This document shows, in pieces, positions 1 through 64,000 of a DNA stretch of 64,000 nt (position 1 is its first letter; each line of letters begins with the position of its first letter). The notes under the pieces are model-generated. The model was not told the DNA's origin and did no database searches. It saw only the letters and a program-made list of their open reading frames with translations. The position numbers were made by a program, and so were the translations under genes. This DNA is from Cytophagales bacterium. Lineage in GTDB: Bacteria > Bacteroidota > Bacteroidia > Cytophagales > Cyclobacteriaceae. Location of the stretch: positions 1 through 64,000 of the forward strand of contig JADBYK010000033.1 in NCBI GenBank assembly GCA_020403045.1, given 5' to 3'.

Positions 1-9
1 CAATGTTTT

Positions 10-199
10 GTCAAGGTTAAACCCTGACAATGAAAATCACCAACTTGGTTTTCTTACTTGGGGCTAAATCGTTGATTTTCATTCATCAATTATGCAATAG
101 AATTTCTATTGCATAATCTGGGTTGAAAATGAAAAAGATAGACTTTCCTATTACTCCATTTTTTTCATTTTCAATGTCAGGGTTAATCCTGACAACACT
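10..199 (+). repeat. Dispersed intergenic repeat, copy A
   Basis: First of three copies of a repeat also found at 12529-12693 (same orientation) and 57592-57754 (inverted). The conserved core at about 26-88 is nearly identical in all copies. It is followed by a hairpin at 89-117 with 14-bp arms around a one-base loop, whose arm sequence differs from the other copies. Copy A lacks the extra GTCAGAC hairpin of copies B and C. Its ends (about 10-37 and 162-199) form an imperfect terminal inverted repeat, giving a MITE-like outline. No coding sequence is visible. The region 1-289 holds only this repeat, the palindrome at 194-217 and a putative promoter. Confidence 0.75.
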
Positions 200-217
200 G
201 ACGGTACCGTCAGTGTT
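194..217. repeat. 24-bp perfect palindrome
   Basis: The sequence is a perfect inverted repeat centred on GGTACC (arms AACACTGACGGT). The same CTGAC-GTACC-GTCAG core forms the loop side of the hairpin in repeat copy B at 12650-12687, so it probably belongs to the repeat family. It could also be a protein-binding site upstream of sua5. Confidence 0.6.
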
Positions 218-277
218 CGTCACCCTTCCTCAAAATTTCCATTCCCAGAGATGATTTTAGGATTAACCTGAACGTCT

Positions 278-285
278 TAGCTTTG
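278..285 (+). promoter_or_regulatory. Putative -7 box of the sua5 promoter
   Basis: TAGCTTTG matches the Bacteroidota -7 consensus TANNTTTG. The ATG begins four bases later, so the transcript could be nearly leaderless. The upstream element is only a weak TTTTAG about 17 bases away. Consensus match only. Confidence 0.35.
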
Positions 286-289
286 CGGC

Positions 290-1255
290 ATGGCCGAAAT
301 TGGTACTAACATCCGCAAAGCCAAAGCACTTCTTGAAAATGGTGAACTCGTTGGCATCCCCACCGAAACGGTTTATGGACTCGCAGGTAATGCGTTGAGT
401 GTTTCCTCGGTTGCCAAAATTTTCCAAGTAAAAGATAGGCCTTTCTTTGATCCGCTGATTATCCATGTTGCTGATATCGGTGCGATTGGTGCCTATGTGG
501 AAAAGATTCCGCCACTTGCGGCCAAACTAGCACACGCTTTTTGGCCGGGGCCGCTTACATTGGTGCTACCGAAAAAACAAAATATCCCTGACCTCGTCAC
601 TTCGGGCATCGATACGGTAGGCATTCGCTGTCCTGCTCATTCACTAACCCAACAACTATTAAAAGAGTTATCTTTTCCATTGGCTGCACCCAGCGCCAAC
701 CCGTTTGGATACATCAGTCCCACAAAGGCATCGCACGTCAACGATCAGCTAGGGGAAAAAATTCAATACATTTTGGACGGTGGAGAGTGTAAAGTTGGAA
801 TTGAGTCTACCATTGTTGGGTTTGAAAACAACCAACCAAAAATATATCGAATGGGTGGGCTAAGCCTCGAAGAAATAGAATCAGTTGTCGGAAAAACAGA
901 CGTACACCTTCACTCCAGCTCCAACCCGAAAGCACCAGGTCAATTGCAAAGCCACTACTCACCTAAAAAGAAATTGGTATTGGGTGATTTGAAGAAATTG
1001 GTAAAGATCTATGGTTCGAACCATGTTGGCGTTTTAGCATTTAACGAATTGCAAAATGGACTCAAACCAAATCATCAAAGAGTACTCTCTCCTACTGGCG
1101 ATCTCATTGTAGCTGCACAAAACTTATTTTCTTACCTGCGCGAACTTGATCAACTTAACGTTGAGATAATATTAGCCGAGGAAGTGCCTGTGGTAGGATT
1201 AGGCCGAGCCATTAATGATCGATTGCGGAGAGCTTCCGCTGAAATTGGTCGTTAA
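290..1255 (+). CDS. sua5: L-threonylcarbamoyladenylate synthase (Sua5/YrdC type)
   Basis: Cytoplasmic enzyme that makes threonylcarbamoyl-AMP from threonine, bicarbonate and ATP, the first step of the t6A modification at position 37 of ANN-decoding tRNAs. Residues about 1-200 form the YrdC domain, with KDRPFFDPLIIHV near residue 48 and the conserved APSAN motif near residue 140. Residues about 220-321 match the extra Sua5 C-terminal domain, so this is the long (Sua5/YwlC) form rather than the short TsaC. The length of 321 residues is typical. The ATG at 290 lies directly after a TANNTTTG-type box. It is followed 54 bases later by the phosphofructokinase gene in the same direction. The family call is secure. 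Confidence 0.93.
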   Translation: MAEIGTNIRKAKALLENGELVGIPTETVYGLAGNALSVSSVAKIFQVKDRPFFDPLIIHVADIGAIGAYVEKIPPLAAKLAHAFWPGPLTLVLPKKQNIPDLVTSGIDTVGIRCPAHSLTQQLLKELSFPLAAPSANPFGYISPTKASHVNDQLGEKIQYILDGGECKVGIESTIVGFENNQPKIYRMGGLSLEEIESVVGKTDVHLHSSSNPKAPGQLQSHYSPKKKLVLGDLKKLVKIYGSNHVGVLAFNELQNGLKPNHQRVLSPTGDLIVAAQNLFSYLRELDQLNVEIILAEEVPVVGLGRAINDRLRRASAEIGR

Positions 1256-1309
1256 ATAAGTGCTTGGAATTTGTCTTTTTCGCTACCTTACCAACCCTAA
1301 AACGAAAGC

Positions 1310-2410
1310 ATGGAAAAGACTAAAAAACTATTAGTACTAACAGGAGGTGGCGATTGCCCCGGACTTAACGCAGTCATACGGGGGATCGCCAAAAGAGCTC
1401 GCAAAGAAAAAAATTGGGAAGTGTATGGCAGCATTGAAGCATTCAATGGCGTGTTTAGCGAGCCAACAGAATTGATCAAACTTACAAGAAGTAAAACAGC
1501 CGGAATTCATGTGCGGGGTGGCACAATACTTAAAACAACTAACAAGGGAAACCCGGTTCATTTTCCTGTTACGCAGCCAGATGGTACAGTAAAATTCATT
1601 GACCGGTCAGAAGAATTGGTAAAGAGAATTAAAGAATTAGGTTTTGATGCCGTCATCAACATCGGGGGAGATGGGTCGCAAAAAATATCGCAGGCGCTTT
1701 ACAAGAGAGGCTTAAACATTATTGGAGTTCCGAAAACGATTGATAACGATTTGTCAGCCACCGATATGACTTTCGGTTTTCAAACGGCCGTGCAAATTGC
1801 CACCGATAGCTTCGATAAATTAGTAACGACTGCCGAAAGTCACGATCGGGTTATGATCATGGAAGTAATGGGTCGCGATGCGGGATGGATTGCTCTTCAT
1901 ACCGCGATCGCAGGAGGTGCGGAAATTTGTCTTATTCCAGAAATCCCCTATGACATCCAAAAAATCGTGAAGAAGATTCAATCACGTTACATAAATGGTC
2001 AGGGCTTTGTTAACATTGTAATATCTGAAGGCGCCAAAGCAAAAGATGGCACCATTGTGTCCTCACAAGGATCCAAGGGATCAGAGCACGTTCGTTTGGG
2101 TGGTGTAGCCTATCAACTTTCCAAACAACTGAAAGATGCTGGGTGCGAAGCGGAAATTAGAGAGACAGTACTTGGTCACGTGCAGCGAGGCGGCAGCCCC
2201 ACCGCTTTTGATAGGGTGCTTGCTACACTTTTTGGTGTAAAAGCGGTAGAGCTTTTACTCGAGGGTAACTTTGGCAGAATGGTTACGCTAAAAAATAACG
2301 CTATCTCATCGGTGACACTCGAAGAAGCAACAGAGAGGTATAACTTCGTAGAAAAAGACGGATACATCGTCAAAGCAGCGAAAGGCTTAGGCATTAGTTT
2401 CGGAGACTGA
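1310..2410 (+). CDS. pfkA: 6-phosphofructokinase (PfkA family, group III-like)
   Basis: Cytoplasmic glycolytic kinase converting fructose 6-phosphate to fructose 1,6-bisphosphate. The N-terminus carries the nucleotide loop GGGDCPGLNAVIRG, then GGDGSQ, the catalytic PKTIDND, MGRDAGW and the substrate-binding GHVQRGGSPTAFDR. The GGDG glycine (position 104 in E. coli numbering) favours ATP. The lysine in PKTIDND (position 124) replaces the PG of E. coli PfkA and is typical of PPi-dependent and mixed group III enzymes. The combination G104/K124 is, as I recall, known from ATP-dependent actinobacterial enzymes, so ATP is the likelier donor. The length of 366 residues fits that group. pgk follows in the same direction. 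Confidence 0.92.
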   Translation: MEKTKKLLVLTGGGDCPGLNAVIRGIAKRARKEKNWEVYGSIEAFNGVFSEPTELIKLTRSKTAGIHVRGGTILKTTNKGNPVHFPVTQPDGTVKFIDRSEELVKRIKELGFDAVINIGGDGSQKISQALYKRGLNIIGVPKTIDNDLSATDMTFGFQTAVQIATDSFDKLVTTAESHDRVMIMEVMGRDAGWIALHTAIAGGAEICLIPEIPYDIQKIVKKIQSRYINGQGFVNIVISEGAKAKDGTIVSSQGSKGSEHVRLGGVAYQLSKQLKDAGCEAEIRETVLGHVQRGGSPTAFDRVLATLFGVKAVELLLEGNFGRMVTLKNNAISSVTLEEATERYNFVEKDGYIVKAAKGLGISFGD

Positions 2411-2484
2411 CAGTTAACTGAAGATTCAAAGTTCAAGATTTAATATTCAGTATTGAAAATTTTAACATTCAACATTTATCCAAG
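2411..2484. repeat. Simple AT-rich intergenic repeat (ATTCAA/ATTCAG type)
   Basis: The pfkA-pgk spacer consists of degenerate reiterations of TTCAAAGTTCAAG, ATTCAGTATT and AACATTCAACATT. The AACATTCAACATT unit recurs inside purL at about 31540-31560. No promoter-like element stands out. Confidence 0.5.
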
Positions 2485-3669
2485 ATGAAAACTCTCAACG
2501 ACATCAATTTCAAAAGCAAACGTGCGCTCATTCGAGTAGACTTTAACGTGCCGTTAGATAAAAGTTTTAACGTTACTGACGACAATCGCATTCGGGCCAC
2601 CATCCCCACCCTAAAAAAGATTCTGGCTGGTGGTGGCAGCTGTGTGTTAATGTCGCACTTAGGAAGACCAAAAGAAGGTCCTGAGGAAAAATATTCCTTG
2701 AAGCATACTATTGCAACCCTAGAAAAACTGTTGGGTACTTCTGTGAAGTTCGCAACAGATTGTATTGGCGAACAAGCCAATCAACTTTCATCGTCACTAA
2801 AACCAGGCGAAGTTCTCCTATTGGAAAATCTGCGCTTTTATAAACAAGAAGAAAAGGGTGACTTGGCTTTCGCGGAGAAATTGTCAAAACATGGAGATGT
2901 ATATGTCAATGATGCGTTTGGCACCGCCCACCGTGCACATGCCTCAACAACTATTGTGGCTCAATTCTTCGATGAGAAATGTGCTGGTTATGTGATGGCC
3001 GCAGAATTGGACAATGCCGAAAAGGTGTTGGGAAATGCCGTAAAGCCATTTACGGCCATCATGGGAGGCGCGAAGATATCTGACAAAATTTTGATTATCG
3101 AGAAACTGCTGGACAAAGTCAAACACCTGATTATTGGTGGAGGAATGGCGTATACTTTTTTCAAAGCATTGGGCGGAAACATTGGAAACTCATTAGTGGA
3201 GGAAGATAAACTTGATCTCGCCAAAGAATTGATTCAAAAAGCAAAGGTGAAGGGTGTGGAACTTCATTTGCCCATCGACTCCATTGTGGCTGACAAGTTT
3301 GATGCGAATGCAAACACCAAGATCGCCAACAACAATTCGATTGAACCAGGGTGGATGGGCTTGGATATCGGGCCGCAGGCTCAGGTTGTCTTTGCCCGTG
3401 TGATCGAAGAATCGAAAACCATTTTATGGAATGGTCCGATGGGCGTATTTGAGATGGAGAAGTTTGAAAAAGGAACGAAAGTCATTGCAGAAGCGGTGGT
3501 AAGAGCAACGGAGAAGGGTGCATTCTCTCTGATTGGTGGAGGTGACTCTGCCGCGGCTGTTGCCAAATTTGGCTTTGAAGATAAAGTAAGTTACGTATCA
3601 ACGGGTGGTGGCGCTCTGTTAGAGTATTTCGAAGGCAAAGTTCTGCCGGGTGTTAAAGCACTTGGGTAA
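2485..3669 (+). CDS. pgk: Phosphoglycerate kinase
   Basis: Glycolytic enzyme transferring phosphate from 1,3-bisphosphoglycerate to ADP. The N-terminal substrate domain shows RVDFNVPLD near residue 17, [10 protein letters not shown] near residue 58 and [14 protein letters not shown] near residue 142. The C-terminal nucleotide domain shows [20 protein letters not shown], the WNGPMGVFE motif and GGGDSAAAV. The 394-residue length is normal and the protein is intact. Its position after pfkA suggests a glycolytic pair, although the 74-bp repeat-filled spacer may separate transcripts. Confidence 0.97.
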
Positions 3670-3674
3670 ATCTT

Positions 3675-4193
3675 ATGATCATGAAATATCTATTATTGTT
3701 CAGTTTTTTGTTGGCCATTTCAACGGTGGTCAACGGTCAAACGAATGACTATACGCAGGATGTAAAAACCGAAGACGCCATCATCAAAGCGTTGTATGAA
3801 GTTATTTCTGGAGAGGCAAATGCACCACGTGATTGGGATCGTTTTCGATTTTTATTTAAACCTGAGGGGCGGCTTATTCCTACGCGCAAAAGTGACAATG
3901 GCGATCTAGTCATTAAAGCATTGACAGCTGAAGAGTATGTTCAGCTATTTCAGTCGCGCATACCAACAGGCTTTTTTGAACGTGAGCTAAGTCGCAAGTC
4001 AGAAAGTTATGGCACGGTGACACACGCCTTCAGTACATACGAGACCAAAGAAAAAAAAGACGGACCGGTAACAAATCGTGGCATCAATAGCATTCAGTTA
4101 TTCAAAGACAAGGATCGGTATTACATAGTGACGATATTTTGGTGTGCTGAGAGTATGGGTTTCCCATTGCCACCACAGTATTTAACCAAGTAG
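3675..4193 (+). CDS. Secreted protein of unknown function, possibly NTF2/SnoaL-like
   Basis: A protein of 172 residues with a clear signal peptide (hydrophobic stretch after MKYLLLFSF, cleavage expected after VNGQ at about residue 22). It is therefore exported to the periplasm or beyond. The mature part is a mixed alpha/beta sequence starting with an acidic helix and ending with YYIVTIFWCAESMGFPLP. Its size and the N-terminal helix followed by a beta-rich half resemble the NTF2/SnoaL fold. That is only an inference and no catalytic motif is recognised. It lies 5 bp after pgk and 24 bp before a secreted peptidase. An ATG two codons downstream (3681) is an equally good start. Confidence 0.7.
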   Translation: MIMKYLLLFSFLLAISTVVNGQTNDYTQDVKTEDAIIKALYEVISGEANAPRDWDRFRFLFKPEGRLIPTRKSDNGDLVIKALTAEEYVQLFQSRIPTGFFERELSRKSESYGTVTHAFSTYETKEKKDGPVTNRGINSIQLFKDKDRYYIVTIFWCAESMGFPLPPQYLTK

Positions 4194-4217
4194 TTAACCC
4201 AAATACCCCACATCAAA

Positions 4218-5759
4218 ATGAAAAAATGTTTTCTGGTTGTTCTTGTCGCCATTCAATTCTCCAGCAAGGTATTCGGGCAGCAACCAAAGAACTTGAATTT
4301 AGATGCGGTCGCGGAAAAATTCGCTATCAACTCATTTGATGAATTCTATGCCTTGCATCATTTACCCAACGATGCTCATTTTCCTTTAGATATTGAAAAA
4401 AATGTACAGTGGTGTGAGGCTGCTTTTGCAAAACGTGGGTTTACCACTCAGCGATTAAAGACTGAGACAGTACCTCTCCTACTCGCTGAGCGCAAAACAA
4501 AAGCAAAACAAGTTGGAGGTAAGCCACCAGTAACGGTATTGATTTATTTGCAGATCGATGGCCAACCGGTAGACCCAACTAAATGGGATCAGGATAGCCC
4601 CTGGAATCCAACACTAAAAGAAAAAGACGCAACCGGAAAGTGGAACACCCTTCCGTTTGAAAAACTAAAGTCGGGAGCCATCAACCGGGACTGGCGGATT
4701 TTTGTCCGATCAGCCTCTGATGCCAAAGGACCTGCCATGGCATTTATTGCTTCCTTGGATGCGTTGAAAGAATCAAAATTAGAACCCAACTACAACCTGA
4801 AGGTAATTATGGATTTTGAGGAAGAACTTGGTTCTCCTCATCTCCCGCTGGCTGTGGCAGACTACAAAAAAGAATTGGCAGCAGACCGACTCATTATTTT
4901 TGACGGACCCCGACATGTGAGCAATGAGCCAACCCTGTCGTTTGGCGCCCGCGGCATCTGCGAGATCACCCTGACCGTGCACGGACCGCGTACACCGGTG
5001 CACAGTGGCAACTATGGCAACTATACTCCTAATCCTGCATTGCGTCTGGCACAACTGCTCAGTTCAATGAAAGATGAAGAAGGTCGCGTTACAATTCCAG
5101 GGTTTTATGATGGAGTCGAATTAACAAATGAAGAAAAGAGTGTCTTGTCGAAAGTTCCTGATGATGAAAATGAAATCAGAAAATTTCTGGGCATTGCCGA
5201 GCCGGATAAAATTGGGGGAAATTTTCAGGAATCACTGCAATATCCAACACTCAATATACGAGGGCTTGACGCCCTTTATATAGGTGACCAAGCGCGGACG
5301 CTAATACCTGCGAAAGCAGTTGCCGAAATTGACATCCGACTTGTGCCGAGCAGTGACCCGAAACGCCTCATCGAATTGATAAGAAAACACGTTGTGGCAA
5401 AGGGATACCACGTTATTGATCGTGACCCCACCGAGGAGGAAAGATTAACCTATCCCCGAATTGCAAACTTTCAAGCAAAGATCTCTTATCTGGCTTTTCA
5501 AACACCTTTTGATTCTGAGTGTGGCAAATGGCTAAGCAGCGCGATGTTCACAGCATTTGGAAAAGAGCCCATCAAAATTCGCACAGCCGGGGGGTCGATT
5601 CCAATTTCACCTTTTGTCACAACACTGGGTATCCCAGCCGTAGCTGTGCCTACCGTAAATGCCGACAACAATCAGCACGCGGAGAATGAAAACATCCGTG
5701 TGGGTAATTATATCGATGCCGTGAAAACTTTTCTGGCGATTATGCTGGAGAAAATTTAG
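4218..5759 (+). CDS. Secreted M20-family metallopeptidase (dipeptidase-like)
   Basis: A 513-residue protein with a signal peptide (residues 1-21, ending VFGQ), so it acts outside the cytoplasm. The M20 layout is visible. DGQPVDPTKWDQDSPW near residue 113 corresponds to the HxDV/Q-P-W zinc region, with HxD replaced by QIDGQPVD. MDFEEELGSPHL near residue 200 provides the catalytic and zinc-binding glutamates. A dimerisation domain follows in the middle, with TAGGSIPIS and NQHAENE near the C-terminus. Many Bacteroidota encode similar exported dipeptidases. The replacement of the first zinc histidine by glutamine is unusual and could reduce activity. It follows the secreted protein at 3675 closely and is probably co-transcribed with it. 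Confidence 0.82.
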   Translation: MKKCFLVVLVAIQFSSKVFGQQPKNLNLDAVAEKFAINSFDEFYALHHLPNDAHFPLDIEKNVQWCEAAFAKRGFTTQRLKTETVPLLLAERKTKAKQVGGKPPVTVLIYLQIDGQPVDPTKWDQDSPWNPTLKEKDATGKWNTLPFEKLKSGAINRDWRIFVRSASDAKGPAMAFIASLDALKESKLEPNYNLKVIMDFEEELGSPHLPLAVADYKKELAADRLIIFDGPRHVSNEPTLSFGARGICEITLTVHGPRTPVHSGNYGNYTPNPALRLAQLLSSMKDEEGRVTIPGFYDGVELTNEEKSVLSKVPDDENEIRKFLGIAEPDKIGGNFQESLQYPTLNIRGLDALYIGDQARTLIPAKAVAEIDIRLVPSSDPKRLIELIRKHVVAKGYHVIDRDPTEEERLTYPRIANFQAKISYLAFQTPFDSECGKWLSSAMFTAFGKEPIKIRTAGGSIPISPFVTTLGIPAVAVPTVNADNNQHAENENIRVGNYIDAVKTFLAIMLEKI

Positions 5760-5842
5760 AAATCACCTGACGCCTCACTACGAGCACCTAATTTTCAAAT
5801 TATTGCATTTTCAAATTGTGAAATTGGACTATCTTGCAGCTC

Positions 5843-6949
5843 ATGGAAAGTTTTGTTGTCTCTGCCCGTAAATATCGCCCGCTCGGCTTTGCCGAAGTGG
5901 TTGGGCAAGAGCACATTACTACAACACTTAAAAATGCCATTGACAACAACAAGCTGGCGCAGGCCTTACTTTTTTGCGGGCCAAGAGGTGTAGGAAAAAC
6001 AACTTGTGCTCGTATTGTGGCCAGAATGATCAACGGCTTCGAAGAAAAAGCTGAGGTCAACTCGCTAAACATATTCGAATTAGATGCGGCCTCTAATAAT
6101 TCGGTTGAGGATATTAGAAACCTAATCGATCAAGTTCGCTATCCACCTCAATTCGGAAAATTTAAGGTGTACATCATAGACGAGGTACACATGCTTTCTA
6201 ACTCCGCGTTCAATGCCTTTTTGAAGACGTTAGAGGAGCCGCCACCCTACGCCATATTTATCTTAGCCACCACCGAGAAGCATAAGGTCATTCCTACTAT
6301 CCTATCGCGGTGCCAGATCTTTGATTTTAACCGAATCCAAATTTCAGACATCGCAAGGCAGTTAAAAAAAGTAGCTGATCAGGAAAAAATAAAAGTGGAA
6401 GAGGAAGCATTGCATCTCATTGCTCAAAAGGCAGATGGCGCTCTTCGAGACGGCTTGTCCATTTTTGATTTAATGGTCACTTTTTCTTCGGGCAAGGAGG
6501 TAACCTTCAAAGATGTAATCAACAATCTTCACATCCTTGACTACGACTACTATTTCCGAGTGGTAGATGGTTTATTGGCCGAAAACCCATCACAGCCTCT
6601 TCTGGAGCTAGATGAAATCTTGCGAAAGGGTTTTGACGGGCATAACTTTATTGTAGGACTTAGTGAACACATCCGAAACCTGATGGTTTCTCAGGATGCA
6701 CGCACTACCAACTTAATGGAGGTACCTGAGAGCATCAAGAAAAGGTATATGCAACAAGCCCAAGCCTGCTCACAGTCATTACTCCTTTCATGGCTTAATA
6801 TTGCTAACCAATCTGACATCCAATATAAAGGGAGCAAAAACCAGCGGCTTACGGTCGAACTCGCCTTAATGAAAATGGCTCATGTCAATGCCGTCTTTAC
6901 CCAAGTAACCGCCCCAGGCACCGAGGCGGTAAAAAAAAAATTGATTTAA
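5843..6949 (+). CDS. dnaX: DNA polymerase III clamp-loader subunit gamma/tau, frame-0 (gamma-like) product
   Basis: ATPase of the sliding-clamp loader. The first ATG is at 5843. Residues about 1-175 form the AAA+ core with Walker A GPRGVGKTT, Walker B IIDEVHML, sensor I ATTEKHK and the SRC motif LSRCQIFDF. Residues about 175-365 are domains II-III. The four-cysteine zinc module between Walker A and Walker B of E. coli DnaX is absent, as I recall for other Bacteroidota. The frame stops at 6947-6949, nine bases after a run of ten A residues, giving 368 residues that end where domain III should end, like bacterial gamma. The -1 frame stays open for about 600 more bases and encodes a tau tail. 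Confidence 0.9.
   Translation: MESFVVSARKYRPLGFAEVVGQEHITTTLKNAIDNNKLAQALLFCGPRGVGKTTCARIVARMINGFEEKAEVNSLNIFELDAASNNSVEDIRNLIDQVRYPPQFGKFKVYIIDEVHMLSNSAFNAFLKTLEEPPPYAIFILATTEKHKVIPTILSRCQIFDFNRIQISDIARQLKKVADQEKIKVEEEALHLIAQKADGALRDGLSIFDLMVTFSSGKEVTFKDVINNLHILDYDYYFRVVDGLLAENPSQPLLELDEILRKGFDGHNFIVGLSEHIRNLMVSQDARTTNLMEVPESIKKRYMQQAQACSQSLLLSWLNIANQSDIQYKGSKNQRLTVELALMKMAHVNAVFTQVTAPGTEAVKKKLI
6931..6940 (+). promoter_or_regulatory. A10 slippery sequence in dnaX (candidate frameshift/slippage site)
   Basis: In frame 0 the codons read GTA AAA AAA AAA TTG ATT TAA, so the run contains the in-frame A-AAA-AAA heptamer that supports -1 ribosomal slippage. It is also long enough for RNA-polymerase slippage as in Thermus dnaX. 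A GAGG sits about five bases upstream, but Shine-Dalgarno stimulation is doubtful in this phylum. Only a weak 4-bp stem is visible downstream. A homopolymer sequencing error is the alternative. Confidence 0.6.
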
Positions 6950-7548
6950 GTCCTGAGCCTGTTTCAGAATTAGTCGCCAGCCCGACACCTCTCGAACAAC
7001 AAAACTCTACCCCGGCCGCAGAAACAAAAGCGGAACCGAAGATTCAGGAATCTGTTACAGAGAAAGCACCAACTTATCATCATCCAAGAGAACCCAAGCC
7101 AAAAACCACGCTTAATTTAGGCAACCTGTTTAAGCCTGCTGTGAGTAAAGAAGTAGTTGCAGATGAAAAACCAAAGTCATCTTCTCCGGACAGGCCGTTT
7201 ACAGATGATGAATTATCGGAGGTGTGGGGTAAACTAGCAGAATCGCGAAAAGACCAGGCGGCCATCTATCACCTCCTTTGCAGGGGTTATCTGAGGGAGG
7301 GCAATACTCTTATAATCCATCTTAACAACCCGGTTGAAGAGCCATTGCTTCAATCCCTGAGGACAGACTTAGTTTCTTACCTACGGGAAAGCCTCGGCAA
7401 CAATAGCCTACAAATGAGAAGCCTTATGGTTGAAATGGCAGCCAATAAAATGATCTACACCAACAAGGAAAAATTCGAGGCTATGGCTCAAAAGAATCCG
7501 CTGCTTTTAGAGCTGAGGGATAAATTTGGACTTGATCCGGATTTTTGA
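6931..7548 (+). CDS. dnaX: dnaX tau-specific C-terminal extension (-1 frame)
   Basis: This frame is open directly from the A10 run to a TGA at 7546 and adds about 205 residues, for a full tau of about 568. The first 70 residues after the lysines are a Pro/Glu/Thr-rich linker, as expected between domains III and IV. From about 7141 the sequence becomes folded-looking (DDELSEVWGKLAESRKDQ onward), matching the C-terminal domain of DnaX that contacts polymerase or helicase. The last residues are a short DKFGLDPDF tail. No good start codon or promoter precedes it, so it is made only as a fusion with the upstream frame. It is not an independent gene. Confidence 0.8.
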   Translation, partial: KKKIDLSPEPVSELVASPTPLEQQNSTPAAETKAEPKIQESVTEKAPTYHHPREPKPKTTLNLGNLFKPAVSKEVVADEKPKSSSPDRPFTDDELSEVWGKLAESRKDQAAIYHLLCRGYLREGNTLIIHLNNPVEEPLLQSLRTDLVSYLRESLGNNSLQMRSLMVEMAANKMIYTNKEKFEAMAQKNPLLLELRDKFGLDPDF

Positions 7549-7590
7549 TCTTAAGTATCTGTGAAAATGATAAAATAAAAGCCAAACGAG

Positions 7591-7621
7591 TTTATTGGTT
7601 ACGAAAAATGTGCTAAAATTG
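7591..7621 (+). promoter_or_regulatory. Putative promoter of the 7641 lipoprotein gene
   Basis: TTTA (7591-7594), a 19-base spacer and TAAAATTG (7614-7621) approximate the Bacteroidota TTTG-N19-TANNTTTG promoter, with one mismatch in each box. The start codon is 19 bases downstream. Confidence 0.35.
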
Positions 7622-7640
7622 GAGGTTAAACCTAATACCC

Positions 7641-8531
7641 ATGAAATTAACCCGTTTAAGCCTCTATCTACTATTTATCGCAACTGTCTCTTTATTAGCC
7701 TCTTGCGGATCTTCTAATAAGCAAGAAGAACAAAATTCTGATGAGTTCAAGCAAGCCGAGGAGTCATTGAAAGACCAAATCGAAGATGTCGTATACAACA
7801 TCCCCTCTCCTTCTGAGATACCCTATTTGTTGCAAGCAACCGGGGCAGAGTTTAACCAGAGCCTTTTGACAGACGTTAAGAAAGTAGATCAATACATGAC
7901 TAGATCCGACAAAGCGGCTTTGAATTTGGGTGCCTACGTGGCAGATATTGGCTATTTGAGTTCATATGATAAAACGCAAAAAGCTATCGATTACCTGAGT
8001 GCAGCAAAAAAGCTAGCTGACAACTTAGGCGTAGTTGGCTCTTTCGATACTGAAATCTTAAAACAGTTTGAAGCAAACATATCAAACAAAGATTCATTAG
8101 CCTCTCTATTGAACCGTGCAGTTCAAAAAACGGACAAATATTTGAAGAACGATAGTCGTAACAAATTAGCTGCGATGATGTTGACCGGAAGTTTTATCGA
8201 AAGTCTTTTCATTTCAACTGGCTTGATTAAAACTTATCCAAAAGATCTTTTGGAGAATGATCAACGTAACTTGATTCTTACTCCTCTTATCAGAATCATC
8301 CTTCAGCAAGAAAAATCTGTTGATGAGCTAGTGAGAATGCTAAGCACCGTTGAGCAATCTAACCCGGTAACTAACATTCAAGCCGATCTGGCCGCTTTAC
8401 AAGCCAGTTACCGTGCCCTTAACATCGAAGAACAAATCAAAAATAATCGCTCTGCTATGGTACTCACCGACAAGCATTTGATTGAAATCACCAAGATTGT
8501 TGAAAAGATGAGAAAAGATATTACGGACTAA
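7641..8531 (+). CDS. Lipoprotein of unknown function, paired with ABC transporter (copy 1)
   Basis: A 296-residue lipoprotein with a type II signal (LLASC, lipidated Cys22), followed by an acidic Glu/Gln/Ser-rich tether. The mature part is almost entirely helical, with IPSPSEIPYLL near residue 51 and ALNLGAYVADIGYL near residue 92. It is a diverged paralogue of the lipoprotein at 63124, sharing IPSPxEIxxLL, ALNLGxxxxDxGY and YLSxxKxLAD. Both members stand next to the same type of large ABC fusion protein, so I infer that the lipoprotein is its envelope partner, perhaps contacting the transporter's long periplasmic insert. A terminator-like hairpin separates it from the ABC gene, so the two may be transcribed partly independently. 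I do not recognise a named family. Confidence 0.75.
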   Translation: MKLTRLSLYLLFIATVSLLASCGSSNKQEEQNSDEFKQAEESLKDQIEDVVYNIPSPSEIPYLLQATGAEFNQSLLTDVKKVDQYMTRSDKAALNLGAYVADIGYLSSYDKTQKAIDYLSAAKKLADNLGVVGSFDTEILKQFEANISNKDSLASLLNRAVQKTDKYLKNDSRNKLAAMMLTGSFIESLFISTGLIKTYPKDLLENDQRNLILTPLIRIILQQEKSVDELVRMLSTVEQSNPVTNIQADLAALQASYRALNIEEQIKNNRSAMVLTDKHLIEITKIVEKMRKDITD

Positions 8532-8550
8532 TCTCATTCAGTAATTGTAA

Positions 8551-8582
8551 AAGGGGATTGGTGGAAACCGATCCCTTTTTTT
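8551..8582 (+). terminator. Rho-independent terminator after the lipoprotein gene
   Basis: AAGGGGATTGGT pairs with ACCGATCCCTT (one bulged G, one G-T pair) and is followed by seven T residues. It lies 20 bases after the lipoprotein stop and 56 bases before the ABC start. Confidence 0.75.
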
Positions 8583-8637
8583 GTTTCTATTAGCATCTCA
8601 ACTTTCGTACTTTTATAAACCTGTTAAACCCTATTGT

Positions 8638-11600
8638 ATGAGTGAGCCCGTCCTAAAAGCTATCATGAAATTGTTTGCGATGGTCGCAAAAGAAGACACC
8701 GTTACAACACAAGAGCGGGCCTACATCCAAGCCTTTTTGGCCGACCATGTAGGGCACAAATCTATGGAACATCACTTACATCTTTTTGATGAGTTCGCCA
8801 GAGAAACATCAGAAAAATTGATCGGTGATAACCAAGAAGAGAGTATTCTAAAAATCTGTGCCTCTATCAATGAAGAAACGGCACAGAAACAGAAAATGGT
8901 AATCATGCTGGAGTTAATCAGTTTGATCATGGCCGATGGCATTATTTCGCCTGCCGAAGAAAAAATTTCAAAAACCATTGGTAAGGCATTCAATATCAGT
9001 TCAGGAGATGTCGACTTAATCAAACAGTTTCTAGAAGCAAAGAAACCGGATGACTACGATAACGAAAATGTGCTTGTGGTGTGTTCAAAAAGTAGTAGAT
9101 CGAACAACACAAAAATAATCACGCGGCCTGAGTTGGATGGCTTCATTGCCATCCTCTATATCCGGGTCACCGATATTTTATTTTTTCGCTATCTGGGCAA
9201 TTCTGATGTATACCTAAATGGAGTTCCTCAGAAACCGGGGCTGATAAATGTGCTTGGGACAGGGAGTACACTTCGCTGGGGAACCAGCGACCCTGTATAT
9301 TATGGTGAAATTGTAAATGTTTTTAAAAAACAATCTGAAGGTACGCGAACTAGTTTTGAGGCAGAGAAAATCTCATACGAGTTTAAAAACGGTAAACTCG
9401 GACTGCGAGATGTAGTAATTTCAGAAGAATCTGGCAATCTCGTTGCGTTGATGGGCGCCAGCGGTGCGGGTAAGTCGACCCTACTTCACGTTTTAAACGG
9501 TACAGAAAAACCTTCTAAGGGCAGAGTACTTATAAATGGAATTGACATTCACAAAAATCCAGAACAGATCGAAGGTGTGATTGGATTTGTGCCTCAGGAT
9601 GATCTACTGATCGAAGACCTAACCGTTTATCAGAACCTCTATTTTGCCGCAAAACTTTGTTTCAGTCACCTGAATGAAGAAGAAATTGATTTGCTTGTCA
9701 TTAAAACATTGAATGATTTGGGACTTACCCAGACCAAGGATCTGAAAGTCGGCTCACCGCTGCAAAAAACAATTAGTGGAGGCCAACGAAAACGACTAAA
9801 CATCGGGCTAGAACTACTTCGCCAACCTGCTGTTTTGTTTGTGGATGAGCCCACGTCAGGGCTATCATCCAGAGATTCTGAAAACATCATTGATCTTTTG
9901 AAGGAACTGTCCCTAAAAGGAAAGCTAGTGTTTGCAGTTATTCATCAACCTTCTTCTGATATATTCAAGATGTTTGATAAACTGGTTATCCTGGATACTG
10001 GAGGCTACCAGATTTACTATGGAAATCCAGTTGATTCGGTAACGTACTTCAAAAAGAATATCAATCTGATCAATAGTGATGAAGGAGAATGTCATTCCTG
10101 TGGAAATGTAAATCCAGAGCAAATTTTCAATATCATTGAAACAAAAGTGATCAATGAGTTTGGAGATTTTACCAATGATAGAAAGTTTACACCCGAACAA
10201 TGGAATGAGTCTTTTCTTAACAAAATCAAGTTATCATCAGTAGCCCCATCATCAGATACACCTCACTCAACCTTGCGTATACCCAAGTGGCTAAAACAAA
10301 CAAAGCTCTTCTCCACACGCGACTTACTTTCAAAACTAAGTAACAAACAGTATTTGTTCATTAATTTATTGGAAGCTCCCCTTTTGGCATTCATCCTGGC
10401 GTTTATTGTACGTTATTATAATATAGATGATCCGTTCAAGGAAGGGTATGCATTCAGTAAAAACCTGAATATTCCAGCACACCTGTTTATGAGTGTCATT
10501 GTCGCTCTATTTATGGGACTGACTGTAAGCGCAGAGGAGATCATCAGAGATCGAAAAATTCTTAAGCGTGAAAAATTTCTTCACCTCAGCAGAAGCAGTT
10601 ATATCATTTCAAAAATAATGATACTCTTTATGATCTCTGCCATCCAGACATTTTTATTTGTCGCGGTGGCAAATTATATCCTCGGCATCGAGGGGATGTT
10701 CCTCATCCACTGGAGTATACTTTTCACGGTATCGTGCTTTGCCAATTTATTGGGTCTTAACATATCGTCTGCTTTCAATTCGGCAGTGACCATCTACATA
10801 CTGATTCCGATTTTGCTTATACCACAGCTGATATTAAGTGGAGTAGTTGTGAAGTTTGATAAACTTAATCCAATCATTGGTAACACCTCAACCGTACCAC
10901 TGGTTGGTGACCTAATGGCATCCCGATGGGCCTTTGAAGCCGCGATGGTAAGCCAGTATAAAGACAATGAATTTGAAAAACAATTCTACTTGTATGAAAA
11001 ACTGATGGCCGATGCCGATTACAAGAAAATATACCTAATCCCAGAAATAGAAACCCGGATTGATTTCATTAATCAGCAATACACTAATCCAGATCCGTCA
11101 ATCCAAAAGGAAGTAACCCGACAACTGCAAGTGGTAAATCTCGCGATTGAGACAGAACAGCGAGTGATCAATGCCCGGTTCGAACAATTGCAAAGTCTTG
11201 CCCCAGGTAAATTTGACACACTGGTGTATAAGAAAACAGTTTTTTTCTTAGAAGCTTTGAAAAAATTCTATATCAATCGGTATAATAAAGCAGATCAGGA
11301 AAAAGAGAGGTTGATTAGTCAATTTACCAATACAAGCGAGAAAGAGAAAGAATTCGAATCACGAAAAAGAAACTACCAAAACGAAGCGATAACCGAACTA
11401 GTTAGGAACACGATGGAAACAAATCGTATTATTGAAAAAGACGGAAAGCTTATTCAAAAGATTTATCCCATTTACAAAGATCCGGATCCGAGCCATATGG
11501 TTGACTTTGACGCTCAGTTCTATATGCCTGCTAAACATTTTTTAAATCAAAACATTGATACCCTTTATTTCAATCTGGGGGTGATTTGGTCTATGACACT

Positions 11601-11691
11601 GGTACTAGCCATTGCGCTTTATTGGGAGCTTCTCCGAAAGGTGATTGAGGCCTTGAGTAATATTTCTAATCCCATACCAAAGAGAATGTAG
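8638..11691 (+). CDS. TerB-like/ABCG-type fusion transporter (copy 1)
   Basis: A 1017-residue fusion protein. The ATG at 8638 is chosen because MSEPVLKAIMKLF aligns with the paralogue start MSEEILKALTQLF at 59989. Residues 1-135 are helical and acidic, resembling the TerB/tellurite-resistance fold (RAYIQAF, IMADGIISPAEEKI). Residues about 145-235 are beta-rich and look FHA-like (VYLNGVPQ, LGTGSTLRWG). The ABC ATPase has Walker A GASGAGKST (about 273), signature ISGGQRKRLN (about 379) and Walker B LFVDEP (about 400). The linker ECHSCGNVNPEQIF corresponds to the ABCG NPADF element and adds a CxxC pair. Five membrane helices (about 575-755) precede a hydrophilic insert of about 215 residues and a last helix near 978. 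The single half-transporter probably dimerises in the inner membrane. The substrate is unknown. Confidence 0.85.
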   Translation: MSEPVLKAIMKLFAMVAKEDTVTTQERAYIQAFLADHVGHKSMEHHLHLFDEFARETSEKLIGDNQEESILKICASINEETAQKQKMVIMLELISLIMADGIISPAEEKISKTIGKAFNISSGDVDLIKQFLEAKKPDDYDNENVLVVCSKSSRSNNTKIITRPELDGFIAILYIRVTDILFFRYLGNSDVYLNGVPQKPGLINVLGTGSTLRWGTSDPVYYGEIVNVFKKQSEGTRTSFEAEKISYEFKNGKLGLRDVVISEESGNLVALMGASGAGKSTLLHVLNGTEKPSKGRVLINGIDIHKNPEQIEGVIGFVPQDDLLIEDLTVYQNLYFAAKLCFSHLNEEEIDLLVIKTLNDLGLTQTKDLKVGSPLQKTISGGQRKRLNIGLELLRQPAVLFVDEPTSGLSSRDSENIIDLLKELSLKGKLVFAVIHQPSSDIFKMFDKLVILDTGGYQIYYGNPVDSVTYFKKNINLINSDEGECHSCGNVNPEQIFNIIETKVINEFGDFTNDRKFTPEQWNESFLNKIKLSSVAPSSDTPHSTLRIPKWLKQTKLFSTRDLLSKLSNKQYLFINLLEAPLLAFILAFIVRYYNIDDPFKEGYAFSKNLNIPAHLFMSVIVALFMGLTVSAEEIIRDRKILKREKFLHLSRSSYIISKIMILFMISAIQTFLFVAVANYILGIEGMFLIHWSILFTVSCFANLLGLNISSAFNSAVTIYILIPILLIPQLILSGVVVKFDKLNPIIGNTSTVPLVGDLMASRWAFEAAMVSQYKDNEFEKQFYLYEKLMADADYKKIYLIPEIETRIDFINQQYTNPDPSIQKEVTRQLQVVNLAIETEQRVINARFEQLQSLAPGKFDTLVYKKTVFFLEALKKFYINRYNKADQEKERLISQFTNTSEKEKEFESRKRNYQNEAITELVRNTMETNRIIEKDGKLIQKIYPIYKDPDPSHMVDFDAQFYMPAKHFLNQNIDTLYFNLGVIWSMTLVLAIALYWELLRKVIEALSNISNPIPKRM

Positions 11692-11697
11692 GAAGGT

Positions 11698-12465
11698 ATG
11701 TTCTTCTTCCTATCTAAAACACTCAGCTATCTTACAATGCCGATTGTAATCATCTGCACCTGTTTTTTAGTAGCTGCTTTTTTGAAAAGGAAATTATGGA
11801 GAAAAAGATTGCGCAATGCAGGTGTCTTTTTGCTTTTTCTTTTTAGCAATGATTTTATTGGGAATGAGGTAATGCTATTATGGGAAGTGCCTCCTACACC
11901 ATTTGCAGAACTTAAGAAAAAGTATTCTTACGGCATCGTACTTACCGGTGTGGGGAAATCAGAAATGGAGCCAGCCGATCGAATGTACTTTGGCAGAGGT
12001 GCTGATCGAGTGACCCACACCTTACAACTGTACAAGCTGGGCTTTATCCAAAAAGTTCTTGTATCAGGTGGAAACGGTAAACTATATGACGTTAATAAAC
12101 AAGAAGCGGATGAAATGGCAGAGGTATTAATTCTTATGGGTGTGCATAAAGAAGATATCGTCATTGAAAACACATCGAGAAACACCCGGGAGTCTGCCTT
12201 GGCTGTAACGAAAATGCTTGGTGTGAATGTGAAGCCAGAGGACTGCATTCTGGTAACTTCTGCGTTTCATATTCGAAGATCAAAAGCTTGCTTTGCAAAA
12301 CTGGGATGGAATATAGATGTGTTTAGTACAGATTTCTTCTCGCACAATAGAAAGTATACGCCAGATGTTTTGTTCATTCCATCTGCCGGCACCCTATCAA
12401 ATTGGCATATTCTTACACGCGAGTGGACAGGAATGGTCACTTACAAAATGATGGGATACATTTAA
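11698..12465 (+). CDS. YdcF/SanA/ElyC-family membrane protein (DUF218)
   Basis: A 255-residue protein with two N-terminal hydrophobic helices (residues 8-28 and 38-52) and a DUF218 domain. The family hallmarks are visible: GIVLTGVG, VSGGNGKL, EADEMAEVLILMGV, the ENTSRNTRESA motif and LVTSAFHIRRSKACF. In other bacteria DUF218 proteins of the ElyC/SanA type affect envelope or peptidoglycan precursor biogenesis, but the reaction is not established. It starts six bases after the ABC fusion gene, so the two are probably co-transcribed. The second ABC locus shows no YdcF gene before the window ends. Confidence 0.85.
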   Translation: MFFFLSKTLSYLTMPIVIICTCFLVAAFLKRKLWRKRLRNAGVFLLFLFSNDFIGNEVMLLWEVPPTPFAELKKKYSYGIVLTGVGKSEMEPADRMYFGRGADRVTHTLQLYKLGFIQKVLVSGGNGKLYDVNKQEADEMAEVLILMGVHKEDIVIENTSRNTRESALAVTKMLGVNVKPEDCILVTSAFHIRRSKACFAKLGWNIDVFSTDFFSHNRKYTPDVLFIPSAGTLSNWHILTREWTGMVTYKMMGYI

Positions 12466-12467
12466 CC

Positions 12468-12496
12468 CAAACTATGCATTAGGAATGCATAGTTTG
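12468..12496. terminator. Hairpin after the ydcF-like gene
   Basis: Perfect 13-bp arms (CAAACTATGCATT and its complement) flank an AGG loop just after the stop codon. No T-tract follows, so termination is uncertain. It sits between convergent genes and may be part of the adjacent repeat cluster. Confidence 0.4.
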
Positions 12497-12528
12497 CCCA
12501 GGGGGTTGACGATCCGCCTGAGGCGGAT

Positions 12529-12693
12529 GTCAAGGTTAAACCTCGTGACGCTTGCGGTCAGAGTCAGACATTTATCGTCTGACCTGACAATGAAAAATCA
12601 CCAACTTGGTTTTCTTACTTGGGGCTAAATCGTTGATTTTCATTCGTCAATTATGCAATGCTGACAGTACCGTCAGCATTGCATAATCTGGGT
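12529..12693 (+). repeat. Dispersed intergenic repeat, copy B
   Basis: It has the same conserved core as copy A (about 12588-12649). Copies B and C share an extra GTCAGAC/GTCTGAC hairpin (12563-12583) absent from copy A. A second hairpin at 12650-12687 has perfect 16-bp arms and an AGTACC loop, and replaces the differently sequenced hairpin of copy A. A further small hairpin (ATCCGCC/GGCGGAT, 12512-12528) precedes it. It lies between convergent genes and abuts the stop codon of the oxidoreductase gene. Confidence 0.8.
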
Positions 12694-13938
12694 TTAATCA
12701 AATCGATGGGGATCGAATCTATCTACTGACATTGTGGTCTTTTCGTGTCCAACTATTTCTTTAACTAACATACCTGTACCCGGACCAAGGCTTAACCCCA
12801 TCATAGAATGACCTGTGGCTACAACTAAATTCTTGATCTTCCTTGATCGTCCAATATACGGCAAACCATCGGGTGAACACGGACGCAATCCATGCCATAT
12901 CTCTTCCTTCTTAGGCATCTCTACTTTCATCTCAGGGTAATACCTGGGAATTGAATCTACAATGCCTTTAACTCTATTCATGCTGATGCTATGATCGATT
13001 CCCGTAATTTCCATGGTGCCACCAAATCGAAGCGTATTCCCCATTGGTGTAACTGCAACACGTGCTTCTAAAAAAATAGAAGGAATACAGGTGTTTTTTT
13101 GAACATTCTCCAATGTGAAGCTATATCCTTTGCCCGCTTGCATCGGCAATGACAAATTCAATTTAGCCGCTACTAACGCTGACCAACTTCCGGTGGCAAG
13201 CACAACTTCATCAAAGGTGAGCTCTTCGTTGGCCGTTTTTACTGACTCGATTTTATCAGACTCGATCACAAAGTCCATCACTTCGGTTTTGTCTTTAATA
13301 AAAACGCTTTTGTCCTTCAAGTATGTTTTCAGTTGATTCACGAAAAGCTGTGGAGTAACATGAGCATCTCCAGGAAAGTAAACCCCTCCTCTCACCTTTA
13401 CTAGAACATCCGGTTCAAGTTTCTGAACTTCCTCAGCGGAAATAATATGAGCTTCAATACCATGTGCATTGGCGAGAACTGCTGTCTCCATTTCCTCGCG
13501 CTCCGTTTCTTTCGTTTGATACAACATCAAAAGTCCACGTTCGTGATAGCCAAAGTCAAATGGAAGTTCTGTCGACAGCTGCTTAAACATTGACTTACTC
13601 AGTAAACTTATTTCCTTTAACGCAGGTGCCGATCTTGTCACGTGCTCTTTGGTAGCACTTTTATAAAAATGATAGCCCCACTTTATAAGATCACCCCTTA
13701 ACCGAGGCTTTACATAAAACGGACTGCTTGAATTGAACATCCATCGGATGCCTTTGGAGATCATGCCCGGTGCGGCTAATGGAATCAGGTGACTAGGTAC
13801 AATCATTCCTGCGTTTCCAAATGAGCAGCCGTCTTTCATTTCAGATTGCTCAATGACCGTAACTTGATGACCAGCCTTCGATAAATAATAAGCCGAACTA
13901 AGTCCAATGATGCCACCTCCTATTATGCCAACTCTCAT
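12694..13938 (-). CDS. FAD-dependent D-amino-acid dehydrogenase, probably cis-4-hydroxy-D-proline dehydrogenase
   Basis: A 414-residue DadA/DAO-type flavoprotein. The FAD-binding Rossmann motif GIIGGGIIGLSSAYYLSKAG is at residues 4-23 and EQSEMKDGCSFGNAGMIVPSH follows as in DadA. The C-terminus has GLRPCSPDGLPYIGR and a second dinucleotide-contact region (ATGHSMMGLSLGPGTG). As the last gene of a minus-strand cluster with hydroxyproline epimerase, deaminase and semialdehyde dehydrogenase, it is inferred to oxidise cis-4-hydroxy-D-proline to 1-pyrroline-4-hydroxy-2-carboxylate, the job of HypO in Sinorhizobium. It would donate electrons to the membrane. General D-amino-acid oxidation is the alternative. 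Its 3' end touches repeat copy B. Confidence 0.85.
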   Translation of the reverse strand: MRVGIIGGGIIGLSSAYYLSKAGHQVTVIEQSEMKDGCSFGNAGMIVPSHLIPLAAPGMISKGIRWMFNSSSPFYVKPRLRGDLIKWGYHFYKSATKEHVTRSAPALKEISLLSKSMFKQLSTELPFDFGYHERGLLMLYQTKETEREEMETAVLANAHGIEAHIISAEEVQKLEPDVLVKVRGGVYFPGDAHVTPQLFVNQLKTYLKDKSVFIKDKTEVMDFVIESDKIESVKTANEELTFDEVVLATGSWSALVAAKLNLSLPMQAGKGYSFTLENVQKNTCIPSIFLEARVAVTPMGNTLRFGGTMEITGIDHSISMNRVKGIVDSIPRYYPEMKVEMPKKEEIWHGLRPCSPDGLPYIGRSRKIKNLVVATGHSMMGLSLGPGTGMLVKEIVGHEKTTMSVDRFDPHRFD

Positions 13939-13968
13939 CTGATCAATTTTGCTTCTGAAACTGTAACG

Positions 13969-14127
13969 CTAAAAAATAAAGTAACTCAATAAGAAAACGA
14001 TAAGAAGGAAGATGGCCATATACTTAATCCAAGGTGTTGCCTCCATGAATTCATAACCGCAGATTGGACACTCCCGGCTTCCTGCCTCAATGTTCATGGC
14101 GCACGAAGGACATTCTTTCTTTTTCAT
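13969..14127 (-). CDS. 52-residue zinc-ribbon membrane protein
   Basis: Minus-strand ATG at 14127, TAG at 13969-13971. The start MKKKECPSCAMNI and the following ECPICGYEF form two CPxC knuckles of a zinc ribbon in the first 25 residues. They are followed by one hydrophobic helix (YMAIFLLIVFLLSYFIF), so the ribbon should face the cytoplasm. It fits between the epimerase stop (10 bp) and the dehydrogenase start (30 bp) and is co-directional, so it is probably in the operon. Function unknown. The intact ribbon and clean fit argue that it is real. Confidence 0.72.
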   Translation of the reverse strand: MKKKECPSCAMNIEAGSRECPICGYEFMEATPWIKYMAIFLLIVFLLSYFIF

Positions 14128-14137
14128 GATGGATAAA

Positions 14138-15136
14138 TCATATTACCTGAAATCCATATGCATATGGATCATCTTGTGGGTCGATAGAGATCGTATTGTG
14201 ACCATAAATTTTTGCCCAGCCTTCTACACTTGGAATAATGGCCGGCTTTCCATGCAATTCAGTTTCTTCTTCAATGCGGCCAATAAACTTCGAACCGATG
14301 ATGCTTTCATGAATAAATTCATCACCACGTTTTAACTTTCCTTTTGTATACCATTGGGCAAGGCGGGCAGAAGTGCCTGTTCCACAAGGCGAGCGATCGA
14401 TGGCCTTGTCGCCATAGAAAACAGCATTGCGAGCAGTAGAACTAGGATCAATCACTTTGCCAGTCCATAAGATATGGCTGCATCCATTGATTGTTGAATC
14501 ATCCGGATGGACAAAAGTGTGCTTCTTATTAATGTCTTTTCGTAGTTCTCTACTCCAGCTTACCAATAGATCTGCGGTATGATGCTCTATGCCTTTAAAA
14601 TTTTTTTGTACGTCAACGATCGCATAAAAGTTTCCGCCATAAGCCACATCCAAATTTAGCTCGCCCAAATCGGGGCAAGTGGCTTGAATATTTTCAGCTG
14701 CCAGGTAAGCCTTGATATTTCTGATCTTTACTGACTTCACTTTCTTTCCTTCTTGCTGGTATTCAATGCGAACCAAACCCGCTGGCACTTCCAGATTTAG
14801 AACGCCCAGAGTTTTAGGAATGACCAAGCCTTCTTCAATAGCGATAGTAACAGTTCCTATCGTGCCATGTCCACACATGGGCAAACAGCCACTCGTTTCA
14901 ATAAACAAAACGCCAATATCGTTTCTGGGATCAGATGGCGGATACAAAATACTGCCACTCATCATGTCGTGACCACGTGGCTCAAACATCAGCCCCTTAC
15001 GTATCCAGTCGTAATCCTTTAAAAAGTGCTGACGCTTCTCGCTCATGTTTTTTCCCTCCAACTTCGGTCCTCCTTCTGCCACCAATCGAACGGGGTTACC
15101 ACAGGTATGAGCATCAATACATTTGAAAATATTCAT
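14138..15136 (-). CDS. lhpA: 4-hydroxyproline 2-epimerase (proline racemase family)
   Basis: Converts trans-4-hydroxy-L-proline to cis-4-hydroxy-D-proline. I choose the internal ATG at 15136 (MNIFKCIDAHTCGNPVRLV), which gives 332 residues, the usual length. The longer frame adds 16 residues encoded by an intergenic repeat. Both catalytic cysteines are present, in PMCGHGTIGT near residue 88 and in DRSPCGTGTSA near residue 240, so it is an epimerase/racemase rather than the Thr/Cys dehydratase type. The pathway neighbours on both sides support hydroxyproline over proline as substrate. Confidence 0.92.
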   Translation of the reverse strand: MNIFKCIDAHTCGNPVRLVAEGGPKLEGKNMSEKRQHFLKDYDWIRKGLMFEPRGHDMMSGSILYPPSDPRNDIGVLFIETSGCLPMCGHGTIGTVTIAIEEGLVIPKTLGVLNLEVPAGLVRIEYQQEGKKVKSVKIRNIKAYLAAENIQATCPDLGELNLDVAYGGNFYAIVDVQKNFKGIEHHTADLLVSWSRELRKDINKKHTFVHPDDSTINGCSHILWTGKVIDPSSTARNAVFYGDKAIDRSPCGTGTSARLAQWYTKGKLKRGDEFIHESIIGSKFIGRIEEETELHGKPAIIPSVEGWAKIYGHNTISIDPQDDPYAYGFQVI

Positions 15137-15205
15137 CTTATCGTTGTTCGTTGATCGTTGTTGGTTAATCGTGCTTGCAAGCAAAGACTAACGAACAACC
15201 AATAA
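15137..15205. repeat. Imperfect inverted repeat in operon spacer
   Basis: GTTGTTCGTT near 15143 is mirrored by AACGAACAAC near 15190, around a central palindrome TGCTTGCAAGCA. It lies between two co-directional genes of the hydroxyproline operon and could form a hairpin in the transcript. Confidence 0.5.
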
Positions 15206-16675
15206 CTATTTCTTCCATTCATTATTAAACAATCTCCAGATACCCAACGGATTTCCGTCTTGCAATTCTTCTGGCAATAGCGAATTCGGAAAACTTTGAA
15301 AGGCCACCGGCCTTGCAAAGCGCTTGATGGCATCAATCCCGACAGCCGTAAACCGAGAATCCGTTGTTGCCGGAAAGGGGCCGCCATGATTCATGGAGGG
15401 GCAGACCTCTACCCCAGTAGGAACTCCGTTGACAATTAATCTACCCGCTTTCTCAATCAGCACATTAACCAAACTAGAATACTTGGCTATCTCGACCTCA
15501 TCACCAAAAATACTTGTCGTTAATTGACCACTCAGGTGATTTGCAACAGCATGAAGCTCATGAATACCCTTGCATTTTACAATCAATGAAAAGGGACCGA
15601 ATACTTCTTCCGCCAACAAAGGATTTTTCAAAAAAGTGGAAGCAAGGACTGAAGCTACAAGAGGCTTGCCTTGACTTTCGGTAGCATTAGAACTGGATTG
15701 ACCTTCAACCGTAACACCTTTCTGTTCCAAAGTACGAGCCAAGCGCTTAGTATAATTATCTGCTATTCCCTGATGAAGCATAATGCCGGGCAATGCATTG
15801 TTGATCCCCTCTGACAAAGATTTAATAAATCGATTTAGTCCGTCATTTTCTATGGCCACAAGTAAACCAGGATTGGTGCAGAACTGCCCAACCCCTTGTG
15901 TAATAGAACCGACCAAAGCTGCTGCTGTTCTCTCAGCCTGATGAACCAAAGAGTCGGGTAATAAGATGACAGGATTGATGCTACTCATTTCTGCAAAAAC
16001 AGGAATGGGTTGAGCTCGTTGACAGGCTATATCGAAAAGTGCTTTACCCCCTGCTAACGAACCCGTAAAACCTACAGCTTTTGTCAGCGGATGTTTCACC
16101 AATGCTTGCCCCACTTCAAAACCGATTCCATGTAAATGCTGAAATACACCCTTCGGCATTCCAGCTTTATCAATTGCTTTCTTGATAGCACCTGCAACAA
16201 GTTCAGACGTCTCGGCATGAGCTGGATGCGCCTTTACAATAACCGGGCAACCCGCAGCCAAAGCAGAGGCCGTATCACCTCCGGCAGTTGAATAAGCTAA
16301 AGGAAAATTAGCCGCTCCAAAAACCACAACAGGGCCTATAGGCACTAACATCTTCCGAATGTCAGGCTTTGGCAATGGAGTGCGATCAGGCAACGCGGTG
16401 TCTACTCTGGCTTCGACCCACGAACCTTGCTCAACCAGATCCGCAAACATTCGACACTGCCCGGTGGTTCTACCACGTTCACCAATAATGCGAGCTTCTG
16501 GCAGATTGGTTTCGCGCATAGCAGTGCTCAATAATTCCCCTCCCAACGCTTCCATTTCGTCTGCAATGACGCGGAGAAATTCTGCCTTCTTCTTTCCGTT
16601 GATGTTCTTGTAGGAAAGAAATGCAATTTGTGCTTCTTGTAAAGCGGCATCAACTTGGTCTAATGTCGCGTCCAT
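15206..16675 (-). CDS. lhpG: 2,5-dioxovalerate (alpha-ketoglutarate semialdehyde) dehydrogenase
   Basis: NAD(P)-dependent aldehyde dehydrogenase that oxidises alpha-ketoglutarate semialdehyde to 2-oxoglutarate, the last step of hydroxyproline catabolism. ATG at 16675 gives 489 residues; the longer frame starts with TTG. The fold shows PIGPVVVFGAANFPLAYS (Rossmann entry), GFTGSLAGGKALF (nucleotide loop), FAEMSSINPV with the catalytic glutamate and GQFCTNPGL with the nucleophilic cysteine. The EMSSINP and GQFCTNPGL variants are characteristic of the semialdehyde dehydrogenases found with proline-racemase-family genes. It is followed by the epimerase and preceded by the deaminase, so the operon order matches the pathway. 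Confidence 0.9.
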   Translation of the reverse strand: MDATLDQVDAALQEAQIAFLSYKNINGKKKAEFLRVIADEMEALGGELLSTAMRETNLPEARIIGERGRTTGQCRMFADLVEQGSWVEARVDTALPDRTPLPKPDIRKMLVPIGPVVVFGAANFPLAYSTAGGDTASALAAGCPVIVKAHPAHAETSELVAGAIKKAIDKAGMPKGVFQHLHGIGFEVGQALVKHPLTKAVGFTGSLAGGKALFDIACQRAQPIPVFAEMSSINPVILLPDSLVHQAERTAAALVGSITQGVGQFCTNPGLLVAIENDGLNRFIKSLSEGINNALPGIMLHQGIADNYTKRLARTLEQKGVTVEGQSSSNATESQGKPLVASVLASTFLKNPLLAEEVFGPFSLIVKCKGIHELHAVANHLSGQLTTSIFGDEVEIAKYSSLVNVLIEKAGRLIVNGVPTGVEVCPSMNHGGPFPATTDSRFTAVGIDAIKRFARPVAFQSFPNSLLPEELQDGNPLGIWRLFNNEWKK

Positions 16676-16709
16676 ATTCGATTTAAAATTCAACGTTCAA
16701 AATTGGGTC

Positions 16710-17606
16710 TTAGCACTTGGGTCTCTTACTGATCCCCTCTCGAATAATTTTTAAGATCCTTTCCCTTTCTTCTCCGACCAAGGTGAGCCGAGGTTTACGA
16801 ACATGTTCTGAACCAATGCCGGTTTCCTGCTCTGCCAGCTTAATGTATTGGACTAACTTCGGATGAATATCTAATTCAAGCAATGGAAGAAACCATCGGT
16901 AGATTTCCAAAGCATCCGCGATCTTATTGGTCTTTGTCAATTTGTAAACCGCCACCGTTTCTTTTGGGAACGCGCAAACAAGACCAGCTACCCAACCATG
17001 TGCCCCAAGGATTAATTCCTCCATGGCAATAGTATCCACACCGCACAAAATTTTAAATCGGTCACCAAAACGATTGATCATTCGCGTGACGTTGGATACG
17101 TCACGAGTTGATTCTTTAACAGCTTGTATGTTTTTATTCTCTACCAACTCAGCAAACATATCTAACGTAACCTCAATCTTATAATCGACCGGGTTATTGT
17201 AAATCATGATGGGCAGACTCGTTGAATTAGCAACATCCTTAAAATACTGAACGGTTTCGCGATGATCAGATTTATAACGCATGGGAGGAAGCATCATCAA
17301 TCCTTTGGCCCCACACTTCTCAGATTCATTGGCAAGCTTAATTGCTTCCCGCGTGCTACCTTCCGCTATGTTCATGATCACAGGCACTTTACCGGCTACC
17401 TTATCGACCGCAAATCGAAGCAGCTCAAATTTCTCTTCATTACTCAATACACTGGATTCTCCTAATGTGCCTCCGAGGATAATGCCATCGACACCGGCAT
17501 CGAGTTGAGCATGGAGATTCTTTTCAAAAAGTGGCAGATCTAGCTTGTCATCTACGGTAAACTTCGTGGTGAGTGCGGGGAAAACGCCTTGCCAATTCAA
17601 GCCCAT
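16710..17606 (-). CDS. lhpC: DapA-family lyase, probably 1-pyrroline-4-hydroxy-2-carboxylate deaminase
   Basis: A 298-residue DHDPS/NAL-superfamily TIM-barrel enzyme. It shows GGTLGESSVLSNEEK near residue 45, the YNNPVDYKI motif near residue 136, and the Schiff-base lysine in AVKESTRDVSN near residue 164. As the first gene of the minus-strand hydroxyproline cluster it is inferred to deaminate and dehydrate 1-pyrroline-4-hydroxy-2-carboxylate to alpha-ketoglutarate semialdehyde. Without context it could be called a generic dihydrodipicolinate synthase, but the neighbours and the absence of lysine-pathway genes favour the catabolic role. No transporter or regulator for hydroxyproline is seen alongside. 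Confidence 0.87.
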   Translation of the reverse strand: MGLNWQGVFPALTTKFTVDDKLDLPLFEKNLHAQLDAGVDGIILGGTLGESSVLSNEEKFELLRFAVDKVAGKVPVIMNIAEGSTREAIKLANESEKCGAKGLMMLPPMRYKSDHRETVQYFKDVANSTSLPIMIYNNPVDYKIEVTLDMFAELVENKNIQAVKESTRDVSNVTRMINRFGDRFKILCGVDTIAMEELILGAHGWVAGLVCAFPKETVAVYKLTKTNKIADALEIYRWFLPLLELDIHPKLVQYIKLAEQETGIGSEHVRKPRLTLVGEERERILKIIREGISKRPKC

Positions 17607-17670
17607 ATGTGTCGTTTTAGTTTAGACAAATATAGAAAGCTTGTGGATATCTTGGTTGATCAAGGAAAAA

Positions 17671-18921
17671 TCAAACTGCCCTCTTCAATTCAAAAATAGT
17701 AATCTCCGGAGGCATCCCTACTCTGCCTGGATACCCTAAATACCCAAACCCCCGATTGACATACAAGTACTGACTATCTTCTTGATAGAGTCCTCCCCAT
17801 TGCTTGTAAACGTGCTGGACAGGCGTCCAGGTGAAATCGCCAATGTTTACACCAAACTGAGCGCCATGTGTATGCCCGGCAAACATCATATCAATATCTT
17901 TGTAAGTAGGTCTCACCTGAGCATCCCAATGGGTAGGATCATGTGACAATAAAAATTTAACAGCTGCCTCTTCTGTTCCAAGATATGCTTTATCCAATAG
18001 GCCGTGTTTTGAAAACCGTGTTCCCCAATTTTCGATACCCAAAATCGCCAGCTTTTCACCGCCTTGCACTAAAAATCGATTTTCGTTGAGTAATAAGTCG
18101 AAGCCCAATTCTTTATGGGCAGTAACTAAGTCTTTAAAATTCTGCTGCTTTGCTTCTTTGCTAGCCCAACTCTTATAATCACCGTAGTCATGATTGCCTG
18201 TAATTGAAAATACACCCAGTGGTGCACGAAGTTTATTAAACACATCCATGTATTCTTTCACCTCACTCGATTCATTGTTTACCAAGTCTCCAGTAAAAAA
18301 TATAGCGTCAGGCTTTTCCTTGAGTATCATCTCTACTCCGCCTTTCACAGCCGTCTTGTTCCAAAAACTACCGGAATGGATATCAGATAATTGTGCAATC
18401 TTAATTCCATCAAATGCTTTTGGAAGGTTCGGAAGTTTAATTGCCACCTTGCGTATTCGGTAATCATGTGCCCCTGAAATGATGCCGTAGGCAAATGCAC
18501 CTAATGGAACCGAAGCAGCAATCAAGGCTGTCTTTGACAAAAATTCAGACCTTGTGATTACTTCTCCTGCACTGGTGCCCGAAGAACCTTTTTGAAATAG
18601 CGAAATTATCCACCGTACTCCACGCTGAAGATCATCAATAAATAAAAACAGTATACCTACTATCTTGGAAAAATAGGTAGCTACTATGCCCGTAATAATC
18701 CAGTTGCGAAAACTAGAACTGTATCGGTAAGGATCATCAAACGTCCACCAAAACAAAGCCAGGATGGATAGAACGGTCGGAATCCAAAAACCATACCGGA
18801 TAACTGACTTCCACAGCGGAGACCATCCTTTACTCGCCACCAATACTCCTTGAAAGAAGTAAAAGTCAATCGTCAGGAAGATGAGGATGAAAATGAAAAT
18901 TGTCATAAATCGATTGATCAT
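17671..18921 (-). CDS. Membrane-anchored metallophosphoesterase (YkuE/YaeI-like)
   Basis: A 416-residue protein. The N-terminal 100 residues contain three hydrophobic segments (MTIFIFILIFLTIDFYFF, IPTVLSILALFWW and a third near residue 85). After a linker with another short hydrophobic stretch (LIAASVPLGAFAYG) comes a calcineurin-like domain with all metal motifs: LSDIHSG, FTGDLVNN, TGNHDYGD, LLSHDP and GHTHGAQFG. Related proteins hydrolyse phosphodiesters or phospholipid-linked phosphates. The substrate here is unknown. It lies 64 bp downstream of the RND pump gene and may be the distal gene of that transcript. Confidence 0.88.
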   Translation of the reverse strand: MINRFMTIFIFILIFLTIDFYFFQGVLVASKGWSPLWKSVIRYGFWIPTVLSILALFWWTFDDPYRYSSSFRNWIITGIVATYFSKIVGILFLFIDDLQRGVRWIISLFQKGSSGTSAGEVITRSEFLSKTALIAASVPLGAFAYGIISGAHDYRIRKVAIKLPNLPKAFDGIKIAQLSDIHSGSFWNKTAVKGGVEMILKEKPDAIFFTGDLVNNESSEVKEYMDVFNKLRAPLGVFSITGNHDYGDYKSWASKEAKQQNFKDLVTAHKELGFDLLLNENRFLVQGGEKLAILGIENWGTRFSKHGLLDKAYLGTEEAAVKFLLSHDPTHWDAQVRPTYKDIDMMFAGHTHGAQFGVNIGDFTWTPVQHVYKQWGGLYQEDSQYLYVNRGFGYLGYPGRVGMPPEITIFELKRAV

Positions 18922-18984
18922 AAAGCAAAAAGCATCTTACAACTAAGTCGCAAGATGCCTTTAATATATTTTAAATAATCGTCA

Positions 18985-21900
18985 CTAGTGTAACTCCGCT
19001 GGCGCTGTTTCACTAAGAACTTCCACCATATTCTTTTTAAATAGCTTCATTTTCAACTTGGCAACCAACAAGTACATGACCGGCACCAAGAATAAGGTCA
19101 AAAATGTACCGAAGATCAAACCGAAAATCATTGTCCATGACAGCGGCCCCCAGAAGGCAACGTTATCGCCACCAAAATAAATATGTGGATTAAATTCGGT
19201 GAACAAGGTTACAAAGTCGATGTTCAATCCAACGGCCAACGGAATCAATCCGAGTGTAGCCGCCATGGCAGTCAACAACACGGGTGTCATACGTGTCTTC
19301 GCTGCTTCAGCAATTGCCTCGCGCAGTTCCATGCCTTGCGCTACCAGCAAATCGGTAAACTCCACCAACAAAATACCATTGCGTACCACAATTCCCGCCA
19401 AGGCCATAACGCCCACACCCGACATCACAATGGAGATTTCCATTTTAAAGAGCGAAAAGCCAATTAGCACACCAATGATACTGAACAGAATTTCTGCCAT
19501 GATGATGATAGGCTTACTGGTTGAATTAAACTGAGTTACTAATATCATAAAGATTAATCCGAAGGCTAGCACAAAAGCGACAACCAAGAAGGAGGAAGTC
19601 TCTGCTTGATCTTCTTGAGCACCTGTCATTTTAATAGTAACTCCTTCTGGGGATGGAAATCCAGAAAGTTTATCAGTAATATCGGCCACAACATTATTGT
19701 CATTATAACCACCCAAAACATTTGAAGAAAGTGTTATCACGCGTTTTTGGTTAATCCTACGAATACCTGCATAACTATTAGAGTATTCTGTTTTCGCCAC
19801 GGCCGAAATCGGGACTTGGCGGACTTGACCTCCCATGCTCATATCACGATAGGTTAAAGGCAAATTCATCAAGGTATTGATATCATTTCTATATTTTTCA
19901 TCAACGCGCAAGGTGATTTCGTAATCATCATTCTCATCTCGGAATTTTGAAACTTCACGACCGTTGATGGCAATATTTAATGCCTGCCCAATCTGCCCAG
20001 TAGAAATACCTTCACGGTTTGCTTTCTCACGATCAATAACTACCAAAATCTCAGGTTTATCACTTTGGAAATCTGACTTCAACTCTTCTACACCGGGCAC
20101 TTGAAGCGAATCTAGGTAGCGCTGTAGGTGATCGGCAGTCGAAACGAGTACACCAAAATCTTCAGAGGCAATTTCAATGTTAATTGGTTTGCCTGTAGGT
20201 GGCCCGTTAGCTTCCTGATTGACAGAAATTTCAGCACCTTTAACTCCCTTTACTGCTTCCCTTATCCTATTTAAGTATTCTTTGGTCGATTGACTATTGC
20301 GCTTAGAAAACTTAACAAAGGCAACGGAAACTTTACCCAAATGTGGCTGTGGTTGGGTACCAGAAAATGGATCTTCAGAAGCACCGACTGCCACATTTGT
20401 AATAATTGACTCAACTAAAGGATTGTCTTTACCAACGACTCCAACTACTTTTTTCTCCACAATTGCAGTTACAGAGTCTGTTATCTTTTGATCGGTACCA
20501 ATTGGCATTGTCACATATGCGAATATGAAGTTTGGATCACCTTGAGGGAAGAATACAACAGGTGGGTTCCTCCATATGGTAAATGCAATTGAGAGCCCAA
20601 ATAAAACTATAACGCTTACCACAACCCAAATAGGGCGATAGGCAATTAAAAATCTAGCGATAATCTTTTTATAGCCTTCTTGAACGCCAGGCCAAAAATC
20701 TGTTTGAAAGTGGGAGATAACCCGCACCAAATAAAAATGATACAACGCATAAATACCAAACATAAAGATGGTGAAGTTGCCCATGCCATACCAACCTACT
20801 AAATAGCTCATCAGCGCTAAAGAACCCATGACGATGGCCGTCACTTTAAACCCACGGGTGATCTTGCTCTTGTTTTCATGATCGTGATTGTGCTCGGTCA
20901 TAAAATCTGCAGCAAACACCGGATTGATGATATACGCCACCAACAACGAAGCCAACAAAGCTACAATCAAAGTAATGGGCAAGTACACCATAAACTTACC
21001 AATAACACCCGGCCAAAACGCTAATGGAATAAAGGGGGCTAACACCACCAATGTACCCGACAATACTGGCAAGAAGACTTCACCCGCAGCAATTTTAGCT
21101 GCTTTGCGGATCGGCACCTTTCCATTATCAAAAACACGGTGCGTGTTTTCAATCACCACAATGGCATCGTCCACTACAATTCCTAAAGCTAATAAGAATG
21201 AGAATAATGTCATTAAGTTAAAGGTGTAGCCTAAAGCTGGGAAAACTAAAAATGCTATAAAGCTTGAAATGGGAACCGACATGGCAACGAAGAAAGCATT
21301 GGTGGCGCCCATGAAGAACATTAAAATAATAACCACTAACACGAAACCAATAATGATAGTGTTAATCAAGTCATGCAGCGTAGTACGCGTGTTCTCCGAT
21401 TGGTCGGCCGTGATGGTAATATCAGTTCCTGGAGGAAGTATGTTTGCTTTGAAATCGTTTACCACCTCGTTGATTTGATCGGAGGCAATCACCAAGTTCT
21501 CGCCACTTCTTTTGATCACATTGAGTGTGATCACATTTTTACCATCCAAACGCGCGTAGCTTTCTTGCTCTTTGTGAGAGTCTATCACTTGGGCAATATC
21601 TTTCAAATAGATCTTGCCTCCTTTGGTTGACCCGATGATCGTGTTCGCAATCTCATCTGCAGAATTGTATTCACCGTTCACCGTCAATGAACGCTTCATG
21701 CCACCAACGGACAATTGACCGCCTGGTATGACAACGTTTTCGGATCCGATTGCTTGCTGCACATCATCTAAGCTCAACCCTGCGCCTGCTAGCTTGAACA
21801 TGTCAATGTTTATCTGAATTTCACGTGTAAGAGCACCTACAATTTCTACTTTCCGTATTTGCTTGATGCCTTCAATAGCATCCTGTAGCTGCTCAGCATA

Positions 21901-22386
21901 TTTCTTTAGCGTAGTCAAATCGTAATCGCCAGAGAGGTTGATATTCATGATGGGTTGAGCGGAGAGGTCAATGTCGATTACTTGTGGATCCTCTTTCAAA
22001 TCGGTAGGAAGCTTAGACTTGGCACGATCTACAGCATCCTTCACATCTGTCTTAGCTTTATCTACATTCACATCTGTTTGAAACTCGATGATGATACTGG
22101 ACACGCTCTGCACCGAACTGCTCTTTATTTTTTTCACCCCAGCAATTGCCTTGCATTCCTTCTCTATTTCTTTGGTGATCAAATTTTCCATATCGGAAGG
22201 AGACGCCCCCACGTATACCGTTGTCACAATAATTTGAGGAAAAACTACTTCCGGAAAATTCTCTTTTGGTAAACTCACGTAAGTGAACATACCCGCCAAG
22301 CAGATGATCACCGTAGCTACGTAGATACTTACCTTATTATCAATCGCCCAACTGGTGGGTCCAAATTCTTTTTCAGTGTCTTTCAT
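18985..22386 (-). CDS. RND efflux permease (AcrB-like, pump 1)
   Basis: A 1133-residue inner-membrane antiporter with the RND layout: TM1 (VSIYVATVIICLAGMFTYV), a large periplasmic domain, a TM2-6 block, a second periplasmic domain and a TM8-12 block. The paired proton-relay aspartates are present in GIVVDDAIVVIEN. The TM10 lysine of AcrB (K940) is replaced by arginine in GIVVRNGILLVEF. An extra segment with His/Asp-rich EHNHDHENK and two added hydrophobic helices (about 500-560) makes it longer than the usual 1040. It is last of the TetR-OMF-MFP-RND operon. The substrate is probably a drug or lipid; a metal is possible given the HNHDH motif. Confidence 0.92.
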   Translation of the reverse strand: MKDTEKEFGPTSWAIDNKVSIYVATVIICLAGMFTYVSLPKENFPEVVFPQIIVTTVYVGASPSDMENLITKEIEKECKAIAGVKKIKSSSVQSVSSIIIEFQTDVNVDKAKTDVKDAVDRAKSKLPTDLKEDPQVIDIDLSAQPIMNINLSGDYDLTTLKKYAEQLQDAIEGIKQIRKVEIVGALTREIQINIDMFKLAGAGLSLDDVQQAIGSENVVIPGGQLSVGGMKRSLTVNGEYNSADEIANTIIGSTKGGKIYLKDIAQVIDSHKEQESYARLDGKNVITLNVIKRSGENLVIASDQINEVVNDFKANILPPGTDITITADQSENTRTTLHDLINTIIIGFVLVVIILMFFMGATNAFFVAMSVPISSFIAFLVFPALGYTFNLMTLFSFLLALGIVVDDAIVVIENTHRVFDNGKVPIRKAAKIAAGEVFLPVLSGTLVVLAPFIPLAFWPGVIGKFMVYLPITLIVALLASLLVAYIINPVFAADFMTEHNHDHENKSKITRGFKVTAIVMGSLALMSYLVGWYGMGNFTIFMFGIYALYHFYLVRVISHFQTDFWPGVQEGYKKIIARFLIAYRPIWVVVSVIVLFGLSIAFTIWRNPPVVFFPQGDPNFIFAYVTMPIGTDQKITDSVTAIVEKKVVGVVGKDNPLVESIITNVAVGASEDPFSGTQPQPHLGKVSVAFVKFSKRNSQSTKEYLNRIREAVKGVKGAEISVNQEANGPPTGKPINIEIASEDFGVLVSTADHLQRYLDSLQVPGVEELKSDFQSDKPEILVVIDREKANREGISTGQIGQALNIAINGREVSKFRDENDDYEITLRVDEKYRNDINTLMNLPLTYRDMSMGGQVRQVPISAVAKTEYSNSYAGIRRINQKRVITLSSNVLGGYNDNNVVADITDKLSGFPSPEGVTIKMTGAQEDQAETSSFLVVAFVLAFGLIFMILVTQFNSTSKPIIIMAEILFSIIGVLIGFSLFKMEISIVMSGVGVMALAGIVVRNGILLVEFTDLLVAQGMELREAIAEAAKTRMTPVLLTAMAATLGLIPLAVGLNIDFVTLFTEFNPHIYFGGDNVAFWGPLSWTMIFGLIFGTFLTLFLVPVMYLLVAKLKMKLFKKNMVEVLSETAPAELH

Positions 22387-22477
22387 ATATGCTAGTAGTT
22401 AGAAGTTAGAATGCAGAAGTCAGAATGCTCCATCAGAAAATTCTACATTCTGACTACTGACTTCTATTTTCCTTTTA
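22387..22477. repeat. Intergenic inverted repeat between MFP and RND genes
   Basis: AGTCAGAATG near 22409 is mirrored by CATTCTGACT near 22449, within reiterated AGTTAGAAGTTAGAATGCAGAAG units. It sits inside an operon, so it could form an mRNA hairpin that tunes expression of the downstream permease. Confidence 0.5.
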
Positions 22478-23605
22478 TTAAATCTTAATCAATTCACCTT
22501 CGTTCAACCCCTGATAACCAACCGTGATAACTTTGTCGCCTTTTTTCAACGTGTTTACATGCGCCAGATTCCCATAGACACCGATTACCGTTACAATATT
22601 CTTTTTTGCCACTAGTTTCCCATCTACTGTTTCAGCTGTGTAAACCACTTTCTGGCCATTGATATCTTGTACGACATTGACAGGCACAACGATAGCTGCT
22701 GGTTCAGAATGAAAAATGAGTTTTAACTCACCGGACATGTTGGGGCGAAAATCGCTATTGCTTGTCAACGCAATTTCTACAGGAAATGTGCGCGAAAGCT
22801 GATTGATTGCCTTTCCAACAAAAGTAACTTGGCCACCGACTGACTTATTCAAATCACTAAACGCAATCTGCACTTTGTTACCTTTCTTCACATCGGTGAC
22901 ATAGGCTTCTGAAACATTCGCAATAAATTTCAATCGATCGCTGCTTACCACTCGAAAAGCAGGAGCACCAGGGGCGGCATTTTGCCCAATCTTCACATCA
23001 ACAGCATCAACCGATCCGCTTATAGGAGATTTAATAAGAGCCATATCCAACTGCTCCTTCATAGTTGCCAACCTACGCTCCAAACTCTCTTTGTTATTCT
23101 TTGCTTGGAGGTATTGAACTTCCGTTCCAATTTTTTGATCCCAAAGATTTTTTTGACGATTATAAATGGTGGTAGCTAAATCCAAACCCGATTTTACCTC
23201 TTCCATTCCACGCATGGTGAGTGAGTTGTCAATTTGCGCAAGTGTCTGTCCTTTCGAAACAACATCTCCTTCGCGAACAAAAACTTGGGTAATGACGCCC
23301 ATCGTTTTGGCACTGACTAAAATATTATCCACCGCTTCGATGGCTCCCTGAGTCTTGATGTAGTGATCAAAGGGACGTGGTGTCAATTCAATAACTCCAA
23401 CTTCTTTGGAGCGCCTTGTTCCGGATGCTGGGGCTTTTGTATCTACTCCTTTTTCCAATTCACTAATCTGCGTGGCTAATGCAGCCTGCTGTGCCTTTAA
23501 GTCTTTCAACTGTGTTTCTTTGTCTTTTGAAGATCCGTTGCAAGCAGCAACTACAATAGCTATCACAAGTAGGGCTAACAGTTTTGAGTATAATTTTGAT
23601 TTCAT
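22478..23605 (-). CDS. RND periplasmic adaptor (membrane fusion protein, pump 1)
   Basis: A 375-residue HlyD/AcrA-type adaptor bridging permease and outer-membrane channel. It has a lipoprotein signal (VVAAC, Cys22), then a heptad coiled coil KDLKAQQAALATQISELEKG close to the N-terminus. The lipoyl halves show VREGDVVSKGQTLAQIDNS and IKSPISGSVDAVDVKIGQ, flanking the helical hairpin. The C-terminal part holds the beta-barrel and membrane-proximal domains (VVPVNVVQDINGQKVVYT). The position between OMF and RND genes, all co-directional, fixes the role. Confidence 0.92.
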   Translation of the reverse strand: MKSKLYSKLLALLVIAIVVAACNGSSKDKETQLKDLKAQQAALATQISELEKGVDTKAPASGTRRSKEVGVIELTPRPFDHYIKTQGAIEAVDNILVSAKTMGVITQVFVREGDVVSKGQTLAQIDNSLTMRGMEEVKSGLDLATTIYNRQKNLWDQKIGTEVQYLQAKNNKESLERRLATMKEQLDMALIKSPISGSVDAVDVKIGQNAAPGAPAFRVVSSDRLKFIANVSEAYVTDVKKGNKVQIAFSDLNKSVGGQVTFVGKAINQLSRTFPVEIALTSNSDFRPNMSGELKLIFHSEPAAIVVPVNVVQDINGQKVVYTAETVDGKLVAKKNIVTVIGVYGNLAHVNTLKKGDKVITVGYQGLNEGELIKI

Positions 23606-23624
23606 ATCGTTGTGTTTGTGGTTG

Positions 23625-25073
23625 TTAATTTTTTGAGGTAAGTGGAATCAATTTGCCATAGGCCTTATCCAAGTCTACTTTAGCAATCATGGCATCAAAC
23701 AATGCAGAGTAATAGTTGGTTTGGGCCTGGCGCAGACTGTTCTCCGCATCGACTACTTCCAGGTTAGAGCCAACGCCTTGTTCGTATTTTATCTTAGTAA
23801 CACGCGCCACGTTGCTTGCTAGCTCCATGTTTTCTTTCTGCGCGGTGAGGGAGATAATCGCATTTTCAAAACCAATGGCGGCTTGTTTGGTTTCTAAATC
23901 AATCGCTTGCTTTAAGGTTCTAAACCCATTATCGATTTTCTTAAGTGTCAATTTCTCTTGCTGGATTTTGTACTGCCGTTGTAATCCATTAAAAATAGGC
24001 ATGCTTAGACTAAGGCCATATTGAGAGAAATCGTACCACTTATCAGGACCTATTGCACCCTGATCTTCAATTTTGCTGTTTGTCGTGAATAGGCCCCCGA
24101 AATCGGCTGATTGAGTATTATAGCCCAAGTTTCCAAACGCAGCTACCAAAGGCAGCGCGCCAGCATACTGGTTTCGAATACTTAACTCTTGCAAACGCCT
24201 GTTGGCTTCCAATACTTTATAGTCAGCGCGTGTCTTATAATCCCAACCCTCTGTGTAAGCAACGTCATTGATCTCAACCCGCACGTCTTGTATGCTACCG
24301 ATCAATTCCAGCGGCTGATCAGTAGGGTAGTTCATTTGAAACTTCAATAACTGTATCCCAAGCTCGTTGAGATTTTCAAATTTCTCGTTTTCAGATTTCA
24401 GATTATTGTAAGCCACCTTTATGCGGTCGACATCAATGTTTTCCACAAATCCATTCTTGTTCAGTGCGGTGGTGTTTCTCAATAAGGAGTCGAGACGGGC
24501 AATACTATTCACAAAAAGCGCAGTTCTTTCTCTATTAATAAGTATCAGATAATAGGCCTTGGTTACCTGCTGAACGATTTGTTCTCTCGTTACATCTGCT
24601 GCCTTAAACGAAAGTGCCTTGTAGGCTTTCGAAGCCTTCAAACCAACAAGATAGGATCCACTAAACAATAATTGGTTGATAGAGATGGAAGCGCTACCCG
24701 AGTTCTTTAGCTGAAAAAAGTTTTGCGCAGCCACCACATCTCCCGCTTGAATGCCGGGAACAGTACTTAGATCACCTAAGAAATTGGCGCCAGAACTTGG
24801 GTTATAGGTTGTAAAAAAGCGCTGTAGCTTCGCGTTGTGAACCAACGATACACCCGCATCAATTTGCGGCAATCCTAGTCCCGTTGTCTCTTTTACCTTT
24901 GCCGATGCGATCTCTTGATCGATAATCGCATTCTGTGCGTTGACCGAATTTGTTAACGCATACTCAATACACTGCTCCAATGTAAAGGAGGTGCCGATTT
25001 GTTGTTGTGCTTGCGCCCTTGTGGATGCAATCAAAGCAATCACAACTAGTGCTAGTTTATAAAACTGATTCAT
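23625..25073 (-). CDS. TolC-family outer-membrane efflux protein (pump 1)
   Basis: A 482-residue outer-membrane channel with a cleavable signal (LIASTRAQAQ). The paired OEP repeats are visible: TLEQCIEYALTNSVNAQNA at the start, and KIKYEQGVGSNLEVVDAENSLRQAQTNYYSALFD near the C-terminus with its typical repeat helix. The start ATG at 25073 overlaps the end of the TetR gene by 17 bases, so translation is probably coupled. It is expected to form the trimeric exit duct for pump 1. Confidence 0.92.
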   Translation of the reverse strand: MNQFYKLALVVIALIASTRAQAQQQIGTSFTLEQCIEYALTNSVNAQNAIIDQEIASAKVKETTGLGLPQIDAGVSLVHNAKLQRFFTTYNPSSGANFLGDLSTVPGIQAGDVVAAQNFFQLKNSGSASISINQLLFSGSYLVGLKASKAYKALSFKAADVTREQIVQQVTKAYYLILINRERTALFVNSIARLDSLLRNTTALNKNGFVENIDVDRIKVAYNNLKSENEKFENLNELGIQLLKFQMNYPTDQPLELIGSIQDVRVEINDVAYTEGWDYKTRADYKVLEANRRLQELSIRNQYAGALPLVAAFGNLGYNTQSADFGGLFTTNSKIEDQGAIGPDKWYDFSQYGLSLSMPIFNGLQRQYKIQQEKLTLKKIDNGFRTLKQAIDLETKQAAIGFENAIISLTAQKENMELASNVARVTKIKYEQGVGSNLEVVDAENSLRQAQTNYYSALFDAMIAKVDLDKAYGKLIPLTSKN

Positions 25074-25710
25074 TCTTATAGTTGGTTATGGGTGTTGTGG
25101 TATTCTCTTTGTATTTCTGGTATAGTTTTCTTCCCTTGTCGGTACAGAGGCCGTAAACGAAGTGATCGAAAAACTGTGACTGCACTTCGACTAGATTGTA
25201 TTTTTCTTTTGGGAAATGTTGTTCGTCAAAAGCCGCTTCAATAAGGACTAATCGGCTGATGGCTATGACTTCCGGATTGATTTCAGGGCGAAAGTAGCCT
25301 TCGTCAATACCTTGCTTAAGATTTCTAACGATCGAGCGCATGATGAAATCATTCTTGTGGTTGAGCCACAGCGCCCATGACTTCGGGTGAAATTTCTGTA
25401 AATCAAAAAGCAGCGATGGATTCATGTCTTCCATGTCGCAACGCAGCCGTACAGAAATTTTGTTGAGCTCATCGATGGCGTTTTCAGACGCAGCGGTGAT
25501 TTCAAGGTATTCACGTTCCTCGCGGGCCATGTGGGTTTGAGACATTACTGTCACTAACTCATCTTTGTCTGCAAAATGCTGGTAAAGGGTTTTTTTAGAA
25601 ACTGCCAATTGCCTGGCTATGTCGTCCATGGAAACACTACGGATCCCGTACTTCATAAAAAGCGCTTCCGCTCCAGCTAAAATTCTACTTTTTGTTTCCT
25701 GTTCTTCCAT
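25057..25710 (-). CDS. TetR/AcrR-family repressor of pump 1
   Basis: Transcription regulator, 217 residues from the ATG at 25710. The longer frame adds 22 residues that would overlap the operator and lacks family similarity. The N-terminal helix-turn-helix is typical (ILAGAEALFMKYGIRSVSMDDIARQLAVSKKTLYQHF). The C-terminal ligand domain is helical, with FFDHFVYGLCTDKGR near the end. It is the first gene of the efflux operon and overlaps the OMF gene, and a perfect palindrome sits just upstream. I infer autoregulated repression of the whole operon, relieved by an unknown pump substrate. Confidence 0.92.
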   Translation of the reverse strand: MEEQETKSRILAGAEALFMKYGIRSVSMDDIARQLAVSKKTLYQHFADKDELVTVMSQTHMAREEREYLEITAASENAIDELNKISVRLRCDMEDMNPSLLFDLQKFHPKSWALWLNHKNDFIMRSIVRNLKQGIDEGYFRPEINPEVIAISRLVLIEAAFDEQHFPKEKYNLVEVQSQFFDHFVYGLCTDKGRKLYQKYKENTTTPITNYKNESVL

Positions 25711-25728
25711 AATCGGGCGCGAAACTAA

Positions 25729-25756
25729 GGAAACTTTTGATATTACAAAAGTTTCC
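25729..25756. promoter_or_regulatory. Candidate TetR operator with overlapping promoter
   Basis: Perfect inverted repeat of 11-bp arms (GGAAACTTTTG and its complement) with a 6-base spacer ATATTA, ending 19 bases upstream of the tetR start. On the minus strand a TTTG within it is followed 18 bases later by TAGTTTCG (one mismatch to TANNTTTG). A bound repressor would therefore block the promoter. The size and place fit a TetR dimer site. Confidence 0.75.
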
Positions 25757-25836
25757 TCGGTTTCCGTCAACGCCATTTGCAGCTCAGGGTTGCGCTTTTA
25801 AGTACTTTTTTTTAAGGCTTTTTTAAATTAAAGGCA

Positions 25837-26187
25837 TCAATCGATTGAAATGCCTGCATTACCGGCTGAGCTTCCGGATCTAGGTGAGCACCACTTGTCT
25901 TTCATCTTTGCTTTGAAACGTTCACGCTCTTCGGGCGTCATTCCTTGCCATTTTTGCTTCCAGTAACCTCTCCATTGGCCGTTGTGGCGATGTCCACCCT
26001 TGCCAAAACCCGAGAACAAAATTTTGCTTAAAACCAGCAAACCTAGGGTCTGCCAAAAGTTGATTATCGGTCCTTGAAACAATTCCGGTACCAACCAATT
26101 CCATAAATACATCGTGCCAAGTGTAAACGCAGAAACCGCCAACACTCCCAACACCACCATTCCTCCAATCCACAATACCTTTTTCAT
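25837..26187 (-). CDS. Small membrane protein downstream of the ECF sigma factor
   Basis: A 116-residue protein with two hydrophobic stretches (residues 5-30 and 42-60) and a basic His/Trp/Lys-rich cytoplasmic-type tail. The tail includes GHRHNGQWRGYWKQKWQG followed by MTPEERERFKAKMKDKW, a charged helix resembling those of heavy-metal-sensing or CpxP-like proteins. It lies downstream of the sigma-factor gene on the same strand, separated by a repeat-filled spacer. Small membrane proteins in this position often tether or modulate the sigma factor, but that is an inference here. Not a recognised anti-sigma family. Confidence 0.75.
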   Translation of the reverse strand: MKKVLWIGGMVVLGVLAVSAFTLGTMYLWNWLVPELFQGPIINFWQTLGLLVLSKILFSGFGKGGHRHNGQWRGYWKQKWQGMTPEERERFKAKMKDKWCSPRSGSSAGNAGISID

Positions 26188-26352
26188 AACTCTATCTTTT
26201 TAACTTTTTAATTAACATCTTCATTCTATAGAATTCAGAATTTAGAATTTAGAATTTAGAATTCGGAATTCGGAATTCGGAATTCAGTTTCAATAAGGTC
26301 ATTCTGTATTCTGTATTCTAAATTCTATCTTCCAAATTCTTACTTTCAAACA
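26188..26352. repeat. AATTC-type tandem repeats with inverted partner
   Basis: About 26225-26288 contains repeated GAATTTA and GGAATTC units. The following 26300-26340 carries inverted ATTCTGTATTCTGTATTCTAAATTCT units, so the two halves can pair imperfectly. It separates the sigma-factor gene from its small membrane partner. Confidence 0.7.
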
Positions 26353-26916
26353 TTAGCTCACCACATCATCATAAAACCGTTGCAACCTTTTACGAAGTGC
26401 GAGTATTGCATATCGCTTTCTCGACAGCAGCGTATTGATAGAGATACCCGTCTCGTCTGCTATCTCGCGAAAACTTTTTTCCTCCATTTCATTTTGGATG
26501 AAAATCTCCCGTTGATCAGCGGGCAATTCAGCCAGTGCATCGGTGATCTCGTCCCAAATGGCTTCCCTTAGCAATGTTGATTCAGGGGTATTATCCAGAT
26601 CCGGTAAAATATCCTGTAACGTCAGCGGCACATCATCCTCTTTCCCAGTGATCCATTCAAAATCCGTGCGCTGCGGACGTGAAGCATCTCTGCGATAGCG
26701 ATCAATGATCTTATTACGGGCAACACTATAGAGCCAGGAAGTAACTCGATCCAACGATTCAATGGTTTCGAACCCAGAGACAAACTGAAAAAACACATCC
26801 TGAAGAATATCCTCTGCCTCTTCCACCGATGACACTCTGCTCCGGATGAATCCGAGCAGTTTGTCTTTCTCATTCAGGAATGTGTTTTCTTTTATTTGTT
26901 GCATCGCCAAATCCAT
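26353..26916 (-). CDS. ECF-type RNA polymerase sigma factor
   Basis: A 187-residue sigma-70-family factor from ATG 26916; the longer frame would use TTG. Region 2 contains EEAEDILQDVFFQFV and WLYSVARNKIIDRYRR, the DNA-melting and -10 recognition part. Region 4 contains LPADQREIFIQNEMEEKSFREIADETGISINTLLSRKRYAI, a typical helix-turn-helix. It directs RNA polymerase to an unknown regulon. The neighbour at 25837 may control it. A second ATG (26904) is also possible. Confidence 0.92.
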   Translation of the reverse strand: MDLAMQQIKENTFLNEKDKLLGFIRSRVSSVEEAEDILQDVFFQFVSGFETIESLDRVTSWLYSVARNKIIDRYRRDASRPQRTDFEWITGKEDDVPLTLQDILPDLDNTPESTLLREAIWDEITDALAELPADQREIFIQNEMEEKSFREIADETGISINTLLSRKRYAILALRKRLQRFYDDVVS

Positions 26917-27011
26917 CTGCCGCGCCAATTTTTACCATAGACGGCAAACCCTTAGGTATTATTTTACAAAACTGTAAAAAAGAATGCGCAAGTAGTGATC
27001 GCCAAAGTGAC

Positions 27012-27019
27012 TACTTTTG
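27012..27019 (+). promoter_or_regulatory. Putative -7 box of the hydrolase gene
   Basis: TACTTTTG is an exact TANNTTTG match 16 bases upstream of the ATG at 27036. No clear -33 TTTG lies at the right distance. Confidence 0.35.
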
Positions 27020-27035
27020 AAGCCTGGAAAACGTC

Positions 27036-27821
27036 ATGCATATTTTCTACGCCAATTCGCAGCTCGCGTACACCAAATCGGGTGCTGGAGAGGCCGTTTT
27101 AGTTCTTTTCCACGGGTTCGGCCAAGATCACAGCGCATTTCACAAGTGGGTTGATGCGTTGAAGGAATCACATACACTTTACACATTCGATTTGTTCTTT
27201 CACGGAGCCAGTCATTGGCATAGCCGAAGCCCTGTAGAAAAAGACGATTGGAAAGAAATCATGCTTTTGTTTTTAGAAAAAGAAAACATTGAAAAATTTG
27301 GTGTAGTTGGATTTAGTCTGGGCGGAAAGTTTGCCATGATTACCGTAGAAACTTTTCCCTCTCAGGTAACAGAACTCACACTACTTGCGCCTGATGGTAT
27401 CAAGACCAGTTTCTGGTATAGCCTAGCTACTTACCCTATTGCTGTAAGAGCTCTTTTTAAAAGCATGATACTACATCCCAATCGCCTTTACAGACTGACA
27501 AAACTATTGAGAAGATTGAAAATAGTAGATCAAGGGTTGTTGCGCTTTGCAGAGTCTCAGATGGATACAGAAGAAAAACGGAGACGTGTATATTTTGCAT
27601 GGGTCTACTTTCGGCACTTAAAACCGGACCTTTTCCAACTCACATCTTTACTCAATCAACATGCCATACCGTGTAGGCTTCTGATTGGTAAATACGACAA
27701 GGTGATTCAAGCTGAAAACATGAAGACGTTTGTAGGGAAAATCAGAAAAATACAGTTTGCCGTGATAGACGCGGGGCACAATGACCTAATTCCAAAGTCT
27801 GTTATTTATCTCTCAAAATGA
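27036..27821 (+). CDS. Alpha/beta hydrolase
   Basis: A 261-residue cytoplasmic alpha/beta-hydrolase with no signal peptide. The oxyanion region FHGFGQDHSAFHKWVD is near residue 28. The nucleophile elbow GFSLGG (Ser about 94) follows FGVVG, LIGKYDKVI carries the acid aspartate and DAGHNDL carries the catalytic histidine. A lid region rich in basic residues (RLTKLLRRLKIVDQ) separates strands 6 and 7. The substrate is not deducible. It is transcribed divergently from the sigma factor and convergent with the outer-membrane protein gene. Confidence 0.88.
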   Translation: MHIFYANSQLAYTKSGAGEAVLVLFHGFGQDHSAFHKWVDALKESHTLYTFDLFFHGASHWHSRSPVEKDDWKEIMLLFLEKENIEKFGVVGFSLGGKFAMITVETFPSQVTELTLLAPDGIKTSFWYSLATYPIAVRALFKSMILHPNRLYRLTKLLRRLKIVDQGLLRFAESQMDTEEKRRRVYFAWVYFRHLKPDLFQLTSLLNQHAIPCRLLIGKYDKVIQAENMKTFVGKIRKIQFAVIDAGHNDLIPKSVIYLSK

Positions 27822-27848
27822 ATTTAAAATTGCTGGTTTCAACAATCG

Positions 27849-28709
27849 CTAAAAGGCAAAATGATAGCCCACACTTATATTCACTGGCAACGGCTTTGTT
27901 AACCCTGTTATCGTGGGGTTATTCTGCAGTGCAGTGAAATCCCGATCAAATTCAGAAGGGCGAAACGCAACGACCAAACCAAAAAGCCAATAGTTAGTTG
28001 GCGTTCTTCGTGACTTAAGCTGAACGCCTCCGCCCAGCGAAAACCCATTGTACAATTTGTTGTACTGTGATGCCCCAATTACAGCAATGGCAGCGTTGTA
28101 GCCATACATCAAACTAAAATATGGAGATAACCTGTTGTCAGGGGCGGTTTTCAGTGTGACTCCTCCATTGATGCCTAAACCGGCTATTGCGTACCCACCA
28201 GCTAAAAATACACCCACATGCTTGCTAGGCAAAACCGTGAGCCGGGCACCAAAACCACCGTAGTCAATACCAAGGCCCGCACCAAAGCGAAAATAGGAGT
28301 AGTCCGATTCCGAAAAACCCGATGGTTTACTAATGACCAGTTTATCCTCCTCTGCATATTTATTTCTGTTGGCAGTCACAACATCCTTCGGAGCAGCACG
28401 CAGCTTTATATCTCTAATATATAGCTGTATCCCAAACTCGTTTAAAAACCGCGCAACGGAAACTTTTTTTTGATACTCTATTTCAGTTAAAAACGTGACA
28501 GAATAAATTTCCGTAAGGTTGAAGCTCCCAGCCTCAGTGAACAACGACCGGTTCGAAACATTGATAATGTCTGTACTGACACGCGTACTATCTACCAGTT
28601 TAATCAACGTAGTTTGACCGCGTAGTTCCAAGTTGCCTATGAAAAAGAAAACCAGTACCATGGCCAGCCCAGTTAATTTCCTAGCTTTACCCACTGAAAA
28701 AAAACTCAT
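27849..28709 (-). CDS. Outer-membrane beta-barrel-like protein
   Basis: A 286-residue exported protein with a signal peptide (LTGLAMVLVFFFIGNLELRGQ). The first third resembles a small secreted domain (TTLIKLVDSTRVSTDIINVSNRS). The remainder has alternating hydrophobic strands (FRFGAGLGIDYGGFGARLTV, GVFLAGGYAIAG, YFSLMYGYNAAI) and ends in VSYHFAF-like VGYHFAF. A terminal phenylalanine is the usual outer-membrane barrel signal. Probably an outer-membrane or porin-like protein of unknown role. No operon partner. Confidence 0.75.
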   Translation of the reverse strand: MSFFSVGKARKLTGLAMVLVFFFIGNLELRGQTTLIKLVDSTRVSTDIINVSNRSLFTEAGSFNLTEIYSVTFLTEIEYQKKVSVARFLNEFGIQLYIRDIKLRAAPKDVVTANRNKYAEEDKLVISKPSGFSESDYSYFRFGAGLGIDYGGFGARLTVLPSKHVGVFLAGGYAIAGLGINGGVTLKTAPDNRLSPYFSLMYGYNAAIAVIGASQYNKLYNGFSLGGGVQLKSRRTPTNYWLFGLVVAFRPSEFDRDFTALQNNPTITGLTKPLPVNISVGYHFAF

Positions 28710-28762
28710 AATTTTAGATGTAAATGAGCCTAAAAATAGCTAGAATAATCCGACTAGACACC

Positions 28763-28770
28763 TAAATTTG
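28763..28770 (+). promoter_or_regulatory. Putative -7 box of purL
   Basis: TAAATTTG matches TANNTTTG 17 bases upstream of the purL ATG. The -33 region is not convincing. Confidence 0.35.
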
Positions 28771-28786
28771 CGCTTTCAAAAAGCAA

Positions 28787-31700
28787 ATGATTGTATTCTT
28801 TCGCTCACCTTCCAACGTCATCTACTCCGTTGGCCATTCAACTCCCTTTTCAACATCCGATTTCGAAAAACTGACCTGGCTGTTTGGTGGTGCAAAACCT
28901 CTTACTGAAAAATCACTCTCAGGGAAGTTTATTGGGCCGAGAAAGGAAATGATCACCCCTTGGAGCACTAATGCGGTAGAGATTACTCAAACCATGGGTA
29001 TTTCCGGCATCATGCGAATTGAAGAGTTCTTCGAGTCCACCTCAGATGTTCCGACCTATGATCGGATGTTGCAACACTTATACGAAACACTGGATCAGGA
29101 AATCTTCACGATTCACCACACACCCGAACCGATTCTGGAAATTAGCGACATCAAAAAATATAGTGAAGAAGAAGGCCTTGCCTTAAGTGAAGAAGAAATA
29201 GAATACCTGACAGAAGTCAGCTTTAAACTAGGCAGAAAATTAACCGACAGCGAAGTGTTTGGGTTTTCACAAGTCAACTCCGAACACTGTCGCCATAAAA
29301 TATTCAATGGCACTTTTATTATTGATGGCGAAGAAAAAAAATCAACGCTCTTTCAACTAATCAAAAAGACATCGAAAGAAAATCCAAACTACATCGTATC
29401 TGCTTACAAAGACAACGTAGCCTTTATCAAAGGTCCACGGATCGAGCAGTTCGCTCCTACCCAACAAGATGTGCCCGACTATTTTGCCATTACCGATTTT
29501 GACTCTGTCATTTCTCTAAAAGCTGAAACTCATAATTTTCCAACAACAGTTGAACCCTTTAATGGCGCAGCTACGGGATCGGGAGGCGAAATTCGCGATC
29601 GACTCGCTGGAGGTAAAGGCTCGCTGCCGCTAGCTGGAACAGCAGTATATATGACTTCCTACTCGCGACTAGAAGAAAATAGAAGTTGGGAAAAGAATTT
29701 ATCGCCCAGAAATTGGCTCTATCAAACGCCCGCAGAAATTTTGATCAAAGCCTCTGACGGAGCCAGTGATTTCGGAAATAAGTTTGGGCAACCACTGATC
29801 TGCGGAAGCCTGCTGACTTTTGAGCATATCGAAAACAATAAAAAATTTGGTTACGACAAAGTGATCATGCAGGCGGGTGGTATTGGCTTTGGAAAAGAAA
29901 AAGATAGCCAAAAAGAACACTTGCAAGCGGGCGATCAAATTGTGATGATGGGTGGTGATAACTATCGAATCGGCATGGGCGGTGCAGCTGTGTCATCTGT
30001 TACTACTGGGCAGTTCGCCAACGCACTCGAACTTAATGCGATTCAGCGTTCCAATCCGGAAATGCAAAAGCGTGTGATGAATGCGATTCGCGCGATGGTA
30101 GAGTCTGATAATAATCCAATTGTTTCCATTCACGACCATGGAGCAGGAGGGCACTTAAATTGTTTCTCGGAATTGCTGGAGGAAACAGGAGGCACCATTG
30201 AAGTGGACAAAATTCCAGTGGGAGATCCAACTCTTTCCTCAAAAGAAATTATCAGCAACGAATCGCAAGAACGGATGGGAGTTGCCATTCACCAAAAAGA
30301 TGTAGATGCACTTAAGCGTGTCTCAGATCGTGAACGTGCACCGATGTATGTAGTCGGGCACGCAACTGGCGATCATAAGTTTAAATTTGCCGGGCCAAAT
30401 AATTCGATCAACCCCGTTGAGCTGGAGATGAATCATTTATTTGGCTCTTCCCCAAAAACTATTCTTACCGATAAAACAACAGCGGCTGATTTTTCTGATA
30501 TCATTTACGATCCAACGAAACTGAAATTTTACGTTGAACAAGTATTGCAATTAGAGGCCGTTGCCTGCAAGGATTGGTTGACTAACAAGGTAGATCGATC
30601 AGTATCAGGAAAAGTGGCCACCCAACAAACCTGTGGTCCTATTCAACTTCCGTTGAACAATGTCTCAGTAATGGCGTTGGATTTTTTAAGCAATAAAGGC
30701 ATTGCAACTTCCATAGGACACGCTCCTGTTGCTGCATTGGTCGATCCCGCCAAGGGAAGTAAATTGGCGATAGCTGAAGCGCTGACCAACCTGGTTTGGG
30801 CACCCTTAACACACGGGCTTAAAGGCGTATCGCTTAGTGCGAATTGGATGTGGCCGGCAAAAAATGAAGGAGAAAATGCACGCCTCTATCAAGCGGTAGA
30901 AGCAGTAAGTCAGTTTGCATGTGCGTTGGGCATCAATATTCCTACAGGGAAAGATTCACTTTCAATGACACAAAAGTATCCGAAAGGAGAAGTCGTCTAC
31001 GCACCCGGAACAGTAATCATCTCTGCAGTGGCAGAAGTTAGTGATATACGCAAAACAATTACGCCCGCATTGGAGCCAATTGTAGGTTCACAACTCATCT
31101 ATGTTGATTTCTCAAAAGACGATTTCAAATTAGGAGGTAGTAGTTTTGGTCAAGTGGCGAATCAACTAGGTAAGGAAGCCCCTACTATCAAAGATGATGC
31201 TTACTTTATCAGGGCATTTGAAACTATTCAGGCATTGGTTGAGGAACACCTCGTTCTTGCCGGGCATGACATTTCTTCAGGAGGATTGATCACAACGCTG
31301 TTAGAAATGTGTTTTCCCACTTTGAATAGTGGTATTGAATTGAATATTGACTCGTTAGGAAATGATCTAATAAAAATACTTTTTTCTGAGAACCCAGGAG
31401 TTGTCATTCAAGTTAACTCTGAGCAAGCATTACAAGTCTTAAAAAATCAAAACCTAAGGTACTACATCATTGGCACTGTGACCAACGATTACCAGCTGAC
31501 TATCTCAACTTCAACATTCAACCCCGATAGCTATCGGGGTCAACATTCAACATTCAACATTTCCGAATTGAGAGATACCTGGTTCCACACCTCCTACCTG
31601 CTCGATAAAATCCAACGGCCAAAAGGTCACGCTGAAAAGAGGAAAGTCAATTTTAAAAAGCAACCACTCTCCTACCAATTTCAATCGGGCTTCGATGGGA

Positions 31701-32503
31701 AATTCTCAACCTATGGAGTCGATCCCAAACGAAGAACACCATCTGGTATAAAAGCAGCGATCATAAGAGAGAAGGGAGTGAACGGAGATCGTGAGATGGC
31801 GCACGCTCTTTACCTTGCTGGCTTTGATGTGAAAGATGTTCACATGACAGACCTTGTGGCAGGCAGGGAAGATTTAAGTGGCGTAAACATGATAGTATTT
31901 GTGGGTGGCTTCTCTAATTCCGATGTGTTGGGTTCTGCAAAAGGTTGGGCTGGTTCATTCTTATACAATCCAAAAGCAAAAGCAGCATTAGATAATTTCT
32001 ATGCACGACCTGATACATTAAGTTTAGGTGTGTGCAATGGTTGTCAGTTAATGATGGAATTAGGATTGGTCTATCGCGAAATGCCAATGGCGGATCATCC
32101 TAAAATGCATCACAATGGTTCAGGCAAATTTGAATCAACTTTCATTACCATTAGTATTCCTAAAAATAATTCGGTCATGCTGTCCAGCTATGAAGGCGCG
32201 AAGCTTGGTGTTTGGTTGGCGCACGGGGAGGGAATGTTTAAACTAGAAGGTCAAGCCAACTACAAAATTGGTGCAACATTTACGTATTTAGAATATCCTG
32301 GTAATCCCAATGACAGCGAATACTCGATTGCCTCGTTGTATTCTCAAGACGGAAGACACCTGGCAATCATGCCTCATATTGAGAGAAGTCTATTTCCATG
32401 GAATTGGCCGCACTACCCTACCGAAAGAAAACAACAAGACGAAATCTCTCCGTGGTTTGAAGCTTTTGTAAATGCCAGAAATTGGGTGGAGCTCCAGTTA
32501 TAG
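28787..32503 (+). CDS. purL: Phosphoribosylformylglycinamidine synthase (large type)
   Basis: The 1238-residue single-chain FGAM synthase of purine biosynthesis converts FGAR, glutamine and ATP to FGAM. The N-terminal PurS-like domain is followed by a linker with [13 protein letters not shown]. The two AIR-synthase-like halves carry [27 protein letters not shown] near residue 245, HDHGAGGH and the later GKDSLSM. The glutaminase domain has the nucleophile in [10 protein letters not shown] (Cys about 1085) and MPHIERSLF. Residues about 906-926 are encoded by an in-frame repeat that includes a perfect 18-bp palindrome (31522-31539), at a spot where other PurL proteins have a loop before the LRDTWF strand. 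Otherwise full length and intact. Confidence 0.96.
31507..31560 (+). repeat. In-frame palindromic repeat inside purL
   Basis: The segment TTCAACATTCAAC, then CCCCGATAGCTATCGGGG (31522-31539, perfect 18-bp palindrome), then CAACATTCAACATTCAACA looks like this genome's intergenic repeats but is read through in frame. The flanking ATTCAAC units match the pfkA-pgk spacer. It adds about 18 residues to the protein between the TIS and SELRDTW segments. Confidence 0.7.
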
Positions 32504-32607
32504 ACGCTTTCACAACTCAAAATTCGTCAGTTAGAAAAATTTAACTGAAATCGGTAAACCAAAATTCAAAACTTGCGTTACTAGTATTGCTAATCAATTT
32601 AATAGTA

Positions 32608-32922
32608 ATGCTACCAAAGATAAAAAAAGCTGTTTTTATAACCCTAGCGGGGCTTTTTTTACTACTTGGAGCAGGTTTAGATCAATTCGCTATTAAGGCT
32701 ACGGTTCAGTCACAACAGGCAACAGAAGAGTCTACTGAGACCGAAATAGACCAAGCGATAGAAACAAAACGGCACACAATACGAAAGGCGAAACAATCTT
32801 CAGTTAGCTTTCTTTCGCACCCTAAATTTAGTGAATCAACCAAACCACCTGGGTTTGCAGGTTACGCAACACCTTCTCTTCAATCTAACAGATACCTACT
32901 CTATCGGTCACTTTTGATTTAA
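32608..32922 (+). CDS. Small exported protein of unknown function
   Basis: 104 residues from the ATG at 32608, which gives a typical signal-like N-terminus (MLPKIKKAVFITLAGLFLLLGAG). An ATG seven codons upstream is possible. The rest is hydrophilic (Gln/Thr/Glu-rich) and ends with a basic-aromatic YLLYRSLLI. No recognised domain. It stands about 100 bp after purL and shows no obvious link to it. Confidence 0.5.
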   Translation: MLPKIKKAVFITLAGLFLLLGAGLDQFAIKATVQSQQATEESTETEIDQAIETKRHTIRKAKQSSVSFLSHPKFSESTKPPGFAGYATPSLQSNRYLLYRSLLI

Positions 32923-33003
32923 AAATAAGAACCTCCAGTTGGCTGCTTCGCATACGAGCAACAGCGATCAGTTCTTTTTTAATTACAATCAAAAAATATC
33001 GAT

Positions 33004-33105
33004 ATGAAAAATTCAGAAAAACCTAACACGGGTCATTCCATTGCTTGGTCCATCATTGTAATCTACTTTTTGGGCATTTCCTTGCTTTCATTTTCACTAG
33101 TATGA
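33004..33105 (+). CDS. 33-residue single-helix membrane peptide
   Basis: ATG at 33004, TGA at 33103-33105. A short polar start (MKNSEKPNTGHS) is followed by one transmembrane helix (WSIIVIYFLGISLLSFSLV). Its stop overlaps the start of the next gene as ATGA, so translation is probably coupled. Function unknown. Confidence 0.5.
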   Translation: MKNSEKPNTGHSIAWSIIVIYFLGISLLSFSLV

Positions 33106-33278
33106 AAGAGAGATCCACCATGTTAGACTACTGTAAGAAGGTCTTACAGTGTGTGAGCTTTGATGTTCGCTTGTTTCGTAAGGAATACAAGAAAGCAATT
33201 CGTTGGCTGGCACCAATTGAGGTTCAGGAACTGAAGCAATGGCTTCGCCAAAATAGATCACAGACACTTTCCACCTAA
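33102..33278 (+). CDS. Small basic cytoplasmic protein
   Basis: 58 residues from the ATG at 33102 (ATGA overlap with the preceding peptide gene). An internal ATG at 33120 would give 52 residues starting MLDYCKKVL. The sequence is a short, helical, basic protein (FDVRLFRKEYKKAIRWLAPIEVQELKQWL) that resembles small conserved Bacteroidota proteins I remember without a known function. The gene ends nine bases before the SPFH lipoprotein gene. Confidence 0.6.
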   Translation: MKERSTMLDYCKKVLQCVSFDVRLFRKEYKKAIRWLAPIEVQELKQWLRQNRSQTLST

Positions 33279-33287
33279 TTATATTTT

Positions 33288-34073
33288 ATGAAAACTCGCA
33301 TAGTAACAACATGTTTTTTGTTTGTCTTTCTATTCACTAGCTGTGCTATTGTTCGGCAAGGCGAAATAGGAGTAAAAAGAAAAATGGGAAAGTTGAGCCC
33401 CAATTTCAGTGGCCCCGGTGCTGTTGGTTTCAATCCTTTCACTTCGAAAGTTATCAAAATGCCTATCCGCACGATGAATATGGAGATTAATGCCAACCTA
33501 CCTTCCAAAGAAGGACTAAATGTGGTGGCCGTCATCTCGATTTTGTATCGGATGCAACCAGCCAAAGCACCTGCTATTATTGAAACGATCGGTGTTGGTA
33601 ATGAAGTGAATGTGATCAGCAGCGTTTTCCGATCTTCTGCCGCAGATGTGTGTTCCCGTTTTTTTGCAAAAGATATGCATTCGGTGCAACGCGCAAACAT
33701 TGAAAAAGAAGTAACCGAGCAGATGTCGAAAATCCTTTTGCCAAGAGGTTTTGAAATCGAAGCCGTGCTGTTGAAAAATATCCAACTGCCGCCAGGCTTG
33801 GCAAGAGCTGTAGAAGAAAAATTAGAAGCCGAGCAACAAGCGCAGCGTATGGAGTTTTTGCTTGATCGTGAAAAACGCGAGGCACAGCGGAAGATAATTG
33901 AAGCTGAGGGTATTCGCGACTCACAAAAGATCATTGCCGAAGGACTGACCAAACCCATCATTGAGTGGCAGAGTATTGAAGCCTTCCGGGAGTTGGCTAA
34001 ATCACCGAATTCTAAAATAATCATGACCGATGGAAAAACACCGTTGCTAATCAACCCTACAATAGACAAATAA
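33288..34073 (+). CDS. SPFH/prohibitin-family lipoprotein
   Basis: A 261-residue protein with a lipobox FTSC (Cys19) followed by the SPFH (Band 7) domain (GEIGVKRKMGKLSPNFSGPGAVGFNPF, VVAVISILYRM, SVFRSSAADVCSRFFAKDM). The C-terminal half is a long helix with a heptad-rich stretch (LARAVEEKLEAEQQAQRMEFLLDREKREAQRKIIEAEG), as in prohibitins. Family members build large ring or cage assemblies on membranes and chaperone proteases or organise lipid domains. A lipidated SPFH protein would be anchored to a periplasm-facing leaflet. Upstream are two small coupled genes; a terminator-like hairpin follows. Confidence 0.88.
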   Translation: MKTRIVTTCFLFVFLFTSCAIVRQGEIGVKRKMGKLSPNFSGPGAVGFNPFTSKVIKMPIRTMNMEINANLPSKEGLNVVAVISILYRMQPAKAPAIIETIGVGNEVNVISSVFRSSAADVCSRFFAKDMHSVQRANIEKEVTEQMSKILLPRGFEIEAVLLKNIQLPPGLARAVEEKLEAEQQAQRMEFLLDREKREAQRKIIEAEGIRDSQKIIAEGLTKPIIEWQSIEAFRELAKSPNSKIIMTDGKTPLLINPTIDK

Positions 34074-34081
34074 AACTAAAC

Positions 34082-34110
34082 GGGGGATAGAACGAGGATA
34101 CCTATCCCCC
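34082..34110 (+). terminator. Probable terminator after the SPFH gene
   Basis: GGGGGATA pairs with TATCCCCC across a 13-base loop, nine bases after the stop codon. Only CATTTTG follows, so the T-tract is weak. Confidence 0.5.
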
Positions 34111-34142
34111 CATTTTGTACACTCCTTAAAAAATCATTGACC

Positions 34143-35015
34143 ATGAAAACCAATCTATCGTTTGCTTTGCTTGCGTGTCTGGCGTTGCAATTTACTTCAC
34201 TCTCCACAAGCGGCCAGCTGAGTATTGGCAATACTCAATTCAAAACGATAAAAGCTGCGTTTGCTCACCGAGACGAAGCTTCCTGGTTGGACTTAAGCGG
34301 CCAAGGATTGACCGAGTTACCAGACTCACTTTTTGCATTAATAAGTATTCAGTATTTAGACCTAAGTAAGAACCATCTTGAGTCTATTCCGGCAAGAATT
34401 AAAGAACTTAAGAAATTGAAATACTTGGTTCTTTCCTACAACGAGATCAAGCAACTTCCGGGCGAAATCAAAGAGCTGAAATTGCTACAAAGCCTTTACC
34501 TTGATCATAATAGAAATCTTGAAATAGATCAGGCGATCATTGTGCTCGCAGAACTACCCTCTTTGAAAACGCTAAGTTTGGCGGGCGACAATATCTCCGT
34601 TGTACCCCAGAGCATCACAAAAGTGAAGCGACTTGAAACACTTGACGTCTCGGATAACCTCATCTCAAATCTACCTGAAAACATACCCGAACTTCGCAAG
34701 CTCCGTGTGCTTTACATCAATAATGATGCATACTTCAACCTGGAAAAAAATGTTCGACTCATCAGTAAGATGAAAAACCTCACCGAACTCCATGTTGAAA
34801 ATGACGGTCTTACTAGCGTTCCGTCCAACATTAAGGATCTATCGAGATTAGAATATCTATTTCTTGTGGGTAATAAAATAAATGAGTTACCTCCCGAAAT
34901 CAAACAGATGAAACATCTTCGATTCCTCGATGTATCTGACAATCCAATGCCCCCGCTGCTAAATGACGACAAGCTAGATCCGAAGTTGGTCATTCGACTG
35001 AACAGACGGAACTAA
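34143..35015 (+). CDS. Secreted leucine-rich-repeat protein
   Basis: 290 residues from the ATG at 34143 (the longer frame uses TTG). A signal peptide ends at about LSTSG/Q. The mature protein is a row of about nine leucine-rich repeats of 23 residues, for example LDLSGQGLTELPDSLFAL, LDLSKNHLESIPARIKELK, LVLSYNEIKQLPGEIKELK and so on to FLDVSDNPMPPLL. The pattern LxxLxLxxNxLxxLPxxIxxLxx is the bacterial short-repeat type. It is probably a protein- or surface-binding scaffold in the envelope. Confidence 0.9.
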   Translation: MKTNLSFALLACLALQFTSLSTSGQLSIGNTQFKTIKAAFAHRDEASWLDLSGQGLTELPDSLFALISIQYLDLSKNHLESIPARIKELKKLKYLVLSYNEIKQLPGEIKELKLLQSLYLDHNRNLEIDQAIIVLAELPSLKTLSLAGDNISVVPQSITKVKRLETLDVSDNLISNLPENIPELRKLRVLYINNDAYFNLEKNVRLISKMKNLTELHVENDGLTSVPSNIKDLSRLEYLFLVGNKINELPPEIKQMKHLRFLDVSDNPMPPLLNDDKLDPKLVIRLNRRN

Positions 35016-35056
35016 ATAGAAACTAATTTGAAATACTCATTAAAATAAAACTAGTT

Positions 35057-35272
35057 ATGAAATGGATCGTGATGGAAGAAAATCCACAACCTGATAACTA
35101 CATCGCTGTGATGGTGGCAGAAGAGAACCGCGTGCTTCGGGCTGAGAGTAAGCCTTGTGCCATTTTCAAATCCAGTGATGAGGCTATTCTGCATGCAAGG
35201 AAATTGCGGGAACAATATAAAGTGAGGAACATTCGAATTTTCTATATGGAATCAAGCACTGCATTCGTATAG
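35057..35272 (+). CDS. Small hypothetical protein
   Basis: A 71-residue soluble protein. It has a beta strand start (KWIVMEENPQPDNYIAVMVAEENRVLRAES), then a helix (SDEAILHARKLREQYKVRNIRIFYMESS). No signal peptide and no recognised family. Codon use and spacing match the neighbours, so it is likely a real gene. Confidence 0.6.
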   Translation: MKWIVMEENPQPDNYIAVMVAEENRVLRAESKPCAIFKSSDEAILHARKLREQYKVRNIRIFYMESSTAFV

Positions 35273-35312
35273 AGTTAGCAACCCACGAAACCATAACCCA
35301 AATAAAAATCAA

Positions 35313-35837
35313 ATGAAACCATTTTCAAGCGTACTGATTATAGGCAGCTGCATTTTCGTTGTTGCAATTATGACAACTAAAACCGTATGGGGCCAAGAGG
35401 GAACTCTCATTGACCTAGACAAAGCAAAACGACAATTGCAAAGTGAAAGAGAAACGATCTTTATAGAAGCACTAAAACTTTCGATATCGCAAGCAGCGGT
35501 ATTCCATCCGATCTACGTGAAATTCAACAATGAAAAACGTGTTCTCGATGATCAACTCATTTCACTTTTTGTCAATTATGGCAACAACTATCAACAATTA
35601 AATCTTCCTTTGATGACCAAGTTTATTGCTCAGACTGAGCGATACCAAGAACGAGAATTAGCGGTCCGTAAAAAGTACTACAAGCTACTTAGCGAAGCCA
35701 TCAATATTGAAATTGGATCTCAATTTTATGAAGTAGATGATTTCATCTCCACCAGCCTTCGGTTAAATATACTTACTGGATTACCTTTTACCGGCTCTAT
35801 TACAAGAGTATCCGAAAATCAGAATCCACCTCGTTGA
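35313..35837 (+). CDS. Exported helical protein, Spy/CpxP-like
   Basis: A 174-residue protein with a signal peptide (cleavage near WGQ, about residue 28). The mature part is helical and carries the periplasmic-chaperone-like pattern EALKLSISQAAVFHPIYVKFNNEKRVLDDQLISLFVNYG, similar to the LTxxQ helix of Spy/CpxP. A second helix pair with RYQERELAVRKKYYKLLSEAI follows. It is inferred to be a periplasmic stress or chaperone-type protein. It precedes terC by 48 bp on the same strand, and a shared transcript is plausible. Confidence 0.6.
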   Translation: MKPFSSVLIIGSCIFVVAIMTTKTVWGQEGTLIDLDKAKRQLQSERETIFIEALKLSISQAAVFHPIYVKFNNEKRVLDDQLISLFVNYGNNYQQLNLPLMTKFIAQTERYQERELAVRKKYYKLLSEAINIEIGSQFYEVDDFISTSLRLNILTGLPFTGSITRVSENQNPPR

Positions 35838-35885
35838 CCCTGGCTCTATAAAAAAATACTTAATTGCAAAATAAAACCTACACAA

Positions 35886-36821
35886 ATGAGTGACCTCTCT
35901 TTGCTTTGGATTGCCTTCAATCTATTTGTACTTGCCATGCTGGCTTTAGATCTGGGCGTGTTTCACAGAAAATCCCATGAGGTTTCCATCCGCGAAGCAC
36001 TTACCTGGACGTGCGTTTGGATTACACTTGCCATGCTTTTCAATTTGTTTGTCTACTATTATTTCGATCGCAGCAAAGCCCTGGAATTTTTTACAGGCTA
36101 TATTATCGAAAAGTCATTAAGCGTAGACAATATTTTTGTTATCATTCTCATTTTCTCCTACTTCAAAGTGCCCTCTGCCTACCAGCACAAGGTTCTTTTT
36201 TGGGGCATTTTAGGAGCGCTTGTCATGCGTGTCATTTTTATTCTTACTGGTGTAGAACTTATTCATCGTTTTCATTGGTTGATTTACATCTTTGGTGGTT
36301 TCCTGGTCTACACGGGCATACGTATGCTCACATCAGGTGATTTGAAAATTGATCCGGAAAAAAATCCGTTAGTGAAACTAGCCAGAAGGATCATGCCCAT
36401 TACCCCTTCGTTTGAAGGTGATCGGTTTTTTGTAAAGCAAGAGGGTAAAACTTGGGCAACACCATTGTTTCTCGTAGTAATCTTAATCGAGACGACTGAC
36501 CTGATCTTTGCGGTTGATTCTATTCCTGCCATCCTTGCAATCTCAGACGACTCTTTTATCGTGTACACCTCGAATGTATTTGCCATTCTTGGTTTGAGGT
36601 CACTCTATTTTGCATTAGCCGGCATCGAAAAGTATTTCAAATATCTGAAGTACGGGCTATCAGCCATTCTTGTTTTTGTGGGTGTAAAAATGTGTGTAGC
36701 CGATCTCTTCAAAATACCGATCGAAGTTTCACTAATTGTAATTGGTTTTACCTTGATGATTGCTATGGTAAGTTCCAGATTGTTTCCCGGAAAACAAGTA
36801 GACAAAAATTATGTTGAGTAA
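35886..36821 (+). CDS. TerC-family integral membrane protein (Alx-like)
   Basis: A 311-residue multi-spanning membrane protein of the TerC/Alx family. It has about nine hydrophobic segments, with LDLGVFHRKSHEVSIREA in the first loop, EKSLSVDNIFVIILIFSYFKVP (the conserved SxDN metal-binding segment near residue 78) and the mirrored ETTDLIFAVDSIPAILAIS (near residue 205), both carrying the acidic residues. Family members export Mn2+, are linked to pH-responsive riboswitches in some bacteria, and in some contexts confer tellurite resistance. No upstream riboswitch was recognised here. Confidence 0.92.
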   Translation: MSDLSLLWIAFNLFVLAMLALDLGVFHRKSHEVSIREALTWTCVWITLAMLFNLFVYYYFDRSKALEFFTGYIIEKSLSVDNIFVIILIFSYFKVPSAYQHKVLFWGILGALVMRVIFILTGVELIHRFHWLIYIFGGFLVYTGIRMLTSGDLKIDPEKNPLVKLARRIMPITPSFEGDRFFVKQEGKTWATPLFLVVILIETTDLIFAVDSIPAILAISDDSFIVYTSNVFAILGLRSLYFALAGIEKYFKYLKYGLSAILVFVGVKMCVADLFKIPIEVSLIVIGFTLMIAMVSSRLFPGKQVDKNYVE

Positions 36822-36927
36822 AATAATCCCCAAAAATCCTTCTGATTTTTTAAAACTAAATCAACTCCTTTTTCAATTACTGACACAAAAATTCAATTTT
36901 ATAATTACCCTTTCACGAAAATTCTCA

Positions 36928-38073
36928 ATGAAATTTTTACACCTTTCAATGTTGGCTACTCTTTTAGTGATCTTAAGTTCGTGTTCGAAAACGGGCAATT
37001 CTTCAGATACCAAATCTATTCTTGAATTCCCAGTAACTACTGTTATCCGTAAAGACACTGTTTTATTTCATGAGTATGTAGTAGATGTTCACGCCATAAA
37101 AAATGTAGAAATACGGGCACGCGTTCAAGGGTATTTAGAATATATATACGTGGATGAAGGTCAATCCGTAAAAGCAGGCCAACGTCTTTTTAAAATTAAT
37201 GACGAAGAATACGTAGCCGAAGTAGCCAAGTCAAAAGCGAATGTCAACAGCGCTATTGCCGAGGAACAAGCCATGCAATTGGAAGCCGAGAGGGTATCCA
37301 TTCTGGTAGAAAAAAATGTGGTTCCCCAAACTGAACTGAGACTGGCGAAAGCAAAAGTGGATATGGCTAAAGCAAAAGTAGAAGAAGCAAAATCTCATTT
37401 AATGCAAGCCAACATACGCTACGCCCACACAAGCATCAAAGCCCCTTTTGATGGCGTGGTAGACCGTCTTCCATTTAAGATCGGAAGTTTAATCAATGAA
37501 GGGCATTTACTTACTACGCTTTTTGATTCAAAATTTGTTTACGCCTACTTCCGTGTTTCAGAAAAAGAGTATCTGGAATACATTAAAAGTCACCCAGATG
37601 ATCGCAGATCAAATACAGTCGATTTGATTCAGGCAGATGGAAACAAACATCAGCAAGTGGGTAGAATAGAAACTTTAGAGGGAGAGTTTGATACATCCAC
37701 AGGGACAATTGCTTTTCGGGCGAAGTTCCCCAATCCACAACTTATTTTAAAACATGGCTCTAGCGGAAAGGTACGCCTTTCCAACAAGATTGAAAATGCT
37801 TTGATGATACCTCAAAAAGCAACTTTTGAGATACAAGACAAGACATATGTTTTCTTAGTAAATGCAGACAATAAACTGAAAGTAAAAGGTTTTGTTCCAA
37901 AATCGAGACTTTCTCATTTCTATATAATCGAATCCGGCTTACAAGAGGGTGATCGAATTGTCTATGAAGGTATAAAATACGCACGCGATGGTATGCTAAT
38001 AACACCCTCTAATTTACCAACTGATAGTGTCTTGGTTAAATCATCTACCAAAAAACCAAAAGCCACTTTCTAA
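36928..38073 (+). CDS. RND periplasmic adaptor lipoprotein (pump 2)
   Basis: 381 residues from the ATG at 36928. A longer frame starting at 36811 overlaps terC and adds 39 residues that do not look like a signal peptide. Lipobox ILSSC with lipidated Cys19. The lipoyl half VDEGQSVKAGQRLFKINDEE, the helical hairpin rich in KAKVDMAKAKVEEAKSH and the second lipoyl half IKAPFDGVVDRLPFKIGS are in order. The beta-barrel and membrane-proximal domains fill the C-terminus. First gene of the pump 2 operon. Confidence 0.9.
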   Translation: MKFLHLSMLATLLVILSSCSKTGNSSDTKSILEFPVTTVIRKDTVLFHEYVVDVHAIKNVEIRARVQGYLEYIYVDEGQSVKAGQRLFKINDEEYVAEVAKSKANVNSAIAEEQAMQLEAERVSILVEKNVVPQTELRLAKAKVDMAKAKVEEAKSHLMQANIRYAHTSIKAPFDGVVDRLPFKIGSLINEGHLLTTLFDSKFVYAYFRVSEKEYLEYIKSHPDDRRSNTVDLIQADGNKHQQVGRIETLEGEFDTSTGTIAFRAKFPNPQLILKHGSSGKVRLSNKIENALMIPQKATFEIQDKTYVFLVNADNKLKVKGFVPKSRLSHFYIIESGLQEGDRIVYEGIKYARDGMLITPSNLPTDSVLVKSSTKKPKATF

Positions 38074-38099
38074 ACTTATCAAATCGACAAACCTAGTCT

Positions 38100-41000
38100 A
38101 TGTTCAATAAATTTATAGAACGTCCAGTTCTTTCAATTGTCATTTCTCTCCTTATTACTTTACTGGGACTGCTCGCGTTGACCGGACTTCCCATCACTCA
38201 GTTTCCAGATATTGTACCCCCCACGGTTGTTGTTACGACAAACTATACTGGTGCCAATGCAGAAGTTGCTGCAAAGGCAGTGGTCACCACACTAGAACGA
38301 GCTATCAATGGCGTGCCCGGAATGACCTATATGACCTCTGTTTCGGGTAACGATGGCATGAGCATTATACAGGTTTATTTTAAAGTTGGTACTGATCCGG
38401 ATTTGGCTAATGTAAACGTTCAAAACAGAGTATCAACTGTTTTGGACGAACTACCAGAAGAAGTTATAAAAGCAGGAGTGAGTGTGGAAAAAGAGGTAAC
38501 GAGTATGCTCATGTACTTGAACCTATTGAGTGATGATCCATCGGCAGACGAAAAGTTCATTTACAATTTTGCTGACATCAATATACTTGCTGAGTTAAAG
38601 CGTATTGAAGGCGTTGGCTATGCAACTATTGTAGGCGCACGAGAGTACTCGATGAGGGTATGGCTAAAACCTGATCGGATGGCGGGGTATGGAATATCTT
38701 CCGAAGAAATCATTCAAGCTATTCGCAATCAAAATATCGAAGCAGCGCCTGGCAAGGCAGGCGAAAGTTCTGACAAAGCCCCTCAAATGCTTCAATACGT
38801 TCTTCGCTACACCGGAAAATTTATCGAACCCAAACAATATGAAAACATTGTATTACGTGCCGACAAAGAAGGATCCATTCTAAAACTAAAAGATGTTGCC
38901 GAAGTGGAGTTTGGGGTTAGAAACTACAATATACTATCAAAAGAAGACGGTCGGCCTTCGGCTGCCATTATGCTAAAGCAGCGCCCTGGTTCCAATGCAA
39001 AGGAGGTGATAGAGAATGTAAAGGCAAAAATGGAGGAGCTAAAAAAGACTTCCTTTCCTCCGGGAATGAGTTATAACATTGGCTATGATGTTTCTCGATT
39101 CTTGGATGCGTCTATTGACGAGGTACTGCACACGTTGATTGAGGCATTTTTTCTGGTATCGCTTGTCGTATTTATTTTCCTGCAAGATTGGCGCTCAACG
39201 CTTATACCTGCATTGGCGGTTCCCGTTTCGTTGATAGGCGCATTCTTCTTCATGCAACTAGTTGGCTTTTCTATCAACCTGCTTACTCTATTCGCACTCG
39301 TACTAGCCATTGGTATAGTGGTAGACGATGCCATTGTAGTCGTTGAAGCGGTTCACGTGAAAATGGAGACAAAAAATCTATCCGCCAAAGAAGCCACACT
39401 AGAAGCAATGGGTGAGATTAGCGGTGCAATCATTGCGATTACTTTGGTTATGTCTGCTGTTTTTATTCCAGTTGCTTTTCTATCTGGCCCAGTCGGTGTT
39501 TTCTATCGGCAGTTTTCACTAACGTTGGCGATCGCTATTATCATTTCCGGCATCAACGCGCTTACGCTTACACCGGCTTTATGCGCTATCATTTTGAAAA
39601 ATAATCATGGCAAAAAGAAAACAGGTTTTTTACAGATTTTTTTCGACAGATTCAATAATGGCTTTGACGCAATTTCAGACCGATATAAGTACCTCGTTCG
39701 CCTGATTGTTGGAAGAAAGACTATTACGTGGGCACTGTTATTGATTTTCCTGGCCGCTACCTGGGGCATAAGTTCCATTTTGCCTACTGGTTTTATTCCA
39801 TCGGAAGACCAAGGTATGATATACGCTAACGTGACAGCACCTTCAGGTGCAACCGTTGAGCGAACAGAATACGTGATGGATCAAATTCAGCAAGTGGCGA
39901 AAGATATGCCAGCTGTTGAATCGGTTTCAACCTTATCCGGATTTAGCTTGATGACAGATGGCGCGGGTGCTGCATTTGGCATGGGCATGGTTAATTTAAA
40001 ACCATGGGATAAGAGAGACAAAGACATGAATGAATTGATTGCTGAATTGCAAGAAAAAACCAAGCATATAAAAGATGCAAGCATCCAGTTCTTCTCACCG
40101 CCCACTGTACCTGGTTTTGGAAATGCCAGTGGTTTTGAAGTTCGGGTCTTGGATAAAACCGGCTCTGGAAATTTGCAGCAAACTTCTTCAGTTACCAATG
40201 AATTTATTGAAGCGCTGAAAAAACGCCCCGAAATAGCAGATGCTTTCACCGCCTTTGACGCCAGCTATCCTCAGTACATGATCCACGTTGATCAGGATAT
40301 CGCAGGGCAGAAAGGGGTAACGGTTGACAATGCTATGAGTAATTTACAAACTCTTATTGGCAGCTACTATACCTCTAACTTCATTCGCTTTGGCCAGATG
40401 TATAAAGTGATGGTGCAAGCAGCCCCACATTATCGGGCTGCACCAGAGGATTTACTAAAGCTCCATGTGAAAAATAACTTTGGCGAAATGGTTCCTTACT
40501 CATCATTCGTGAGATTAGAGCGGGTGTATGGCCCCGAGCAGTTAACCAGATACAACATGTTTACTTCTGCCATGGTCAATGGCGATGCCGCCAAAGGCTA
40601 CAGTAGTGGAGATGCCATCAACGCAATTAAAGCAGTTGCAGAAGAGAAACTACCGAGAGGGTTTTCTATTGAATGGTCGGGAATGACGCGGGAAGAAGTA
40701 CTAGCTGGCAACCAAGCTATCTATATCTTTATCATCAGTCTTATCTTTGTATACCTGGTTCTCTCTGCACAATACGAAAGTTTCATACTTCCTTTGTCCG
40801 TAATTTTCTCGCTGCCCGCTGGTATTTTCGGTTCCCTCCTACTCTTGCATCTGGCAGGTTTACAAAACAACATCTATGCGCAAGTAGCTCTCATTATGTT
40901 GATTGGACTACTGGGCAAGAATGCAATTCTCATTGTAGAGTTTGCCATTTTAAGACAAAAAGAGGGCCTCCGTATTTTAGAGGCAGCGGTTGACGGAGCC

Positions 41001-41252
41001 GTTTCTCGCCTCCGTCCTATCTTGATGACTTCGTTTGCTTTCATCGCAGGATTGATCCCTCTGTGTGTCGCCTCTGGTGCGGGATCAATGGGCAGTCGTT
41101 CTATTGGAACCGCTGCTGCTGGTGGCATGTTGTTCGGGACGATTTTTGGAGTGATTATCATCCCTGGACTCTATATGGTATTCGCCAGCATTGCCGAAAG
41201 GCTCTCCAAAAAAGAAAACAAATCCGTCACCGTTGTTGAATCTCATTCGTAA
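38100..41252 (+). CDS. RND efflux permease of the HAE1 type (pump 2)
   Basis: A 1050-residue HAE1-type multidrug exporter. The start MFNKFIERPVLSIVISLL is typical. The proton-relay aspartates D409/D410 lie in GIVVDDAIVVVEAVH and the TM10 lysine K940 in GLLGKNAILIVEFA. Two periplasmic halves with the porter and docking segments are intact (PPGMSYNIGYD near residue 320; the G-rich FGMGMVNLKPWDKR). It differs from pump 1 in size and in keeping the lysine, so the two pumps belong to different subfamilies. Drug or toxic-compound export is likely. Co-transcribed with the adaptor and outer-membrane gene. Confidence 0.94.
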   Translation: MFNKFIERPVLSIVISLLITLLGLLALTGLPITQFPDIVPPTVVVTTNYTGANAEVAAKAVVTTLERAINGVPGMTYMTSVSGNDGMSIIQVYFKVGTDPDLANVNVQNRVSTVLDELPEEVIKAGVSVEKEVTSMLMYLNLLSDDPSADEKFIYNFADINILAELKRIEGVGYATIVGAREYSMRVWLKPDRMAGYGISSEEIIQAIRNQNIEAAPGKAGESSDKAPQMLQYVLRYTGKFIEPKQYENIVLRADKEGSILKLKDVAEVEFGVRNYNILSKEDGRPSAAIMLKQRPGSNAKEVIENVKAKMEELKKTSFPPGMSYNIGYDVSRFLDASIDEVLHTLIEAFFLVSLVVFIFLQDWRSTLIPALAVPVSLIGAFFFMQLVGFSINLLTLFALVLAIGIVVDDAIVVVEAVHVKMETKNLSAKEATLEAMGEISGAIIAITLVMSAVFIPVAFLSGPVGVFYRQFSLTLAIAIIISGINALTLTPALCAIILKNNHGKKKTGFLQIFFDRFNNGFDAISDRYKYLVRLIVGRKTITWALLLIFLAATWGISSILPTGFIPSEDQGMIYANVTAPSGATVERTEYVMDQIQQVAKDMPAVESVSTLSGFSLMTDGAGAAFGMGMVNLKPWDKRDKDMNELIAELQEKTKHIKDASIQFFSPPTVPGFGNASGFEVRVLDKTGSGNLQQTSSVTNEFIEALKKRPEIADAFTAFDASYPQYMIHVDQDIAGQKGVTVDNAMSNLQTLIGSYYTSNFIRFGQMYKVMVQAAPHYRAAPEDLLKLHVKNNFGEMVPYSSFVRLERVYGPEQLTRYNMFTSAMVNGDAAKGYSSGDAINAIKAVAEEKLPRGFSIEWSGMTREEVLAGNQAIYIFIISLIFVYLVLSAQYESFILPLSVIFSLPAGIFGSLLLLHLAGLQNNIYAQVALIMLIGLLGKNAILIVEFAILRQKEGLRILEAAVDGAVSRLRPILMTSFAFIAGLIPLCVASGAGSMGSRSIGTAAAGGMLFGTIFGVIIIPGLYMVFASIAERLSKKENKSVTVVESHS

Positions 41253-41257
41253 TAGTT

Positions 41258-42703
41258 ATGCATCTCAAGTCACTTCATTTTTTGTTAATTGTTTCGATCG
41301 CTGCTTTTTTGGGTAGCTGTAAGTTGGCTGAAAAAGTACAAGAGCCGGATCTCGCAAAAATACCCGACCAATTTCAACCCTCGCTGAATCCGACATCAAG
41401 TCAATCGCTTTTACCTTGGAGGCAATACTTTACTGATTCCTTGCTGGTCATCTATATTGATGAAGCACTTAAAAGCAATTTAGATTTAAAGATAGCTTTA
41501 CAACGAGTGAGCATGGCTGGGGCAAATGCGAGTATAGCTAATGGTGCGCTACTACCATCACTCAGCGCAGTTACCTCTGCTGGACAGCAACGATTTGGTG
41601 AATACACCATGGATGGCGTGGGGAATTTTGATACAAACTTCTCGGCCAACGTGCCACCTGACAGACGTATACCGGTGAATTTGCCAGACTACTATTTGGG
41701 TTTTCAAAGCAGTTGGGAAGTAGCAGCTTGGGGAAAACTACGCAATAGAAAAAAGGCTGCTGCTGCGCGCTTTTTTGCCAGCGATAAAGCAAAACACCTT
41801 ATACAAACAACGCTTGTATCAGAAGTAGCTAGACACTATTACAGTTTGCTCGCATTGGACAATAAACTATTAATCATTCGGGAGAACATTACGCTTCAAC
41901 AAACAGCTGTAACCCTGATAACAGCCCAGAAAGCTGCTGGCAGAGCCACCGAACTGGCGGTAAAACAATTTACAGCACAATTGCTCAACACACAAAGCCT
42001 GGAAGCTTTGGTAAAACAGGAAATCGTGCGACACGAGAATGAGTTGAACTTGCTGTTGGGTCGCTACCCACAACCCATTGAGAGAGGCCGCGTCATTTTA
42101 AACCAGCAACTGCCAAAAGAATTAGAAGCCGGATTGCCGTCACAACTTCTTATCCAGCGCCCGGATATCCGACAGGCAGAGCTCCAACTACTCGCCTCAC
42201 GCCTGGATGTTAAGGCTGCAAGAGCTGCGTTTTTGCCTTCTCTTAATCTGACAGCCGGAATAGGCCTTCAATCGTTTACAACGGCAGTATTGTTTAACGC
42301 CCCTACCTCGACTGCGTACTCACTACTAGGCGGATTAACTGCGCCCTTATTCAACAGAAATATGATCCGTGGCGAATATCGAAAAGCATCGGCCTCACAG
42401 CTTGAATCATTTTACTCGTATCAACAAAGTATTCTACAAGGATTTCAAGAGGTAGCTACGCAATTAAATAAAATTGAAAACTTACGACAGTCCTACCAAT
42501 TCAAATCGCTGGAAGTTACGACTTTAGAAGAAGGAGTGGCTACCTCGAACGACTTGTTTATCGCTGGCTTTGCATCGTACCTCGAGGTAGTAACTGCTCA
42601 AAAAAGCGTACTTTCTGCTGAGCTCGATGCGATTGACACTAAGCAACAGCAGTTCAACGCTGCCATTGACTTATACCGTGCGTTGGGTGGGGGTTGGAAT
42701 TGA
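41258..42703 (+). CDS. Outer-membrane channel lipoprotein (NodT family, pump 2)
   Basis: A 481-residue lipoprotein (LGSC, Cys21) with two OEP repeats. QYFTDSLLVIYIDEALKSNLDLKIALQRVSMAGA starts the first and VATSNDLFIAGFASYLEVVTAQKSVLSAELD ends the second. The motif LLIQRPDIRQAELQLLASRLDVKAARAAFLPSLNL is diagnostic of the NodT/OprM lipoprotein family. It starts six bases after the permease stop and completes pump 2. Confidence 0.94.
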   Translation: MHLKSLHFLLIVSIAAFLGSCKLAEKVQEPDLAKIPDQFQPSLNPTSSQSLLPWRQYFTDSLLVIYIDEALKSNLDLKIALQRVSMAGANASIANGALLPSLSAVTSAGQQRFGEYTMDGVGNFDTNFSANVPPDRRIPVNLPDYYLGFQSSWEVAAWGKLRNRKKAAAARFFASDKAKHLIQTTLVSEVARHYYSLLALDNKLLIIRENITLQQTAVTLITAQKAAGRATELAVKQFTAQLLNTQSLEALVKQEIVRHENELNLLLGRYPQPIERGRVILNQQLPKELEAGLPSQLLIQRPDIRQAELQLLASRLDVKAARAAFLPSLNLTAGIGLQSFTTAVLFNAPTSTAYSLLGGLTAPLFNRNMIRGEYRKASASQLESFYSYQQSILQGFQEVATQLNKIENLRQSYQFKSLEVTTLEEGVATSNDLFIAGFASYLEVVTAQKSVLSAELDAIDTKQQQFNAAIDLYRALGGGWN

Positions 42704-42734
42704 CAATATTGAAAAATAGTTCTTACTAGATTTT

Positions 42735-45530
42735 CTATCTACCACAAATTTCTTTGTATGAACAATACTCACATGTTTTAACTTTTTTCGTTTGGTCGAA
42801 TGGTTGTTTGGGGTCAAATAACTCCGTTAGCAACTGAACGAGGTTACTCTCAAATTCCGGGAGAAGGTATTTAACATCCTGTATTACCTGACCATTTTGA
42901 CTAAGACCATATTCAAACTTGTCGTCAAAAATCTCTTTCCTATTGATGAGGCCCGGTTGTAGTATAAGACTTGAATCACTCTTCACCCGATCGTATACCC
43001 AAGAATAAAACAGCGCTTGAAATGCAGCTTTGTTTCGCTTAACGTCATCACGATCAAACAACGAAGTAATCGTTTTAAATGAATTCTCGTCTTTCCCGGT
43101 TTTGTAATCGATGATGCGGACCACATTCTCCTTTCGGTCTACTCGATCTATTTTACCCCCAAGTAGAATGATCAGTTTCGCATCAACCGGGTAAGGTGTT
43201 TTAAAATCTTCCTGCTCCAACATGTCAATATAAAAAGGTGCATACTCTCCATCCTTCTTTAAAACGTGATCAGCCATCTTTTTTACCATCTCATTGACAA
43301 CTAACTGCTGGCCATCGTATTCTATTTTTCTATTGTGAGTCAATCCAAAGTGTTTACGATAGGCTCTTTCTACTAAAAGGTCTAATTTTTTGGGTAAATC
43401 TGTAAAATGTTCAGAACGAATTTCAGCTGTTCCGTCTTTCGATTTCAAATCCAAATAAAAAAACTGCATTACATCATGAAACAAATTTCCAAAGATTCGT
43501 GCGTCCGCTTCTTCTTCCACCTCATCCGCTTCCACTATTCCCAACAAATTTTTGAGATAAAATTTGAGGCGGCATTCTAGATATGTATTTAGCGTAGAAG
43601 GTGTCAACGCCTTTGTCGCATATCTCTGCAACTTCTCCATCACGTTTGAGTCTTTCTCAATTGCAATGGTGGATGGTTGATTCAGTGAGATAGAGCTGTA
43701 CAGAATCTTCTTAGTATACGGCCACTGAGCTTCATACATTATCTGATAGAGATACCGACTCATCTCTCCGCTGCCGAGTACGTCAGGTTCGGTATTGTAG
43801 TATAGACTCACTTGCTCACTCCGCTGCAATAATCGGTAAAACAAATAACCGTACATGGCGTCTTGGTGGGCATAAGTTGGCAACCCATATGCCTTTCGAA
43901 TGGAATGTGGCAGGTAAGAACCTTGCCTTGGAGAGGCTGGCCACAAACCTTCATTCAACGACAACACATGGACATGATCAAAATCCAAATTACGAGTCTC
44001 TAACACACCCATAATCTGAATCCCCTTCAAGGGTTCTCCGCTAAATGGAACTTTTCCTGATCGGGCAATCTGCCGAAACAACTTTTGAAGCATGCTCAGC
44101 TCCATCGGCTCGTCAACGGTAAGCTCTTGCAGCTTGGTTAAGATACGATGAAAGTAAAATGCAAATTCTTTATCCAGTATGCCATTCGATGGAGCACTTG
44201 CGAAAAGTGCGATCGCATCTAATACGTAAGGAATAAAATCCGCCTTGCCCACTAATTTAAAGATCGATGCAAGTACATTGCCCTTGGTCTCAAAAACGTG
44301 TTCTTCCAAATAAACCTGGTTATGTTTCGTAATGAACGTTTTCAATTCAGAAACTTCCGCTACCGCTAATGCGTTCACGTAAGGATGACTGAGGACAGCC
44401 ATTATACCTTTAAAATAAAACTCATCTTTTCTCTTGGTGCGATGGAGGTCAAACAAAAAATCAATCAGCGAAAAAAAGGGAGTACTCACCAACGGAAAAC
44501 CCATCGTCACATTGATCGATGAAATCGATAAAGGCAGCGAATACAAAAGTGGCATCAATAAACTTTCGTCAGGCAATACGATTACATGACTTCCTTCTTT
44601 TTCAAAAGTCTTATCGTCACTCAACTGTTGTGCTAACAATTTAGACTGCCCGGCTTTCTGCGGCACACCATAAATACTGATTTGCTTTCTTGATGACAAA
44701 TGAGAAGCCGGTCGTTCATTAAACGTTTTGCCCAACACCGGATGCTTTCGGTACAAACGGAAGAAAGCACCGGCCTCCCGATGTTCGGAAGAGACATAAA
44801 ACTCATCTTCATCCCAGAAAACCGTTGCACTCTGATTTTCTACAAACCAGCACACAATCTTCTCCTCTGCTGTGGTAAGCGCATTGAAGCCTGCGAATAT
44901 CGTTTTCTTCTCTGACGTAGCAGCTGTCTGAGCCATTAGCCCTTCGGCCACCAGTCGGTGAATCATACCTGCATAGGCAGTTCCATCTTTTAAAAGGGAT
45001 TCCTGGAACTCTTTGTACACGGGATACAGATTTTTCCAAAGTGACAAAAAACGATTCCGTGTTTCTTCCGTGCTAAACTCTACGCTCTGCCAAAAATCCT
45101 TCAAGAAAATCTTTTGCTCTTCGGTCAGATAATCAAAATATTGATCAACTTCTTTCAGGTTGCTTATATCACGAAACAGAAATTCAGCGTTGACCATGTA
45201 TTTATCCAACTCATCAAAATCACGGAGCAACATTTCTCCCCAATAGTAGAATTGATCTATCTTCTCAGTGCTGCCTGTCACTTTCTTAAACGCTTGATAA
45301 AGCTTTACGATCGAAGTCAATTTATCTACCTCTTCCAAAAAAGAATAACTGTTTATTAACTCCTCAATAGTGAGTATAGTTGGGCACCACTTGGGTGTGG
45401 TCAGGTCTTTTGCCAACTCCTCCTTAAAATAAAGCGCAGCCCTTCGGTTTGGAAAAACAATCTGAAGACGATCCCAATCAGGGTAATCTCTTTTTACTAC
45501 ATCTGCTATATCTTGTAAAAAACTCCTCAT
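42735..45530 (-). CDS. addB: AddB-like PD-(D/E)XK nuclease subunit
   Basis: A 931-residue partner of the helicase-nuclease AddAB that processes DNA double-strand ends for RecA loading. An inactivated UvrD-like region covers the first 650 residues (IVFPNRRAALYFKEEL replaces Walker A). The C-terminal nuclease domain has the PD-(D/E)XK signature VRIIDYKTGKDENSF. Cysteines in LECRLKFY (about residue 615) and the C-terminal CEYCSYKEIC are placed like the four ligands of the AddB 4Fe-4S cluster. It is downstream of addA on the minus strand with 4 bp between them, so co-translation is likely. Confidence 0.85.
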   Translation of the reverse strand: MRSFLQDIADVVKRDYPDWDRLQIVFPNRRAALYFKEELAKDLTTPKWCPTILTIEELINSYSFLEEVDKLTSIVKLYQAFKKVTGSTEKIDQFYYWGEMLLRDFDELDKYMVNAEFLFRDISNLKEVDQYFDYLTEEQKIFLKDFWQSVEFSTEETRNRFLSLWKNLYPVYKEFQESLLKDGTAYAGMIHRLVAEGLMAQTAATSEKKTIFAGFNALTTAEEKIVCWFVENQSATVFWDEDEFYVSSEHREAGAFFRLYRKHPVLGKTFNERPASHLSSRKQISIYGVPQKAGQSKLLAQQLSDDKTFEKEGSHVIVLPDESLLMPLLYSLPLSISSINVTMGFPLVSTPFFSLIDFLFDLHRTKRKDEFYFKGIMAVLSHPYVNALAVAEVSELKTFITKHNQVYLEEHVFETKGNVLASIFKLVGKADFIPYVLDAIALFASAPSNGILDKEFAFYFHRILTKLQELTVDEPMELSMLQKLFRQIARSGKVPFSGEPLKGIQIMGVLETRNLDFDHVHVLSLNEGLWPASPRQGSYLPHSIRKAYGLPTYAHQDAMYGYLFYRLLQRSEQVSLYYNTEPDVLGSGEMSRYLYQIMYEAQWPYTKKILYSSISLNQPSTIAIEKDSNVMEKLQRYATKALTPSTLNTYLECRLKFYLKNLLGIVEADEVEEEADARIFGNLFHDVMQFFYLDLKSKDGTAEIRSEHFTDLPKKLDLLVERAYRKHFGLTHNRKIEYDGQQLVVNEMVKKMADHVLKKDGEYAPFYIDMLEQEDFKTPYPVDAKLIILLGGKIDRVDRKENVVRIIDYKTGKDENSFKTITSLFDRDDVKRNKAAFQALFYSWVYDRVKSDSSLILQPGLINRKEIFDDKFEYGLSQNGQVIQDVKYLLPEFESNLVQLLTELFDPKQPFDQTKKVKTCEYCSYKEICGR

Positions 45531-45534
45531 GTAT

Positions 45535-48500
45535 TCACCTTACTTCTACCCATTTTCTTTCTTCAAAATAAACTAAATACCCAGTCACCTTTTTCCAGCC
45601 CATCTGCTCCAACAGCATTATGTAGTCTTTAACCTGCGCTTCGTCTTTGGCAGAAGGCACACCGGTCTTATAATCTACTACCCATACTAGATCACCTCTC
45701 ATAGCCACTCTGTCCATCCTCCGTTCCGACCCGTCAGTTGTAAATAGTGAGGCCTCCATCTTGCAGGTAGATGCTAGATCAAAGCTTGGTTGAAGAACAG
45801 GAAGATCAACAACCCAATTGATCAATTCTTCTAAATCCCATTCTTCACGTTCATTGATGGTTTCATTCAACATCGCTTTTGTGATGACCTTAGACACATC
45901 TTGCTTCGTGCGTATTTGAGAAAGAAGGGCGTGAACGAAAATCCCATAATTAATCTTCTCTCTTTTCTGGGTTGGGCTAAAGAATTCCATGCCACTCGTT
46001 CTTACTTGCAAGCGATCTCGCCAAGTTGTAACTGAGTAGCTCTTCAGAGAAACTATGCCTTGAGCATTTTTTTGCCTTTTGCCGATACTACCTATCTCTC
46101 CAATTTCCAAAGACTTTTTCTCATTTGACCAACTCGATTTTAAGAATTTATTCCCATCAATAGCCCAGTACACAAGTTGGCCAACATGAGACAACTTTTG
46201 TTCCTTTTTTGGATCATTTTCTACTTCCGGAGCAAATGCGATCAGCCCTAATTCTGCTCGGGTAAAAGCTACATACAAGAGATTTAGGTTATCCAAAAAT
46301 ACTCTTTTTGTTTCTTCCTGATAGGCTTCTTTAAAAACAGTATCTTCCAACTTGCTAACATACTTAATAGGAATAAATCCGGCATCTTTAAATAGTGGAT
46401 GATCAGATTGACACCATAACAGAACATCTTTATTCTTGTGACCCAGTTCCCAATCTAAAAATGGAATAATCACGTACTTAAATTGAAGGCCCTTTGCTTT
46501 GTGAATGGTGATAATTTGTGCGGCATTCACTCCGCCTGCCACTTGAATTGATTTTTTTTGGCGATTCAACTCCCACCAGTCTAAAAACGAACTCACATCG
46601 TTCTTTTCTCTTTGCGAAAAATCCTGAATAATATCCTGGAATGACTGCAAATAGACTACCTCGTTGGTCACCGTCCCTAAATTGAAAATATGAATCAAAT
46701 TCTCCACCATCTCAAACAAAGGCAGAGCCAAAAGCTTTTCTCGTTGTTGCAAGAAGGATGGGGGAATCCATTTCTCAAACAATTTCGTTCTTGAATCTGA
46801 AAATAATTCGTTTAACGAACTGAAAGCGTGGGTTGGCCATAGTTTTTGGTATTCGTAGGCCAGGTGAGCACGGGCGATCTGATGGTCTATATTATTGATG
46901 ACGCGCAGCGCATTAAGCAACACTAAAACACAAGACGCGCGATCTACCATCAACGATTCGTTGGACACTACGTCATACTTGTAATCTTCTTTTGCGTCTG
47001 GCGAGGTTCTGTACTCCATGAACCGATTGGCAATCAACTTTCCTTCCCGATTGTCACGAACCAAAAAAGCAATATCCTTGATCGCAACCCCTTTGGCTTG
47101 CAATTCTTCGACAAGCAACGGAAGCCTCCTCGAAGCGATTTCATCAAATGAAACGTCATCTTCAGATTCTAAAAACTGAATGTTTACATAACCTTTGTCA
47201 GGATCAACGAACGCTTTCTGTTGTACCTGTTTATAAGCTTCCTGAGGAAATGAACTCTCTGAGTGAGTAGCTATTAATTGAGAAGCGGTTTCAAAAAGAG
47301 CATTGTTGAACGAGACAATATTGCCATTGCTGCGATAGTTGGTATCTAAGTTTTCTGTAGTCGTAAGCGCTTGGCTGATATCTTGCTCTAATTGATTTTG
47401 CAAAATGGAAAGATCCCCTCCACGCCAGCGATAGATAGATTGTTTGATATCTCCTACGATCAGACTTGAATAGTTCTGAGCAATGCCGTTCTGAATTAAG
47501 GGAAGTAAATTTTTCCATTGCAGGCCTGACGTATCCTGAAATTCATCTAACAAAAAATGTCGATAGAATGAACCGACCTTCTCGTAAATGAACGAAGTAT
47601 CTTGTTCTTGCATCAGCTTATTCAAAAACTGGGGAGCATCAGAAAGCAACATGAGATTTTCGTCACTGAGGTACTTTCGCTGAGTACGCAGAATATCAGA
47701 AAGCAATCCAAATGAATACAAGTTCGGGAGGACTTGCCCGATGGACAGATAGGCTTCCCTGTTTTGTTGCATAAAATCAACCAACTTAGCGAGGCCAGGC
47801 TGCCACTTAGATTGCGCCAGTGATTGTACCAACGCAAAATTTTTTGACGACTTGTGCGCCCACTTTTCAGGATCGCCAATGACATCCGCAACTGTATTGG
47901 AAGGAAGAACTACTTCTTTGGACAGCTTTCTAATATACGAATACAGTCCTTTAGATTTGCCAGTGAAGTCATCGGAGACTAATTGATTCCTTTCAAACTC
48001 CGCCATTAACTCTTTCGCTGTCTCGCTAACGGTTCGCTCTATAGAATACTTACTTTCATTCAGCCTTTTTCGAAACGTCTTGAAAAATGCTTTGTCATCC
48101 GTTACCTGTAGAACACCTTCCTCAATTCGCTTAAATTCCTCCTTCTCGATTAATTTAGCAAAATTGAGCAGCGCTTTTCGCACGTCCCAGTCTTTTCCAT
48201 CGACCAGTTTATCCATCGAGAAATCAATAACCCAGCCACGCAATTCAACATTGTCGCTTAACTGTGCCATAAGCAATGCGATCACTTCTTCCTGCACAGC
48301 AGCATTGTCTACCTCCAACCGAAAATTGCCTAGCAATCCGGTTTCGCGCGTAAATGAACGGATGATTCGCTGAAAAAAGGCATCGATGGTACTAACTGAA
48401 AATTCAGCATAATGATGCAAAAGAAAATCAAGTGTCTCTTTGCTTTTCTTCCGCAAATCGACTGGTGTTAACAAAACACCCTCTTTCCGCTGCTCGTCAA

Positions 48501-48723
48501 TGATTTCGGTCGCCAAATCTTGACTTTCTCCATTAGCAAAAGCACTTAAATACTGAAGAATCCGATCCTTCATCTCTTGAGTACTCTTATTGGTAAATGT
48601 CATCGCCAGAATGTAGCGAAAGTAGTCAGGACGCCTTAGTGCTAATCGGATATACTCGCGCGCCAAAACGCGGGTCTTGCCAGACCCTGCAGAGGAACGA
48701 TAGATATGAAAGGGTTTTTCCAA
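45535..48723 (-). CDS. addA: AddA-like UvrD helicase-nuclease
   Basis: A 1062-residue SF1A helicase with a C-terminal nuclease. Walker A SSAGSGKT is only nine residues from the start. Motif II is DEFQDTS, motif III YRWRGGD, and further helicase motifs are HKAKGLQFKYVIIP and LLYVAFTRAE. The nuclease domain near the C-terminus has WVVDYKTG. The start is TTG at 48723: upstream in this frame no ATG precedes the next stop. With addB immediately downstream it forms the local recombinational repair pair. The region to the patatin gene (48724-48847) is the shared divergent promoter space. Confidence 0.88.
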   Translation of the reverse strand: MEKPFHIYRSSAGSGKTRVLAREYIRLALRRPDYFRYILAMTFTNKSTQEMKDRILQYLSAFANGESQDLATEIIDEQRKEGVLLTPVDLRKKSKETLDFLLHHYAEFSVSTIDAFFQRIIRSFTRETGLLGNFRLEVDNAAVQEEVIALLMAQLSDNVELRGWVIDFSMDKLVDGKDWDVRKALLNFAKLIEKEEFKRIEEGVLQVTDDKAFFKTFRKRLNESKYSIERTVSETAKELMAEFERNQLVSDDFTGKSKGLYSYIRKLSKEVVLPSNTVADVIGDPEKWAHKSSKNFALVQSLAQSKWQPGLAKLVDFMQQNREAYLSIGQVLPNLYSFGLLSDILRTQRKYLSDENLMLLSDAPQFLNKLMQEQDTSFIYEKVGSFYRHFLLDEFQDTSGLQWKNLLPLIQNGIAQNYSSLIVGDIKQSIYRWRGGDLSILQNQLEQDISQALTTTENLDTNYRSNGNIVSFNNALFETASQLIATHSESSFPQEAYKQVQQKAFVDPDKGYVNIQFLESEDDVSFDEIASRRLPLLVEELQAKGVAIKDIAFLVRDNREGKLIANRFMEYRTSPDAKEDYKYDVVSNESLMVDRASCVLVLLNALRVINNIDHQIARAHLAYEYQKLWPTHAFSSLNELFSDSRTKLFEKWIPPSFLQQREKLLALPLFEMVENLIHIFNLGTVTNEVVYLQSFQDIIQDFSQREKNDVSSFLDWWELNRQKKSIQVAGGVNAAQIITIHKAKGLQFKYVIIPFLDWELGHKNKDVLLWCQSDHPLFKDAGFIPIKYVSKLEDTVFKEAYQEETKRVFLDNLNLLYVAFTRAELGLIAFAPEVENDPKKEQKLSHVGQLVYWAIDGNKFLKSSWSNEKKSLEIGEIGSIGKRQKNAQGIVSLKSYSVTTWRDRLQVRTSGMEFFSPTQKREKINYGIFVHALLSQIRTKQDVSKVITKAMLNETINEREEWDLEELINWVVDLPVLQPSFDLASTCKMEASLFTTDGSERRMDRVAMRGDLVWVVDYKTGVPSAKDEAQVKDYIMLLEQMGWKKVTGYLVYFEERKWVEVR

Positions 48724-48847
48724 AGGGCGACTTAAACCAACTAGTTACGATTTTTTTACGGGTTAAGAAATGCTATCTACAACTTTCAAAACACCAAAAC
48801 AATTGTTGAACCAGAGGATAATTTTCTTACATTCGGCAAGTCTATCT

Positions 48848-51130
48848 ATGCGAAAACTATACTTTTTCTGGCCCAAGCTTATCTATTCGTTTCCCGTGCA
48901 GCTTTTGTTTAACAATTTCAGAAGAAACATTGTGCTGATGGTTTGCTGGGTGGTGCTTTTTGCCATGATGACGGGAAATTTTGGTAAATACCTTGGCATT
49001 CCCTATTTGTTCCTCGATCCAGAATATCTCAATCAAGTAAACTTCATGAGCTTTTTCTGGATGGGTCTTCTCTCGGCTGGGTTTGCGATGGCTTTCCACA
49101 TTACTTGCTATATCTCCGATGGTCATCGATTCTCTTTTATTGGCACGCTCCCAAGCCCCTTCCGGAAGTTTGTAATCAACAACAGTGTTATCCCAATTAT
49201 TTTTTTGGTCGTCTATATATATCAAGTGATTGTGTTTCAAATACACAATGAGCACTGTTCCACAGGGCAACTCATTTCTAGAATTAGTGGGTTTTTGGTA
49301 GGATACGTCTTTATGACATTTCTTTTCTCGCTCTACTTCAGGTTTACCAACAAAGATATCTTCAAGTACATGGTTTGCCGAATTGATGAGAAAATCAAAG
49401 ATAAAGTAAAAGTAACTCGGGCGAGTGCGATGAAAAAACTTGACATCGCCCGCAAAAAGCAAGTTCGGGTTGACCGGTATATTAGCAGTAACCTGACTAT
49501 CAAGCCTGTTGAAGATATAAAATTTTTTGACCGTTCTACTGTCCTACAAGTATTTGATCAAAATCATTTCAATCTCGTCATCATCGAGCTCTTAATTTTT
49601 TTCATGGTTACACTCCTTGGGATTTTTAAAGATTACCCAGCCTTTCAGTTACCCGCGGCAGCGAGCTTTATGACGTTCTTAACGATTTTTGTTATGCTGT
49701 TCGGTGCATTCTCCTACTGGTTTGGAGGTTGGTCGTCCACAGTTGGTTTGGTCGTTTTTCTTGCAATTAATTTTTTGGTGGGCGAGGATTTTTTTTCAAA
49801 AAAATATCAGGCTTTTGGGATGGACTACAACGTGATGACAGCGCCTTATAATTCGGCAGTCATTCAGCAGCAGATAGATAGCGCATCTATCGAACAAGAT
49901 CGAGCAGCTACTTTGGTTCAATTAGAAAACTGGAAGAATAAGTTCATTGGGCAAGGCAAACCAAAGTTGGTGTTACTTTGCGCAAGTGGGGGTGGAAAAA
50001 GGGCGGCACTATGGACGCTCAACGCCTTACAACAGGCCGATAGCTTGACAAAAGGTAAGTTGATGGAAAACAGTGTGCTCATTACTGGCGCATCGGGTGG
50101 CCTGATTGGGGCTAGCTATTTCCGAGAACTCGTATTGCGAACTAAGCTCGGAGAATCTATTAAACCCTATGCTACTGTTCACCGCCAGCGTATATCGACA
50201 GATAATTTGAATCCACTCATTTTTAGCCTGCTTGCCAACGACCTATTTGTTGGTTTTACAAAGTTCAACTATGCAGAACAATCTTATAAACGAGATCGTG
50301 CCTACACCTTTGAAGATCAACTTAATCAAATTACTGAAGGTCTAATGGATCGACCTATTGTATCATACAATCAATACGAAACGGCAGGTATTATCCCACT
50401 TCTATTATTAACTCCAACTGTCATTAACGATGGGCGTAAAATTTACATCGCTTCCCGTCCCGTTGGATTTATGAATGCTGAGCTTGAAAATTTCAGCGAC
50501 TACAACACGGAAAAAGTAAGTGGCGTTGATTTTCATCGATTTTTTAAAGATCAAGGCGCTGAGAATCTGCGTTTCCTATCTGCGTTGCGTATGAGCGCCA
50601 CTTTTCCATATATCACACCAAATACTACCCTTCCTACCGACCCGCCAATTCAAATGATGGACGCTGGCATCTCTGATAACTTTGGCTTGTCCGATGCAGT
50701 GAGGTTTGTGTATGCATTTAGGGAATGGATAGATGAAAATACCTCGGGCGTAATTTTTGTTTCTATCCGCGACTCACCCAAACTTCATACCATTGCAGAA
50801 AAGAAAGGACAAACCATCCTGGATGCACTAACTCAGCCGATTAGCTCTGTGTACAATAACTTTGAGAATTTTCAAGATATCACGAGTGACCTTCTCATCG
50901 GCCAGGCTCATTCCTGGTTAAAGGCACCTATTGATCGCGTGGACATTCAGTATCAAGCTGAAAGCTATGTAGACCTACTACAAGGAATGGATAGCATCCG
51001 TCAAAATAACGCGCGAGCTTCACTAAGCTGGAGGCTGACTACCCGGGAAAAAGAGGGCATCGTTTCCAACATCAATTCCGAAAAGAATAAAATGGAATTG
51101 AAAAAACTCAAATTGCTATTGGGCAACTGA
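48848..51130 (+). CDS. Patatin-like phospholipase with membrane N-terminus
   Basis: 760 residues from the ATG at 48848 (MRKLYFFWPK...); an ATG at 48770 would add 26 residues with no clear similarity. The first 350 residues contain about seven hydrophobic segments (VLMVCWVVLFAMMTG, FFWMGLLSAGFAMAFHITCY, VIPIIFLVVYIYQV and others) plus a basic loop. The patatin domain follows with the oxyanion GGGKRAALW near residue 408, nucleophile GASGGLIGAS near residue 442 and the catalytic aspartate in MDAGISDNFG near residue 610. It is probably an inner-membrane-anchored acyl hydrolase. The last 15 bases overlap the convergent glycosyltransferase gene. Confidence 0.85.
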   Translation: MRKLYFFWPKLIYSFPVQLLFNNFRRNIVLMVCWVVLFAMMTGNFGKYLGIPYLFLDPEYLNQVNFMSFFWMGLLSAGFAMAFHITCYISDGHRFSFIGTLPSPFRKFVINNSVIPIIFLVVYIYQVIVFQIHNEHCSTGQLISRISGFLVGYVFMTFLFSLYFRFTNKDIFKYMVCRIDEKIKDKVKVTRASAMKKLDIARKKQVRVDRYISSNLTIKPVEDIKFFDRSTVLQVFDQNHFNLVIIELLIFFMVTLLGIFKDYPAFQLPAAASFMTFLTIFVMLFGAFSYWFGGWSSTVGLVVFLAINFLVGEDFFSKKYQAFGMDYNVMTAPYNSAVIQQQIDSASIEQDRAATLVQLENWKNKFIGQGKPKLVLLCASGGGKRAALWTLNALQQADSLTKGKLMENSVLITGASGGLIGASYFRELVLRTKLGESIKPYATVHRQRISTDNLNPLIFSLLANDLFVGFTKFNYAEQSYKRDRAYTFEDQLNQITEGLMDRPIVSYNQYETAGIIPLLLLTPTVINDGRKIYIASRPVGFMNAELENFSDYNTEKVSGVDFHRFFKDQGAENLRFLSALRMSATFPYITPNTTLPTDPPIQMMDAGISDNFGLSDAVRFVYAFREWIDENTSGVIFVSIRDSPKLHTIAEKKGQTILDALTQPISSVYNNFENFQDITSDLLIGQAHSWLKAPIDRVDIQYQAESYVDLLQGMDSIRQNNARASLSWRLTTREKEGIVSNINSEKNKMELKKLKLLLGN

Positions 51131-52117
51131 GCTTGTGCTAGCCACCGAATCGATGGCAATTGTTTGCGCGCACTTAAAATGACCTTTCGGGCAGTCTTTA
51201 AATCCATGTAACCCGCAAGGACGACAATCCAATTTTTCTTTTGTTTCAATAACTGTAGAATTGCTCGACAAAGGACCAAAACCAAATGAAGGAACGGTAG
51301 AACAATAGATCACCGTGACGGGCGCATTCATAGCCGAAGCAATGTGCATGGGCGCTGAGTCATTCACAAAATTCATCTTTGCATTCTTCATCAATGCTGC
51401 CGACTGTAAGAAGCTTAGCTTACCCGCCAAATTGATTACCGATGAAACCCCAGAAGCTAGTCGAATCGATTCGCAAACGATGTGATCGCTGGAAGCACCC
51501 AAAAGGAAAATCGACCTCACTGGTTTATGATTACGTTGAATGAGTTCGATCCATTTCTCTGCCGGCCACTGCTTTGTAAACCAAACTGAAGTGGGGGCAA
51601 TACAGTAGTAGGACGATGTTTGATACACCTTTACGGCATCATAGTCACCACTAGAAGGATAGAGACGAGGCATCGCAGCCTTACTATCTGTTAATTTTTC
51701 TATCAACTTTTGGTTACGTTCTATTTCGTGGGTTTGACCAACTTGATGCTTTACCATAGAAGTAAAAAAAACAGAGAGCGGGTTTTTGTCAAATCCAATT
51801 TTTGTTTTGGCCCCTGAAAAGAGTGTGATTATGCCAGTTGTGGCAAATCGTTGAACATTGAGCAGCACTTCATATTTTGTTCTTCGTATTTTCCGGATCA
51901 CCAAAAAAAGATTGCGATACTTGTTCTGCTTATCAAAAACAATTACTTCTCGAATAAATGGATGATTAACCAACAATGATTCATTCCCTTTCCTAAGCAG
52001 AAAATCAATAGTTGCATCGGGGTAGAATTGGTGAATTTTCTCTACTATGGCTGTTGCCAAGATCACATCACCGATAAAAGCGGTTTGAATAACTAAAAAA
52101 GACTTCGGCCGATCCAC
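51116..52117 (-). CDS. Glycosyltransferase family 9 (heptosyltransferase-like)
   Basis: 333 residues with a GTG start at 52117, one base inside the stop of ppa. The N-terminal Rossmann start FLVIQTAFIGDVILATAIVEKI and the later NFVNDSAPMHIASAMNAPVTVIY (GT9 sugar-nucleotide-binding signature) match ADP-heptose:LPS heptosyltransferases. It may act in LPS core synthesis at the inner face of the inner membrane, though some GT9 members use other donors. Co-directional with ppa, convergent and slightly overlapping with the patatin gene. Confidence 0.87.
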   Translation of the reverse strand: MDRPKSFLVIQTAFIGDVILATAIVEKIHQFYPDATIDFLLRKGNESLLVNHPFIREVIVFDKQNKYRNLFLVIRKIRRTKYEVLLNVQRFATTGIITLFSGAKTKIGFDKNPLSVFFTSMVKHQVGQTHEIERNQKLIEKLTDSKAAMPRLYPSSGDYDAVKVYQTSSYYCIAPTSVWFTKQWPAEKWIELIQRNHKPVRSIFLLGASSDHIVCESIRLASGVSSVINLAGKLSFLQSAALMKNAKMNFVNDSAPMHIASAMNAPVTVIYCSTVPSFGFGPLSSNSTVIETKEKLDCRPCGLHGFKDCPKGHFKCAQTIAIDSVASTSSVAQ

Positions 52118-52653
52118 TACTTTTTGTATTCAGATTGATAGTAGGTGATGGCTTTAGAGATAATCTCAAGTGCTATGGCCTTACCTTGAAATTCAGGGAC
52201 AGTAACAACTTTGTTTTCAAGTTTCTTGTAGCTTTCGAAAAACTCTTTCAGCTCCAACTTAAAATGTGCCGCCAATTCACTAATATCCTTCAGGTGTCGG
52301 GTGTTGGCATCGTTCTCTGCCACGGCTAGAATCTTATCATCGGCCAAGCCCTGATCAATCATTCGCATCACCCCCACCACCCGTGCAGGAACCAAACACA
52401 AGGGCTGAATCGGTTCGCGGCAAAGTATCATGATGTCCAACGGATCCAAATCATCGCCCAATGTTTGAGGTATGAATCCATAATTAGCGGGATAGTAGAC
52501 AGCTGAATAGAGAATTCGATCAAGTTTCAGTAAGCCAGTTTCCTTATCTACTTCGTATTTTGTCCTCATCCCGGTCGATATCTCAATAATCCCATTGACA
52601 AATTCAGGAGGGTTTAATCCAATCGGTGCTTCATGCCAGGGGTGCTTAATCAT
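52117..52653 (-). CDS. ppa: Inorganic pyrophosphatase (family I)
   Basis: Cytoplasmic pyrophosphatase hydrolysing PPi to phosphate and driving biosynthesis. ATG at 52653 gives 178 residues, the normal length. The longer frame adds 22 hydrophobic residues that do not match the family. The signature GDDLDPLDIMIL (metal aspartates) is near residue 63 and YPANYGFIP near residue 50. It overlaps the GT9 gene by one base (TAGTG), so translation is probably coupled. Confidence 0.95.
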   Translation of the reverse strand: MIKHPWHEAPIGLNPPEFVNGIIEISTGMRTKYEVDKETGLLKLDRILYSAVYYPANYGFIPQTLGDDLDPLDIMILCREPIQPLCLVPARVVGVMRMIDQGLADDKILAVAENDANTRHLKDISELAAHFKLELKEFFESYKKLENKVVTVPEFQGKAIALEIISKAITYYQSEYKK

Positions 52654-52747
52654 ACTTCGGTTTTTGAAGCAAGGTAGGAATAAAAAAAATGTTGACTGAC
52701 AACTGGTGTCAGCCAACATCTTCCATGTTTACTGTATCGTCTACGCT

Positions 52748-54133
52748 TTATTTTTTATCGTCCTTCTTATCATCCTTTTTCATGGCCTGAACGATTTTGT
52801 CACCATCCTTCAACCGTTTGGAAACAACCAGAAACGGACCCGTAACCACTTCCACGCTATCGGCAAGACCGGAGATGATTTCGATGTTGTCATAGTCGCT
52901 AATGCCTGTCTTCACTTCAACCATTTTTGCCACCCCTTTATCATTGACAAACACCACTACTTTATCTTCTTTCTTCTCGGCCTTTGCTTTATTGTCTGAC
53001 ACCTGAGGTTTTTCATCATCATCGCCTTTTGGTGGACCGCCTTCTGCTTTCTTGTCTTTTTCGGTGTTGCGGGTAGTCACGGCCGTCAACGGCACAGACA
53101 ACACGTTATCTTTTTTGGTAGTAATAATTTCCACACTGGCAGTCATCCCCGGGCGGAACGGAAAACGATTTCCCTGTTTGATTAAATCTTCATAAGAAGA
53201 ACGAAGGATCAATATCCGAACTTCAAACTCTGTAATCGCATCGGCCGAAGTTTTATCGCGAGCTGTATTAGCAATATTGGTTACAATTCCCTTAAACTGT
53301 TTCTCCGTGCTGGCATAAGAGTCTACATCGATCAAAACGGTATCATTCAAATGAACCCGAACGATATCATTTTCATTCACATTTACACGGACTTCCATTT
53401 TGTTCAAATCAGCAATACGAAGCATCTCAGTTCCTGTCATCTGCGCTGTTCCAACAACTCGTTCTCCTTTCTTAACATTAAGCTTTGATACAATCCCTTT
53501 CATAGGAGCATACACAGTTGTCCTTCTTACGTTCTCAGCCGATTCTCTAACTGTAGCGTTCGAACTGTTCACCACATATTTAGCTGCTTCCAGTCCTTGT
53601 GTTGCCGACCTTAAATCATTTTGAGCCACCTTATAATTCTGTTGCGCAAGCTGCCAATCTGCTTCTGAAATTACTTTTTCGTTCCAGAGCTTTTCTTGCC
53701 TTTTATAATCTTGCTCAGAGCGCATGAAAGTTGCCTCCGCCCTCGACAACGAAGCTCTCGAAGATTCCAGATTTGCTTTTTGCTGACTGAGCAAAGCCTC
53801 CGACCTTTCTAACTGACTGAGCCATACATCAGGCCTAATTTTTACCAACACTTTTCCGGTTGAAACAGAATCTCCGTCTTGAACATTCAACTCTATAATC
53901 TCACCAGAAACTTCAGGTGCCAATTTCACTTCGATCACGGGTTGAACGGTGCCCGAAGCGCTTACTTTTTCAGTAATGGATGCCTTCTTCGACTTTGTGA
54001 ACTCCACTTCCAAATCGCGCGATTTACCGATCCAGCCCTGAGATTTGCCGATTATTAAAAAGATGATGAGGAAAACAACGATTCCAATTCCCCAGTAAAG
54101 AAGCTTGTTAGATTTTTTCTTTTGCTTTGCCAT
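52748..54133 (-). CDS. MacA/HlyD-type periplasmic adaptor
   Basis: A 461-residue adaptor with a membrane helix near the start (LYWGIGIVVFLIIFLIIGKSQGW, residues 12-34), i.e. anchored rather than lipidated. Lipoyl half VQDGDSVSTGKVLVKIRPDVW, a long coiled-coil hairpin (SQLERSEALLSQQKANLESSRASLSRAEATFMRSEQDYKRQ) and YAPMKGIVSKLNVKKGERV are in order. A charged, Lys/Asp/Glu-rich insertion and the tail KKDDKKDDKK are unusual. The MacA resemblance suggests an ABC partner (MacB), but no permease or ATPase gene lies adjacent, so the pump must be encoded elsewhere. Confidence 0.87.
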   Translation of the reverse strand: MAKQKKKSNKLLYWGIGIVVFLIIFLIIGKSQGWIGKSRDLEVEFTKSKKASITEKVSASGTVQPVIEVKLAPEVSGEIIELNVQDGDSVSTGKVLVKIRPDVWLSQLERSEALLSQQKANLESSRASLSRAEATFMRSEQDYKRQEKLWNEKVISEADWQLAQQNYKVAQNDLRSATQGLEAAKYVVNSSNATVRESAENVRRTTVYAPMKGIVSKLNVKKGERVVGTAQMTGTEMLRIADLNKMEVRVNVNENDIVRVHLNDTVLIDVDSYASTEKQFKGIVTNIANTARDKTSADAITEFEVRILILRSSYEDLIKQGNRFPFRPGMTASVEIITTKKDNVLSVPLTAVTTRNTEKDKKAEGGPPKGDDDEKPQVSDNKAKAEKKEDKVVVFVNDKGVAKMVEVKTGISDYDNIEIISGLADSVEVVTGPFLVVSKRLKDGDKIVQAMKKDDKKDDKK

Positions 54134-54145
54134 TCGTAAAAAGTA

Positions 54146-55582
54146 TTAATAGTCTATTGGTTTACCTTGATAAAAGTCGAGCACTTTCTTTTTGAAGATC
54201 AGATCATACTTGGCTCTCACCTGATCGGATTTAGCCTGAAATAAATTATTTTCCGAGACTTGATAATCGACATAGTTAGACGCTCCGGCATCATAGCGTT
54301 GTTTCGTCATACGAAAGGCCTCCTCACGAGCCTTTACAGCTTTGGCAGAAGAGGCATAGGTTTTAGCTGCAGCGGTTGCATCATTATGTGCTGTTTCAAT
54401 GGCTTGGCGAAGTCTGTTTTCTACATCGGTTAAGTTGATGAATGCTTGCTCTTTGGTAACCTTATTTCTTAATACGTTTGCCCTCGCATTGAACGCGTTA
54501 AAGACTGGAATGGTTAGCCCAATTGACACCGATTGTGCAATGTTATCTGAAATCTGATTGCTAAAAGGTTTTTCTACTACCTCACCACCGATAGTCGTTG
54601 GGCGAAAGGACCTCACAACTTGCGTCTGATCATTGCCTAAATATCCAATAACTGGGCTTGGATCAACTACTCCATTTTGAAAGAGCTTGGCAGCACTGGA
54701 ATAGTTCGTAAATGCGGAGGCATTTAGATTCAGACGAGGGTAGAGACTTCCTCTGGCTGCCTTCAGCGCAAAGTTAGCGCTCTCTGTACGAAAAACGGCC
54801 GCCTTGATTTCGGGAAGGTTCTGCTTGGCGATGTCATAAATTTGCTCTGTGGTTTGATCTAGCGACAGATCCTCAACACTTAGTTCGGGTATTTCAACCT
54901 CCATTTGAGTTGATGCAGGCAATTGCAAGGACTGTTTTAGTTGGAGAAGGGATAAGTTATAGTTATTCTCCCGTTGAATAAGGTTGAGTTCGTTGGTAGC
55001 ATTTTGCGCCTCCAAATCAAGTACATTTCCCAAGGGAACAGAACCAGCTTGTTCTAATTTTTTTGTCCGTTCTAACTGCTGTTGGGTTGTTTTCAATTGA
55101 AACTGTGCGTTTTGAAGAAGTTCTTGATTGAAGATAACTGACGTGTAAAAAGTGATTACAGAAAGAATCACATCATTCTTTGCTTTCGTAAGGTCGTTCT
55201 CAGCTGCTGCCTTGTCGTTTACACTTTGCTTAATGGTATTCATCACTCGGAACGCATTGAAGAGCAGTAAGCTTGCATTGGCATTGGCGTTGGCATTATT
55301 TATTTGCTGATCAATAAACAAGTTAGTGGTCGGGTCAATAGAACGCCCAAAATTGGCACCCCCTGATCCTGACACGTTAAGAGAGGGCAACATCGTGTAC
55401 CTTGACTGATCTAACGTGATATCTGCCCCTTTTAGACCAAGCGCACTTCTCTTCACTGTTAAGTTATTTTGTAGTGCAATCTCAACGCATTCTTTCAATG
55501 TGTAAACCTTTTTGCCGTTTTGGGCAAAAGAAAGACAAAACAGGAAAACGAAAACAAGTGTTGCTGTAAACTTCTTACTCAT
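54146..55582 (-). CDS. TolC-family outer-membrane channel
   Basis: A 478-residue channel protein with a signal peptide (VFLFCLSFAQ). The first repeat begins TLKECVEIALQNNLTVKRSALGLKGADITL. The second ends KQRYDAGASNYVDYQVSENNLFQAKSDQVRAKYDLIFKKKVL, the usual repeat helices. It is between sdaAB and the MacA-like adaptor, 12 bp from the latter, so the pair forms a two-gene efflux unit. The stop of sdaAB precedes it by one base. Confidence 0.92.
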   Translation of the reverse strand: MSKKFTATLVFVFLFCLSFAQNGKKVYTLKECVEIALQNNLTVKRSALGLKGADITLDQSRYTMLPSLNVSGSGGANFGRSIDPTTNLFIDQQINNANANANASLLLFNAFRVMNTIKQSVNDKAAAENDLTKAKNDVILSVITFYTSVIFNQELLQNAQFQLKTTQQQLERTKKLEQAGSVPLGNVLDLEAQNATNELNLIQRENNYNLSLLQLKQSLQLPASTQMEVEIPELSVEDLSLDQTTEQIYDIAKQNLPEIKAAVFRTESANFALKAARGSLYPRLNLNASAFTNYSSAAKLFQNGVVDPSPVIGYLGNDQTQVVRSFRPTTIGGEVVEKPFSNQISDNIAQSVSIGLTIPVFNAFNARANVLRNKVTKEQAFINLTDVENRLRQAIETAHNDATAAAKTYASSAKAVKAREEAFRMTKQRYDAGASNYVDYQVSENNLFQAKSDQVRAKYDLIFKKKVLDFYQGKPIDY

Positions 55583-55583
55583 A

Positions 55584-56261
55584 TCAACGATTGATGTCTG
55601 GTATATAAATAACTTCCTTTATCCAACTGAGACTCTGCAAGTACTCAAATGTTACAGGCTTGATGCCTGAATCCATTTCAATCACTTGGCAAGCCAAATC
55701 ATTTTTTCCTTTTCGCGATACCGACATGGTGGCAATATTGCAGTCATCGTGTGCGATCACATCGGCAATAAATGCTATGCTGCCTTTTACATCGGCCGCG
55801 AAGATAATAATCGTATGCAAATTGGCTGTAAAGTCAGCTTTAAATCCATTGACTTCGGCAATGTTGATCATACCCCCACCTCGGCTTTCGCCCAAAACTT
55901 CAACAGTACGATCCCCTTTCGTAAGCTCCAGTCGAATAGAATTGGGGTGCAATGTTGATGCATTCCCCACCGATTTAAAGTGGTAGGCCAAGCCATTTTC
56001 ACCGGCTATCTCTATTGCGTCTTTAATTCGTTTGTCGTCAGTTGCAAAATCCATAAGGCCGGCCAAGATGGCTCGGTCGCTTCCATGCCCTTCGTAGGTA
56101 CGTGAAAAAGAATTGTAAAACGTGATTTCTGCTTTCTCAGGAATGCCCCCTAAAACTTTGATAGAAGCCTTGGCAATTCTCACCACTCCGGCAGTATGCG
56201 AACTGGATGGGCCAATCATAACTGGTCCAATCATATCAAAAACACTGCTTTTTTCTGGCAT
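55584..56261 (-). CDS. sdaAB: L-serine ammonia-lyase, iron-sulfur type, beta subunit
   Basis: 225 residues with the substrate-binding MIGPSSSHTAG near residue 14 and ESRGGGMINIAEVNG, the beta-subunit hallmark of type 2 L-serine dehydratase (SdaAB). A C-terminal ACT domain is seen (IIIFAADVKGSIAFIADVIAHDDCNIATMSVSR). The enzyme deaminates serine to pyruvate. The alpha subunit carrying the 4Fe-4S cluster is not in this window. It leads the TolC/adaptor cluster and may be transcribed with it, though the functional link is unclear. Confidence 0.93.
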   Translation of the reverse strand: MPEKSSVFDMIGPVMIGPSSSHTAGVVRIAKASIKVLGGIPEKAEITFYNSFSRTYEGHGSDRAILAGLMDFATDDKRIKDAIEIAGENGLAYHFKSVGNASTLHPNSIRLELTKGDRTVEVLGESRGGGMINIAEVNGFKADFTANLHTIIIFAADVKGSIAFIADVIAHDDCNIATMSVSRKGKNDLACQVIEMDSGIKPVTFEYLQSLSWIKEVIYIPDINR

Positions 56262-56372
56262 ACGCGGTTTTAACGGAAGAAATCTGAAAAGGATATTCTT
56301 TTGAGGGTATTTTTAGCGTAACCTTTGGTATTTCTTTCGTGCGCTAAAAATAGCTTTTCGTGTGCTAGTGGC

Positions 56373-57167
56373 CTAAACTGCAATTGGCGCTTTAATTGAG
56401 GGATGCGATTGATAGTTGACAATCTCAAAATCTTCAAACTGATACTCAAAAATTGAATTTGGTTTTCGTTTAATATTCAGTGTTGGCAAATCGAATGGTT
56501 CTCTAGATAGTTGGAGGTTTACCTGATCGATGTGGTTATTATATATGTGTGTGTCACCACCTGTCCAAACAAATTCACCAACCTCTAGGTTACATTGTTG
56601 CGCTACCATATGTGTTAAAAGTGCATAGCTTGCAATGTTAAAAGGGAGCCCCAAGAACACATCGGTACTTCGTTGAAGTAGCATACAAGATAACTTACCA
56701 CCTGCCACATAAAATTGAAACAACGCGTGACAAGGCGGCAAAGCCATTTTTTCAACATCTGCGGGGTTCCAGGCGGTAACAATGTGCCGCCTTGAATCAG
56801 GGCTACTTTTAATTTGCTCAATAATTTTTGCCAGCTGGTCTATTTTTTCTCCATTGCGACCAGGCCAGGAACGCCATTGATATCCATAGACCGGCCCCAG
56901 ATTGCCATCCTTATCAGCCCACTCGTCCCAAATTGAAACACCGTTATCCTTCAAATATTTTATGTTGGTGTCTCCGCTAATGAACCACAAAAGTTCATAT
57001 ATGATCGATCGTATATGCAGTTTCTTTGTAGTAATCAGCGGAAATCCTTTTTGAAGATCGAATCGCATCTGATACCCAAAAACAGAAACTGTTCCAGTGC
57101 CTGTCCTGTCTGTCTTCCCAATCCCGTTTTTAAGAATGTGTTCGAGTAAGTCGTGATATTCTTTCAT
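56373..57167 (-). CDS. thyA: Thymidylate synthase
   Basis: Methylates dUMP to dTMP using methylene-tetrahydrofolate. ATG at 57167 gives 264 residues, the length of E. coli ThyA; an upstream ATG would add six residues. Motifs: [18 protein letters not shown] near residue 16, the catalytic cysteine in [11 protein letters not shown], the substrate motif [20 protein letters not shown], and the C-terminal APIAV. It is a stand-alone gene here, with no folA neighbour seen. Confidence 0.97.
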
Positions 57168-57591
57168 TCTATCATTAAAAATCAAAGTTAAAAAACAATA
57201 ATCAAAATACCTTCTATACTAACTCGCCAACCACGCAAGGCTGATAAGCCGGCCAATTTTTTTTACAAGCATCTTGATCTTTCGTTCATATGTCGCCAAG
57301 TGTAGCATCATTCCAACCCCTTCAAAAGTCAATTCAACTACATGCACACAACTTAGCCCAAGCTTTGTTTTCAATTCTAGTAAAATCGGTTAAACATCAC
57401 CATTTTCCGAACTGTATTTCCGCCCCTCACATCGCCCTTCCTTCATAATCTGATAAACTCATTTTTGAGTTGAAATCAATCCCCTTTCTGGGGTGATACG
57501 TATGCGTCACACACGTTTGTGTTTCTGCTCCGGTGCGCTTTGAAAGCCGCCTTTTATCCTGCGAAATCAAACATGGAATGAAGATGAAACT
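57168..57591. other. Noncoding gap between thyA and repeat copy C
   Basis: I find no convincing gene. A minus-strand frame of about 55 residues (ending near 57225, with KIKMLVKKIGRLISLAWLAS) is open but too short, has no clear start upstream and no recognised motif. Treated as non-coding or decayed sequence. Confidence 0.4.
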
Positions 57592-57754
57592 TAAACCCAG
57601 ATTATGAAATGCTGAAGGTACTGTCAGCATTGCATAATTGACGAATGAAAATCAACGATTTAGCCCAAGTAAGAAAACCAAGTTGGTGATTTTCATTGTC
57701 AGGTCAGACGATAAATGTCTGACTCTGACCGAAAGCGTCACGAGGTTTAACCTT
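57592..57754 (-). repeat. Dispersed intergenic repeat, copy C (inverted)
   Basis: On the minus strand it reproduces copy B nearly base for base, including the GTCAGAC hairpin and the AGTTGG-containing core. The long hairpin arms carry at least two mismatches, so this copy's hairpin is decayed. It lies upstream of cdd, where the copies at the window start and 12.5 kb lie upstream of sua5 and between convergent genes. Confidence 0.8.
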
Positions 57755-58009
57755 ACTCTTCACCGAGCCATTGCACAGATTTTGTTGCAGGTGGTATAGT
57801 CGAACGCTTTTTGCAAATGCGGAAGTTTTGCGTGTCGCAGTTACCCTGTTTTTGCAAATAGGCGCCAAGCACTTTTCTAGGTCACCTCCGCCAATTGCCT
57901 CCTTCGCTTTGTTCGTTGATGGATTCAGTTGAAAAAAATCCAGAAACTGTTTACCCAAACTCTTCGAAACTCTCTTCCAGTTTGCTATCTTTAAATCAAC
58001 GTATAAGCC
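57755..58009. other. Noncoding gap upstream of cdd
   Basis: No gene is supported. An open minus-strand frame through this segment (continuing into cdd antisense) has no recognised domain and is treated as a shadow. A promoter-like element lies at its end. Confidence 0.4.
57963..57993 (+). promoter_or_regulatory. Putative promoter of cdd
   Basis: TTCG (57963-57966), a 19-base spacer and TATCTTTA (57986-57993) approximate TTTG-N19-TANNTTTG with one mismatch in each box, 16 bases upstream of the cdd ATG. The spacing is right. Confidence 0.35.
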
Positions 58010-58477
58010 ATGAAGGACTTTGAAACTTTCGACAGCATTGAAGCGCTGGATAGTGAATCGAAATACCTGATTCATAAGGCCAAAGAAGCCACCGCCCATT
58101 CGTATGCACCTTACTCCAAATTTTGTGTAGGGGCTGCGCTCATCTTGGAAGACGACACCGTTGTGGTGGGTGGCAACCAGGAAAATGCCTCCTACCCTCT
58201 TTGCATGTGTGCCGAGCGGGTGGCCCTTTATGCTGCCGCTTCGCAGCACCCTGATAAACGAATTGTTAAAATGGCCATTATTGCCCACAAGAAAAACCAC
58301 AAAGAGCTCATTCCGGCTGCATCATGCGGTGGGTGTCGGCAAGTGATGCTAGAATTCGAACATAGGCAACGAGCCGCCATTCAGATTGTGTTCTTGGCAA
58401 GGCCTGATGAGTGGACTGTTTGCGCGAGCGTAGCCAAATTGCTCCCATTTGGATTTTCAAAAGACGCGTTCGGATAG
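58010..58477 (+). CDS. cdd: Cytidine deaminase
   Basis: Zinc enzyme of pyrimidine salvage that converts cytidine and deoxycytidine to uridine. 155 residues, homotetrameric type. Zinc and catalytic motifs: MCAERVALYAAAS (the C-A-E motif) near residue 66 and SCGGCRQVMLEF (two cysteines) near residue 105. The start at 58010 is an ATG. It sits between decayed or repeat sequences rather than in an operon. Confidence 0.95.
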   Translation: MKDFETFDSIEALDSESKYLIHKAKEATAHSYAPYSKFCVGAALILEDDTVVVGGNQENASYPLCMCAERVALYAAASQHPDKRIVKMAIIAHKKNHKELIPAASCGGCRQVMLEFEHRQRAAIQIVFLARPDEWTVCASVAKLLPFGFSKDAFG

Positions 58478-58866
58478 CAAATAGGGCTACCTCAATGGTT
58501 TTCCTCCAAAATACCTGGCTTAGTAGCGTTGTTGACTACTTGAGATACCAAAACGCAAAATCGATAGGGACTTTGGTTGATTGGCAAGTGACTGATAAAT
58601 TAATAATTTGGTAATGAAATAAATCGTTGTCTATGTATCTTCGACATGCTTTACCTTCCCTCACGAGAGGATTTAACCCAGATTGTGAAGTTGGCTGCAA
58701 AACCTGCCCGGAGAGCCGAAGAATGTCAGTATTTTCGGGATTAACGTCCCACGAGTCTGCTACGACTGTAAGAATCATCAGACCTGACCAAAATACGATG
58801 CATTTTGTGTCAGCAGAAGGTAAATTTTTGCTGTTGCAAAATTTGGTTTAACGGGGTTTTCTGTGA
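58478..58866. other. Gap with fragmentary sequence upstream of the SpoIIE remnant
   Basis: A plus-strand frame of 74 codons at 58627-58851 has no recognisable domain. A partial match to the end of the dispersed repeat (AACCCAGATTGTG) lies near 58675. No intact gene is supported. Confidence 0.35.
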
Positions 58867-58971
58867 CCCAAAAGCGAAGCGGCCAAAGTCTTTAATGCAG
58901 AGTGGGAGGTATGGAAAGGTGATCAAAAGCAAACGGATGACGTGTTGTTGATTGGAATTAAATTACAATAG
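58867..58971 (+). pseudogene. C-terminal remnant of a SpoIIE/PP2C-type phosphatase
   Basis: Read in frame up to the TAG at 58969, this segment encodes about 34 residues. They include FNAEWEVWKGDQKQTDDVLL and IGIKLQ, which fit the conserved tail of SpoIIE/PPM phosphatases (W-x-G-x-x-Q-x-DD-hhhhG). A TGA immediately precedes it at 58864, and no start or upstream phosphatase domain is found. So it looks like the stump of a deleted gene. It lies 41 bp before siaB, where a SiaA-like phosphatase would be expected. Short length limits the certainty. Confidence 0.55.
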
Positions 58972-59012
58972 TTTAATTTGAACGTTTATTTCAGAAACCG
59001 AACCCCAATAGG

Positions 59013-59567
59013 ATGAATTTTATCTACGACTTGCACCGGACGGTGATGTCCCAAAACCTAATCTTGGTGTACGGAGGTGATTTCACCCAGGAAACAACCA
59101 AGTCCATATTGGCCTTAGCAGAGCACAATCTTGATTCTTCCGGGGAAAATTCAGCAATTAAGCGCAGAGTGTTTAACATAATGGTTGAGGCGCTGCAAAA
59201 CATTGTTAAACACGGCAGTGATCAAGGCACGTTAGCTGGACCGCTGGTCAGTAAAGGTGCAATTTTCATGATCAGCAAGAATGACAGCGGTTACTGCGTG
59301 CTGACCGGCAATCCGATTCCAAAAGGTGATGTGGCACGGTTGACCGGCAACCTCAACGACCTCAATAGCAAAGACAAAGAAAGCCTGAAGGAGATGCGTA
59401 AAGAAACCATGAAGAATACTCAGATATCTGAAAAAGGTGGTGCAGGCTTAGGGTTTGTTGACATGAAAAGAAAGTCAGGAAAAAAATTAGAGTTTGCCTT
59501 TAGCGATAAGGATGCAGAATATGACTTCTTTTGCCTGAAAGTCAATGTCTCTCGTGAAAAGGATTAA
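59013..59567 (+). CDS. siaB: SiaB-family protein kinase
   Basis: A 184-residue HATPase-fold protein of the SiaB family (DUF6272). In Pseudomonas SiaB phosphorylates SiaC. The N-box is RRVFNIMVEALQNIVKHG (Glu59, Asn63, His67) and the G-box is GGAGLGFVDM (residues 142-151), followed by the SGKKLEFAFS strand. No membrane segment. It is the first intact gene of an operon with siaC, the second ABC fusion transporter and a lipoprotein. The switch is inferred to control that transporter or a c-di-GMP enzyme elsewhere. Confidence 0.88.
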   Translation: MNFIYDLHRTVMSQNLILVYGGDFTQETTKSILALAEHNLDSSGENSAIKRRVFNIMVEALQNIVKHGSDQGTLAGPLVSKGAIFMISKNDSGYCVLTGNPIPKGDVARLTGNLNDLNSKDKESLKEMRKETMKNTQISEKGGAGLGFVDMKRKSGKKLEFAFSDKDAEYDFFCLKVNVSREKD

Positions 59568-59590
59568 TTATAAAAATAAAAAATGAACCA

Positions 59591-59956
59591 ATGATGGAAA
59601 TCTTAAATCTAAAAGGGACAGATGATACACCAGCTGTCTTGTTGGATAAGCAAAACGGTATTTTTGAGATTAGTGGACGTTCGCTGCCCGAGAACGCAGC
59701 GGAGTTCTACAAGCCTGTCATCGAGTGGATCAATGCATACGCATCAGACTCAAATTCCAGCACAGAACTCGCTATAAAACTGGAATACTTTAATACGGCT
59801 TCTTCAAAATTAATTTTGGATGTACTTTCGGCACTCGAAGAGGTAAAAGGCATAAAAGTTCTTTGGTATTTCCATGATGATGATGAAGATATGGAAGAGG
59901 CAGGTCAGGAGTTCTCGGAATTGGTTAGAATTCCCTTTGAGCTCAAAGTATATTAA
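59591..59956 (+). CDS. siaC: SiaC-family regulatory phosphoprotein
   Basis: A 121-residue DUF1987 protein that in Pseudomonas is phosphorylated by SiaB, dephosphorylated by SiaA and, when unphosphorylated, activates the diguanylate cyclase SiaD. The phospho-acceptor motif YFNTASSK is present. Counting from the second methionine (59594), the threonine is residue 68, the same position reported for P. aeruginosa SiaC. The sequence is an alpha/beta fold resembling anti-sigma-antagonist partner-switch proteins. It lies 24 bp after siaB and 32 bp before the ABC gene. Confidence 0.88.
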   Translation: MMEILNLKGTDDTPAVLLDKQNGIFEISGRSLPENAAEFYKPVIEWINAYASDSNSSTELAIKLEYFNTASSKLILDVLSALEEVKGIKVLWYFHDDDEDMEEAGQEFSELVRIPFELKVY

Positions 59957-59988
59957 ACCACAGTTGAAGAAAAAATAAATTTTAAGGA

Positions 59989-62900
59989 ATGAGTGAGGAA
60001 ATACTAAAAGCGCTTACCCAACTCTTTGCAATCATCACCAAACAAGATGGCGGGGTGACTGAAAACGAGCGCCAATTTGTGATTAGTTTTTTTAGAACTG
60101 AACTAGATCAAGACTCGATCAAAGAGTACCTTGAGCTTTACGATAATATATCAGGATACAGTAAGCAAGGCTCGGGCGATGACGAAAAAAACAAGCTGAC
60201 TTCTGTCAGGGACTCTGTTAAAACCTTGGGTATCTGCAAGAAAATTAACAAAACCCTTACCCAAAAACAAAAAGTGGTTGTGTTGATTAAGCTGCTAGAG
60301 CTTATCGGCTCCGACAAGAACTTCACTCCACAGCGCATCGAAATCATCAATACCGTTTCGACTGTATTTAACATTGACCAGAAGGTATATAACCTCATTG
60401 AGAAGTTTATTACAGCAGAGCAAATTGAAGACCTGAACTTTTCTGATATCCTTATTGTCAATGGCGGCAGTGAGAAATCAGCCGAACTTCAAAAACATAC
60501 ACATGGCCACATCGCTGGCAATCTGATTTTTATGCGGGTCAGCAGTGTGGAAATGTATTTCACCAAATACCTGGGTGAGGAACTAAACATACTCAATGGA
60601 TTTATCATGCAATCCAATAGGGTTTATTTATTCTCGCATGGAAGCACTATAAAAACACAAGCAGGGGACGCGCTATACTACAGCGATCTCGTGGCCAACT
60701 TCAACGAAGAGATTAAAACCACCAAGCTTTCATTTAATGCAAACGTGGAAGAATTCAAGTTTCCCAATGGAGCTATTGGGCTGCGAGATGTGCTAATTGC
60801 AGAAGGTCCCGGCAGATTGATTGGTATTATGGGTGCGAGTGGGGCCGGAAAAACAACGCTGCTGCTAACACTCGCAGGTTTGGAAAAGCCTTCTAAGGGC
60901 GAAATTTTAATAAACGGCTTTGATATCCACAATAAGAAAGACAAGATTCAAGGTGTCATTGGTTTTGTTTCGCAGGATGATCTCTTAATTGAGGAATTAA
61001 CGGTCTACCAGAATCTGTATTACAACGCGAAACTTTGTTTTGCCACCTTTACAGAAACACAGCTACACGAGCGGGTAATGGAGACCCTTGAAAATTTAGG
61101 GCTAGACCAGCGGAAAGATTTAACAGTTGGCAGTGTGCTTGATAAAAAGATAAGCGGTGGTCAGCGCAAGCGTCTGAATATTGCGTTGGAACTTATTCGC
61201 GAACCTGCAATCCTATTTCTGGATGAGCCAACTTCAGGTCTATCGTCTCGCGACTCAGAAAACGTGATTGACTTACTGAAAGAGCTTTCCCTGAAAGGAA
61301 AACTTATTTTTGTAGTTATTCACCAACCCTCTTCAGATATCTACAAGATGTTTGATAAGATGGTGATTATGGATACGGGTGGTTATCCAGCCTATTATGG
61401 TGCACCGGTGGAAGCGGTTAGCTACTTTAAAAAAGCGACCCACCAGGTTGATAGCAATCGCGGCCAATGCGAAACCTGTGGAAACGTAAACCCTGAACAG
61501 ATTTTTAATATTATTGAGGCCAAAGTGGTAGATGAGTATGGTCAGCCCACCAACAAGCGTAAGGTTACTCCGCCCCAATGGCATGACAAGTATAAAGAAC
61601 GATTTAAAATCAGTCGTATTGAGGATGTGAAAGAAGAGCCTCCCAGCACGCTCAATATCCCAAGCCGATTTAAGCAAACCGCCATTTTTGCTACCCGCGA
61701 TTTTCTGTCAAAGCTCAGCAATAAACAATACTTGTTAATTAATTTGCTGGAGGCGCCTTTATTAGCAGCTATTCTCGCGATTATCATTAAGTACAAAAGT
61801 GCACCAGGTGGAAAAGAGTATCTATTTCGCTTCAATGATAACTTCCCGGCCTTCCTTCTGATGTCAATTATTGTAGCGCTCTTTATGGGCCTCACGGTCA
61901 GTGCCGAAGAAATTATCCGCGACCGAAAGATCTTGAAACGAGAATCGTTCTTAAATCTGAGTTGGAATAGTTACTTGATTTCTAAACTGGCCATTCTTTT
62001 CCTTCTGTCGGCTATCCAAACCTTAACCTTTGTCATCATTGGAAACGTAATTCTGGAAATCCACGGAATGACTTTTGCATTTTGGTTTGTCTTGTTTACC
62101 ACATCCTGCATGGCCAACGTATTGGGTTTAAATATTTCGTCTGCTTTCAACTCTGCCGTCACCGTCTACGTGATGATTCCACTTTTGCTGATTCCTCAAA
62201 TGATTTTGAGCGGACTTCTTTTTAATTTTGATAAGTTGAATGGGATTATAGCTACTAAGGGCAAAGTACCAGTGGTAGCCGATTTGATGACTTCCCGGTG
62301 GGCCTATGAAGCCATGGCTACCCATCAATTTAAAAATAACGAGTATGAAGCCACTTTCTTTAAGTATGAAAAAGAAGAGGCAAAAGCAGATTTCAAGGCG
62401 GCTTATCTTGCCGATGAACTAAAAAAGAGAAATCTATTTGTCTTAGAGAACTTCGAATCAAAAAATGATTCAATCAAGAAACTGGTAGCCATAAACCTGT
62501 CGATCATCGATGAGAATTTAAAAAACGAACCCTTCCGGATGGGCCTTGAGAAAATCGACCTCGCTAGTGCTCTTGACCCGTCAAATTATTCAAAAATCGT
62601 AGGTGGGCTTCTGTCCAATTATTTCGAAGACTATCGAAAATACTATCAAAAAATCTACAACGATAATGTTTCTCTGATCGAAAAAAGAATGGCATTTGAT
62701 GAGAAGAATGGAATCGACATCAACCACGAAAAGAATAAATACTACAATGAAAGTTTGGCGGATCTGGTGAAAAATATTAACACGAAGGAGCGACTGCTCG
62801 AATACAACGGAAAACTCATTCAACAAATCAACCCTATCTTTCAGGAAACCAATCCTTCTAATCCGATGGACTACAGAACCGCCTTTTTCCTCCCCCAAAA

Positions 62901-63072
62901 AAACTTCGCAGGAATGTCTATTGATACGTATTGGTTTAATCTGCTGGTTATCTGGATGATGGCCCTATTGTTATATATATCTTTGTACTTTGAATGGCTC
63001 AGAAACCTGATTGACTTATTTGGGAAGGTGAATATCCCAAACAAAGTAACTATTCCGTTCAAAAGGAAGTAG
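59989..63072 (+). CDS. TerB-like/ABCG-type fusion transporter (copy 2)
   Basis: A 1027-residue paralogue of the protein at 8638 with the same order: TerB-like helical domain (1-135, LFAIITKQDGGVTENERQF), a beta-rich domain (about 160-240), an ABC ATPase with Walker A GASGAGKTT (about 283), signature ISGGQRKRLN (about 388) and Walker B LFLDEP. The ABCG linker CETCGNVNPEQIF (Cys494, Cys497) is conserved. Five helices, an insert of about 220 residues and a last membrane helix follow (WFNLLVIWMMALLLYISLYF). The N-terminal and beta domains diverge more than the ATPase, as expected for regulatory parts. Part of the siaBC operon, so its activity may be switch-controlled. Confidence 0.86.
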   Translation: MSEEILKALTQLFAIITKQDGGVTENERQFVISFFRTELDQDSIKEYLELYDNISGYSKQGSGDDEKNKLTSVRDSVKTLGICKKINKTLTQKQKVVVLIKLLELIGSDKNFTPQRIEIINTVSTVFNIDQKVYNLIEKFITAEQIEDLNFSDILIVNGGSEKSAELQKHTHGHIAGNLIFMRVSSVEMYFTKYLGEELNILNGFIMQSNRVYLFSHGSTIKTQAGDALYYSDLVANFNEEIKTTKLSFNANVEEFKFPNGAIGLRDVLIAEGPGRLIGIMGASGAGKTTLLLTLAGLEKPSKGEILINGFDIHNKKDKIQGVIGFVSQDDLLIEELTVYQNLYYNAKLCFATFTETQLHERVMETLENLGLDQRKDLTVGSVLDKKISGGQRKRLNIALELIREPAILFLDEPTSGLSSRDSENVIDLLKELSLKGKLIFVVIHQPSSDIYKMFDKMVIMDTGGYPAYYGAPVEAVSYFKKATHQVDSNRGQCETCGNVNPEQIFNIIEAKVVDEYGQPTNKRKVTPPQWHDKYKERFKISRIEDVKEEPPSTLNIPSRFKQTAIFATRDFLSKLSNKQYLLINLLEAPLLAAILAIIIKYKSAPGGKEYLFRFNDNFPAFLLMSIIVALFMGLTVSAEEIIRDRKILKRESFLNLSWNSYLISKLAILFLLSAIQTLTFVIIGNVILEIHGMTFAFWFVLFTTSCMANVLGLNISSAFNSAVTVYVMIPLLLIPQMILSGLLFNFDKLNGIIATKGKVPVVADLMTSRWAYEAMATHQFKNNEYEATFFKYEKEEAKADFKAAYLADELKKRNLFVLENFESKNDSIKKLVAINLSIIDENLKNEPFRMGLEKIDLASALDPSNYSKIVGGLLSNYFEDYRKYYQKIYNDNVSLIEKRMAFDEKNGIDINHEKNKYYNESLADLVKNINTKERLLEYNGKLIQQINPIFQETNPSNPMDYRTAFFLPQKNFAGMSIDTYWFNLLVIWMMALLLYISLYFEWLRNLIDLFGKVNIPNKVTIPFKRK

Positions 63073-63123
63073 ATTTGGTAACATATGCTGAATTCTTAAT
63101 TTTGTATAGATAATTAATAAGTT

Positions 63124-64000
63124 ATGAGAGTATTCCTGATTTCACTACTCGCCCTGTTTTTTACCGCCTGCGGCACGGGCAAAAAACCAGACGAACAAGC
63201 CTTTTTGAATAGCCTGGATTCTGCCAAAAGCGGGCCTACCATAGATGAAGAGGTTATTAACAGCATTCTCCAGCAGATACCAAGCCCGCTGGAGATTTCG
63301 GTTCTTTTAAAGGAATCGGGGACAAAATACAATGCCGGCATGCTAAACACTCCGGATAATCTTTCAAAATATAACAGCAACTACAAAAAAGCACTCAATT
63401 TGGGGGTTTTTGGTACTGATTTGGGATATACTAACATCTACGAACAGAATCAGGACGGCATTAAATACCTTTCATCGATCAAATCACTGGCTGACGGGCT
63501 GAATATTGGACAATTTTTTGATATTGAAACGATTGGCCGATTGGCAACCAACAGCAAAAACCTCGATTCCTTGTTATTGATAACGACCCAAAACTTTAAT
63601 AGCATTAATCACTACTTGCAAACCCAGAGCCGGGCTAGCCTGAGTGTTTTGCTGCTCATTGGGGGATGGGTAGAAGCTATGCAGATAACGTGTCAGGTCG
63701 CTGCCAAAGACACAAAAAATAAAGAGCTTCAGGAGAAAATAGGCGAACAAAAAATAATCCTTGAACAGATCGTTCTTCTGCTATCGTTCTACAAAGACGA
63801 TGCAAATATGGCATCGTTATTGAATGACATGAACGAATTGAAGGTTGCCTTTGACAAAATCAATATTACTTACACTTACAAAGAGTCTACTATGGAAATC
63901 ATTGATGGCGTTGCGGTTATCAAAGACAACAGTTCTACCACTATCAATGTCACCAGTGAGGATATTGAGGCGATTAGAACGTTGACAAATTCTATCAGAA
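63124..64000 (+). CDS. Lipoprotein paired with ABC transporter (copy 2), incomplete at window end
   Basis: Open from ATG 63124 to the window edge (292 codons seen, no stop). Signal and lipobox FTAC give lipidated Cys16. IPSPLEISVLL (about residue 51) and ALNLGVFGTDLGY (about residue 91) match the lipoprotein at 7641. The later part adds a region absent from the shorter first copy (ITYTYKESTMEIIDGVAVIK). It is 51 bp downstream of the copy 2 ABC gene. Function unknown, inferred periplasmic partner of the transporter. Confidence 0.75.
   Translation, partial: MRVFLISLLALFFTACGTGKKPDEQAFLNSLDSAKSGPTIDEEVINSILQQIPSPLEISVLLKESGTKYNAGMLNTPDNLSKYNSNYKKALNLGVFGTDLGYTNIYEQNQDGIKYLSSIKSLADGLNIGQFFDIETIGRLATNSKNLDSLLLITTQNFNSINHYLQTQSRASLSVLLLIGGWVEAMQITCQVAAKDTKNKELQEKIGEQKIILEQIVLLLSFYKDDANMASLLNDMNELKVAFDKINITYTYKESTMEIIDGVAVIKDNSSTTINVTSEDIEAIRTLTNSIR

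Follow-up and report, generated by a model that had tools for sequence, protein, structure and literature searches.

What does a Sia-type phospho-switch control when the genes next to it encode an ABC transporter and a lipoprotein? In Pseudomonas, the Sia phospho-switch controls biofilm signalling. SiaB and SiaC act with the phosphatase SiaA and the cyclase SiaD, and unphosphorylated SiaC binds and activates SiaD. We examined a 64,000-nucleotide stretch of a Cytophagales genome (the window), near the end of which the initial annotation had placed four plus-strand genes: siaB (59013..59567), siaC (59591..59956), a transporter gene (59989..63072) and a lipoprotein gene (63124..64017). All four were recovered in place and form one operon, the last gene overrunning the window end at 64000 by 17 bases. 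The intergenic gaps are 23 bp (siaB/siaC, not the 24 bp first given), 32 bp (siaC/transporter) and 51 bp (transporter/lipoprotein). Overlooked at that stage were a fifth gene of 143 aa that follows the lipoprotein gene beyond the window end (contig C52, 64038-64469) and a siaA remnant with a deletion on the upstream side.

The SiaB-like and SiaC-like identities were borne out by family profiles above their cut-offs. SiaB, a HATPase-type protein kinase, scored 154 bits with NCBIfam SiaB_fam_kinase (NF038262; cut-off 85) and 127 bits with PF19788, and 66 bits against a cut-off of 225 under the stricter equivalog NF038264. Its string EALQNIVKH at residue 59 is presumably the N-box. SiaC, a STAS-like phosphoprotein (SiaC/DUF1987), scored 133 bits with Pfam SiaC (PF09345; cut-off 24.5), 93 bits with the equivalog NF038265 (cut-off 150), and matched P. 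aeruginosa SiaC (6k4f) by phmmer at E 1.4e-18. The phosphorylated Thr of 6k4f aligns with a Thr of the window SiaC (predicted phospho-Thr codon 59795..59797, plus strand). The expected Thr68 motif was therefore present, the number 68 applying from the second Met and 69 in the longest ORF. By these likenesses, SiaB would phosphorylate SiaC and a SiaA-type protein would dephosphorylate it. The whole-genome search returned a single SiaC and a single SiaB match, both at the operon.

The transporter has 1027 residues with the NBD ahead of the membrane domain within one chain, the ABCG-type layout. ABC_tran (residues 274-416, 104.8 bits) and ABC2_membrane (residues 563-751, 66.2 bits) were above cut-off, and the ATPase motifs are intact: GASGAGKT at 282, SGGQRKR at 389, FLDEP at 410 and IHQP at 444 (Walker A, signature, Walker B and His-switch). 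We infer outward transport of the substrate. The N-terminus looks like TerB plus FHA. Its TerB-like domain (residues 1-142; 59989..60414, plus strand) scored 24.2 bits with Pfam TerB, just under the cut-off of 24.4. The part formerly called "beta-rich" (residues 150-236; 60436..60696, plus strand) resembles an FHA domain and has the FHA beta-sandwich fold. The TerB-like fold has a poorly understood role, and FHA domains bind phospho-Thr through a loop Arg, a Ser and an Asn. By eye, the expected loops lack a conserved Arg or Ser and one NG is nearly invariant. A large, poorly conserved loop (residues 780-975; 62326..62913, plus strand; placed by hydropathy and per-domain conservation) precedes the last TM-like stretch and is probably periplasmic, as the ABCG fold would place it.

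We compared conservation by domain; the N-terminal alignment excludes L126 and L150 (broken frames). Set against unlinked transporters, the siaC-linked clade shows its largest gain in conservation in TerB (ratio 1.64, vs 1.12 for the NBD), and the linker after the NBD was likewise up (1.32). With clade C10 as the reference, TerB stood only slightly above the other domains (1.41, vs 1.19-1.36), and in the control, C10 vs other unlinked rows, TerB was also in excess (1.13; others 0.71-0.99; p 1e-7). Conservation judged with this imperfect control moderately favors TerB as the receiving N-terminal domain. Distance-correlation coevolution was discarded as a guide to the docking domain because the mirror-tree signal was too weak (96 pairs; partial r 0.19 for TerB and 0.16 for the periplasmic loop).

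The lipoprotein carries a lipobox-like FTAC with Cys16. In the AF2 model, the mature protein consists mostly of helices, and a small beta sheet lies at its C-terminus. Foldseek matched no PDB chain below E 0.001, the best value being 0.47. A kinetochore subunit, the best of scattered profile hits (E 0.0021), was taken as a chance match. Of the 80 fetched loci, 75 have a lipoprotein homologue after the transporter gene and 71 have the fifth gene. The A5 set holds 65 of 75 usable loci and the A4 set 55 of 61 listed, with two window proteins added to each. Outside the order, the A5 profile matched five of 198 phylum genomes, four of them from the window's own family. The fifth, G192 of another order, has a lipoprotein gene, a p143-like gene and a transporter, and siaB and siaC were not found within the 1.5-kb flanks. 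Among the 5000 best matches of the plasmid search, a single record, from P. distasonis, covered 80% or more of the query.

Is the arrangement kept in evolution? Rare co-occurrence was the refuting outcome set beforehand for a neighbour check in Bacteroidota; siaC was instead found directly upstream of the transporter in 77/80 homologous loci and adjoining it in 35 of 50 genomes of an order survey with one genome per genus, in which 35/80 ABC regions were siaC-linked. Among the 80 homologous loci, siaC, the lipoprotein gene or the fifth gene is missing 17 times, and 14 of these gaps are contig ends. The survey covers the listed places in 50 of 51 matching genera, omitting the listed G141:C594, the 185-aa fragment G129:C622 and weaker unlisted places; L132 and L150, both of which have siaC, were dropped at one step for their short ABC frames. 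Since the order-wide survey shows siaC beside the transporter in 14 families, chance or a local arrangement is ruled out. Across 148 genomes, SiaC and the ABC family occur together in 89, SiaC alone in six, the ABC family alone in two and neither in 51.

It could still be that siaC and the transporter are merely made together, the target of SiaC lying in trans. Many genomes of the order have several SiaCs (at least 27 in two of them), so SiaC can have other partners, and in many genomes SiaCs outnumber the transporters of this family. In the FastTree tree, which includes nine of the 80 named loci, eight of the 52 rows on the siaC branch lack a neighbouring siaC (in one case a contig end truncates the locus). 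However, all 44 siaC-linked transporters fall on that one branch (local support 100), none of the 40 outside it is siaC-linked, including both paralogues from the window genome, and adjacency holds across the 14 families. Where the rest of the switch is gone, as in the nine loci described below, siaC alone is retained. We regard mere co-transcription as improbable.

The Pseudomonas output was looked for directly. GGDEF (PF00990) is absent from all 95 SiaC genomes and from the window genome; the only one of the 148 genomes with a match, G030, has no SiaC match. A GGDEF cyclase as the output is therefore ruled out in these 95 genomes.

In relatives, the complete module reads cheR, cheB, a GAF gene, siaA, siaB, siaC, transporter, lipoprotein, fifth gene; most of them have cheR, cheB, the GAF gene and the SiaA-type phosphatase gene upstream. 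Chryseolinea serpens DSM 24574 (L130), which is in culture, is one relative that has every gene of it. A siaA-like frame precedes 86 of 111 siaC-linked loci, one of which (L209) is a 90-bit match and probably a different gene, vs near 0 of 48 unlinked loci. The siaA copy of the relative L084 scored 213 bits with NF038263, below the cut-off of 700, and the siaA dCache match (39 bits, under the cut-off of 45) is a probable outside sensor. By blastn against L084 and L077, the window holds only 239 bases (58615..58853) where L084 has 5658 bases with cheR, cheB, the GAF gene and most of siaA. All that stands for siaA in the window operon is a 3' remnant of 33 codons from a SpoIIE/PP2C phosphatase gene (58867..58965, plus strand; tblastn E 1e-12), 79% identical to the intact copy in a genome of the same genus and 88% to L077. 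Judged from this alignment, the window bacterium has evidently lost the sensor half of its phospho-switch through a deletion of about 5.6 kb. To the left lies a cytidine deaminase gene (58010..58477, plus strand; Pfam dCMP_cyt_deam_1), which is also the left neighbour in L077, L084 and, by eye, five reduced loci; it marks the module boundary in relatives.

Could the absence of siaA be an assembly or binning error? The genome is a draft of 124 contigs, and the 239 bases at the junction are mostly like short genome repeats (G000 has 20 more such stretches, matching at 69-91% identity), the kind of place where assemblies go wrong. Nevertheless, the flanks are colinear with L084 on both sides at 86% identity, the junction lies inside a 105-kb contig, and the assembly has no further SpoIIE gene elsewhere, which makes such an error decidedly improbable. 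Less easily set aside, but still unlikely in our view, is that the module of the window genome is a decaying relic, its switch stuck without SiaA and its operon being lost. The shrinkage to 239 bases, the siaA remnant and the want of a siaA among the phosphatase matches of the genome (two for SpoIIE, none for PP2C_2) would fit decay. By contrast, siaB, siaC and the transporter and lipoprotein genes all have open frames of ordinary length, the Thr, N-box and ATPase motifs are kept, and other loci without siaA, or without siaA and siaB, retain the remaining genes.

Replacement of SiaA by another PP2C in the window genome was rejected: PF13672 (PP2C_2) has no match there, and PF07228 (SpoIIE) matches two proteins encoded elsewhere, neither of them siaA. 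By eye, one of these SpoIIE genes is followed by STAS-like and HATPase-like genes and the other has no such neighbours. The two SpoIIE proteins could act on SiaC in trans. Unless one of them does so, the deletion of the sensor arm would leave SiaC mostly phosphorylated and the exporter idle.

Nine loci keep siaC with the transporter and have no siaA or siaB upstream. The phospho-Thr is gone in three of these nine (kept in six) vs none of the 98 loci with siaB, where it is present throughout (Fisher p 4e-4). The three losses are in related loci and are perhaps two events. For two kinase-less loci, L098 and L107, the same genomes also gave a full module (L131 and L129), so SiaB could act there in trans. 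These nine loci and the GGDEF-free genomes favor the transporter as the output, and the proposal in the initial annotation that the switch output may be the transporter itself is partly supported by them. Information might also flow the other way, the transporter and lipoprotein acting as a sensor that controls SiaB or SiaC, as in flux-sensing ABC transporters, with the true output elsewhere. The TerB-like and FHA-like parts suggest docking, and cheR, cheB and GAF genes in most relatives amount to much signalling gear. We give this reading the least credence, because siaA already has its probable outside sensor, the operon shows no other candidate SiaC output gene, and the nine loci have no adjacent kinase for the transporter to control.

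We consider it fairly probable that the operon forms the output side of a partner-switch module dedicated to an ABC exporter as its target. In such a module, SiaB would phosphorylate SiaC when the signal is absent, and SiaA would dephosphorylate it on Thr68 when the signal is present. Unphosphorylated SiaC would then bind the transporter at its N-terminal, cytoplasmic part, with the TerB domain as the likeliest site, and either switch on the ATPase or assemble the transporter, much as it binds and activates SiaD in Pseudomonas. The transporter would next act with the lipoprotein and the fifth protein on the substrate. Both the SiaC-transporter contact and the sign of its effect are inferred.

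How does this module compare with known systems? Like SiaABCD of P. aeruginosa, it combines a SiaB-type kinase with a SiaC whose phospho-Thr aligns, and relatives have a SiaA-type phosphatase gene alongside. It differs in the genes that come next, which encode an ABC exporter, a lipoprotein and one further small protein in place of a diguanylate cyclase. In addition, the sequences fall under the SiaA, SiaB and SiaC equivalog cut-offs, and siaA is deleted in the window. Partner switches of the RsbU-RsbW-RsbV kind have the same three parts, but they act on a sigma factor or a cyclase, where the target proposed here is a transporter; the window genome also has the separate SpoIIE gene with STAS-like and HATPase-like genes noted above. 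The three parts are described as a PP2C phosphatase, a HATPase kinase and a STAS-like phosphoprotein (PMC7647112). Rv1747 of Mycobacterium tuberculosis is reported to be an FHA-ABC transporter in an operon with the kinase PknF (PMC5549992, PMC3908365). It resembles our case as an ABC exporter with FHA domains that shares an operon with a protein kinase; here, however, a TerB-like domain precedes the FHA, a phosphoprotein gene stands between the transporter and its SiaB-like kinase, and genes for a lipoprotein and a small protein come after. Pairs of a TerB/FHA-type ABC transporter and a lipoprotein also occur without Sia, at 7641-11691 of the window and in Parabacteroides distasonis. The transporters are 49% and 37% identical to ours, respectively, and the lipoproteins match at 29% identity and E 1.7e-10; unlike in our operon, siaB and siaC had no match among the neighbours examined, and the window pair has its lipoprotein gene upstream.

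DUF1987/SiaC proteins are called widespread in one report, where the worked example controls a cyclase and modulation of adjacent proteins is suggested as common (PMC8457831). Among the matches listed, with subscription journals mostly outside the scope, no title or abstract start paired SiaC/DUF1987 with an ABC transporter. Tentatively, and with a little less than even confidence, we propose that a Bacteroidota order has rewired the Sia switch, so that it gates an ABC exporter post-translationally instead of governing c-di-GMP synthesis. Unphosphorylated SiaC would serve as a TerB-docked regulatory subunit, and as a constitutive subunit where the adjacent kinase and, in part, the phospho-Thr are lost. 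Besides the cyclase, SiaC would then have another adjacent partner, kept across a lineage, very unlike the first and encoded in genomes free of GGDEF; if true, the proposal would reveal a phospho-switch that acts directly on an ABC exporter by way of a TerB-like domain.

The sequence check bore out the placing of the four genes in the initial annotation; siaB (59013-59567), siaC (59591-59956), the transporter gene (59989-63072) and the lipoprotein gene (63124-64017) are all on the forward strand. The siaB product scored 154 bits against NCBIfam's model for SiaB-family kinases (cut-off 85) and that of siaC 133 bits against the Pfam SiaC model (cut-off 24.5). The predicted phospho-threonine of SiaC lines up with the one in P. 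aeruginosa SiaC (6k4f, E 1.4e-18). Residues 274-416 of the 1027-aa transporter match an ABC ATPase and residues 563-751 an ABC-2 membrane domain, both above the Pfam cut-offs; TerB fell marginally below (24.2 bits, cut-off 24.4), and the ATPase motifs are present. No Pfam or NCBIfam model exceeded its cut-off for the lipoprotein. The operon continues past the window end with a fifth gene (contig 64038-64469); its 143-aa product begins, by eye, like a signal peptide and had no match in the Pfam search.

The gene association proposed in that annotation proved frequent, not rare, in other genomes. Among 80 loci fetched from named genomes with the window transporter as query, siaC lay immediately 5' of the transporter gene in 77 (77 of 78 where the contig leaves room). 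Counting loci with room on the contig, siaB (63/73) and the SpoIIE-type phosphatase gene siaA (58/71) were found upstream, and the lipoprotein gene (75/76) and the fifth gene (71/72) were also present. Across 148 Cytophagales genomes, profiles matched SiaC in 95 and the transporter N-terminus in 91; both occurred in 89, SiaC alone in 6, the transporter family alone in 2 and neither in 51, counts uncorrected for kinship. At locus L167 (G002), three consecutive siaB-like frames precede siaC and the transporter gene, and two lipoprotein homologues follow.

A survey of 80 transporter regions from 50 genomes, each representing a different genus, placed siaC beside the transporter in 35 (35 genomes, 14 families). 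A lipoprotein homologue lay upstream without Sia genes in 15, neither was found in 27, and the lipoprotein lay downstream without siaC in 3, one cut by a contig end. In a FastTree of 92 transporters, a single branch (52 rows, local support 100) held all 44 siaC-linked transporters, with linkage in none of the 40 rows outside it. The window genome's two full-length paralogues fall outside this branch; one is encoded at 8638-11691 of the window (49% identity), the other on contig C81 (44%). The former follows directly on a homologous lipoprotein gene (29% identity); this pair (7641-11691) comprises a 296-aa lipoprotein homologue and a TerB/FHA-type ABCG paralogue, without siaBC. Parabacteroides distasonis also has a homologous pair, and a search of four proteins from that locus gave no Sia match. 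Transporter and lipoprotein thus look like a wider unit of which one branch is tied to SiaBC. A third full-length paralogue (L013, 6002-9097) had no siaB, siaC or lipoprotein homologue beside it; its neighbours, by eye, encode an S41-type peptidase and a small lipoprotein of no relation.

A frame for a SpoIIE phosphatase, 1123-1131 codons long, lies about 1.1 kb 5' of the transporter gene in four relatives within the family; it is directly 5' of siaB in both regions read. A siaA homologue was found upstream in 86 of 111 siaC-linked loci (including L209, a 90-bit match that is probably another gene) and not found in 18, a few with only 3 kb of fetched flank; 7 were undecidable. None was found near 48 unlinked transporters. 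The siaA of relative locus L084 matched GAF, two PAS and SpoIIE models in Pfam, with dCache (39 bits, cut-off 45) and HAMP below cut-off; its best NCBIfam match was SiaA (residues 862-1123), below the equivalog cut-off. Genes for CheR, CheB and a GAF protein lie farther 5' in L084, and the order cheR-cheB-GAF-siaA-siaB-siaC recurred in 51 of 77 loci. Loci L133, L135, L139 and L144 carry another siaC-siaB pair, oppositely oriented, about 7 kb 3' of the transporter gene; its siaB frame is longer (367-397 codons), Ser replaces the phospho-Thr, and a weaker siaA-like frame adjoins it.

The window has lost this sensor arm. It is colinear with L084 on both sides (86% identity, blastn), but where L084 has 5658 bases (1174-6831) the window has 239 (58615-58853). 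Of siaA, no more than the final 33 codons can be recognised (58867-58965). The junction sequence (58670-58852) has 20 further matches across the genome (69-91% identity, mostly pieces) and is perhaps a member of an intergenic repeat family. In other loci, too, siaA is missing, either alone or together with siaB; in the five of these loci inspected by eye, siaC and the transporter gene come directly after the cytidine deaminase gene. On a tree of 85 transporters, absence of siaA (5 rows) and of both genes (9 rows) corresponded to three changes each. In the window genome, the remaining SpoIIE proteins may stand in for the missing phosphatase, or SiaC may stay phosphorylated. One separate SpoIIE gene of the window genome (L014, 2864-5708, contig C55) is followed, by eye, by STAS-like and HATPase-like genes of the RsbU/V/W kind.

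The predicted phospho-Thr was kept in all 98 loci with adjacent siaB. In nine loci where siaA and siaB were not found despite a long flank, it was Thr in six and Ile, Ile and Val in three; six loci too short to judge had Pro in one (L102) and Thr in five. Thr loss differed with and without siaB (Fisher p 4e-4), though these are related loci that may represent no more than two events. This pattern is consistent with service of SiaC to the transporter without phosphorylation.

For Pseudomonas, two papers describe SiaB phosphorylating SiaC at Thr68, SiaA removing the phosphate, and SiaC without phosphate binding and activating SiaD (PMC8457831, PMC7647112). By analogy with this SiaC-SiaD pair, SiaC without phosphate would bind and activate the transporter; we infer the binding, its sign, its site and the substrate. 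A search of the order's 148 genomes for the GGDEF domain (PF00990) gave a match in one, and the same search matched in 8 of 14 control genomes. That one genome (G030) had no match in the SiaC search, so the 95 genomes with SiaC yielded no GGDEF cyclase on which SiaC could act. Unlike SiaABCD, the module has no SiaD and, in the window, no SiaA, and it is therefore best filed as a Sia partner-switch variant with a proposed new output. Among the matches listed, our literature searches showed no report of a SiaC-ABC transporter link. In some genomes of the order (G047 and G102), SiaC genes number at least 27 and SpoIIE phosphatases at least 20, which makes a large, unexplored partner-switch set without any GGDEF.
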